DNA from: a virus
Direction: 5' to 3' (one strand)
DNA length: 34,455 nucleotides
Virus record (IMG/VR): IMGVR_UViG_3300025162_000116
Span: 1-34,455 of that record
Part shown: in pieces, positions 1 to 34,455 of the stretch
Position numbering within the stretch: the stretch's first letter is position 1
How the letters are laid out: every line of letters begins with the position of its first letter
Translations under genes and position numbers: made by a program
The notes under the pieces: generated by a model
Databases searched by the model: none
What the model saw: the letters and a program-made list of their open reading frames with translations, nothing else
What the model was told of the DNA's origin: nothing

Positions 1-1730
1 TGCAGATAAGCTTGATGGACAACATGGAACATACTATACAGCAAATTCTATATTTGCGGCACATACCTCTAATGTAGCAAATCCACATGCAACCACTGCT
101 CTTCAGGTTGGTCTTGAAAATGTCACGAATGAGTCGAAGGCAACACTGTTCACAAACCCTGCATTCACAGGAAACGTATCAATAACTGGACTTCTTCAGG
201 TTACTTCGAATACACTTGTGACCAACCTGAATGCCGATTTCCTTGATGGACAACATGGAACATACTATACAGCAAATTCTATATTCGCTGACCATACGGC
301 AAACGTCTCTAATCCACATGTAGTAACTGCTACACAAGTTGGTCTTGAAAATGTCACGAATGAGTCGAAGGCAACACTGTTTACATCTCCTACGTTTACT
401 GGAGTCACAACAACAGCAAATACTTTTACATCAACTGTTGCTTCAGGTAATGCACCTTTCGTCGTGACCTCGAACACATTGGTCACTAACCTTAACGCTG
501 ATTTACTTGATGGTCAACATGGTTCTTATTACACAACTGCTAATAACCTAACAGGAACTATACCTTCAGCAGTTTTACCAAATTCTGGGGTTACGGCTAA
601 TACATATGGTTCTTTAATCGCAATTCCTGTAATTACGGTTGATGATAAAGGTATAATAACTTCAGCTAACACAATTGCAGTTAATATATCAAGTAGTGCT
701 ATAACTTTCATTGGTGATGTTACAGGAAGTGGTACAACAGGTGCTAACACAACGTTGACACTCACTGATAGTGGAGTTACTGCTAATACTTATGGGTCTT
801 CAACCGCAATTCCTGTAATTACTGTTGACGCTAAAGGAAGATTAACTTCAGCCAACACAGTTGCAGTTAATATACCAAGTGGTGCTATAACTTTCATTGG
901 TGATGTTACAGGAAGTGGCACAACAGGTGCTAACACAACGTTGACACTTGCTAATAGTGGAGTTTCTATAGGAACTTATAATAATGTTACGGTAGATTCA
1001 AAAGGAAGAGTTACCGCTGGTGCAAATACAGCATATATAACAGGTATAACATCAGGAAATGTTACAACTGCACTTGGGTTTACACCTTATAATAATACAA
1101 ATCCTGCTGGATACATTACAGGTATAACATCAGGAAACGTCGTGACTGCACTTGGGTTTACACCTTATAATGCAACAAATCCTTCTGGATATATAACAGG
1201 AATAACATCAGGAAACGTCGTGACTGCACTTGGGTTTACACCTTATAATGCAACAAATCCTTCTGGTTACACGACAAATGTAGGAACTGTAACTTCCGTA
1301 TCAGGTACAGCACCTATATCAGTAGCGACAGGAACATCAACACCTGCTATATCGATGGCGGCAGCTACAGCTTCGGTTAATGGTTACATGACCTCAACTT
1401 ATGCCTTGAAGTTAGATGGTATTGCCGCAGGTGCAACAAACAATATAGGAACTGTAACTTCTGTAGGAGGTACAGGAACAGTTTCAGGAATTACATTGAC
1501 TGGTACGGTAACTGGATCTGGTAATTTGACACTTGGTGGAACCATTGGGACATTAAACCAAGATACAACAGGTAGTTCGGCTAGTTGTACTGGAAATGCT
1601 TCTACAGCAACAGATGCAGATAAGCTTGATGGACAACATGGAACATACTATACAGCAAATTCTATATTTGCGGCACATACCTCTAATGTAGCAAATCCAC
1701 ATGCAACCACTGCTCTTCAGGTTGGTCTTG
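1..1730 (+). repeat. 116-bp exact direct repeat inside the fibre gene (1-116 and 1615-1730)
   Basis: Bases 1-116 are identical to 1615-1730; a third, diverged copy starts near 236. The unit encodes the LDGQHGTYYTANSIFA segment and what follows. Identity at the DNA level over this length suggests recent duplication or gene conversion, and it offers a substrate for homologous deletion or expansion of the shaft. Confidence 0.9.
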
Positions 1731-2017
1731 GTAATGTAACAAATGAGTCGAAGGCAACACTGTTTACATCTCCTACTTTTACTGGAATTCCATTATTATC
1801 CCAATCCCCTAATACAGGTGACTATAATAAAACGATTCCTACAACTTCCTTTGTCAATCTCGCAACAAGACAGGAACTTAAAAAAACAAACCAAGGATAT
1901 GGGTGTGTTTGGAATCAAGTAGCGGATACTTATGTTACAAGAGGAACTACCTATCAAAGCTATGGATATTCATGGAATCAGTCTACTGATGTATATACAA
2001 CAATCCTAACAAATTAA
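2..2017 (+). CDS. Tail fibre protein, C-terminal 671 residues (5' end outside window)
   Basis: The frame is open from base 2, so the gene enters from the left; the internal ATG at 218 is not its start. The product is low-complexity, rich in Thr, Asn, Gly and Ser, and built from fibre repeats. LDGQHGTYYT occurs three times, each followed by a PH...LQVGL(E/G)NVTNESKATLF segment in two or three copies. Three 26-residue copies contain ALGFTPYN, and there are two GDVTGSGTTGANTTLTL blocks. Such motifs are typical of trimeric beta-rich shafts of T4-like and other phage fibres. The last ~60 residues have two YGxxWNQxxDxY(T/V)T units, perhaps a tip or an attachment for the next protein. It lies 27 bases upstream of the DGR target, so the two are probably co-transcribed and may act together at the fibre tip. 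The fibre role is firm; the exact T4 counterpart cannot be given. Confidence 0.85.
   Translation, partial: ADKLDGQHGTYYTANSIFAAHTSNVANPHATTALQVGLENVTNESKATLFTNPAFTGNVSITGLLQVTSNTLVTNLNADFLDGQHGTYYTANSIFADHTANVSNPHVVTATQVGLENVTNESKATLFTSPTFTGVTTTANTFTSTVASGNAPFVVTSNTLVTNLNADLLDGQHGSYYTTANNLTGTIPSAVLPNSGVTANTYGSLIAIPVITVDDKGIITSANTIAVNISSSAITFIGDVTGSGTTGANTTLTLTDSGVTANTYGSSTAIPVITVDAKGRLTSANTVAVNIPSGAITFIGDVTGSGTTGANTTLTLANSGVSIGTYNNVTVDSKGRVTAGANTAYITGITSGNVTTALGFTPYNNTNPAGYITGITSGNVVTALGFTPYNATNPSGYITGITSGNVVTALGFTPYNATNPSGYTTNVGTVTSVSGTAPISVATGTSTPAISMAAATASVNGYMTSTYALKLDGIAAGATNNIGTVTSVGGTGTVSGITLTGTVTGSGNLTLGGTIGTLNQDTTGSSASCTGNASTATDADKLDGQHGTYYTANSIFAAHTSNVANPHATTALQVGLGNVTNESKATLFTSPTFTGIPLLSQSPNTGDYNKTIPTTSFVNLATRQELKKTNQGYGCVWNQVADTYVTRGTTYQSYGYSWNQSTDVYTTILTN
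1034..1267 (+). repeat. Three tandem 78-bp repeats in the fibre gene
   Basis: Copies at 1034-1111, 1112-1189 and 1190-1267 each encode 26 residues of the form Y-I-T-G-I-T-S-G-N-V-V-T-A-L-G-F-T-P-Y-N. Copies two and three are nearly identical at the DNA level. They form a modular part of the fibre shaft. Confidence 0.88.
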
Positions 2018-2042
2018 AAAACAATCCTAACAAATTAAAATA
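2001..2042 (+). repeat. 21-bp tandem duplication at the fibre/target-gene junction
   Basis: The unit CAATCCTAACAAATTAAAAA occurs at 2001 and again at 2022 with one mismatch in 21. The first copy holds the last fibre codons and the stop; the second forms the entire leader of the next gene. A tandem slip probably created this spacer. Confidence 0.85.
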
Positions 2043-2044
2043 CT

Positions 2045-3106
2045 ATGCCATATCTAGATGTACATGATTCCTGTAAGATAGTTTTACTACAGCCAGGAAA
2101 TGAAAATTACCCTCAAGAGCTTGACCGATATAATTATAATCTTTATGTCAATGGAGGTGCTACGGATTTAACTGGTGCAGGAGGTAATGTGATGTTGCAG
2201 ATTCCAAAGTTTTATTATAAATATTCTTTTGGTTCAAATTCACATAATTACGATATTTCATTAGAGAAAAAGCCAGGATATGAGACTCATCCTGCTTTCT
2301 ATAAAAATGGGGTATGGGTAGATTATAGATATATTGGAGTTTATCAAGCATCAGGATGGACATCATCATGGCAACAAGGAGATGGAACTAATGCATGGTT
2401 TAGTACTTCTACAGGAAAACTTGGTTCGGTTGCTGGATATAAACCATTAAGCAATTTCAGCAGACCTAACTTCAGGGCAGCGGCAGCAAGAGTTGGTTCT
2501 GGTTGGCAGTTGATTGACTTTTGGCTATATGCAGCTGTGAAGATGCTTTACATTACCAAACATGGAAACTTTAATTCCCAAACAACTCTTGGTGGAGGTA
2601 ACACGAAATTTGCTGGATGGTCATTTGCCGCTGATGTTTCTGCTACAGGAAAGGTGAAATCTATAACAGCGCCAGGACAATCTACAGCAGGTGGTAATAG
2701 TGGTGATTATGTAAACTTCATGGGAATAGAAGATATATTCGGCCCTATATGGCAGTGGGTAGATGGATGGAACGTGAATAATGGTGTAAACTATGTTTGT
2801 TCTAATCCAACTAATTTTGCTGATGATACTACCACAAACTATACTTTATTTGGTTCAACTAATCCTTTAGCTGCTGGATGGCAAGAAACCCTACAATCAA
2901 ATATAGGTTTTCTTCCTGCTACTGTTGGAGGTTCTGGGAGTGATGTTGCAAGGATTACAGATTACTACTACTATACCGCAGGTTGGGTTGCTCCGCTTGT
3001 GGGTGGTGATGCGTCTTCTGGTTCGTATTGCGGTCTCTTCGATCTCTATGCGGCTCTTGCGGCTTCGTATGTGACTTCGGATATCGGTTCCCGGTTGTGC
3101 TTTTAA
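2045..3106 (+). CDS. DGR target protein with C-type-lectin-like fold, putative receptor-binding fibre tip
   Basis: This 353-residue protein resembles formylglycine-generating-enzyme/C-type-lectin DGR targets. It has aromatic, Gly-rich segments, the core-like stretch GIEDIFGPIWQWVDGWN near residues 228-244, and a C-terminal diversified segment ending SDIGSRLCF. Residues 315-353 are encoded by the variable repeat, whose non-mutated twin lies 203 bp downstream. Diversified residues fall at Asn-derived positions of the template, as in Mtd-type ligand-binding faces. No promoter is seen between it and the fibre, so read-through is likely. The expected role is host-receptor binding at the fibre tip, with tropism varied by the retroelement. 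The start at 2045 follows an A-rich leader. The DGR link is certain from the sequence; the exact ligand is unknown. Confidence 0.92.
   Translation: MPYLDVHDSCKIVLLQPGNENYPQELDRYNYNLYVNGGATDLTGAGGNVMLQIPKFYYKYSFGSNSHNYDISLEKKPGYETHPAFYKNGVWVDYRYIGVYQASGWTSSWQQGDGTNAWFSTSTGKLGSVAGYKPLSNFSRPNFRAAAARVGSGWQLIDFWLYAAVKMLYITKHGNFNSQTTLGGGNTKFAGWSFAADVSATGKVKSITAPGQSTAGGNSGDYVNFMGIEDIFGPIWQWVDGWNVNNGVNYVCSNPTNFADDTTTNYTLFGSTNPLAAGWQETLQSNIGFLPATVGGSGSDVARITDYYYYTAGWVAPLVGGDASSGSYCGLFDLYAALAASYVTSDIGSRLCF
2986..3106 (+). other. DGR variable repeat (VR)
   Basis: These 121 bp align without gaps to the template repeat at 3189-3309. I count 18 differences. Seventeen are at template adenines (of 27 adenines in the template) and change to G, T or C. 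The other is G3041 opposite T3244. The changes cluster in the first two positions of AAT codons, giving D, S, S, Y, Y, A, L, Y, T and D where the template encodes Asn. The final bases TGCTTTTAA are identical in both, consistent with an initiation-of-mutagenic-homology end. Confidence 0.96.
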
Positions 3107-3123
3107 TTGAAAACGAAAACGTT

Positions 3124-3142
3124 GGGTGGGCTTGTCCCACCC
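3124..3142 (+). other. Hairpin just downstream of VR, probable DGR homing structure
   Basis: GGGTGGG and CCCACCC form a 7-bp GC-rich stem around a 5-nt CTTGT loop, starting 17 bp after the end of VR. No such hairpin follows TR. In the Bordetella phage DGR an inverted repeat placed just past VR stimulates target recognition, and its absence beside TR keeps TR from being a target. The lack of a following T-run argues against a simple terminator. Confidence 0.7.
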
Positions 3143-3155
3143 CGAAAACAAACTT

Positions 3156-3163
3156 TATAAATT
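3156..3163 (+). promoter_or_regulatory. Late-like promoter upstream of the template repeat
   Basis: TATAAATT matches seven of eight bases of the T4 late octamer and ends 25 bp before TR. It could give a separate TR RNA. Transcripts from the fibre operon could also read through. Confidence 0.4.
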
Positions 3164-3188
3164 TAATGGTAAATATGTATCAACCGAT

Positions 3189-3309
3189 GGTTGCTCCGCT
3201 TGTGGGTGGTAATGCGAATAATGGTTCGAATTGCAGTCTCTTCTATCTCAATGCGAATAATGCGGCTTCGAATGTGAATTCGAATATCGGTTCCCAGTTA
3301 TGCTTTTAA
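3189..3309 (+). repeat. DGR template repeat (TR)
   Basis: This 121-bp non-coding twin of VR reads, in the matching frame, as repeated AAT codons among GCG, TCG and GGT codons. AAY codons can become about 15 amino acids by adenine changes without giving a stop. It lies between the VR hairpin and the reverse transcriptase, the usual VR-TR-RT order. Codon TAT at 3244 faces GAT in VR and is the only site where adenine mutagenesis of the present TR cannot explain VR. Confidence 0.96.
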
Positions 3310-3423
3310 ACCACAGAAAATTGTTCTTATACACATTTACCACACCACTGGGTGAAACACATAACATAACGGTCTCTTAATGGTTGGTAAGGAAACTGAA
3401 TATCATGAGACTAAAAGCACAAA
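3310..3423 (+). ncRNA. TR-RT spacer, presumably part of the DGR template RNA
   Basis: This stretch holds no ORF. In studied DGRs the RNA downstream of TR is structured and is bound by the RT complex for cDNA priming. Here GTCTC (3372-3376) can pair with GAGAC (3407-3411) just before the RT start. That is weak evidence for structure; the functional role is by analogy. Confidence 0.45.
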
Positions 3424-4446
3424 ATGAAACGTTACAACAACTTATACATAAAAATTTGTTCATATGAAAACCTTTTTCTTGCCCACGAGAAAGCAAAAAG
3501 AGGAAAATCACATTACAAAGAAGTACAAAGAATAGATAGTGACCCAGAGAAATATTTATTAGAATTACAGAAAGATTTACAAAACAAAACATACAAGACC
3601 AGCAAATATGAGATAGAAGAACGAGTAGAAGGTAGAAAGTTACGCACTATTTGTAAACTCCCATATTATCCAGATAGAATAGTACATCACGCAATAATGA
3701 ATATTGTTGGTGAACTTTGGGTAAAAACTTTAATTAGTGATACATATCAGTCGATAAAAGGAAGAGGAATACATTTAGCAGTAAAAAGAATAAGAAAAGC
3801 ATTAGATGAGAATAAAGTAGAAATCAAATATTGTCTAAAGATTGATATTAAAAAGTTCTATCCTAATGTGGATAATGAGATACTAAAGAAGATTATCAGG
3901 AAGAAGATAAAAGACCCTGACTTACTTTGGTTACTTGATGAGATCATAGATTCCATTTTAGGTCTTCCAATAGGAAATTTTCTATCTCAGATATTTGGAA
4001 ATCTTTATCTTTCAGATTTCGATCATTGGATAAAAGAAGTTAAGGGCATTAAGTTTTACTATAGATATTGTGATGACTGTATATTTTTATTGGATTCAAA
4101 AGAAGAGTTGCATAGGCTAAGAGTTGAGATAAGCGAATATTTGGGTTCTAAATTAAAATTGGAAGTAAAAACTGATTGGCAAATATTCCCAATAGATTCG
4201 AGAGGAATAGATTTTATTGGCTATAGATTTTTTACTACTCATACATTACTCAGGAAATCTATAAAGAATAATTTTACACACAAAATAAAAGTAATTAAAA
4301 AAGATTGGGAAGGTATGAATTCTTTTCAAATTATAAATACAATTATGAGTTATGTTGGGTGGATGAAATATGGGAATTGTTTTAATTTAAACATACAACA
4401 TATCAATAACGATATTAAATTTATAATGGAATTAAAAAAGATATGA
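3424..4446 (+). CDS. DGR reverse transcriptase
   Basis: The 340-residue protein is a group-II-intron-related reverse transcriptase of the DGR type. Visible motifs are the palm segment KIDIKKFYPNVD with catalytic Asp141, the DGR hallmark GLPIGNFLSQ at 180-189 (where retroviral RTs have QGxxxSP) and YCDD at 215-218. The N-terminal RxxxxRTICKLPYYPDRIVHHA segment also fits this family. It copies the TR RNA into cDNA with adenine-specific errors, and the cDNA then replaces VR. There is no thumb/maturase extension or endonuclease domain, as expected. The start at 3424 follows an A-rich leader with no clear ribosome-binding site. Its stop overlaps the next start (ATGA), implying translational coupling with a probable partner. 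Confidence 0.95.
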   Translation: MKRYNNLYIKICSYENLFLAHEKAKRGKSHYKEVQRIDSDPEKYLLELQKDLQNKTYKTSKYEIEERVEGRKLRTICKLPYYPDRIVHHAIMNIVGELWVKTLISDTYQSIKGRGIHLAVKRIRKALDENKVEIKYCLKIDIKKFYPNVDNEILKKIIRKKIKDPDLLWLLDEIIDSILGLPIGNFLSQIFGNLYLSDFDHWIKEVKGIKFYYRYCDDCIFLLDSKEELHRLRVEISEYLGSKLKLEVKTDWQIFPIDSRGIDFIGYRFFTTHTLLRKSIKNNFTHKIKVIKKDWEGMNSFQIINTIMSYVGWMKYGNCFNLNIQHINNDIKFIMELKKI

Positions 4447-4736
4447 AAAATTTTTGTGATTTCGCAGAAGCAGAAGGTCACGTGGTTGGTGAAAAAATAA
4501 AAATTGAAGAGGTGATAAACAAAGAAATTTATTTGACTGGATATGTTATAAAGGAAAGTATATATAATAAAAATAAATCTGGGAAATATTTAACATTAGA
4601 ATTTACTTTAGATAATCAGAAACATATTTTATTCACAGGGTCTGACGTACTCATAACGCAACTAGAAAAATATCATAAAGAAATACCATTCAATACCATT
4701 ATAAAAAAGATAAATAAATTTTACACCCTAACATAA
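4443..4736 (+). CDS. Small protein coupled to the DGR RT, candidate accessory factor
   Basis: This 97-residue protein starts inside the RT stop codon (ATGA overlap). It has no helical-bundle character and does not look like Avd, the usual 120-130-residue four-helix accessory protein, which I cannot find in this window. Its pattern suggests a small beta-rich, perhaps OB-like fold: alternating hydrophobic strands around KIKIEEVINKEIYLTGYVI and YLTLEFTLDNQKHILFTGS, then a basic end KKINKFYTLT. Such a fold could bind the TR RNA or single-stranded cDNA. This is inferred from position and composition; I do not recognise the family with certainty. Confidence 0.75.
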   Translation: MKNFCDFAEAEGHVVGEKIKIEEVINKEIYLTGYVIKESIYNKNKSGKYLTLEFTLDNQKHILFTGSDVLITQLEKYHKEIPFNTIIKKINKFYTLT

Positions 4737-4748
4737 ATTTAAATCATA

Positions 4749-4967
4749 ATGACATCAGAAGAAAAGAAGATTTACTATAATAATCTAATACAGACACAAT
4801 ACAACGGTAAATCCAATATGGATTCTATCATCCAATATGTAGAGTTTGATGGTGGTTTCTGGGTATATACAAACCATCAAGAAGTAACACATGCAGACAT
4901 GGGTGGATTAGAAAGGATTTCATATCTTGCTGATGCAGAGTGGGTTGCAGAACTTTTAAAACCATAA
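4749..4967 (+). CDS. Hypothetical protein, 72 residues
   Basis: An acidic small protein begins MTSEEKKIYYNNLIQTQYN and ends with ADAEWVAELLKP. The start lies 12 bases after the previous stop, within the same plus-strand run as the DGR genes. The middle segment YVEFDGGFWVYTNHQEVTH is aromatic and may form a small beta sheet. I see no signal peptide, membrane segment or metal-binding motif. It could be a cargo gene of the DGR region or an unrelated phage gene. Function unknown. Confidence 0.6.
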   Translation: MTSEEKKIYYNNLIQTQYNGKSNMDSIIQYVEFDGGFWVYTNHQEVTHADMGGLERISYLADAEWVAELLKP

Positions 4968-4974
4968 TAATAGT

Positions 4975-5076
4975 ATGAGTTATATTGGAAATGATCCAGC
5001 ACTTAGAACGATTGCAATTAATCCTCCTGTTGAAGTACTTGAATGGCCATTAAAGCCTAATACAATTTGGTTTTAA
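4975..5076 (+). CDS. 33-codon ORF, probable N-terminal fragment of a structural protein
   Basis: The ORF begins MSYIGNDPALRTIAINPPVE and ends at a TAA inside a recombination-looking patch. A start of the form M-x-Y-I-G-N-x-P is common at the N-terminus of phage fibre and other structural proteins, so this may be the first part of a lost fibre gene. It starts 8 bases after the preceding stop. Its 3' end overlaps, on the other strand, the end of a truncated P-loop gene, suggesting a deletion or insertion joined two gene remnants. It may be expressed but is unlikely to be a full protein. Confidence 0.45.
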   Translation: MSYIGNDPALRTIAINPPVEVLEWPLKPNTIWF

Positions 5077-5172
5077 TTTATAAATATAAGAAAACACAAA
5101 TAAATCTAACTGTTCGGATAGTGTTGTTTTTCCTGCCCCACTAAGTCCCATTACCAAAATTTTCTGTGTCAT
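5050..5172 (-). pseudogene. Truncated P-loop kinase remnant
   Basis: Reading leftwards from ATG at 5172, 40 codons begin MTQKILVMGLSGAGKTTLSE, a clear Walker A (GLSGAGKTT) in the N-terminal strand-loop-helix of small nucleotide or adenylylsulfate-type kinases. After about residue 22 the sequence loses kinase character and stops at 5050. Only the first tenth of a normal kinase is left. The leader is A-rich, like those of intact early genes. It lies alone on the minus strand inside a plus-strand late block, so it is a relic of rearrangement. Confidence 0.75.
5079..5086 (+). promoter_or_regulatory. T4-type late promoter
   Basis: Perfect TATAAATA on the plus strand, just after the 33-codon ORF and within the kinase remnant. 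It may drive the small gene at 5235 together with the next octamer. Confidence 0.6.
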
Positions 5173-5192
5173 AGTTTATTGTTTTAATGTTT

Positions 5193-5200
5193 TATAAATA
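5193..5200 (+). promoter_or_regulatory. T4-type late promoter for the gene at 5235
   Basis: Perfect TATAAATA 34 bp upstream of ATG 5235. It lies downstream of the in-frame ATG at 5187, which would therefore be absent from this transcript. That decides the start in favour of 5235. Confidence 0.75.
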
Positions 5201-5234
5201 TAACTATAAGATATATCAATTCCAAATTATTTAT

Positions 5235-5411
5235 ATGATTACCTTCAAAGAATTTTTAAAAGAGGAGATGAACACGGGCGAGGTTCCTCTAACGCAGAAG
5301 GGTCCGTATAGGAATTCTGGTTTCAAAAATCCTATAGTGATGAGAAGGAAAAGAAAGCCTCAGATTACCTTCGAGGAGTTCTTAACTAGGATGAAATCTG
5401 TACTTTTATAA
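5235..5411 (+). CDS. Small basic late protein, 58 residues
   Basis: The protein starts MITFKEFLKEEMNTGEVPLT and ends ITFEEFLTRMKSVLL. The centre holds a basic patch MRRKRKPQ. Two FxEFL segments, one at each end, may be a short repeated peptide; FxEFL-like N-termini occur in head and core proteins of T4-like marine phages, a weak parallel. It is preceded by a perfect late promoter and its stop overlaps the promoter of the next gene, so it is a late, probably virion-related product. The ATG at 5187 was rejected because it lies upstream of the promoter octamer. Confidence 0.6.
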   Translation: MITFKEFLKEEMNTGEVPLTQKGPYRNSGFKNPIVMRRKRKPQITFEEFLTRMKSVLL

Positions 5412-5414
5412 ATA
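5407..5414 (+). promoter_or_regulatory. T4-type late promoter for the gene at 5432
   Basis: Perfect TATAAATA overlapping the stop codon of the previous gene, 17 bp before ATG 5432. Confidence 0.75.
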
Positions 5415-5431
5415 TATAAAAAGATATAAAT

Positions 5432-5740
5432 ATGAACAACCAGAAATATCATTTACAGAAAAGTAATTTCCTTGGTGGATATGCTTTACACAATCATGCC
5501 AATGGTGCTGTATCGTCTTCGATTGTATGGTCTGTTCCAATTGATGCAAACACTTCTATTATAAGAATGTATTCAGATAATTTTGTATTTGCAAAGTATA
5601 ATGGGACTGCTAATTCTTCCTTTTACGATTACTTCATTCCTGGTAATACTGCAGTTGATATATACAACATACCACTAGCCAACACAATATCATTTATAGC
5701 AGATTCTGCTAATGCTTCAATTAAAGTTACACAGTATTAA
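5432..5740 (+). CDS. Putative small structural protein, 102 residues
   Basis: The sequence is rich in Asn, Ser, Ala and Tyr with alternating hydrophobic residues (SSSIVWSVPIDANTSIIRMY; NTISFIADSANASIKVTQY). This suggests one beta-sandwich domain with no signal peptide or membrane helix. It has its own late promoter and sits directly before a large fibre gene, fitting a fibre-connector or virion decoration protein. Codon use and composition match the flanking fibre genes. I do not recognise the family; the structural role comes from context and composition. Confidence 0.65.
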   Translation: MNNQKYHLQKSNFLGGYALHNHANGAVSSSIVWSVPIDANTSIIRMYSDNFVFAKYNGTANSSFYDYFIPGNTAVDIYNIPLANTISFIADSANASIKVTQY

Positions 5741-5788
5741 GGATTAGAAATTTAGATTTTATAAAAAATTAGGATTGTTTCTGGTATA

Positions 5789-5796
5789 TTTAAATA
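5789..5796 (+). promoter_or_regulatory. Imperfect late promoter for the large fibre gene
   Basis: TTTAAATA matches seven of eight bases of TATAAATA and ends 17 bp before ATG 5814. The same spacing is seen at 5407-5432. Confidence 0.5.
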
Positions 5797-5813
5797 TAAA
5801 ATTATCATAATAC

Positions 5814-8800
5814 ATGTCACTCGGAATAACAAATTCTCCTGGGTTATCTGAACAGCAAATAAAAGAATTAATTGCTGTTACTCCTGAACTCTTTGCCAAT
5901 ACAGACTTCATCTATGGGATAACGCCAAATACAAATATTTCTATTCTCCCAAGTGGGAATGGTTCTGTTTATATGCCTTCTATCACACTTCCAGTTGGTA
6001 ATGTTATAGAAGAGGTAATACCTGTTGAGATTATTGTGGCAGATTTGCTTTTAGATATGTTAATATTAACAAGCAATAGTTTGATTCTTAGTGCAAACTC
6101 ATATGGTCCGAATTATAGCACAAATCCACCTTGGACAGTTTATAGATTCACCACAACACCTTCACCAGTGTTGGAAATAGATGATGTTATAACAGGCATA
6201 GCTATACCAAATCCAAGTACTGTAACTTATATAGGAACTGATGCATATTCTAAGTATGTCATTGTTGATACCTCAACTGAAGGTCTTCCAGTACAGCCAG
6301 AAGCCAACACAACTATATATATTACTCGACCTGTAGAAATTCCAGGATTTTCTATATCAACTATAGCAAATACGAATATTGTACTCCATCCAGGAGATAA
6401 CGGAAACATCATCACCCATAACAATATAATACCAGCAGATGACGTTTTATATGATTTAGGAAGTCCTAGAAGAAGGTTTCATAGATTGTACTTAGGTGGA
6501 GGAACTATTTACATCCTCGACGAAGTTACGAATGTTGATTTGGGTATTGGTGCAAAAAATGGTAATTTTTACGTTAAAGGTGTAGCTGGATTTGAGGTTG
6601 GTGAGTTTGCTTTCAATGATAATAGAATGACGATGACCGATCTTACCGAAGATCTTGAGATAGGTACTCTTGGAGCAACAGGACGTGTTGTATTTAATCG
6701 TGATATTTACATTGGCGGAGAAGCAATTCGTTTCTCAGATAATACCTTCATAACTACTGCTGGAGTGAAAAGTGTTAGAGCTGGTTCTGGTATTACCAAT
6801 TCTGGGAACACTTCAGACCCACTTCTCGAATCGACAGGCGTTGAATCAATCACTAGCACTTCCAATAATAGAATTATAGTAACAAATTTAGATAAAGATA
6901 TAACAATTGATCTTCCACAGGATATAGCCAAAACATCTTCTGTTGAATTTACTAACCTTAAGATTACAGGTATTCTTAATGTTACAGGAAATACGGTTTC
7001 TACTCCTACCATTTTATCAGCAAATACTGTATTATATCTTGGTGCAAATTCACATTCCTATGCAGAAATTCAGGGTGGTGGTATAATTCTAGGTGCAAAT
7101 AGTCATGTATCTTTCTTGTATGACAACACTTCGAATAATAACAGATGGGATACAGATGGTGCTGGACTTAAAACTCTTAATCTTGTAGCAGGAGACTCTA
7201 CTGTTTCTACGTTAACAGTAACTGATACTGCGAGATTTGGTGCAGGAATAACTAACACAGAATACATAAATGCGGTTATACAAATAGATTGTAATGCGAA
7301 TACTTATAATCAGGTGATTCACCAAAACCATTCTGATGAATCAAATGCTTCCACAGACTTTGTTGGTATCAATGATAAAGGAAATGATGGGGAAAACTAC
7401 ATTGACCTTGGTATAAACTCTTCTAACTATTCTGATCCAGACTATACCATTGGTGGTCCTAATGATGGTTATCTTTATGTGAATGGTGGAAACTTAACCA
7501 TTGGAACAGATACCTTTGGAAATACTATCATTTTCCATGTTGGAGGAACATATGCCAATAATCAAGTTGCAAGAACTACAACTGACGGTAGATGGTTATT
7601 TGGAGATGATACCATAGTAGACGATGGAACTTCAGAAATTGTAGTCCAAGGTAATGTAAAAGCTACGAATTTCCTTGGGAATCTTTATGGAACAGCGAAT
7701 CTTGCGATATCTGCAAATAATGCAAGTTATCTAGATGGTCAACATGGAGCATATTTCTATGCCGCATCAAACCCAAATAATTACATCTCGTCAATAACCT
7801 CGAATAATGTTGTGGATGCACTTGGATACACACCTGTTTCTACACTCCTTACGGTTGGTGGTCATGCTCTTACTTCAAACGTAACACTCTCTAAATCCGA
7901 TGTGGGTCTTTCAAATGTAGATAATACTGCTGATAGTGTAAAAGCTGTAGCAACTGCAAATTCTGCAAGTTATGCACCATATGCTGGATTAACTGGAACC
8001 GTTACTACGTGGAACCAGAACACTACAGGTAGTGCGAACAATGCCACATATTTAAATGGTCAGTTAGCTTCTTTCTACTATCCTGCATCCAATCCTAATG
8101 GATACAGCACAGGAACTATAAAAACAGTTAATGGAACTACAAACCAGATAACGTCAACTGCAAATTCAAGTGTTGCAACACTAAGTCTTCCAAGTTCTGT
8201 GATAATGCCAGGGTCTTTGACATTATTCTCAGGTAATACTACGATTGCTCCACTTACATTCGTTTCTGGAACAAATCTTGCAACAGCAGTGGCAGGTGCA
8301 TTAGAATACGATGGAAAATCTTTCTACGGAACTCCATCTGGTACACAGAGAGGGTTAATTCCTGTAGAACAAACATACATCACTACAGGAGATCGTACAT
8401 TATATGCAAACACAGCACCTTGTAGTGTATTTGGAAAGAGTGTTACTTTAAGCTCTGCGACAAGATATGCATATGAAATCATTGCTAATCTAACCAAAGC
8501 TGGCACTAACAAAGACTTAAGTTATGGTATTTCGGTTGGAGGTTCTGGAGTTTTAGCGGCACATTCTTATAACTCTACTTATATCACATCTGCTACTTCT
8601 AGAGTAACTCTTGGAAGTGGATTTAGCATGTCCAATTTCATCACAACAAACTTTGCTACACCAGTTAAAATTGCAGCATATGATGACAAGTACATGACGA
8701 TTACAATACGTGGGATAATCGATGTTACAACTGGTGGAACAATTACACCGCAATTTACTGTTAGTGCAGGAACTGATGCCCACACACTTTACGCTTACAG

Positions 8801-8864
8801 TAGGATGAGGATTTATGCGGTGGACGGTATTAGTGCAAACACTTCGATTGGAACGTTCCAGTGA
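5814..8864 (+). CDS. Large tail fibre protein, 1016 residues
   Basis: A long, beta-rich, Asn/Thr/Ser/Gly-rich fibre protein. The N-terminal ~200 residues repeat short NTNI(S/V)L-type units. Near residue 210 is YDLGSPRRRFHRLYLGGGTI, a motif common in fibres of T4-like phages. Mid-protein segments carry LDGQHGAYFY and ALGYTPVS repeats like those of the fibre at the window's left edge. The C-terminal ~150 residues, from about YEIIANLTKAG to MRIYAVDG, look like a compact jelly-roll head domain, a likely receptor-contact tip. It has no variable repeat, so this fibre is not a DGR target. It is expressed from a late-like promoter. Its 3' end overlaps the tail of the convergent endonuclease gene by 35 bp. 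Confidence 0.88.
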   Translation: MSLGITNSPGLSEQQIKELIAVTPELFANTDFIYGITPNTNISILPSGNGSVYMPSITLPVGNVIEEVIPVEIIVADLLLDMLILTSNSLILSANSYGPNYSTNPPWTVYRFTTTPSPVLEIDDVITGIAIPNPSTVTYIGTDAYSKYVIVDTSTEGLPVQPEANTTIYITRPVEIPGFSISTIANTNIVLHPGDNGNIITHNNIIPADDVLYDLGSPRRRFHRLYLGGGTIYILDEVTNVDLGIGAKNGNFYVKGVAGFEVGEFAFNDNRMTMTDLTEDLEIGTLGATGRVVFNRDIYIGGEAIRFSDNTFITTAGVKSVRAGSGITNSGNTSDPLLESTGVESITSTSNNRIIVTNLDKDITIDLPQDIAKTSSVEFTNLKITGILNVTGNTVSTPTILSANTVLYLGANSHSYAEIQGGGIILGANSHVSFLYDNTSNNNRWDTDGAGLKTLNLVAGDSTVSTLTVTDTARFGAGITNTEYINAVIQIDCNANTYNQVIHQNHSDESNASTDFVGINDKGNDGENYIDLGINSSNYSDPDYTIGGPNDGYLYVNGGNLTIGTDTFGNTIIFHVGGTYANNQVARTTTDGRWLFGDDTIVDDGTSEIVVQGNVKATNFLGNLYGTANLAISANNASYLDGQHGAYFYAASNPNNYISSITSNNVVDALGYTPVSTLLTVGGHALTSNVTLSKSDVGLSNVDNTADSVKAVATANSASYAPYAGLTGTVTTWNQNTTGSANNATYLNGQLASFYYPASNPNGYSTGTIKTVNGTTNQITSTANSSVATLSLPSSVIMPGSLTLFSGNTTIAPLTFVSGTNLATAVAGALEYDGKSFYGTPSGTQRGLIPVEQTYITTGDRTLYANTAPCSVFGKSVTLSSATRYAYEIIANLTKAGTNKDLSYGISVGGSGVLAAHSYNSTYITSATSRVTLGSGFSMSNFITTNFATPVKIAAYDDKYMTITIRGIIDVTTGGTITPQFTVSAGTDAHTLYAYSRMRIYAVDGISANTSIGTFQ

Positions 8865-10065
8865 TATTTTTATTAAGGTATTCCAATATCATATTTTCCT
8901 GAGATATATGTAATGTTTCACTGTGACCACCACTAAACATTATCTCAGGCTTGTAATAGATAAACTGATTTTTTATTTTTTGTTCTAAATCCACAACAAC
9001 ATTAGAATTTCCTTCCCATTCGTAAAGTGTTTCTCGATTATACGGCATACTCTTTTTGTGGTTATATCTTTCATCAACGGTCTTAGAAGTAATCCCAATC
9101 TTTAGAAATGTTTCAAATTCATTAAAGCATTTTAGTAAATATATAGTAGCGATATCATATTTCTCCTCAAATCTTATGGCATTCAATCTTCTTTGGTTTT
9201 CCAATTTACAAAAAGGACAACCTTTTCCAGATAAATGATTATCTGGTGTCTGTTCAAAATCATTTCCACAGATATTACAATGAATCCATATTTTTGTTGC
9301 GGAATTTATATAGAAAGATTCTATATAATTATAGTGTATCCTATTTTGTTCAAATTTTTCATATACTTTAATTATAAAATTTTCTTTATCAGAAGTTCGG
9401 GAAATCCTTCGTTTTTCTTCTCCGCATTTTTTACATCCTCTTCCAGCTAAATGATCCACTGGATTCTGGTTAAAATAATCACCACACTTCTTACAATAAA
9501 TCTCCACAGGAGTTTTCATATTTTTATAAACCACATTCCAATACCCATATTCATCTTTTGGATGCACTATTTGAAATCTTATAATAATTTCTTCTTGTGT
9601 TTTTAAAGAATTTTTAGCACATATAGAACAACCACAACCTCCCAAATGGCTAGCAGGTCTTTGTGAAAAATAGTTACCACAAACATTACAATAAATCTCC
9701 ATTGGAGTTTTTGAATTTACATAAATAGATTTTATATAATCAAATTTTATTTTCCTATCTGGAAATTTCTTATAAAGTTTTATAAGAAATTTCTCTTTAT
9801 TTGAAATATATAATGCTCTTTTTTTATCATCAGAACAATCTTTACAACCATGACCTGCCGAGTGATGATCTATTCTTTGATTAAAATATTTTCCACATTT
9901 CTTACAAAAAATTTTAACTGGAGTTTTAGAGCCTTTATAGATAACATTCCAATAGCCGTAATTATTTTCAGGATGTGCTTCATTAAATCTTCTTATAATT
10001 TCTTCTTGAGTAAGACGAAGTTTAATATAAATAGGTGTAGGAGTAGAATCCTTTGTGTCTGACAT
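8830..10065 (-). CDS. Free-standing GIY-YIG-type homing endonuclease with four zinc-ribbon repeats (HEG1)
   Basis: The 411-residue protein has four tandem CxxC...H...GxGCxxC modules of the DUF723-like kind (residues ~45-280), for example CKKCGKYFNQRIDHHSAGHG and CNVCGNYFSQRPASHLGG. These are followed by a C-terminal GIY-YIG/T5orf172-like nuclease domain with ATIYLLKC, FLKIGITSKTVDERY and a later acidic DLEQKI. The C-terminal half is close to the protein at 13284. Such proteins cut a site in phages lacking the gene and spread by repair. It sits between a plus-strand fibre and the minus-strand helicase and overlaps the fibre 3' end by 35 bp. It has its own late promoter and a structured leader shared with the other two free-standing endonucleases. 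The nuclease call is good; its target is unknown. Confidence 0.85.
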   Translation of the reverse strand: MSDTKDSTPTPIYIKLRLTQEEIIRRFNEAHPENNYGYWNVIYKGSKTPVKIFCKKCGKYFNQRIDHHSAGHGCKDCSDDKKRALYISNKEKFLIKLYKKFPDRKIKFDYIKSIYVNSKTPMEIYCNVCGNYFSQRPASHLGGCGCSICAKNSLKTQEEIIIRFQIVHPKDEYGYWNVVYKNMKTPVEIYCKKCGDYFNQNPVDHLAGRGCKKCGEEKRRISRTSDKENFIIKVYEKFEQNRIHYNYIESFYINSATKIWIHCNICGNDFEQTPDNHLSGKGCPFCKLENQRRLNAIRFEEKYDIATIYLLKCFNEFETFLKIGITSKTVDERYNHKKSMPYNRETLYEWEGNSNVVVDLEQKIKNQFIYYKPEIMFSGGHSETLHISQENMILEYLNKNITGTFQSKCLH

Positions 10066-10097
10066 TTAATTTAGTTTATATGTTTCTTTCAAGATAC

Positions 10098-10129
10098 AGC
10101 CCTTGGAGTGTGATGGCTCACGAAGGGCT
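10098..10129 (-). ncRNA. Structured leader RNA of HEG1
   Basis: On the minus strand AGCCCTT pairs with AAGGGCT (7 bp) around an 18-nt interior. The interior can form a short GAG/CTC inner stem with CGT on the 5' side and C on the 3' side. It ends 32 nt before the ATG. Architecture and spacing match the leaders at 13221 and 21101. Confidence 0.6.
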
Positions 10130-10144
10130 TTTTGTTTATATCTA

Positions 10145-10152
10145 TATTTATA
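10145..10152 (-). promoter_or_regulatory. T4-type late promoter for HEG1
   Basis: TATAAATA on the minus strand (TATTTATA as written), between the helicase stop and the structured leader. Confidence 0.75.
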
Positions 10153-10166
10153 AAACATGTAACTAT

Positions 10167-11561
10167 TCAAAAAGTAAGGCTATCCAGACCGAATTTAGAC
10201 TTTATCCCATTTAATATATCCACTTCATCTTTACTAGTTTTTGTTGAATTTGAAGTGGAATTACTATGACTATCCAATTCATATAATCTCATTTTTGGTT
10301 TGTCAACACCAACACAGAATCTTCTATTCTCTGACAAATCTGTATACCTAGATTTCAATTGCTTTATTTCATACTGATTCAAATTCTTCAACTCTTCGGT
10401 ATGGATGATGACAAAAATACTATCTGCCGTAGATGCAATACCCCATGACTCAGAAATACCTGTAAGTGCCGCATCCGAATCCTCATATGACGATCTATTC
10501 AACTGCACACAAGACACCAAGCAAAAATCATATTGTTTAGCCACAAGTCGCATTTCTTCTGCAACAGCCTTGAAGTATATATAACTAGTTGTAGTTCCAT
10601 CTTTAAAATTTGAACTCTTGGCAATTGTAAGATAATCCAAATAAATGATATCAGGAACAAATCCTTTCTTCAACTTCAGATTGTCAAGTAAAGATTTTAG
10701 TCTTAATGAATTAAACGCTCCGCTTAAATCTTCATGAATGATAAGTTTCCCAAGTGTTTTATTCTTCATCGATTCGATATTTTTCACATAAGTCTCTTCT
10801 CCCATAGAGTTAATTCTATTAATATCAACATCCATAAGATTTGCATCGATTCTTTTTGCCGCACTTAGGTCGTCAATTTCTAAAGTGATATAAAGGACGT
10901 TGTTACCAGATAGTAGATTATCAGAAGCAAACGAACACATGGTCAAAGTCTTTCCTGATGCCGTTCCACCTAAAAAGATATTCATCGTGCCTTTACTGAA
11001 TCCACCATTAGTTATAGTGTTAAAGATACCCAAAGAGAAAGGAATTTTATTTTCAACAATATTATATCTTGTATATCTTTCTTCAGGGTCTTCAAGATAA
11101 TCAATTCCCATCCTTGTGTCAAACGAAACAGAAATAGCTTTAGCGAGTAAATCAGGAATACACGTTTCAGACAAGCCATTACCTTTTCCTGAACTAATCT
11201 GACTAGCAATATTTGCCGCTTCTATAATTGCAAGATTAAGAGCCATATCTTTACAATATTTCTCTGCGGTATCAACCAACCAATCCTTATCTTTTAATTC
11301 ACAAGAAAACATCTCTTCGAGAGAGGAAATACAATCAGTATAAACTGAAGGCCCAATTCCTTGGTAGTTTTCTAACTCAATAAGAACTGCCTCTTTTGAA
11401 GGCAGTCCAGAATATTTCTTTATGAATTTTGATATTATATCAAATATGATTTTATCAGAATGACCAAAGTATTCATCCTTGAGGTGTGGGAATACTTTGG
11501 AGGAAAAATCTGTGCTCCGCATCAATGCAGATAAAACTATATTTGAAGTGGAAATACTCAT
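10167..11561 (-). CDS. 41: Replicative DNA helicase, gp41/DnaB family
   Basis: A 464-residue RecA-fold hexameric helicase. The N-terminal domain (1-160) is helical, as in gp41. The core begins near FSLGIFNTITNGGFSKGTMN and has Walker A GGTASGKT at 198-205, a Walker B region around PDIIYLDYLT and a later SCVQLNRSS segment. It unwinds DNA at the fork 5' to 3' on the lagging strand, working with a primase and the loader gp59 (encoded at 24184). I use the ATG at 11561; two codons upstream there is only a TTG. It starts 2 bp after uvsY, in the order uvsX-uvsY-41 expected of a T4-like replication/recombination cluster. Length matches T4 gp41 (475). Confidence 0.92.
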   Translation of the reverse strand: MSISTSNIVLSALMRSTDFSSKVFPHLKDEYFGHSDKIIFDIISKFIKKYSGLPSKEAVLIELENYQGIGPSVYTDCISSLEEMFSCELKDKDWLVDTAEKYCKDMALNLAIIEAANIASQISSGKGNGLSETCIPDLLAKAISVSFDTRMGIDYLEDPEERYTRYNIVENKIPFSLGIFNTITNGGFSKGTMNIFLGGTASGKTLTMCSFASDNLLSGNNVLYITLEIDDLSAAKRIDANLMDVDINRINSMGEETYVKNIESMKNKTLGKLIIHEDLSGAFNSLRLKSLLDNLKLKKGFVPDIIYLDYLTIAKSSNFKDGTTTSYIYFKAVAEEMRLVAKQYDFCLVSCVQLNRSSYEDSDAALTGISESWGIASTADSIFVIIHTEELKNLNQYEIKQLKSRYTDLSENRRFCVGVDKPKMRLYELDSHSNSTSNSTKTSKDEVDILNGIKSKFGLDSLTF

Positions 11562-11563
11562 TA

Positions 11564-12001
11564 TCAAGCAACACCGTTTGTAAATTTTTTGAAATCAATT
11601 GCGTTTTTGATGAAGAAACTTCTTCGATTGATTTGGTCGATTATAGATTTCAAGAACTCAATCTTCTGTTCTTGAATACTAATCTCGACATCTTTCTTGA
11701 TAATTTCTGCATCACTCTCAAGATACAAATTAACATTGGATTTCAAAATTTTTAATCCCGATGGGAGCCAGTTTCTTGCTTTTAATTTTTCTTCATCAAG
11801 TACGCCCATGAAGTACTCCCACTTATCAAGTCGAAGTACCTTGTAATCCGCCTCTAGCTTAAACAATCCTTTCTTCTCATCGTTCAGAATAACATAATAC
11901 TTGAAATGAAGTCCATGTGTTCTGGTGGACTCAACATCCAAGTTAATATCATTCACAACTGAATCTACTTCCCATTCGTTTTCAATTTCTCTAATCAGCA
12001 T
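11564..12001 (-). CDS. uvsY: Recombination mediator UvsY
   Basis: The 145-residue product is predicted mostly helical and charged. It ends IINQ-type helix then RRSFFIKNAIDFKKFTNG, matching the UvsY C-terminus (IKSRGFAIKHIQDMRAFEAG in T4). UvsY loads UvsX recombinase onto gp32-coated single strands, and all three partners are in this window. The start at 12001 is preferred over 12043. It overlaps the last codons of uvsX by 11 bp, as in coupled operons, and gives a length near T4's 137 residues; the 12043 start would lengthen the overlap without conserved residues. Confidence 0.82.
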   Translation of the reverse strand: MLIREIENEWEVDSVVNDINLDVESTRTHGLHFKYYVILNDEKKGLFKLEADYKVLRLDKWEYFMGVLDEEKLKARNWLPSGLKILKSNVNLYLESDAEIIKKDVEISIQEQKIEFLKSIIDQINRRSFFIKNAIDFKKFTNGVA

Positions 12002-13127
12002 AGTTTTCGTTGTTTTCTTCATTATACGAATCATCTGGCACATTTCCTAACAATTCTTCTGCTTCGTCTTCGATATCGTTGAATAATGCTCTTTGGTCTT
12101 GAGATACACAAAAATCCTTCTCCACAACTTCAACAAAATTACTCTCAGTAAACATCCGATTCCAGAAGACATCATTATTCTCCAACGCTTTCCTCCTAAC
12201 GTTACCAATTCCATCAAGCGCAGGAGCGGTATACCATCCTTGTTTTTCTGATGTTATATACCCATATTCCAATGCTAAATCAAACATTCCTGACCATTTT
12301 TTAATTAATCCATCTTTTGGAACAACTAAAACCACCTTTTTATTATCTTTTATGGAACGAGATTTTTCTATCTTTATAACGAATTCGTAAGACTCTTCAT
12401 CCTCGTCCTTTCCCTTTCTACGAGAGAAGATCAACACAGTGTTTGCAGACAACATAACCCCAGAACCACCTGATACTACCGTTTTTGGGTATAGGGAAAT
12501 CATTTCCTTATATACATGGTTAACTGTAAAGAGTGGGATATTTTTAAGATTTATACGAGGAGTAATCATCCGCATAAGACCTTTCAATGCCCTAGCTCTA
12601 GACATATCTTGGGTTGTTTTCCCATCTTGAGCTATTTTGATTTCTTGAATAGAAGCAAGATTTCCTAAACTATCAATAAGGATGAAAACTTTTTCGCCCT
12701 TTTCTATTGCATCAATTTGTGGTATTATATCGTTACGAAGAGAGTCCAAATCAGTGATAGGAGTAATAAAGACTCGCTCAATATCGATACCAAATGTTTT
12801 CAGATACTCTGGTGAAAAACTGAATTCTGAATCATAAAGCAAACCAACTGCGCTCTCGTCACTATCAAGAAAAGCTTTAAGACAAAGAAGACATGTCATA
12901 GTTTTGAATGTTCTACTTTCACCAGCAACTACGGTAGATCCTCTTGATATACCTCCAGACAAGAGGTGTCCAGATAGTACCAAATTTATCAAAGGAATTG
13001 GTGTGGAAATATAATCTGTTGAAGTATAAAAATCAGAATCTGAAAAAATACAAGATTCTTCGATAGTGGAAATTTTTTTGAGTTTTTTAAGAAGACTTGA
13101 TGCTCCTTCGTTTTTTGTTTTTGCCAT
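11991..13127 (-). CDS. uvsX: RecA-like recombinase UvsX
   Basis: The 378-residue strand-exchange ATPase has Walker A GESRTFKT at 69-76, the Glu of the YDSEFSF segment and Walker B VFILIDSLGN. It also has the UvsX-type stretch TQDMSRARALKGLMRMITPR and the loop VSGGSGVMLSANTVLI. The acidic tail EDEAEELLGNVPDDSYNEE is typical. It drives recombination-dependent replication with UvsY and gp32. Its leader carries AACAACTAAACAAA before the ATG and a candidate early promoter further up. It is the first gene of the leftward uvsX-uvsY-41 operon; the divergent neighbour is HEG2. Confidence 0.94.
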   Translation of the reverse strand: MAKTKNEGASSLLKKLKKISTIEESCIFSDSDFYTSTDYISTPIPLINLVLSGHLLSGGISRGSTVVAGESRTFKTMTCLLCLKAFLDSDESAVGLLYDSEFSFSPEYLKTFGIDIERVFITPITDLDSLRNDIIPQIDAIEKGEKVFILIDSLGNLASIQEIKIAQDGKTTQDMSRARALKGLMRMITPRINLKNIPLFTVNHVYKEMISLYPKTVVSGGSGVMLSANTVLIFSRRKGKDEDEESYEFVIKIEKSRSIKDNKKVVLVVPKDGLIKKWSGMFDLALEYGYITSEKQGWYTAPALDGIGNVRRKALENNDVFWNRMFTESNFVEVVEKDFCVSQDQRALFNDIEDEAEELLGNVPDDSYNEENNENYAD

Positions 13128-13149
13128 TTTAATTTGTTTAGTTGTTAAT

Positions 13150-13160
13150 GGTAATATAAC
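13150..13160 (-). promoter_or_regulatory. Candidate early/middle promoter of uvsX
   Basis: GTTATATTACC on the minus strand, 22 bp before the ATG. Similar GTTATATTAC or GTATATTRC words precede the genes at 15884, 25486 and 30252 and occur at the right edge. It is a recurring motif; a promoter role is inferred. Confidence 0.4.
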
Positions 13161-13197
13161 AATTATTTCTTACTATTCCAAGAGGAGAATTAAGTTT

Positions 13198-13205
13198 TAT
13201 AAATA
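13198..13205 (+). promoter_or_regulatory. T4-type late promoter for HEG2
   Basis: Perfect TATAAATA, 15 nt upstream of the structured leader of the endonuclease gene. Confidence 0.75.
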
Positions 13206-13220
13206 TAAGTATAATAAAAT

Positions 13221-13251
13221 GCCATCCACAAGTCTCGCAAACTTCGATGGC
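13221..13251 (+). ncRNA. Structured leader RNA of HEG2
   Basis: GCCATC/GATGGC outer stem, CAC on the 5' side and C on the 3' side, inner stem AAGT/ACTT, loop CTCGCAA, then TCTATCTAATGAAAC. It ends 32 nt before the ATG. Both stems differ in sequence from the leader at 21101 but keep pairing. Confidence 0.65.
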
Positions 13252-13283
13252 TCTATCTAATGAAACCATAAATAAACAACATC

Positions 13284-14051
13284 ATGTTAGACAGCTCTAC
13301 CTCTATTTATAAGCCTCGTTATTCCAATAAAAAATCCACAACAGAAGAATTTATAGAGAAAAGTAAAACAGTTCATGGTAAAGAAAAATATGATTATTCT
13401 AAAGTTGATTATAAAACTGCCCATAATAAAGTAGTAATCATTTGTCCAATTCATGGAGAATTTAACCAAACTCCAAGTTCTCATTTATCTGGGCGAGGTT
13501 GTCTAAAATGCAAAGTTGATGGAGATAGGTCATCAACAGAACAATTTATAGAGAAAAGTAAAACAGTTCATGGTAAAGAAAAATACGATTATTCTAAAGT
13601 TGATTATATTAATGCCCATAATAAAGTAGTAATCATTTGTCCTATACATGGAGAGTTTGAACAAATTCCAAATAATCATTTATCTGGGCGAGGGTGTTCT
13701 TTTTGTAAAGCAGAAAATCAAAGAAGATTAAATGCTATAAGATTTGAAGATACATACGATGTCGCTACAATTTACCTTTTAAAATGTTATAACGATTCTG
13801 AAGTGTTTCTAAAGATTGGAATTACTTCAAAAACAGTAGATGAGAGATATCCAACTATAGAGAGGATGCCATATAAATACGAAACGTTATTTGAATGGAA
13901 AGGAGATTCTAAAACGGTAGTTGACATGGAACATAAAATTAAAAGTAAATTTACATACCATAAACCTGAGATAATGTTTGGTGGAGGACACACCGAAACC
14001 TTGTCTATATCTCAGGAAAAGGCTATAATGGAGTTTCTTACTATTCTATAA
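13284..14051 (+). CDS. Free-standing GIY-YIG-type homing endonuclease with two zinc-ribbon repeats (HEG2)
   Basis: The 255-residue protein has two DUF723-like modules with HGEF(N/E)Q(T/I)P...HLSGRGC. They come from a 195-bp tandem duplication that is still nearly identical at the DNA level. The C-terminal nuclease domain has ATIYLLKC, FLKIGITSKTVDERY and VDMEHKI, and is a close paralogue of the domain in HEG1, which has four modules. It sits in the opposite orientation between uvsX and the DUF3310 gene, whose 3' end it overlaps by 11 bp, as expected of a late-arriving free-standing homing gene. A late promoter, a structured leader and the N-terminus MLDSSTSIY are shared with HEG3. Confidence 0.87.
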   Translation: MLDSSTSIYKPRYSNKKSTTEEFIEKSKTVHGKEKYDYSKVDYKTAHNKVVIICPIHGEFNQTPSSHLSGRGCLKCKVDGDRSSTEQFIEKSKTVHGKEKYDYSKVDYINAHNKVVIICPIHGEFEQIPNNHLSGRGCSFCKAENQRRLNAIRFEDTYDVATIYLLKCYNDSEVFLKIGITSKTVDERYPTIERMPYKYETLFEWKGDSKTVVDMEHKIKSKFTYHKPEIMFGGGHTETLSISQEKAIMEFLTIL

Positions 14052-14454
14052 TTAGTTCTGCAAGAATCCCTTTGACGCTTTCAAGATAGAAAACACCAAA
14101 TTGAAAATAATCCGCACGATTTAGCAATATAAAAGAAAGTGCTATTAGATCATTATCTATAGAATCGTTAACCTTTTCTATTAATTTAATTCTTTTTTTA
14201 TATCTAAAATACTTTAAAATATTCGGTATTCTGTGTAGAACTGAATACTTTTTTCTTCGATTAATTTCATCCTGTATGTAATAAATGCTTTTTTTGATAT
14301 CTTGAACTTCGTTTCCCTTGAAATCTTTTCTGAAAATATATTTAAAAGCATTCCCGATATTAAATGAATAATCTCGAATAATGGTTATACACTCAACTGG
14401 ACTTTGGTTATAGTGTGCCGCTTTCTGAATGATGTCAAAATTCGTTTCACTCAT
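14041..14454 (-). CDS. DUF3310-like protein (SaV nucleotide kinase-like)
   Basis: The 137-residue product has the DUF3310-type core HYNQSPVECITIIRDYSFNI followed by GNAFKYIFRKDFKGNEVQDIKKSIYYI. This family is common in phages and is usually annotated as putative nucleotide kinase, without a biochemical proof I can cite. The remaining C-terminal half is helical and basic. The start overlaps the dUTPase stop (ATGA), so the two are coupled and probably both belong to nucleotide metabolism. The 3' end overlaps HEG2, so the last residues may have been altered by that insertion. Confidence 0.7.
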   Translation of the reverse strand: MSETNFDIIQKAAHYNQSPVECITIIRDYSFNIGNAFKYIFRKDFKGNEVQDIKKSIYYIQDEINRRKKYSVLHRIPNILKYFRYKKRIKLIEKVNDSIDNDLIALSFILLNRADYFQFGVFYLESVKGILAELIIE

Positions 14455-14921
14455 GAGCCAGTACTCCCAAATCCGCCTTCGGCTCGATCTGTTGAAGATA
14501 GTTCATTTACTTCAACAATCGTAATATTTGGATAAGGAAGAATCAAAAGTTGACCTATTTTATCACCAATGGTATATATCTTAGGATTTTTCTTGCCAGT
14601 CTTATATCGGAATCTTAGGCTACCACGATAAGATGAATCGATAACTCCTACCGAATTCGCGAGTACAAGATCATATTTACTAATACTCGACCTTGGAAAT
14701 AGCAGACCAACATAACCTTCTGGAATTTCCAAAGCAATTCCAGTGTCATATTCAGTATACATGTCTGTGTGTTCAACTCGTAGTGCAGTCATATCCATAC
14801 CAGCATTTCCTGCTGTTTGAATTGGAAGGGTTGCATGACGGTCAAGTTTTTTAAATTTTACTATTAAAGTGGAAACATCTCCAAGCACTATTTTACTTAA
14901 GTCAATTGTATCTTCTGTCAT
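14451..14921 (-). CDS. dut: dUTP pyrophosphatase (trimeric dUTPase)
   Basis: All five motifs of the homotrimeric dUTPase are present in 156 residues: AGMDMTA (40-46), PRSSISK (76-82), GVIDSSYRG with the base-recognising Tyr (92-100), GDKIGQLLI (119-127) and the P-loop-like RAEGGFGSTG (146-155). It converts dUTP to dUMP and PPi, keeping uracil out of phage DNA and feeding thymidylate synthesis. The length is standard. It is preceded by an A-rich leader containing ACTATAAACAAA and is coupled to the DUF3310 gene downstream. Confidence 0.95.
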   Translation of the reverse strand: MTEDTIDLSKIVLGDVSTLIVKFKKLDRHATLPIQTAGNAGMDMTALRVEHTDMYTEYDTGIALEIPEGYVGLLFPRSSISKYDLVLANSVGVIDSSYRGSLRFRYKTGKKNPKIYTIGDKIGQLLILPYPNITIVEVNELSSTDRAEGGFGSTGS

Positions 14922-14933
14922 ATTTTATTTTGT

Positions 14934-15359
14934 TTATAGTTGTAATAATTCTAACCCTTGTACTTCCAACGGTTCTCTCCTGCTAAATTCTTTGTAGTCA
15001 GCGTAATCTATGAATTCATGAAACCAAGTTATTGTGAGGTTTCTATTTCCAACAAGATTACAAACATCATGCATAGAAAATATCATGTTTTTCCTTGTCT
15101 CGAAAGTTATAGAGGCATAATGTGTTTTTTCGAACATAACGAATATGTACGCAACGAACCAATATCGCTTTTTGTCTATTTCCTTCGACACTATTTGTTC
15201 TTTCCCATTAGCATCAACAACCAGAATACGTTCATACTTCAAAGGTCTACCAGATTTTCCTTCAACCTTTTGATCTGGGGGTTTAGGGATGTATTGTGGT
15301 CTTTTCCTTGGTGCAGGTGGGTTCTTTGGATTTAACGGGTCGTCAGGTAAACGTGCCAT
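14934..15359 (-). CDS. Hypothetical protein with proline-rich N-terminus, 141 residues
   Basis: Residues 1-40 are Pro- and charge-rich (PLNPKNPPAPRKRPQYIPKP) and probably unstructured. The rest, from YERILVVD onward, looks like one alpha/beta domain with RYWFVAYIFVMFEKTHYASI and a His-rich stretch ITWFHEFIDYADYKEFSRRE. No catalytic motif is recognised. It sits in the leftward early operon, 12 bp before dut and 2 bp after a small 54-residue gene, so it is probably an early accessory protein. Function unknown. Confidence 0.65.
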   Translation of the reverse strand: MARLPDDPLNPKNPPAPRKRPQYIPKPPDQKVEGKSGRPLKYERILVVDANGKEQIVSKEIDKKRYWFVAYIFVMFEKTHYASITFETRKNMIFSMHDVCNLVGNRNLTITWFHEFIDYADYKEFSRREPLEVQGLELLQL

Positions 15360-15361
15360 AA

Positions 15362-15526
15362 TTATCCTAGTAGAACGTTTCTGACGGTGAAATTGCCTTT
15401 CCTGATGCTTTCAGAAAGATTTTCTTCTTCTATGTCTACATCGATCACAATTTTAAGTTGTTCCTGAATCTGTTCGACCGTTCTGCCCTGATTCCAAAGC
15501 TTTACTACTTCCTCGATTAAAGTCAT
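15362..15526 (-). CDS. Small hypothetical protein, 54 residues
   Basis: The ORF starts MTLIEEVVKLWNQGRTVEQI and ends GNFTVRNVLLG. The first 25 residues resemble a helix-turn-helix-like or oligomerisation helix pair (VVKLWNQGRTVEQIQEQLKI), but it is too short to call. The leader TTAACAACTAAACAAAAAT is the same early-gene leader seen at uvsX, which strongly supports translation from this ATG. It stops 2 bp before the 141-residue gene, in the same operon. Confidence 0.65.
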   Translation of the reverse strand: MTLIEEVVKLWNQGRTVEQIQEQLKIVIDVDIEEENLSESIRKGNFTVRNVLLG

Positions 15527-15545
15527 TTTTATTTTTGTTTAGTTG

Positions 15546-15884
15546 TTAATAAAGTGGGTTCAATGTTGAATCCCAAAATTCTTCTTCTTCTACATAATTA
15601 ACGATATCTCGAAGACGCTTATCGGATTCCAAGATTATATCTTTTACCATGTAAAAATATTCCTCATCATATTCTTCACCGATTTCTAAGTAAATCGGAA
15701 TTGAAGTTTTTCTAAAAAGAGATAATTTGGTGTCGTCATTACATGATATGAAGGGGAACGAAGTAAGATAACACACCTTAACTTCAAGACCATATATTTC
15801 TTCTATTTCTCCCCATGTTAATACGTCTTCAATGGTATTTATAAGATAGTTTCCTGTTCTGGTTTTCGTGTATGATATTACCAT
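15546..15884 (-). CDS. Acidic hypothetical protein, 112 residues
   Basis: The protein is markedly acidic, with EIGEEYDEEYFYMVKDIILE and YVEEEEFWDSTLNPLY at the C-terminus. A mixed alpha/beta start reads MVISYTKTRTGNYLINTIED. There is no signal peptide or known motif. Acidic small early proteins of phages are sometimes inhibitors or DNA mimics, but nothing specific supports that here. It is the first gene of the leftward operon that continues to dut; a candidate early promoter (GTTATATTAC) lies 22 bp before its ATG, divergent from the late promoter of the tail module. Confidence 0.65.
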   Translation of the reverse strand: MVISYTKTRTGNYLINTIEDVLTWGEIEEIYGLEVKVCYLTSFPFISCNDDTKLSLFRKTSIPIYLEIGEEYDEEYFYMVKDIILESDKRLRDIVNYVEEEEFWDSTLNPLY

Positions 15885-15905
15885 TTTTTACTCTTTTTAG
15901 ATATT

Positions 15906-15915
15906 GTAATATAAC
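15906..15915 (-). promoter_or_regulatory. Candidate early promoter of the leftward operon
   Basis: GTTATATTAC on the minus strand, the same word as upstream of uvsX and at nearly the same distance (~22 bp) from the ATG. Confidence 0.4.
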
Positions 15916-15945
15916 ATATAAAAGTATATTCTCCAAACGATTTTT

Positions 15946-15953
15946 TATAAATA
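15946..15953 (+). promoter_or_regulatory. T4-type late promoter of the tail module
   Basis: Perfect TATAAATA ending 17 bp before ATG 15971. An upstream in-frame reading from 15872 would start before the promoter and is rejected. Confidence 0.8.
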
Positions 15954-15970
15954 TAATAAAAACTTGTAAT

Positions 15971-16822
15971 ATGAGTTCATTTTATGCAGACACTGGGTAT
16001 AGTTTTAGTCCTACAAATTTCAGGAACAGTTTTCATAATGGTATAGGAAGACCTTCTCTGTTTGTTTTTAGAATTAAGAGATATCCTAGGATATATAACA
16101 GTCCAGATTTGAGTGTCCAAAATGTGCTTAATAATGTATTAGGTTCTAATTCTGATGCTCTTGGACTTGGGATTTCCACAAGCCAACTTTTAAATGCAGG
16201 GCAAACTCTCTACGACTCTGTGCGAAGCACTGGACTATCTGAATTACAATTTCGTGTAGATAAATTTGGTCTTCCTGATAAAAATATCGGGACATACACA
16301 ACTAAAATATACGGACCTTCTTCTGATTTTCCAAGAGAAATCGAAAATGGTTCAATGAGTATAAGCATTCTATGTGGAGGTGATTACTACGAACATGATT
16401 TTTTTACAACATGGGTAGATTCAATTCTTACCTATACAGGAACTAAGCCAAACCACACAACGATACCACAACAATTGATGACAAATGTTTTGGATGCCCT
16501 TGGCACAAAATCAAATACAGCCAAAGGTTCAACCCCTTATGATATCGCATATTATGATGATATCGTAACTGATGCAGAATTGGTGGTATATAATGAAGAT
16601 GGTGATGCTTCTTATGTTATAACTTTTGAAGATGTCTATCCTAAAGCTGTAGGTGGAATTGGCTTTGATTGGAATGCAAAAAATGAAATCAGTACCTTTA
16701 TTGTGACATTACATTATAGAATCATGACTAGTTCAAAGGTGAACGCTTCGCTAAAAACTGGAAGTGTTTTGGGTGGTGCTCTGAACATAGCTACTCAACT
16801 TAATCCAAACTTTAGGTTATAA
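15971..16822 (+). CDS. Tail tube protein, T4 gp19-like
   Basis: The 283-residue protein fits the gp19 tail-tube family. It has an early FVFRIKRYPRI strand and a middle stretch FPREIENGSMSISILCGGDY followed by a helix HDFFTTWVDSI. The C-terminal signature is SYVITFEDVYPKAVGGIGFD, then NEISTFIVTLHYRIM. It is longer than T4 gp19 (163), having an extra N-terminal segment of ~60 residues. The baseplate tube-initiator proteins gp48 and gp54 share this fold, so initiator is the main alternative. It comes directly before the chaperone and tape-measure genes, the usual place of the tube gene. A perfect late promoter precedes it. The start at 15971 is fixed by that promoter. Confidence 0.82.
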   Translation: MSSFYADTGYSFSPTNFRNSFHNGIGRPSLFVFRIKRYPRIYNSPDLSVQNVLNNVLGSNSDALGLGISTSQLLNAGQTLYDSVRSTGLSELQFRVDKFGLPDKNIGTYTTKIYGPSSDFPREIENGSMSISILCGGDYYEHDFFTTWVDSILTYTGTKPNHTTIPQQLMTNVLDALGTKSNTAKGSTPYDIAYYDDIVTDAELVVYNEDGDASYVITFEDVYPKAVGGIGFDWNAKNEISTFIVTLHYRIMTSSKVNASLKTGSVLGGALNIATQLNPNFRL

Positions 16823-16825
16823 ATA
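16818..16825 (+). promoter_or_regulatory. T4-type late promoter of the chaperone gene
   Basis: Perfect TATAAATA overlapping the stop codon of the tube gene, 26 bp before ATG 16852. Confidence 0.75.
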
Positions 16826-16851
16826 TACATAACCAACACCAAAATATAATT

Positions 16852-17553
16852 ATGGCATTACCATCGATAAAATTACCAACGTTTCTAGTTGATTTGATTT
16901 CAACTGGAAAAACTCATAAATATCGCCCATACACAGCGAAAGATCAAGAAATACTTCTTATAGCAATGGAAGGAGGAAATAAAGCAGAAATTATCAATGC
17001 AACCGAAGAACTCCTAGACACTTGTGTTGAAGGAATTGATGCACATAGTCTTCCAATTTTCGATTTCGAATATCTTTTCCTTAAACTCAGAATCGTTAGC
17101 AGTGGTGAAATTATTAAATTATCTGTCCCGCATCTCAATGAAGAGAATCTTGCTACTTGTGACCATAAAGAAGATATTGAATTGAATCTAAATGATATAA
17201 AATTCAAACAATTTCCTGAACACAAGAAAACAATTGACATTACGGAAGAAGTTGGTGTTACTATGAAATATCCAACAATTATCAGTGCTACAGTATCTTC
17301 AACCAGAGAACTTCTTATTTCTTGTATTGATTCAATTTATGATAAAGATGCAGTCTATCCTGCTAAAGAATCTTCAAAAGAAGAATTGGAAGCATGGGTT
17401 GGTAGCCTAGAGAATAAACATATTATAAAAATAAAGGAATTCTTCGATACTATGCCACAGGTTTATCTTGAAGTTACTTATACTTGTTCGAAGTGTGGGA
17501 AAACGGAAACAAGAATCGTGGAGGGATTCGAAAGTTTTTTTACATCTGTATAG
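16852..17553 (+). CDS. 26: gp26-like baseplate/tail assembly protein, frame-0 product
   Basis: This 233-residue protein matches the T4_baseplate (gp26) family. It begins with a basic Y-R-P-Y-T segment, KYRPYTAKDQEILLIAMEGG, then LDTCVEGID, LPIFDFEYLFLKLR and a late CxxC pair in YTCSKCGKTETRIVEGFESF. T4 gp26 (208 residues) is a baseplate-hub assembly factor. Here the gene lies between tube and tape measure, where many phages carry the tail assembly chaperone. Its last codons run over seven T residues (17535-17541). In the -1 frame a conserved-looking extension follows at once, so a longer frameshift product is likely. It has its own late promoter. Confidence 0.85.
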   Translation: MALPSIKLPTFLVDLISTGKTHKYRPYTAKDQEILLIAMEGGNKAEIINATEELLDTCVEGIDAHSLPIFDFEYLFLKLRIVSSGEIIKLSVPHLNEENLATCDHKEDIELNLNDIKFKQFPEHKKTIDITEEVGVTMKYPTIISATVSSTRELLISCIDSIYDKDAVYPAKESSKEELEAWVGSLENKHIIKIKEFFDTMPQVYLEVTYTCSKCGKTETRIVEGFESFFTSV

Positions 17554-17561
17554 GGGATACA
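17535..17561 (+). promoter_or_regulatory. Candidate programmed -1 ribosomal frameshift site
   Basis: The heptamer T TTT TTT (17535-17541) is in the frame needed for tandem -1 slippage: AGT TTT TTT ACA becomes TTT TTT TAC. Five bases later TGTAT (17547-17551) and ATACA (17557-17561) can form a small stem around AGGGG that holds the frame-0 stop. A slippery heptamer with a 5-nt spacer and a stem is the classic layout; the stem is short, so its strength is uncertain. Confidence 0.65.
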
Positions 17562-17702
17562 AACTTAGGTGAGTACTATAAAATCAATTTTATGTTGAAA
17601 CAGGAATATGGATGGGATTTGACATATCTAGAAAATCTCATGCCTTGGCAAAGGGACATGACCGTAGACAATATCATAGAATGGAAGGAACAAAAAACAT
17701 AA
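17541..17702 (+). CDS. -1 frame extension of the gp26-like chaperone
   Basis: After the T-run the -1 frame reads YICIGDTNLGEYYKINFMLK, then EYGWDLTYLENLMPWQRDMT, about 53 codons. The pattern YYKxNFxLxQxxxxxLxxLExMxPWxRD recurs at the end of tail assembly chaperone regions of myophages. It begins upstream of the only ATG (17592), so independent initiation would remove the YYKINF part. A fusion made by frameshifting explains both the pattern and the lack of a start. It ends 4 bp before the tape-measure gene. Initiation at 17592 giving a 36-residue protein is the alternative. Confidence 0.65.
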   Translation, partial: YICIGDTNLGEYYKINFMLKQEYGWDLTYLENLMPWQRDMTVDNIIEWKEQKT

Positions 17703-17706
17703 ATAA

Positions 17707-19281
17707 ATGCTAAAAAAATTACCTCTTCTCAGTGCAAATGCTGAAGTTGGTGAAGAATCGAAAGAGTCTTCAAAATTTTCTAAAATAGGGGGAGATTCTA
17801 CCCAAGAAACTTCGGTTGTTTCCGAAAGAATATCTACGTTAGAAAATAAGTTTGATACCAAATTCAAAACTCTTAATGCTTCCTTAAGAAAGATTCAGGA
17901 TGGGATATTCACAAAGATTGATAATTCTGCTGAAGGTAATTTAAAAAGCACTAAATCCTACATCGATAAGAAACTTATATCAACCGCATTAACAGAAACA
18001 GGTTCAAAATCTAATAACAAACTCTTTTCTGAACTTACTGATACCTTGAATACTCTTACAGGAAAGTTAGATACTTTAGCTATCGCTGGTGCAGAAGGAG
18101 AGAATAAATCAGATGTTTTTGATTTAGGGAAAAGTCTTCCTGACGAACTTGAAAGACTAAACAAGAATATCGATAGCTTGAATAAACTGTTTAAAGACGA
18201 TTCTGAAAAGGAAAAGGATGCAAAGAATAATCCTATTCTTGGATTTCTTGGTGGGATTTTTGGTGAAGCGGGATCTTTTGCAAAACTTCTTGGTGCAGGA
18301 GGAGCAATAGCATTAGCCATTACAGGTGGTTTATTAATTAAAAAATTTTTAAACAGCGATTCTTGGCTTAAGATTAGAAATAGTGAAGCATTCAAGCCAA
18401 TTATAGATAGGTTAGTGGCGATTTCTAAAAAGTTAGGTGTGTCAATTCTAGAAACTGCTGGAGAGGCTGGAGTAAACATTAAAGAAAGAATACAAAAGGT
18501 AGCTCCTTTGATTAGTGCTCCAGTGCTAGCGAGTGTTGGTGTTGGTCTACTTCATGGAGGTGGGGTTTTATCCGCCACTGGTGTTGGTGCTGGTGTTGGT
18601 GTACCAGCGATGCTTGCTGGCGGAGCAATGATAGGTGGGTCTTTATTATTCTCCCATGTAGCGGGTGTTGGTGCTGAGAATAGGAACGGTGGAGGTTCGG
18701 GTAGTTATTATAGAGGAATGGCTAGCGAATGGACCGGAAATTTTTTAGATTTTAATGATATTCATAATAGAGGTGGGTTTACAAATGCGGTTGGACGACA
18801 GGTAAATATTATACAGGGAATGTGGAATACGGAGAGTAATCCAGATCCAGCTACCGTTAAAGTGAATAGTGAAATCGCAGCAGCATTAAAAGAATATAAG
18901 AAAAAACCAGGTGTACCTCAGAACCAGGTAGATTTTTCAGATCAGCAAAAAGAAGAATGGCGCATTATTGTAGAGAAAATAATGCAACATCGAACAAAGG
19001 CAGCAACACCAAAAATAGAGGCAACAACAAACCCGACACCAAATTCTAAGAGATTAGAACCAGCCAAACCAGCAGCACAAGCACCAGCACCACCCCAAGC
19101 AACTAATAGTGAAAATGGTGCACAAGCACAATCAACTAATGGCCAAATTACCAACGTTACTAATATCAATAATAGTAAAACAATAGTAGACTATCTACCT
19201 CCTGGTGTTGATGGTGATAGATATTCTTGGCATTATGATGGCATCTATAGTAGGAAATATAACAACGGTTCATATTCTTAA
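17707..19281 (+). CDS. Putative tail tape measure protein, 524 residues
   Basis: Residues 1-180 are polar and probably coiled coil (SERISTLENKFDTKFKTLNA and following). Then come two Gly/Ala-rich hydrophobic regions, about 185-215 (FAKLLGAGGAIALAITGGLL) and 270-320 (VLASVGVGLLHGGGV and AMLAGGAMIGGSLLFSH), and a Pro/Ala/Gln-rich linker (PAKPAAQAPAPPQA) before a YSWHYDG tail. Coiled coil plus hydrophobic helices right after the chaperone is the tape-measure position and layout. It is close in size to T4 gp29 (590). It sets tail length and may cross the membrane at infection. A structural internal tail protein of another kind cannot be excluded. Confidence 0.65.
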   Translation: MLKKLPLLSANAEVGEESKESSKFSKIGGDSTQETSVVSERISTLENKFDTKFKTLNASLRKIQDGIFTKIDNSAEGNLKSTKSYIDKKLISTALTETGSKSNNKLFSELTDTLNTLTGKLDTLAIAGAEGENKSDVFDLGKSLPDELERLNKNIDSLNKLFKDDSEKEKDAKNNPILGFLGGIFGEAGSFAKLLGAGGAIALAITGGLLIKKFLNSDSWLKIRNSEAFKPIIDRLVAISKKLGVSILETAGEAGVNIKERIQKVAPLISAPVLASVGVGLLHGGGVLSATGVGAGVGVPAMLAGGAMIGGSLLFSHVAGVGAENRNGGGSGSYYRGMASEWTGNFLDFNDIHNRGGFTNAVGRQVNIIQGMWNTESNPDPATVKVNSEIAAALKEYKKKPGVPQNQVDFSDQQKEEWRIIVEKIMQHRTKAATPKIEATTNPTPNSKRLEPAKPAAQAPAPPQATNSENGAQAQSTNGQITNVTNINNSKTIVDYLPPGVDGDRYSWHYDGIYSRKYNNGSYS

Positions 19282-19286
19282 AGATT

Positions 19287-20900
19287 ATGGTTACTACCAA
19301 TGTTGATGATAATAATCTTCTACCACCAACAACAATCATTTCCTCAAATGATAACGAGGATTCTAGTAAATTTGAAGCACTAGAATCCTCTTTAAGTAAA
19401 CTAAAGAAAATCCCACTTCTCAAAAAAGACAACGAATTATTCTCAAAACTTCCTAAACTATTTAGAATAGGTTCTAAAAGAACATTAGCAGACAGGATAG
19501 ATGAGACTAATCTATTAGCAGAGAAAGATGTAAAGAAAAAGAGACTATCTGAAAAATCTTCATCTAGTTTCTTGGATTTATTAATGAATCCTATAACTCT
19601 TGTTATAGGAGGGTTTGCTGCACTATGGACAGGTGGATGGATTATAAAGAGTGTATTTGGTGATGAAGACTGGAAAGCGTTTAATGATGTTTTAGATGAA
19701 GTTTTGGGAGGAGGAGAAACTGGATATGAAAGTTTGGGAGCAGGTGCAACAACAACAGAGGAATTTGCTAAAACCATTACACAATATGAATCAAAACAAA
19801 AGGGCTATAATGCTTCTTATAACAATTGGGCTGGTAATGAAGATTTAACTAAAAAGTCTGTAGAAGAGGTATTAGCAATGCAGACAGAAGCTAAAAGATC
19901 AAATCCGAAAACCATTACAAAAGATGGAAGAAGAAGTTCTGCTATAGGATTATATCAAGTCACTGGAGATACTTTAGAAGGTTTAGTAAAGTCTGGTAAA
20001 ATTAATAAAAGTGCTAAGTTTGATAAAGTAACACAAGATAAGATAGGATGGGAAGTTTTGTTGTTGGCTGGTTTCCTTCGATATGTTAAAGACCAAAGTT
20101 ATGAAGATGAGTTTATAAGAAGATTAATAGGTAAGTGGGAAGGTCTAAAGAACATGTCAAAAAATCAAATTATAGCTTTTGTCAGAAGCATAAAAAACAA
20201 ATATATTGGAGAAAAATTTCCCCAAGGAAAAAAAGAAACACCAGATGTTTCTAAGGCTAATGTTGATGAATTATTCATATTCACGAAAGATACAGGAGAT
20301 AGAAGTCATTTTGATAGATTAGAGTCATCATTTAAAGCTAAAATTATACAATTAGCTTCTAGTTATAAGAAAGAGACTGGGGAGAAGCTAGTAATTAATA
20401 GTGCATTTAGATCAGCGGAAGAGCAAAAAGCCAAATCTCGTTCTATGACTGGAGAGCATATGGTTGGAAAGGCGGTTGATGTTCCTATTCACTTTAGGGC
20501 CACTCTTCTAAAATATACGAAAGAGCTTGGGCTTGACCCTCAAATTCATTATAATCCATTACATTGTCATATACAATCATTAGGTGTTAATACAAATCCT
20601 AAGCCTATAGTCAAGAAAGAGGTTAAAATGGAAACTCCGAAGCCTATATCTAAGGAATCACTTAATACAAAGAATAAGCAAGCTACGATAAATAATCTAG
20701 CCAACGATAAAAACATAGTATACAATCAAAATCTTATTCCAACGGGAAATGGTTTAGAGTTATACAAATCTGAAGAAGCACTAATGCCTCCTTCTGGTGT
20801 TGCTGTGGCTCCTGCATCATCTAATATGAATGAATTGAGAATAGTGAATATCGATAATACTGTTACTATTTACCCAAAACAAAAAGGAACCTATTCCTAG
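19287..20900 (+). CDS. Tail-associated cell-wall hydrolase: lysozyme-like plus M15 peptidase domains
   Basis: In this 537-residue protein residues 1-90 are charged. A hydrophobic segment lies at 95-123 (LLMNPITLVIGGFAALWTGG). Residues ~160-305 resemble a transglycosylase/lysozyme fold: ITQYESKQKGYNASYN with candidate catalytic Glu168, then SSAIGLYQVTGDTL. Residues ~335-430 look like a VanY/M15 D,D-peptidase: INSAFRS, the metal-site signature GEHMVGKAVDV (His391, Asp398) and HCHI with His428. Together they would cut the glycan and peptide parts of murein as the tail tube enters. It follows the tape measure by 5 bp in the late tail operon and ends inside a terminator hairpin. This is a tail lysin, not the T4 gp5 architecture. 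Confidence 0.78.
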   Translation: MVTTNVDDNNLLPPTTIISSNDNEDSSKFEALESSLSKLKKIPLLKKDNELFSKLPKLFRIGSKRTLADRIDETNLLAEKDVKKKRLSEKSSSSFLDLLMNPITLVIGGFAALWTGGWIIKSVFGDEDWKAFNDVLDEVLGGGETGYESLGAGATTTEEFAKTITQYESKQKGYNASYNNWAGNEDLTKKSVEEVLAMQTEAKRSNPKTITKDGRRSSAIGLYQVTGDTLEGLVKSGKINKSAKFDKVTQDKIGWEVLLLAGFLRYVKDQSYEDEFIRRLIGKWEGLKNMSKNQIIAFVRSIKNKYIGEKFPQGKKETPDVSKANVDELFIFTKDTGDRSHFDRLESSFKAKIIQLASSYKKETGEKLVINSAFRSAEEQKAKSRSMTGEHMVGKAVDVPIHFRATLLKYTKELGLDPQIHYNPLHCHIQSLGVNTNPKPIVKKEVKMETPKPISKESLNTKNKQATINNLANDKNIVYNQNLIPTGNGLELYKSEEALMPPSGVAVAPASSNMNELRIVNIDNTVTIYPKQKGTYS

Positions 20901-20909
20901 GTTCCTTTT
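20882..20909 (+). terminator. Terminator of the tail operon
   Basis: AAAAGGAACC and GGTTCCTTTT form a 10-bp stem around TATTCCTA, overlapping the last codons of the lysin gene. The stem is nearly the same as that at 22021. Confidence 0.8.
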
Positions 20910-21086
20910 AGATGTCGTCTTTATGACGTATTCTTTTAGCGGTATTATTAATAAAGAAACAGCAGGAACAACTTGTTGCATCCACAAACAATACAACGGA
21001 ATCGTCAAGAATCATAAATAATAAAACTATCAGAATACCAATTTCAAGCTTTATATAATGTATAAAAAAGGAGCCATTTATCTTTT

Positions 21087-21094
21087 TATAAATA
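21087..21094 (+). promoter_or_regulatory. T4-type late promoter for HEG3
   Basis: Perfect TATAAATA six bases before the structured leader, so transcription would start almost at the first paired base. The 20910-21086 stretch upstream holds no convincing gene. Confidence 0.75.
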
Positions 21095-21100
21095 TAATAA

Positions 21101-21132
21101 AACCGTCCACGATGCTCTAACATCCGACGGTT
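21101..21132 (+). ncRNA. Structured leader RNA of HEG3
   Basis: AACCGTC/GACGGTT outer stem, CAC and C internal loop, inner stem GATG/CATC, loop CTCTAA, then CTATCTAATAAC. It ends 32 nt before the ATG. Both stems differ from those of HEG2 yet pair fully. Confidence 0.65.
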
Positions 21133-21164
21133 CTATCTAATAACCACATAATAACATAATCATC

Positions 21165-22022
21165 ATGTTAGACAGCAATTCTACTTCTATTTATATTCAC
21201 CAAGAAATCGAATTTCAAGTTCAGAATATTATTTCAGATTTTACTGAACAATTTAAACCTACCTATCTCTACGTCAAAAAATATTCCAAAACAGGGTTTA
21301 TGTATTTTGGTAAAACTACACAAACTGACCCGATTAAATATCTTGGTTCGGGAACACATTGGAAAAATCATTATAAAAAACATGGAAAAGATTTTATACA
21401 AAACGTATTTTTGAAATACTTTATCAATTTAGAAGAATGTGTTAGATTTGCTATTACATTTTCGGTTGAAAATAATATAGTAGAGTCTCCACATTGGGCA
21501 AATAAAATTGTAGAAGATGGTATAGGAATATTAGGAGGAGGTATGGAAGGAAAACACCATACAGAACAAGGAAAAATAAATATAGGAACTTCTCAACTTG
21601 GTAAGTTGAATCATATGTATGGAAAAATAAAAGATAAACATCATTTATATGGTTCAGGAAATATTATCGAACAATATTCATTAGAACATATATTTATCAG
21701 AGAAGGTTATAGTGTCGATTTTAAGGAATTTGGGTTTGAAATAAGAAATATAGCAAATTGTTGCAGAATGAAACGACCAACTTGTGGTGGTTATATCTTT
21801 AAATATAAAGGAGATTTAGAATTTATTTGGCCTAATCTTCTTCGAACTGGTAAAATAAGTAAAATTCGGGGTCAAATTATACAACAATATTCAACCACCA
21901 ACGAATTAATAGATGAAGGACTTAGTACACATTTTAAAGATTTGGGATATGCTACTAACACAATATATGAAGCTATAAAGACAGGTCGGATAAGAAATAA
22001 CAGTATTTGGAAATATAAATAA
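21165..22022 (+). CDS. Free-standing GIY-YIG homing endonuclease, Seg-like (HEG3)
   Basis: A 285-residue protein with an N-terminal GIY-YIG-like domain: YLYVKKYSKTGFMYFGKTTQ, then YLGSGTHWKNHYKKHGKDF, a pattern seen in SegA-type enzymes. NUMOD3-like short motifs GGGMEGKHHTEQGK and KLNHMYGKIKDKHH follow. Two NUMOD1-like DNA-binding repeats come next, IIEQYSLEHIFIREGYS...GGYIFKYKG and IIQQYSTTNELIDEGLS...NSIWKYK. It is unrelated in its main domains to HEG1 and HEG2 but shares promoter, leader RNA and the N-terminus MLDSNSTSIY with HEG2. It lies between the tail operon and gene 32, with a terminator on each side. It probably spreads by cutting this locus in related phages. Confidence 0.87.
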   Translation: MLDSNSTSIYIHQEIEFQVQNIISDFTEQFKPTYLYVKKYSKTGFMYFGKTTQTDPIKYLGSGTHWKNHYKKHGKDFIQNVFLKYFINLEECVRFAITFSVENNIVESPHWANKIVEDGIGILGGGMEGKHHTEQGKINIGTSQLGKLNHMYGKIKDKHHLYGSGNIIEQYSLEHIFIREGYSVDFKEFGFEIRNIANCCRMKRPTCGGYIFKYKGDLEFIWPNLLRTGKISKIRGQIIQQYSTTNELIDEGLSTHFKDLGYATNTIYEAIKTGRIRNNSIWKYK

Positions 22023-22048
22023 AAGGAACCTATGAATAGGTTCCTTTT
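22021..22048. terminator. Bidirectional terminator between HEG3 and gene 32
   Basis: A perfect 12-bp stem AAAAGGAACCTA/TAGGTTCCTTTT with a TGAA loop is flanked by A and T tracts, so it can serve the rightward HEG3 and the leftward gene 32. It shares its stem sequence with the terminator at 20882. Confidence 0.85.
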
Positions 22049-22064
22049 ATTTAATTGACTTACA

Positions 22065-22653
22065 CTAAAATGGTAAATCTAGGTCGTCAAGATTGAGATT
22101 TACTTCTACTTCTTTCTTCTTTTTAGAAGGTGCTGAAGGAGTATAATCTTCCTCAGACTCTTCCTCCTCTAGTTCCGTTTCATAACTAACAGTAGTAGTA
22201 CCATTAACTCTGTCGTAAATCTCAGTGAGTTCTTTAAAACTCTTGAAACTTTCTGGAGCTATGAGTGCATCGAGACTATATGTAGAAGCCAAAATTTCAT
22301 CTACTTTTGCATCATCATCAGATATAGCCGAAGGCGATTCAAACTTCGAACTATCATAATTCCTCTGACCACTTACACTCTTTGCAAGTAGGATAAAGTT
22401 TCTACCATTATCAGGATCGAAAGGATTTGATGGTTTCTCTCTTACTGAAATTGGCTGAATTGCTTCAAAAATCTTTGCAAAAATCTTAGGGCCATACTCG
22501 AATAGGAAAACTTTCCCATTATTATCTGGATTAGATGGATCATCAACTACAAGAACATTCGAGTAATACTTATGATTCCTCTTTGTCCTCTCAGTTTTTT
22601 TCCTAGCAACTTCTTCTACATTGTTCTTCCAGATATGCCTGTTTGCATCACAA
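22065..22653 (-). CDS. 32: Single-stranded DNA-binding protein gp32, 3' exon
   Basis: This is the second exon of gene 32. It begins inside a Val codon and continues CDANRHIWKNNVEEVARKK, YYSNVLVVDDPSNPDNNGKV, LLAKSVSGQRNYDSSKFE and FKSFKELTEIYDRVNG, all matching T4 gp32 in order. It ends with the acidic tail EEEESEEDY...LNLDDLDLPF that binds partner proteins such as gp59. Joined to the first exon (278 + 589 nt = 289 codons) it gives 288 residues against T4's 301. The in-frame ATG at 22700 lies in intron sequence and is not a true start. The gene product coats single-stranded DNA in replication, recombination and repair. Confidence 0.9.
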
Positions 22654-22721
22654 CATTTGTGTTCAATTTGATTCGCAAAACCAAATTCGGGACTAACCAC
22701 GGCTACATATTTCTATGCAGA

Positions 22722-23765
22722 TCAGACTATATCACATACCATTTCTGGTACTCTCGCGCTTCCAGAGCCTATTGCAATTGCTCTGTACTCCTCTTCCAAG
22801 GATAGTCGTTGAACCTTCTCAAATACTTGAGCTTGGCTGCTGATTATCATATTTAAGAATTCCCGAAATACCATTTTATCTTTTTCTAATAGCGTTCTAT
22901 CTTTATTCAATTTCTTAATCACAAAAACAATATGAATGTATCCTTGTTTTATAGCATCTTTCTGATGTGTGATTATTTTTTTAGTATTCACACTAAAAGT
23001 GAAATCAGATTTAACTTCTATCAATAGATCAAACTTCTCTAAGTAAATATCTGGTCTATGATATCCACTTCTATTAATAGAGCTTATTATTCTTGGTATT
23101 TCTTTTCCATTTTTAATAGTAAGAGTCATGTCTTCGATTAAAAACCTTATAACCGAATCTTCATACCCTTGGCAAAAATACTCTTTACCTTCTGCAATTA
23201 TTTTCTTATTACAAGAAGCATAAAAGTTATATTCCATTGTGCCATTTTTAAGTTTTGTAGCATTTGTTTTCTCGACTAACAGTTTCTTTTCCTCTTCTGT
23301 TCGTCTTTGCCATTGTTTTTCAGTTTTCTTGGACATATAATCTTCTCCATATCTATTTTTATACGTCTGTAATCTTTTTTCATTCATTGCCCGTTTTTCT
23401 TCTTCGGACTTAAACGAGTTAGTTTTTGTTCGTTTTTCATTTGACGCTTTGATTTTTTCTTCTCTATCCTCACCTTTAAAACGATCACTAACAGCTACTC
23501 TTCTGATTTCTTTGGCTTTATTATTAGCACAAGCACTACAAAGTTTTTTATAACCTTCTACAATATTTTTGAATTTTGTTTCTGCCCCACATTCCACACA
23601 TCTACCACAAATATCTGTTTTATAAAATAAATCAAAGAACTGTTTTGCGGTATACTTGTTTCTTAAAGCATTCATCAACCCATGTATTGTAGAATAAGTT
23701 TTGCCATTCAATTGACAATAAAAACTTCCTTCTTTAAAATGGTCTTTACTATTAAAAATTTCCAT
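22722..23765 (-). CDS. Intron-encoded homing endonuclease, PD-(D/E)xK/Vsr-like
   Basis: The 347-residue ORF lies inside the gene 32 intron. The N-terminal part has a zinc-finger-like CGRCVECG...CSACANN unit. The middle is highly charged, with NUMOD-like EKRTKTNSFKSEEEKRAM and similar helices. The C-terminal nuclease domain reads YEDSVIRFLIED, then YHRPDIYLEKFDLLIEVKSD, the PD...ExK pattern of Vsr/EDxHD-type endonucleases. The last ~30 residues are translated from the ribozyme core: they span R, and the stop codon lies within S. It would cut intronless gene 32 copies. Its ATG follows a hairpin and a late promoter, as in I-TevI control. Confidence 0.83.
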   Translation of the reverse strand: MEIFNSKDHFKEGSFYCQLNGKTYSTIHGLMNALRNKYTAKQFFDLFYKTDICGRCVECGAETKFKNIVEGYKKLCSACANNKAKEIRRVAVSDRFKGEDREEKIKASNEKRTKTNSFKSEEEKRAMNEKRLQTYKNRYGEDYMSKKTEKQWQRRTEEEKKLLVEKTNATKLKNGTMEYNFYASCNKKIIAEGKEYFCQGYEDSVIRFLIEDMTLTIKNGKEIPRIISSINRSGYHRPDIYLEKFDLLIEVKSDFTFSVNTKKIITHQKDAIKQGYIHIVFVIKKLNKDRTLLEKDKMVFREFLNMIISSQAQVFEKVQRLSLEEEYRAIAIGSGSARVPEMVCDIV

Positions 23766-23799
23766 ACTTATAAGTTTATCTCACATATAAGTATTTATA
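23766..23799 (-). promoter_or_regulatory. Late promoter plus start-site hairpin of the intron endonuclease
   Basis: On the minus strand TATAAATA (23799 to 23792) is followed by ACTTATA (23792 to 23786), which pairs with TATAAGT (23772 to 23766) abutting the ATG. Long pre-mRNA can fold this hairpin and mask the start; RNA begun at the late promoter would start within or past the 5' arm and leave the start open. T4 I-TevI is controlled this way. Confidence 0.65.
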
Positions 23800-23889
23800 A
23801 AAACTTAAACTTAGACTTCCCAGACAATTCACGAAATTTTTCGACAGTGATTACTCACTGAAGCCGCTTGTTATGCAAAAGCAAAGTTA

Positions 23890-24167
23890 ACGGGACATTC
23901 TCCTTTAATTGTGGTAGGGCAACCTTCCATAAACCACTTCCCTGATGTGCCTTCAAATCCATGAGACCACTTCTCTACCCAACTTACACTTTCACCAGCA
24001 AACGGAGGAAGGAATCTTAGTACAGCTTCTCCATTTCCTAATTTATCTACAGTAAGTTTCCAAAGTCGATCATCACCATAAGATGTTTTCTTTGAATCAT
24101 CAATTTGTTTAGAGAGCACTTCAATTGACTGTTTGCTCTTTGCCCTTAGTTCTGTTAAATACGACAT
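23890..24167 (-). CDS. 32: Single-stranded DNA-binding protein gp32, 5' exon
   Basis: This is the first exon of gene 32, coding residues 1-92 and part of Val93. It carries the N-terminal basic start MSYLTELRAKSKQSIEVLSK (self-association), LWKLTVDKLGNGEAVLRFLP and the zinc region HGFEGTSGKWFMEGC. With the second exon the zinc ligands are His69, Cys83, Cys91 and Cys94, close to T4's His64, Cys77, Cys87 and Cys90. Read without splicing, the frame runs 17 bases on to a stop at 23871 and loses the last ligand. The leader AACAACTAAAACAAA resembles that of uvsX. The gene lies just after gene 59, as in T4. Confidence 0.9.
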
Positions 24168-24183
24168 AGTTTTATTATTTGTT

Positions 24184-24828
24184 TTAGTTGTTTTGTTTGT
24201 TTTGTTTATTGATGAAACCCTTCACCAATCTCTTATATTTCAATATATCAAATACTTTCCAATATTCCAAAACCATTTGATATTTCTTTACTCCTTTGTA
24301 GTCTACTTCGAAAATGAAATCATTATGATGTTCATATACCTTATCTAGAAATCCTGTTATTATGTTCAATATAATAAGACTTTCTAACTTTACCAAACCT
24401 TTTTCATAATAATCGAAAACTTCTGTGTATGGGAATTCCTTGGACGAATTAAATCTTTCGTTGTATTTTCCGTCCTCAAATAATGGCTTGATCTCTTGCT
24501 TAAAAATATACTCAGAAGACTGAATATAAGAATCAAATTTTGATAAAACAGAATGGTCAAGTGAACCCATCCAACAATTCTTATTCTTCACGAAATTCAG
24601 AACGAAGAGCTTTTCTATCAGGTCAAGGTTTCTGTATTTTTTATGAAGATTTACACAGATATAAAACTCTTTCTTCCTTTCGAACCCTGATAGGAAATTC
24701 TTACTAACCATACCACGATATTTGAAGTAATCATAATCTTTAAGAAAATAACTTTTAACAGCAATATACTTCAAATATATAGCTTCAGCATTATTTTTAA
24801 TTATCGAGTCACAAACCAAAAAGCTCAT
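24184..24828 (-). CDS. 59: Helicase loader gp59
   Basis: This 214-residue basic, helical protein aligns with T4 gp59 (217 residues) by pattern. YDYFKYRGMVSKNFLSGFER is followed by KYRNLDLIEKLFVLNFVKNK and CWMGSL (T4: YDVIKYNW..., DAWIGDI), and the C-terminal part YQMVLEYWKVFDILKYKRLV matches the T4 AYRKILNI region. gp59 binds fork DNA and gp32 and loads the gp41 helicase; all three are in this window. It starts inside the end of gene 33 (20-bp overlap) and is followed by gene 32, the same order as in T4. Confidence 0.85.
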   Translation of the reverse strand: MSFLVCDSIIKNNAEAIYLKYIAVKSYFLKDYDYFKYRGMVSKNFLSGFERKKEFYICVNLHKKYRNLDLIEKLFVLNFVKNKNCWMGSLDHSVLSKFDSYIQSSEYIFKQEIKPLFEDGKYNERFNSSKEFPYTEVFDYYEKGLVKLESLIILNIITGFLDKVYEHHNDFIFEVDYKGVKKYQMVLEYWKVFDILKYKRLVKGFINKQNKQNN

Positions 24829-25048
24829 CCGATTCTTCCTTCTTAATCAAGTTGTAATCATCGGCTTCCTTCTTCAAACGGTCGTATATTGATGGAGTGA
24901 ATAGATTGTTATAGATATACTCTTCATCGAGATCGTACCGTTTTTGATATTCAACTATTGCTTCAAGAAGTGTGGAATCATTTATTTCCATGTTACTATA
25001 AACTTCCTGAATGAAGTTTTCTTTGGATTTGAATTCTAATGGTGCCAT
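24809..25048 (-). CDS. 33: Late transcription co-activator gp33
   Basis: The 79-residue acidic, helical protein matches T4 gp33 in position and in sequence pattern: LLEAIVEYQKRYDLDEEYIY, then IYDRLKKEADDYNLI (T4: YLEATTAFLEENSIPETQFA, IIEKIQSEA). It ends in the hydrophobic peptide DELFGL, like the T4 C-terminal clamp-binding LDFLL. gp33 bridges RNA polymerase and the sliding clamp at TATAAATA promoters, which abound in this window. It is shorter than T4 gp33 (112), lacking much of the N-terminus. It overlaps gene 59 and has a late promoter of its own, suggesting positive feedback. Confidence 0.8.
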   Translation of the reverse strand: MAPLEFKSKENFIQEVYSNMEINDSTLLEAIVEYQKRYDLDEEYIYNNLFTPSIYDRLKKEADDYNLIKKEESDELFGL

Positions 25049-25057
25049 ATATGTTTT

Positions 25058-25065
25058 TATTTATA
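25058..25065 (-). promoter_or_regulatory. T4-type late promoter before gene 33
   Basis: TATAAATA on the minus strand ending about 9 bp before the ATG. That is very close, so transcripts from it would carry a very short leader or start at the ATG. The adjoining GTTGTATATTAT may be an early promoter for the same gene. Confidence 0.5.
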
Positions 25066-25078
25066 ATATACAACATTT

Positions 25079-25486
25079 TTATGAGATTTCCAAATCCTTT
25101 TTCTTGACGATTTCAATGGATACTTTTGCTGTCCCAGATTTCAACATATCAAGTTTTTTTGCCGCAGAGCGACTTAGATCTAAAGCTCTTCCGTGAATGT
25201 TAGGACCAAAATCGTTTACTCGAACTACTACCGTTTCCCCATTTTTAAGATTCGTAACAAGTAGAAATGTTCCAAACGGAAACTGCTTACTTGCACAAGT
25301 CATTTTTTTAGAGCTAAAGACCTCCCCTGAAGCAGTTTTTTTGCCATCAAAAGCACTTGAGTAATAGGATGCAATTCCAGTTTGACCTTTATGTTGTTCA
25401 CTTTGTGCATGAACATTTGTTGTGGTTAATAAAATAAAAACTATTGATAATGAGATTGATTTTAAAACTTTTTTCCATTTTAACAT
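25079..25486 (-). CDS. RlpA-like exported lytic transglycosylase domain protein
   Basis: The 135-residue protein has a signal peptide at about 1-27 (basic start, hydrophobic core SISLSIVFILLTTT, cut after VHA). It is followed by one double-psi beta-barrel of the RlpA type: GIASYYSSAFDGKKTASGE, FPFGTFLLVTNLKNGETVVV, RVNDFGP and RALDLSRSAAKKLDM. Glu55 (TASGE) and Asp92 (RVNDFGP) match the acidic residues required in RlpA. There is no SPOR domain. It would act on peptidoglycan outside the inner membrane, perhaps in lysis or in remodelling the wall. A late promoter at 25602 and two hairpins lie upstream. It may have been acquired from a host. Confidence 0.85.
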   Translation of the reverse strand: MLKWKKVLKSISLSIVFILLTTTNVHAQSEQHKGQTGIASYYSSAFDGKKTASGEVFSSKKMTCASKQFPFGTFLLVTNLKNGETVVVRVNDFGPNIHGRALDLSRSAAKKLDMLKSGTAKVSIEIVKKKDLEIS

Positions 25487-25503
25487 GATAAGCTATTAAG
25501 TTA

Positions 25504-25536
25504 AGGATAGCAGAGTTTTAATTGCTCTGCTATCCT
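25504..25536 (-). terminator. 12-bp hairpin upstream of the rlpA-like gene
   Basis: AGGATAGCAGAG and CTCTGCTATCCT form a perfect 12-bp stem around a 9-nt loop. It lies after the ribonucleotide reductase gene but inside the leader of the rlpA-like gene, 17 nt before its ATG. No T-run follows on the minus strand, so a terminator, attenuator or mRNA-stabilising hairpin are all possible. Confidence 0.55.
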
Positions 25537-25601
25537 AAAAATACTTCCTATGTGTGTAATATACTAAGAACTATTGATATTTTCAATAGGTATTTCATCT
25601 A

Positions 25602-25609
25602 TATTTATA
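25602..25609 (-). promoter_or_regulatory. T4-type late promoter for the rlpA-like gene
   Basis: TATAAATA on the minus strand, followed after 12 nt by a CTATTGA/TCAATAG hairpin (25571-25589). It lies between the reductase stop and the rlpA-like start. Confidence 0.7.
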
Positions 25610-25620
25610 AAATCTCGCAA

Positions 25621-28600
25621 TCATCCACAACCAGAATACCCACAAGATTTACAAACTTTACAACCATTTTCGAATATAATCTTAGTTCCACACTCTGGGC
25701 AAACATCACCAGTTTCATCTCCATTCTTAGTGTACTTAGTTAATACTCTAGCAACTGCGGTAGTAAAATCTGTAATGCCATCTGATATTTTTTTAATAGT
25801 AGAGATTATATTATTAATTGGAACTCCATGACGGAGTAATTGTGATGCTAGAATTGTAACTGCCCGTTCTGCATCACCTGCCAATTGAATATTTTCTATT
25901 CTTATATCTTCACAGACAAATGTATATCTACCCTTGGTCTCTTTAATTAATTCCCCATTACAATGTCTAACAGAGTTATCACTATCAACGAAAGCAAATA
26001 CTTCATATGGTCTATCTTGTAGCATCCCAACAACAACTCCAAATTTATTACCTTTAACTGTTATTGGGTATAAATGTGCTTGGAGTTTCTTAGGTCGTTT
26101 TGGAGCATGATTATCTTTAATAGAACCTACTTCTTCCTCTTTAGAGGTTCCTGTAGTAAGAATTCCTTGTCTACACCCATCTCGATATACAGTAACACCA
26201 ATAACACCTAAATCATGAGCTTTCTGGTAAACTTCAGATATATCTTCCTTGGTTGCTGTACTTGCCATATTGATCGTTTTACTAACACTCAACGAGGTAT
26301 TCTTTGCTACAATAGCTAACATTTTAAGATGTTCCGTTGGTATAAGATCATTTGCTGTAATAAATACCTTCCTATCTTCTAATGGTATTTCCTCAATATT
26401 CTGACAAGACCCATTACCTTTTGTAATTTTTTCAAGAATATCTAGATAAATTTTATTAGTGTAATTCTCCTTCAAGTATTCATCAAATACTGGATCAACA
26501 ATATAAACTATTTCATAGTCCTTATTGCCCTTCTCAATCCTTCTTGAGTAAGCCAGAGCATATACTGGTTCAATTCCTCCTGATAACATTCCTGCAAGAT
26601 ATGATATGGAACCATTAGGTGCAATGGAAGTGAAACAAGAATTTCTTACTCCATATTTCTTTAGGTCTTCCTTTATTTCATTTGACATTGAAAATCTTTC
26701 GTTGGCTTTTATGAATAAATCATAATCGAATGCTGGATACGATTCTCCAATTTCTTTAGCCATTTGTATAGATTCATGCATACTTACCATAGTCAGTAAG
26801 AAAAATAAACGTTCAACTAACTGATAAGCAACATCAGAATTATAAGGGATTCTCATCTTATAAAGAGCATCACCGAGTGCCATTGCTCCAAGACCGATTG
26901 GACGAACCTTAAGAGTAACATCCTTTATCTTCTCAAGAGGATAATCATTAACATCAATAACAGAATCAAGAAATCTCGTTGCAAGTCTAATTTCTTTATC
27001 AAACTTCTCGAAATCAAATGTTCTATCCTCTTTAACAAAATTTACGAGATTTAATGAGCCAAGATTACAACTTGCATATGGGATATTTACGAATTCGGCA
27101 CAATTACTTACCAATAAACCACCAGACCAATAAGTATGCTCTTCTGCTTCTACAGTTAAATCAAATACTTCATATTCATCTAAATAATCTATTGAATTAA
27201 TATCATAGGTTGTTTTTCTATAATTTCTTTCTTTAATATTATTAATAATCTGATTTACTTTTTCATTTTTATATGATTGAATAAATCCTATTTTTTCATT
27301 AAAAATATTTCTATCTTGTGTAATATTTAAATCATAAGATTTTTTACATTCATATACACCATTACTAAAAACAACATTTTTTGGTTCATTAATGGTATAA
27401 TAACTCGAAATACCAATAAAAGATAGCATTTCTTGAACCTGTTTAATTAATTTTAATGACGATTGTTTGAGTGTAATTCTATTTCCACAAATAGAACCAT
27501 TAGCTGAATATAATCCTCTAAGAAAACTTAATATTTGCTTTCTGTTTCCTTTATAATATCTTTCAGGAATAATTCTTTCTTCAACACGAGGTAATTCTAA
27601 ATAAGTAATTGTAGTATCAATTTCCCAACCATACTTAAAAGCAATTCTTCTATCTTTAATAATTAAATGTTTAATTTCACTATTAAAATAGTCAGAATCA
27701 TTTTCTCCAATACATAAATAAACAAGATTATTAGATGCTTTATGAACAGTACCATCTCCAATTACTAATCCATCCATTATTGTTTTTTCATCAAAACCAT
27801 TATCTAATAAAACCCTACATTGATCTACCCTACATTGATCTATTGAATTAGCATCCTTAACTTCTATTTTTTCATCATTTTGTACAATTCTATGATTCTT
27901 TGTACCAATAAATGAACCTGTTGACGTATTATAACTATAAACAGATTTACTACCTGTACTCCATTTATTAATAACAGTAGTAAATTGTTTACCAGACCAT
28001 ATATAATCTCCAATATTAATCTCACCAATAGTTCTAATGCCATTAGGAGTCAATACTGTAGCAAACGCTGGTTGACATGGGTTCGAGAGTACAGTATCAT
28101 TCAGATTCGTTGTAGTGCATTGTCTATGAGCTATATCAATATTAAATATACCAGGTTCCGCACTATTCCAAGCTTTATCTATGATTTCATTCCAAATATC
28201 TTGATTAGTAATTACTTTACCGTTTTCATCTTTTATAATGCACCATAAACCTTCTGAATCAAAACAAGTATGTGGTTCATTAGGATTCTCTTTTAGATCT
28301 TTATAAAATTGATCTGGTATTCTAATACTAATATTAAGTCTTTCAAGAGTACCTTCTGTTTCTTTTAATCTAATTACACTAAGAATATCAGGATGAGTAA
28401 TATTAAACTGTGCCATACCAGCTCCCTTTCTACTTCCACCTTGGCTTACGCCATCTAACATCTTGTCGAATACCTTTAAAAATGGAATCGGACCAGAACT
28501 TTTTCTGTTGATGGTTTTAATGGTTTCATTACTTGAACGTAAATTAGAAAACACATATCCAACTCCTCCAGAAGCCTTTGTTACTAATGCTGCTTCTTTA

Positions 28601-28848
28601 AGAGCCTCAAATATACCTTCAATAGAATCCTCGATACCCATCGTAAAACATGAAGAAAGGGTTCCTTTTCTCTTTCCATTAGTATTACCGTTCATTAAAG
28701 TAGGGCTTGACGGAATAAATGTTTTTGATTTGATTGATTCTAAAGATGGTGGATAAATATGAGAAATTCGCTCCGCTAATTCTTCCCAACTATTTTCTGT
28801 TCCAAGATAATATCTTTCATGTAAAAGTTTTTCAATTGCTTTGTTCAT
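25621..28848 (-). CDS. nrdJ: Class II (B12-dependent) ribonucleotide reductase with in-frame intein
   Basis: A 1075-codon ORF; removal of a 325-residue intein leaves about 750 residues of adenosylcobalamin-dependent reductase. Visible are PSSPTLMNGN and the redox Cys67 in SSCFTM, then TKASGGVGYVFSNLR and SQGGSRKGAGMAQFNITHPD. SNP is joined across the intein to CAEF and ASCNLGSLNL, giving the N-x-C-x-E active site. PNGSISYLAGMLSGGIEPVY and the C-terminal zinc ribbon CPECG...CKSCGYSGCG typical of NrdJ follow. It makes dNTPs from NTPs or NDPs without oxygen dependence, replacing the NrdA/B type of T4. Activity depends on host cobalamin. Confidence 0.93.
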   Translation of the reverse strand: MNKAIEKLLHERYYLGTENSWEELAERISHIYPPSLESIKSKTFIPSSPTLMNGNTNGKRKGTLSSCFTMGIEDSIEGIFEALKEAALVTKASGGVGYVFSNLRSSNETIKTINRKSSGPIPFLKVFDKMLDGVSQGGSRKGAGMAQFNITHPDILSVIRLKETEGTLERLNISIRIPDQFYKDLKENPNEPHTCFDSEGLWCIIKDENGKVITNQDIWNEIIDKAWNSAEPGIFNIDIAHRQCTTTNLNDTVLSNPCQPAFATVLTPNGIRTIGEINIGDYIWSGKQFTTVINKWSTGSKSVYSYNTSTGSFIGTKNHRIVQNDEKIEVKDANSIDQCRVDQCRVLLDNGFDEKTIMDGLVIGDGTVHKASNNLVYLCIGENDSDYFNSEIKHLIIKDRRIAFKYGWEIDTTITYLELPRVEERIIPERYYKGNRKQILSFLRGLYSANGSICGNRITLKQSSLKLIKQVQEMLSFIGISSYYTINEPKNVVFSNGVYECKKSYDLNITQDRNIFNEKIGFIQSYKNEKVNQIINNIKERNYRKTTYDINSIDYLDEYEVFDLTVEAEEHTYWSGGLLVSNCAEFVNIPYASCNLGSLNLVNFVKEDRTFDFEKFDKEIRLATRFLDSVIDVNDYPLEKIKDVTLKVRPIGLGAMALGDALYKMRIPYNSDVAYQLVERLFFLLTMVSMHESIQMAKEIGESYPAFDYDLFIKANERFSMSNEIKEDLKKYGVRNSCFTSIAPNGSISYLAGMLSGGIEPVYALAYSRRIEKGNKDYEIVYIVDPVFDEYLKENYTNKIYLDILEKITKGNGSCQNIEEIPLEDRKVFITANDLIPTEHLKMLAIVAKNTSLSVSKTINMASTATKEDISEVYQKAHDLGVIGVTVYRDGCRQGILTTGTSKEEEVGSIKDNHAPKRPKKLQAHLYPITVKGNKFGVVVGMLQDRPYEVFAFVDSDNSVRHCNGELIKETKGRYTFVCEDIRIENIQLAGDAERAVTILASQLLRHGVPINNIISTIKKISDGITDFTTAVARVLTKYTKNGDETGDVCPECGTKIIFENGCKVCKSCGYSGCG
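27103..28077 (-). mobile_element. Intein with LAGLIDADG endonuclease in the ribonucleotide reductase
   Basis: Residues 258-582 of the ORF. The first residue is Cys258, in CQPAFATVLTPNGIRTIGE (block A). GTKNHRIV (315-322) is block B with its His. Two dodecapeptide motifs are IMDGLVIGDG (357-366) and FLRGLYSANG (442-451). YEVFDLTVEAEEHTYWSG is block F and GGLLVSN block G, ending in Asn582. The +1 residue is Cys583, which becomes the reductase's catalytic cysteine. The penultimate residue is Ser, not the usual His. The second dodecapeptide has Asn450 where an acidic residue is usual, so cutting activity may be weakened. Confidence 0.92.
27812..27841 (-). repeat. 15-bp tandem duplication inside the intein
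   Basis: ACCCTACATTGATCT occurs twice in a row, encoding (I/V)DQCR twice. It keeps the frame and lies between the splicing block B and the first endonuclease motif, a tolerant linker. Confidence 0.9.
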
Positions 28849-28885
28849 TTTTATCTGTTTAATTATTTCCTATTAATATATTCTT

Positions 28886-29155
28886 TCATTCAATACCTCT
28901 TACTCGACCTGTTTTGTTTAGCCCCTTTTTAAGGGGTTTTAGCACTTCTTCCTGAAATTTTCTAATCTTCGGATCACTTTGAATCGTGCTTTTTCTGTAG
29001 GACAGATTGATGATTGGAGATCCAAACTCTCTCATTATGGCAATTTCGCCACAAAAAGGACAAGATTGTGTAGTAGGTTTGTCTCGATCTGCAATGGGGT
29101 AATTTTCTTCAAATTCATGCCCACAAGACTCACATTTATAATCCCAAAATCCCAT
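28886..29155 (-). CDS. FmdB-like zinc-ribbon protein, 89 residues
   Basis: The protein starts MGFWDYKCESCGHEFEENYP and has CPFCGE about 25 residues later, the two CxxC pairs of an FmdB-type zinc ribbon. A basic C-terminal tail (KFQEEVLKPLKKGLNKTGRV) follows. Such short ribbons are widespread and are often called putative regulators, without known mechanism. It lies 37 bp upstream of the reductase start and after a second, similar ribbon gene, all leftward in one likely operon. A role in nucleic-acid binding or in regulating the operon is only a guess. Confidence 0.78.
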   Translation of the reverse strand: MGFWDYKCESCGHEFEENYPIADRDKPTTQSCPFCGEIAIMREFGSPIINLSYRKSTIQSDPKIRKFQEEVLKPLKKGLNKTGRVRGIE

Positions 29156-29181
29156 AATATTTAATATTTAATTGTTATTAT

Positions 29182-29370
29182 TTAACTAGATGTTGGGAGG
29201 CTACAAAGCCACACAGCTTTTGCTGTAGTTCCAACAATTCTTTCGACCCCACCTCTTTCTCCACATTCTGGGCATAAACACTCACATGGAAGATTTCTGT
29301 CATCAATACTATAAAGGTCTGAGAACTCATGCCCACATTTGATACAACGATAATGATATTCTATTGCCAT
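29182..29370 (-). CDS. FmdB-like zinc-ribbon protein, 62 residues
   Basis: The protein starts MAIEYHYRCIKCGHEFSDLY and continues with CLCPECGERGGVERIVG, again two CxxC pairs, with extra cysteines nearby. It is a shorter paralogue-like companion of the 89-residue ribbon just downstream and lacks its basic tail. It stands 12 bp after the RNase H gene. The double gene may come from an old duplication; similarity outside the metal sites is low. No specific function can be given. Confidence 0.75.
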   Translation of the reverse strand: MAIEYHYRCIKCGHEFSDLYSIDDRNLPCECLCPECGERGGVERIVGTTAKAVWLCSLPTSS

Positions 29371-29382
29371 ATTATTTACAAG

Positions 29383-30252
29383 TTAAAAATTTTTAAGAAC
29401 ATTTTTGAAATTTCCAACAATCCCATGTTCAATTAAATAATTAAACATATTATTTTCTTTCACTTCATATGTATTATAAGCGTTAAGGATGTTGGTTTTA
29501 ACTACCTCTGGGACCATCCTAAAATCTACTAATGTTTTATTCTCTTGGAAACGTTTATATCTTTCTGGTCCTAAGAAATCCTCTAATTTCCCTTGTTTTG
29601 CGTAATTAAATGCTTCTGTGATATAAGTCTGACGAAGTGGTTTCTGGCGAGTTCCTGTAACAAAAGAATTTATATCAGAAATTATAGAAGGTATTCCGTC
29701 TGACACCTCAGAACGACAGATGTGTGTAAATAAATTATAAGGAATTTCTTCTATTATTACATCAATAAATTGATTATTATTAGGATCAAACTGACGTAAC
29801 TTTGGTATAGAGTGTAACTGAAAGAAATCTTTATCTCGACCGACAATTACCACAGGGTCTTGAGTTTTTTTACTCAAGAGACTTAGTATTGCGATTGTAT
29901 CGTCAGCTTCTGCTCCATTTACCTTGATAACCTTATAGGAGGAATTGCTTCTTAGCTCTTCCTCTAACTCAGAGAAATATCCATGAATAACTTTCCAGTC
30001 AAGATCATCTTCGTCTCTTGTTTTTTTCCTTTTGTGTTTATACCCTTTAAAAACGTCTTTTCTCCACGAATTCGAGTCAACACTTATGATAGTTTCTTCT
30101 CCGAATTCTTGCTTAAGTCTTGCTCTAGAATCTTGGATTTTATTTAGGAGAATTATTCTGATGTCCTTTAAGACTGGAACCTTTTTCTGATTTAATTTCA
30201 TTGAAGAATATAATGAAAGATACAGCAGGTTCGATAAGTCGATTATAATCAT
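29383..30252 (-). CDS. rnh: RNase H / 5'-3' exonuclease, T4 Rnh type
   Basis: A FEN-1-family flap nuclease of 289 residues. It begins MIIIDLSNLLYLSLYSS (first metal Asp) and has VDSNSWRKDVFKGYKHKRKK, the GAEADDTIAI acidic cluster and VIVGRDKDFFQLHSIPKLRQ, all matching T4 RNase H. The C-terminal pattern RYKRFQENKTLVDFRMVPEVVK also matches (T4: RYKENLVLIDFDYIPDNI). It removes RNA primers from Okazaki fragments, stimulated by gp32. I take the ATG at 30252. The ATG 18 codons upstream adds residues unlike the family and overlaps a candidate promoter and the end of the next gene. Confidence 0.9.
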   Translation of the reverse strand: MIIIDLSNLLYLSLYSSMKLNQKKVPVLKDIRIILLNKIQDSRARLKQEFGEETIISVDSNSWRKDVFKGYKHKRKKTRDEDDLDWKVIHGYFSELEEELRSNSSYKVIKVNGAEADDTIAILSLLSKKTQDPVVIVGRDKDFFQLHSIPKLRQFDPNNNQFIDVIIEEIPYNLFTHICRSEVSDGIPSIISDINSFVTGTRQKPLRQTYITEAFNYAKQGKLEDFLGPERYKRFQENKTLVDFRMVPEVVKTNILNAYNTYEVKENNMFNYLIEHGIVGNFKNVLKNF

Positions 30253-30275
30253 ATGTTGGTGATTTTGTTGTTTAT

Positions 30276-30287
30276 GCAATATACAAC
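30276..30287 (-). promoter_or_regulatory. Candidate early promoter of rnh
   Basis: GTTGTATATTGC on the minus strand, about 23 bp before ATG 30252, followed by ATAAACAACAAAA. The same word and spacing occur at uvsX and at 15906. Confidence 0.4.
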
Positions 30288-30290
30288 ATA

Positions 30291-31385
30291 TTATCGGTAA
30301 ATACAAACGATAAGTGTATCCTTGTTTACACGACCATTTGCTACACTTGGTTTTGTTGAGAGTTTATCAACTTCCCTTTTGACATCCTCCAAGTCTGGAA
30401 ACGATTTAAACATACTCAAGAATACTTCTGGTTTTTTAAGTGTCTTTGTGATACTCCAAATAGGTTCAAAATCTAAAATAGTAGTTCCTTTTACGGTGAG
30501 GTTTTTTCCTTTAAGGATAGTCAACTTGCGATATTTTACATTGTAGAGAACGACCATTGTTGCTCCTATTATTTTCTCTGGATTACAACTCTGAACGCCT
30601 AACTCTGTAGAATTTTTAAGATACTGAACCTTTTCTACAAGTTTCTTAGGCAAAATCTTTTTAACAGTTCTTACGTTCTTAGAAGCAATTGTAGTGCAGT
30701 ATAGGCTGAAATTATTATGGAGTTCATCATAAAAGGCAATAATCTTCAATCTACGTGGCTCTGTGATGTGTCCATAGGCTTCTTGAAGATCTTTATCGAT
30801 TGGAATATCTCTATACTCACACACTTGTATATCAAAAAAAGTTTGAAGTTTTCTTGTGTGAATAGCTGAGAGTGAATTTGTCTTTAGATATTCTATTAAG
30901 TTAAAATCTGTAAGCACCTCATCGATGGCATAAGAATCTACATAATCCTCTATTTCTGGAAGATACTTATATGCTTGGTCTTTAATAGCTTTTTGGATGT
31001 TATGTGCTCCGTTAGAAGAAGATTCTCGTTTTTCTTTCTTGAAGTCAAGAAGCTCCTCTATCTTTTTCTTAATCCACTCTTCTGTTGGCTTATGAAAATC
31101 TTCCGAGAGTTTATTCTCTTTTAAAAAATGAAATACAAAACCTATAGTTTTAAATTCATTATAAGCTTTATCTGTAAGAAAATGAATCTTTTCTTTTAAC
31201 TCAGGTTTAGCTTTAGCGAAGAACTCCCTTGAATCCTTCAAATCATAATTTCTTTGATAGAAATTAAGAGAGTATGATAGTTTAGCTTCAAAATTCTCTA
31301 CTGTTACTCCTGTTGTGCTTCCTGCTGTCTCTGATGCAGTCAAGAAGTCTTTTAATGCGTGAGGATTTACTTTTCTCTTTTTCAT
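30291..31385 (-). CDS. Conserved-looking hypothetical protein, 364 residues
   Basis: The protein is charged, with long helices in the N-terminal half (KPTEEWIKKKIEELLDFKKE). A mixed C-terminal half contains EYRDIPIDKDLQEAYGHI, ASKNVRTVKKILPKKLVEKV and IIGATMVVLYNVKYRKLTIL. Proteins of this pattern occur in T4-like phages, including marine ones, as unknowns between replication genes; this is a resemblance from memory. There is no signal peptide, membrane helix or catalytic motif. It lies in the leftward run between the glycosyltransferase and rnh. The C-terminus ends just upstream of the rnh promoter. Confidence 0.75.
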   Translation of the reverse strand: MKKRKVNPHALKDFLTASETAGSTTGVTVENFEAKLSYSLNFYQRNYDLKDSREFFAKAKPELKEKIHFLTDKAYNEFKTIGFVFHFLKENKLSEDFHKPTEEWIKKKIEELLDFKKEKRESSSNGAHNIQKAIKDQAYKYLPEIEDYVDSYAIDEVLTDFNLIEYLKTNSLSAIHTRKLQTFFDIQVCEYRDIPIDKDLQEAYGHITEPRRLKIIAFYDELHNNFSLYCTTIASKNVRTVKKILPKKLVEKVQYLKNSTELGVQSCNPEKIIGATMVVLYNVKYRKLTILKGKNLTVKGTTILDFEPIWSITKTLKKPEVFLSMFKSFPDLEDVKREVDKLSTKPSVANGRVNKDTLIVCIYR

Positions 31386-31431
31386 TTCTTTGTTTTAATT
31401 TCTGTTATCACAATATATAAATTGTTTTTTA

Positions 31432-32415
31432 TTATCCTACAACAAAAAAAGAATTCAGTAAATCTTCCCATTCTTTCGCTCTCTTTTCCCAAGAATAATT
31501 TGTATCAAAGTATATTTTCTGTAGGGCAACGTATTGAGAGATGTTTCCTTTGCCCTCAATGATCGTATGAATAGAGTCAAACAACGAAGTATATGCATTT
31601 TGTGCATGTTTATTGATATCATCGTCATATTTAAACATTACACCGAATCCTGCTGAAGTCTCAGGAAGTGCTCCTAAATCGTTACACACCAATAGACATT
31701 CTGCTGATGCTGCTTCAAGAAGACTTATGGCACTAGTTTCTGGAAAGGTTGATGGATGAAACCAAATGTGCTGATCTTTTGTTTCTTCAAGTAGTACATC
31801 ATGGTCTACACTTCCAAAATAATTAATCTGTGGATGCGCCTTCATTTCATCAAAAATAGATTCATATGGGGCATTTCTAGATAGATGTGCCTTACCATAT
31901 GTTGCAAAATTAGAATACACGTTTAGCTCAACCTTATCCCCAAACTCTTTAGAGATTTCTTTAAAAACCTCATAAGCAAGATGAATACCTTTATGTGGAG
32001 AAGATGAATACAGGATTTTTACCTTTTCTACCTTTGACCATTTAATGTTTTCAAATGTTGATGTTGGCTCAATAGCATTTTTTATCACAACACATTTATA
32101 GTAAGGCAAACCAAACTTAAGTCTGAATAGCTCCTTCTGTGTATAGCTTACGAAAACAAAGTAATCAAAGTTATTCTGATATCTTGTATTTTTTAGGATA
32201 TCAAAGCTTGGGTCACTATACCAATCGTGGATATAAAGTATAGTAGGCTTATCTCCTCTTACAAAATCCTGTGGAGGAGATGCTACGATAATATCAAATT
32301 TACTAAGCAAGTCATTATCTACATATTTTAGCAACTGTGACACCATTAATTCCGTTCCGCCACGAGCGTCCTTGAAATCATTATACCCAAAGACCTTATT
32401 CACATCATTTACCAT
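31432..32415 (-). CDS. Glycosyltransferase, GT4-like
   Basis: This 327-residue GT-B fold protein has an N-terminal half with a glycine-rich RGGTELMVSQLLKYV acceptor-side loop and LYIHDWYSDPSF. The C-terminal half carries KILYSSSPHKGIHLAYEVFK, a family-typical donor-site start, and FPETSAISLLEAASAECLLV with the EX7E-like pattern that binds the nucleotide sugar. It probably adds a sugar to phage DNA, a virion protein or a host glycan; the sequence cannot decide which. A perfect late promoter precedes it and overlaps the dda stop, so late expression is likely even though it lies among early genes. Confidence 0.85.
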   Translation of the reverse strand: MVNDVNKVFGYNDFKDARGGTELMVSQLLKYVDNDLLSKFDIIVASPPQDFVRGDKPTILYIHDWYSDPSFDILKNTRYQNNFDYFVFVSYTQKELFRLKFGLPYYKCVVIKNAIEPTSTFENIKWSKVEKVKILYSSSPHKGIHLAYEVFKEISKEFGDKVELNVYSNFATYGKAHLSRNAPYESIFDEMKAHPQINYFGSVDHDVLLEETKDQHIWFHPSTFPETSAISLLEAASAECLLVCNDLGALPETSAGFGVMFKYDDDINKHAQNAYTSLFDSIHTIIEGKGNISQYVALQKIYFDTNYSWEKRAKEWEDLLNSFFVVG

Positions 32416-32440
32416 AAATTTATTATTTTATTGTTTATGT

Positions 32441-32448
32441 TATTTATA
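32441..32448 (-). promoter_or_regulatory. T4-type late promoter of the glycosyltransferase
   Basis: TATAAATA on the minus strand, overlapping the dda stop codon and 25 bp before the ATG at 32415. Confidence 0.7.
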
Positions 32449-33811
32449 TCACTTCCAACAGAGGAACATCTATAATTTTAATAACCTTATTGTATTTTAG
32501 ACGAACCTTCTTCTTTCCTCTAGTGATAGCTGTATAAATCCATCTTGCATGGGATTTATCCGCTTTCTCCTGAAGATAATCAGCATTAATATAAACATGG
32601 TCAAATTCGTTACCTTGAGCCTTATGAGCGGTCATAGCATATCCGTAAGTGCAAATATTTACTGCCTTGTTCCAAACATCTATAGTTTTTTTAGTTCCGT
32701 CTTTTGACTTACCTCCTGTAAACATTTCCTCAACAAACATTGGATAATCGAGAAAGTGTTTTAAAAGCTGATGCCCATGAAGCGAAGCGATATCAAGATC
32801 TGGAATCAACAAAGAACTAACTCCCGTATCTTTATCTGAAATGAAATGAAATTCGTAAGTTTTCATAACAGGTACATCCATAGTTCCAATGTTTATAGCT
32901 TTTACAAATGTGTCAATAACTTTAGGATTTTCGATGACATATCTCTCGCCATTATTTTTCTCTGTATTAGAAACACTGATGACCCGTTCACCTTTGTTGA
33001 CAACATTTTCAAATGCATTATTATCACGAAACTTATAAAATCTTACTTGGTTGTTATAAGTCATTCGGTCTTTATTTGAATATGTTATAACAGCAAAATC
33101 CTTCTCCTGTACAATATCATTCATAAGTTCAATTCCAAACTTCTTAACTAGTTTGAATTCGTTCTCGTAATCATAAATGATTGGTTCTTTATTCTTACGT
33201 ATGTGTGTAGCAACATTTAAGATTTGTCCGTCCTGACGCTTAACCTCTGTCATCTCAATCTTATTATGTTCTAAAAATATATCCTTGAATGATTTATTCA
33301 AATCCCAAGAAAATAATTTAGGATCTACCCCAACAGGAGGAAGCTGGAAACTGTCTCCCATAAAGATAATCTTATTATTAAATAACACAGATAGCTTCAA
33401 TAGGTCATTCAAAACCACAAGATCAATCATAGAAGCTTCATCAATAATATAAGTAGTATCCTTAGACATCGTTTTTGGATTCCATTTTCCAGTTTTGGGG
33501 TCAGGAAATCCATAAATAGTTCGATGGATTGTGGATATATTCTTGATGGATGGAATCTTTTCAACCAACCTCATAACCGCAGCATTTGTTGGAGCCAAAA
33601 GTGTTCCATTTGTGTATTTTACAATATTTTCCGCTATGCTCGTTTTTCCCGAACCAGCAAAACCAGCTAACAAAAAATACCTGTCATCAGATTCCATAAA
33701 ATCTTCCACCATACGTAACGCTGTCGCTTGGTTATTGGTGTACTCCAAAGGAAATTCTCTGTATTCTAAGATGCTATACAATTCTTCATGTTGCTCTTCT
33801 TCTTCTTTCAT
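32444..33811 (-). CDS. dda: Dda-like SF1B DNA helicase
   Basis: A 455-residue superfamily 1B helicase with motif I GFAGSGKTS (50-58), motif II YIIDEASMID, motif III MGDSFQLPPVG, motif IV-V elements FAVITYSNKDRM and the late YAMTAHKAQGNEFDHVYIN and YTAITRGKKKVRL. T4 Dda is 439 residues. It moves 5' to 3' and acts in origin opening, protein displacement and UvsX-dependent strand exchange. It is the first large gene of the leftward run at this end, and the gene downstream has its own late promoter. The ATG at 33811 is the first one in frame with family-like length. Confidence 0.92.
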   Translation of the reverse strand: MKEEEEQHEELYSILEYREFPLEYTNNQATALRMVEDFMESDDRYFLLAGFAGSGKTSIAENIVKYTNGTLLAPTNAAVMRLVEKIPSIKNISTIHRTIYGFPDPKTGKWNPKTMSKDTTYIIDEASMIDLVVLNDLLKLSVLFNNKIIFMGDSFQLPPVGVDPKLFSWDLNKSFKDIFLEHNKIEMTEVKRQDGQILNVATHIRKNKEPIIYDYENEFKLVKKFGIELMNDIVQEKDFAVITYSNKDRMTYNNQVRFYKFRDNNAFENVVNKGERVISVSNTEKNNGERYVIENPKVIDTFVKAINIGTMDVPVMKTYEFHFISDKDTGVSSLLIPDLDIASLHGHQLLKHFLDYPMFVEEMFTGGKSKDGTKKTIDVWNKAVNICTYGYAMTAHKAQGNEFDHVYINADYLQEKADKSHARWIYTAITRGKKKVRLKYNKVIKIIDVPLLEVI

Positions 33812-33883
33812 GTGCTCTTTCTCTAAAAAGGTTATAATGTTTATCCAACCTCTCTAAACATAAATTATTTTTTTATAAATTAA

Positions 33884-33920
33884 AAATATTTACACAGGAT
33901 TTCTCCATGTGTAAATATTT
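33884..33920 (-). terminator. Terminator of the small exported protein gene
   Basis: A perfect 13-bp stem AAATATTTACACA/TGTGTAAATATTT with an 11-nt loop. On the minus strand it is followed by a T-rich run, 21 bp after the stop at 33941. Confidence 0.82.
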
Positions 33921-33940
33921 ATCTCGTGTATGTTCCTTGC

Positions 33941-34138
33941 TTACTTTACTGGAGCAACAACAGGAACAGCTAGTGCTACTTTCGCTACTTTAGCTTTCTT
34001 TACCTTAGCTTTTACTACTTTCTTTGCTTCAACCTTGACAGTTGGTGCAGATGCTGGAGCAACAACCTCAGCAGCATACGACACAGAGCCGAAGGCGATT
34101 AGAGATAGAACGACAAGTGATAGAACTTTTTTCTTCAT
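33941..34138 (-). CDS. Small exported Ala/Lys/Val-rich protein, 65 residues
   Basis: A clear signal peptide is present: MKKKVLSLVVLSLIAFGSVS ending at YAA, cut near residue 22. The mature part of about 43 residues is a low-complexity string of Lys, Ala and Val (KVEAKKVVKAKVKKAKVAKV) with Pro at both ends. It is strongly basic and probably disordered or amphipathic. It has its own terminator. Its role may be in the periplasm, at the membrane or in lysis. Function unknown; the antisense ORF over this stretch is its shadow. Confidence 0.7.
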   Translation of the reverse strand: MKKKVLSLVVLSLIAFGSVSYAAEVVAPASAPTVKVEAKKVVKAKVKKAKVAKVALAVPVVAPVK

Positions 34139-34455
34139 TATAGTATATATTAATTAATTAATAATTGATGACTATCTTTTTCTAAGGTTAAAGACGGTCA
34201 GAAAACCCTTTAAATAATTTTCTATTTTTTACAATTATGTCCTTCCAACGACCGATTTTTCCTCCGCAAGGCTCTGTCCTACATCCGAAGGTTACTTGAA
34301 GTTTCATGACAGCTTAAGAACAATGATCCTTGGTGTTTGTCCGTACATCATATGAAAGATAATTTTTTATCCCCCATAGAGCCTTTCCAGTTTTAACGCA
34401 TTCAGAGATTAACTTTCTCCTTTGTTTCAATACCAGTCATTTGATTACAATATAC
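34139..34455. other. Right-end stretch of 317 bases without a confident gene
   Basis: The first 50 bases form an AT-rich leader for the exported protein gene. On the minus strand a 39-codon ORF at 34188-34307 begins MKLQVTFGCRTEPCGGKIGR. Further up, an ATG-less frame reads RRKLISECVKTGKALWGIKN before a stop. These could be a small gene or a broken one. At the edge GTATATTG (minus strand) resembles the candidate early promoters. No tRNA or strong terminator was recognised. Confidence 0.4.

Follow-up and report, generated by a model that had tools for sequence, protein, structure and literature searches.

A diversity-generating retroelement in a T4-type phage, with a structured spacer RNA and an OB-like candidate partner protein in place of a detectable Avd

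INTRODUCTION

Retrohoming by diversity-generating retroelements (DGRs) has been worked out mainly in BPP-1, which needs Avd. In this temperate podophage (Brt/Avd/Mtd), the template repeat (TR) lies upstream of the reverse transcriptase (RT) gene, TR and variable repeat (VR) differ specifically at adenines, and the VR, at the 3' terminus of the gene for a lectin-fold tail protein, is followed by a hairpin (PMC3240598). Such hairpins or cruciforms have stems of 7 to 10 bp and GRNA loops and are found 4 to 34 bp after the VR (PMC3240598). The lineage-3 DGR of crAssphage LMMB has the order target-VR-TR-RT and a lectin-type VR, and it lacks Avd (PMC7290462). The archaeal virus ANMV-1 also has a DGR, and a figure of the paper on it labels an Avd ORF in that element (PMC4372165). 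A review (PMC10053308) credits Wu et al. 2018 with proposing a protein that accompanies DGRs and belongs to no Pfam family.

Here we describe a DGR in a viral DNA fragment of 34,455 nucleotides (IMG/VR record IMGVR_UViG_3300025162_000116), called the window below. The locus resembles that of BPP-1 in the place of the TR, in its adenine-specific TR/VR differences, in a VR at the 3' end of a predicted lectin-fold gene and in a candidate hairpin after the VR, and it resembles the crAss-like lineage-3 DGRs (crAssphage LMMB and cr7_1) in gene order, in its lectin-type VR and in the lack of Avd. A DGR as such is of a known kind; the combination of an Avd-less RT with an OB-like protein and an RNA is a lesser-known variant.

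RESULTS

The features of the locus are collected in Table 1. The original prediction was of a gap-free, 121-bp alignment of VR and TR in which 17 of 18 differences fall at template adenines. Re-alignment returned exactly the same coordinates and the recount the same numbers; the probability that at least 17 of 18 differences fall on 27 adenines among 121 positions is 6e-13 (hypergeometric). The sole non-adenine difference is T3244 of the TR, which is G3041 in the VR. TR and VR differ in 14 codons. Adenine changes in the body of the repeat account for 11 of these (10 AAT and 1 AGT), the T>G change accounts for one, and the remaining two are at the 3' end. The adenine differences at 3093 and 3097 fall within the last 14 bp of the repeat, where the VRs of relatives have a constant base opposite the template A; at the CAG/CGG site, this base is G in most of them. 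Because this VR/TR difference is constant in most relatives, the two differences look like IMH/IMH* and should not be counted as random mutation, leaving 15 adenines that are plausibly hypermutated, spread over 11 codons. A>G was the commonest adenine change in the TR/VR counts. Counts pooled across loci came from a scan that favors A mismatches and were therefore left out as proof of adenine specificity.

Table 1. Positions of the features of the DGR locus in the window.
Feature	Position	Strand	Evidence
Tail-fiber gene preceding the target (its 5' end is not within the window)	2..2017	+	PHROG tail fiber/collar matches
Target gene (353 aa), its C terminus formed by the VR; fold predicted as C-type-lectin/FGE-type	2045..3106	+	phrog_5302, AF2, Foldseek
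VR	2986..3106	+	TR/VR alignment
3' constant end of the VR, IMH-like (G/G vs A/A in the TR)	3093..3106	+	Same fixed difference in most relatives
Inverted repeat GGGTGGG/CCCACCC, 5-nt loop CTTGT, candidate retrohoming hairpin/cruciform	3124..3142	.	Base shuffles
TATAAAT late-promoter-like site, 26 bp before the TR	3156..3162	+	TATAAATA and TATAAAT excess
TR, 27 adenines	3189..3309	+	TR/VR alignment
Structured spacer RNA, RT-17-like	3338..3424	+	Rfam RF03020, covariation, covariance model
Spacer helix P1	3343-3346/3351-3354	+	As for the spacer RNA
Spacer helix P2	3372-3376/3407-3411 and 3380-3384/3402-3406	+	As for the spacer RNA
DGR RT, 340 aa	3424..4446	+	RVT_1, phrog_1423, 8ub7
OB-like partner protein, 97 aa, phrog_19665 family	4443..4736	+	RT linkage, AF2, structural match to RTs

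The RT frame is intact and contains the DGR motifs GLPIGNFLSQ and YCDD, as had been predicted. The protein matched the Pfam family RVT_1 (E 1e-13) and phrog_1423, annotated as reverse transcriptase (E 1e-115), and its best solved relative by sequence was 8ub7 (E 5e-38), which we take to be the Bordetella DGR RT complex. The element is without doubt a genuine DGR. It had been called complete, which holds for RT, TR, VR and target; Avd was not found, since no ORF scanned in 2045-8864 gave an Avd-like Pfam match at E up to 1 and the 97-aa ORF that follows the RT is predicted to be beta-rich, not the helical bundle of a BPP-1-type Avd. The RT is approximately 33% identical to that of the BPP-1-related phage BIP-1, and 43 to 54% identical to those of the crAss-like lineage-3 DGRs, which belong to phages of a different order. 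Judged by RT similarity together with gene order, the Avd-less arrangement agrees with that of lineage 3, known from crAssphage LMMB. A search of viral_contigs with the exact TR stretch yielded no nearer relative that could show VR variation in this very phage.

The predicted position of a lectin-like target gene 3' of a fiber gene was borne out by PHROG matches and by modeling. The target matched phrog_5302 (tail protein, E 4e-61), and Foldseek searches with its AF2 model (pLDDT 84.9) returned Thermus TaqVP (5vf4, E 3e-12) and Bordetella Mtd (1yu3, E 2e-4) as the best folds, followed by formylglycine-generating enzymes. The VR thus forms the 3' end of a gene for a predicted lectin-fold protein. 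A 7-bp GC-rich inverted repeat, never equaled in 300 base shuffles, starts 17 bp after the VR, with a loop of 5 nt where that of BPP-1 is a 4-nt GRNA. As a strong hairpin follows the VR in only 7 of the 38 flanks tested, the window included, its use in retrohoming is uncertain. We rejected a role for it as a terminator, as a T-run is missing.

We then compared VRs between related loci, which are numbered with an L prefix. L003 and L004, the nearest relatives of the window (58% RT identity), share an overlap of 2,196 bp in which only the VR varies: it contains all 22 differences, 20 at TR adenines and 2 that are T>G. Eleven groups of loci with the same TR contained 218 variable VR positions, 200 at adenines and 18 elsewhere, and T>G made up 14 of these 18 (binomial P ~9e-11, against 1/9). 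The T>G of the window lies in the context TTCTATCT, which recurs in L011 and, slightly altered in its flank, in L004; we rejected simple noise as its source, since it fits the pattern of the lineage. In cDNA terms, T>G is a C placed opposite U, and A>G is a C placed opposite A. In a survey of DGRs, template thymines changed mostly to C (PMC6642488), and a T>G bias would therefore be special to this lineage. The excess might also stem from sequencing or assembly error or from selection, outside the mutagenic process, as the numbers are small, some T>G in the wider set represent a fixed 3' position and codon selection could recur at one site. However, a preference for T>G is not expected from random error, and L079 and L080, although they agree in all 8,010 bases that lie outside the repeats, have 23 VR differences, 4 of them T>G. 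We consider such an origin rather unlikely and retain T>G as a candidate product of the mutagenic process.

The spacer between TR and RT scored 32.0 bits against Rfam RT-17 (RF03020), below the cut-off of 40.4, with the same hairpin in the same place before the RT; the cut-off was passed in the relatives L005, L009 and L056. Compensatory changes affected seven of the nine predicted spacer pairs in the aligned relatives, and in the longer stem all four Watson-Crick combinations occurred at one pair, a signal confined to the proper register. From 37 sequences we built a covariance model, which gave 45 matches (E up to 1) across 68 sources. All but one of these matches, 44, came from the 67 loci besides the window (600 kb); most of those loci were outside model building, and some were the same contigs as, or near copies of, ones used for it. 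The matches lay directly before the RT wherever its start is known. A second search found a match at all 34 other RT loci, several of them used in model building, including that of cr7_1, which thus has the same spacer RNA as the window. The most fitting view of RT-17 is therefore that it forms the 3' portion of the template RNA of DGRs.

The last part of the element, which had been delimited to position 4736, includes the 97-aa ORF; the original prediction was silent on it, and we found it linked to DGR RTs. Its ATG overlaps the RT stop codon (ATGA). The protein itself had no Pfam or PHROG match, and comparisons with Pfam and with PDB sequences gave nothing convincing. A homologue is encoded in 51 of 81 RT loci, window included. 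Among 41 aligned homologues, 36 directly matched phrog_19665, whose function is not annotated, and the window protein is connected to this family only via them. The AF2 model (pLDDT 88.9) has the order beta-beta-beta-alpha-beta-beta, like an OB fold; against PDB folds it gave no significant match, only weak OB-type ones. Its best viral structural matches include RT proteins, such as the RT of the crAss-like phage cr7_1, the frame of which runs on past an in-frame TAG. Unlike in the window, the RT protein of cr7_1 thus seems to include an OB-like fold itself.

It may be that this ORF is a mere neighboring late phage gene with no DGR role, as it is missing from approximately 30 of the 80 nearest RT loci, some of which have a different small ORF of tail-assembly-like type in its place. 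This is difficult to reconcile with scans by the partner protein alone, performed with a 7-row alignment because the 41-row one was too diverse. In viral contigs, 80 loci were found in this way, 78 of them with a DGR RT in the vicinity. The two exceptions are L108, which ends at a contig edge, and L115, which is truly without RT in its available flank. In bacterial genome contigs, an RT was present at 8 of 8 loci, one of them only partial. The linkage spans bacterial phages and archaeal viruses, with the family found 3' of the RT in ANMV-1 and vir525. The ANMV-1 element, although from an archaeal virus, has the window's order through to the OB-like ORF, and its VR differences number 17 at A and 0 at other bases. 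The position of the partner gene flips between downstream of the RT and the VR-TR gap; some dozen loci have it 5' of the TR, the slot of avd in BPP-1. The partner is fused to the RT in L030 (one contig, assembly as deposited). Those data, together with the structural match to the cr7_1 RT, make a mere neighbor improbable. We infer that the protein is a nucleic-acid-binding companion of the RT and that it may stand in for Avd.

The presence of the partner on the RT tree is patchy, which makes its loss or replacement likely, and its absence from many of the nearest RT loci indicates that it is not universally needed. Eight loci with no OB-like gene (L008, L009, L011, L017, L020, L022, L047 and L074) often have another ORF of ~100 aa after the RT, with the pattern RPE...Y...A..I...Y, which resembles the small ORF after the RT of cr7_1 (L171). 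The DGR-linked protein of Wu et al. 2018 may be the partner described here. Given that protein and the Avd ORF drawn for ANMV-1, we claim its novelty with reserve.

The assignment of the fragment to a T4-like phage was confirmed by T4 core replication genes, a baseplate hub and late-promoter signals. As in T4-type myoviruses, the window encodes UvsX, UvsY, a gp41/DnaB-type helicase, a gp59-like loader, gp32 and a gp26-like T4-type baseplate hub, in addition to a protein of the RNase H-like exonuclease family and a tail-tube-like protein. The capsid and terminase genes lie outside this 34-kb fragment. The window proteins are only 35 to 44% identical to those of named phages, UvsX reaching 39 to 44% among the matches listed. 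We counted 22 copies of the T4 late-promoter word TATAAATA in the window, against 6.3 expected, and TATAAAT is found 15 to 80 nt before gene starts at 8 sites, against 1.3 expected. No gene begins shortly after the TATAAAT site that precedes the TR, and this placement suggests late synthesis of the TR-RT transcript.

None of the listed records of RT-bearing phages, which are part of 151, was of a T4-sized phage, the largest being Psychrobacillus phage Perkons (137 kb). A gp32 search of related contigs gave no match, and neither did the controls. The IMG/VR contigs of L070 and L072 carry the T4 major capsid gene (gp23) together with a related DGR. The loci L068-L072 represent a second T4-type lineage with a DGR. 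In L072, TGA stands at tryptophan positions in target and RT, suggesting a recoded phage, and contigs that are otherwise nearly identical show VR differences at TR adenines.

The gp32 gene is split (22065-24167, minus strand), with the N-terminal part at 23871-24167 and the C-terminal part below ~22700. An endonuclease-like ORF (22722-23765), preceded by a late-promoter-like site, lies between them. At 22703-22918, a match to a group I intron scored 43 bits, against a cut-off of 50; the split is likely due to such an intron and its homing endonuclease. The gene for the ribonucleotide reductase large subunit (25621-28848, minus strand) carries a LAGLIDADG intein. By eye, the ORFs at 8830-10065 (minus), 13284-14051 (plus) and 21165-22022 (plus) resemble further homing-endonuclease-type genes, two of which share a C-terminal stretch. 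A small Ala/Lys/Val-rich ORF (33941-34138, minus strand) has a signal-peptide-like start and no clear family.

DISCUSSION

The anatomy of the locus, the fold similarities, the linkage of its genes, the covariation of its RNA and the population-level VR variation in relatives lead us to regard it as an intact Avd-less phage DGR, in which the TR and spacer RNA, the RT and the OB-like protein rewrite the tip of a lectin-fold protein (probability of about 0.75). That the cassette is an inactive relic, with RT, TR and VR intact and a VR no longer mutated in this phage, is quite improbable: the phage is represented by a single contig and has one non-adenine TR/VR difference, but every ORF is open, the RT motifs are intact, the differences are otherwise adenine specific, the TR is uneroded, close relatives vary in the VR only, and the exception is a T>G, a change that the lineage also makes.

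If the intact DGR is active in this phage today, as we infer, its transcript would probably start at the late-type promoter before the TR and comprise the TR and the structured 3' spacer RNA, and extend through the genes for the RT and the OB-like protein. Anchored on the spacer RNA and probably assisted by the OB-like protein, the RT would copy the TR into cDNA and misread adenines, and rarely uridines, yielding T>G. The cDNA would then replace the VR, helped by the constant 3' end and perhaps by the hairpin. Up to ~11 codons would be changed at the C-terminal tip of the lectin-fold tail protein. This may affect receptor binding and, as originally proposed, could allow a change of receptor during lytic growth.

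We tentatively propose, as a possibility with slightly less than even chances, that DGRs regarded as Avd-less use a dedicated OB-fold partner, as a gene or as an RT domain, together with a common structured RNA, the orphan RT-17, in an Avd-independent retrohoming machine, and that their RT misreads uridine as well, leaving T>G as a by-signature. This large lineage, which includes bacterial phages and archaeal viruses, would then gain a candidate for the missing protein, a defined scaffold of RNA and a by-signature of mutation, each open to tests in vitro. Such a DGR in a T4-type phage lies outside the phages whose DGRs are described in the literature cited here, and an almost unstudied partner and a conserved structured RNA are found beside the same kind of RT in dozens of other viruses.
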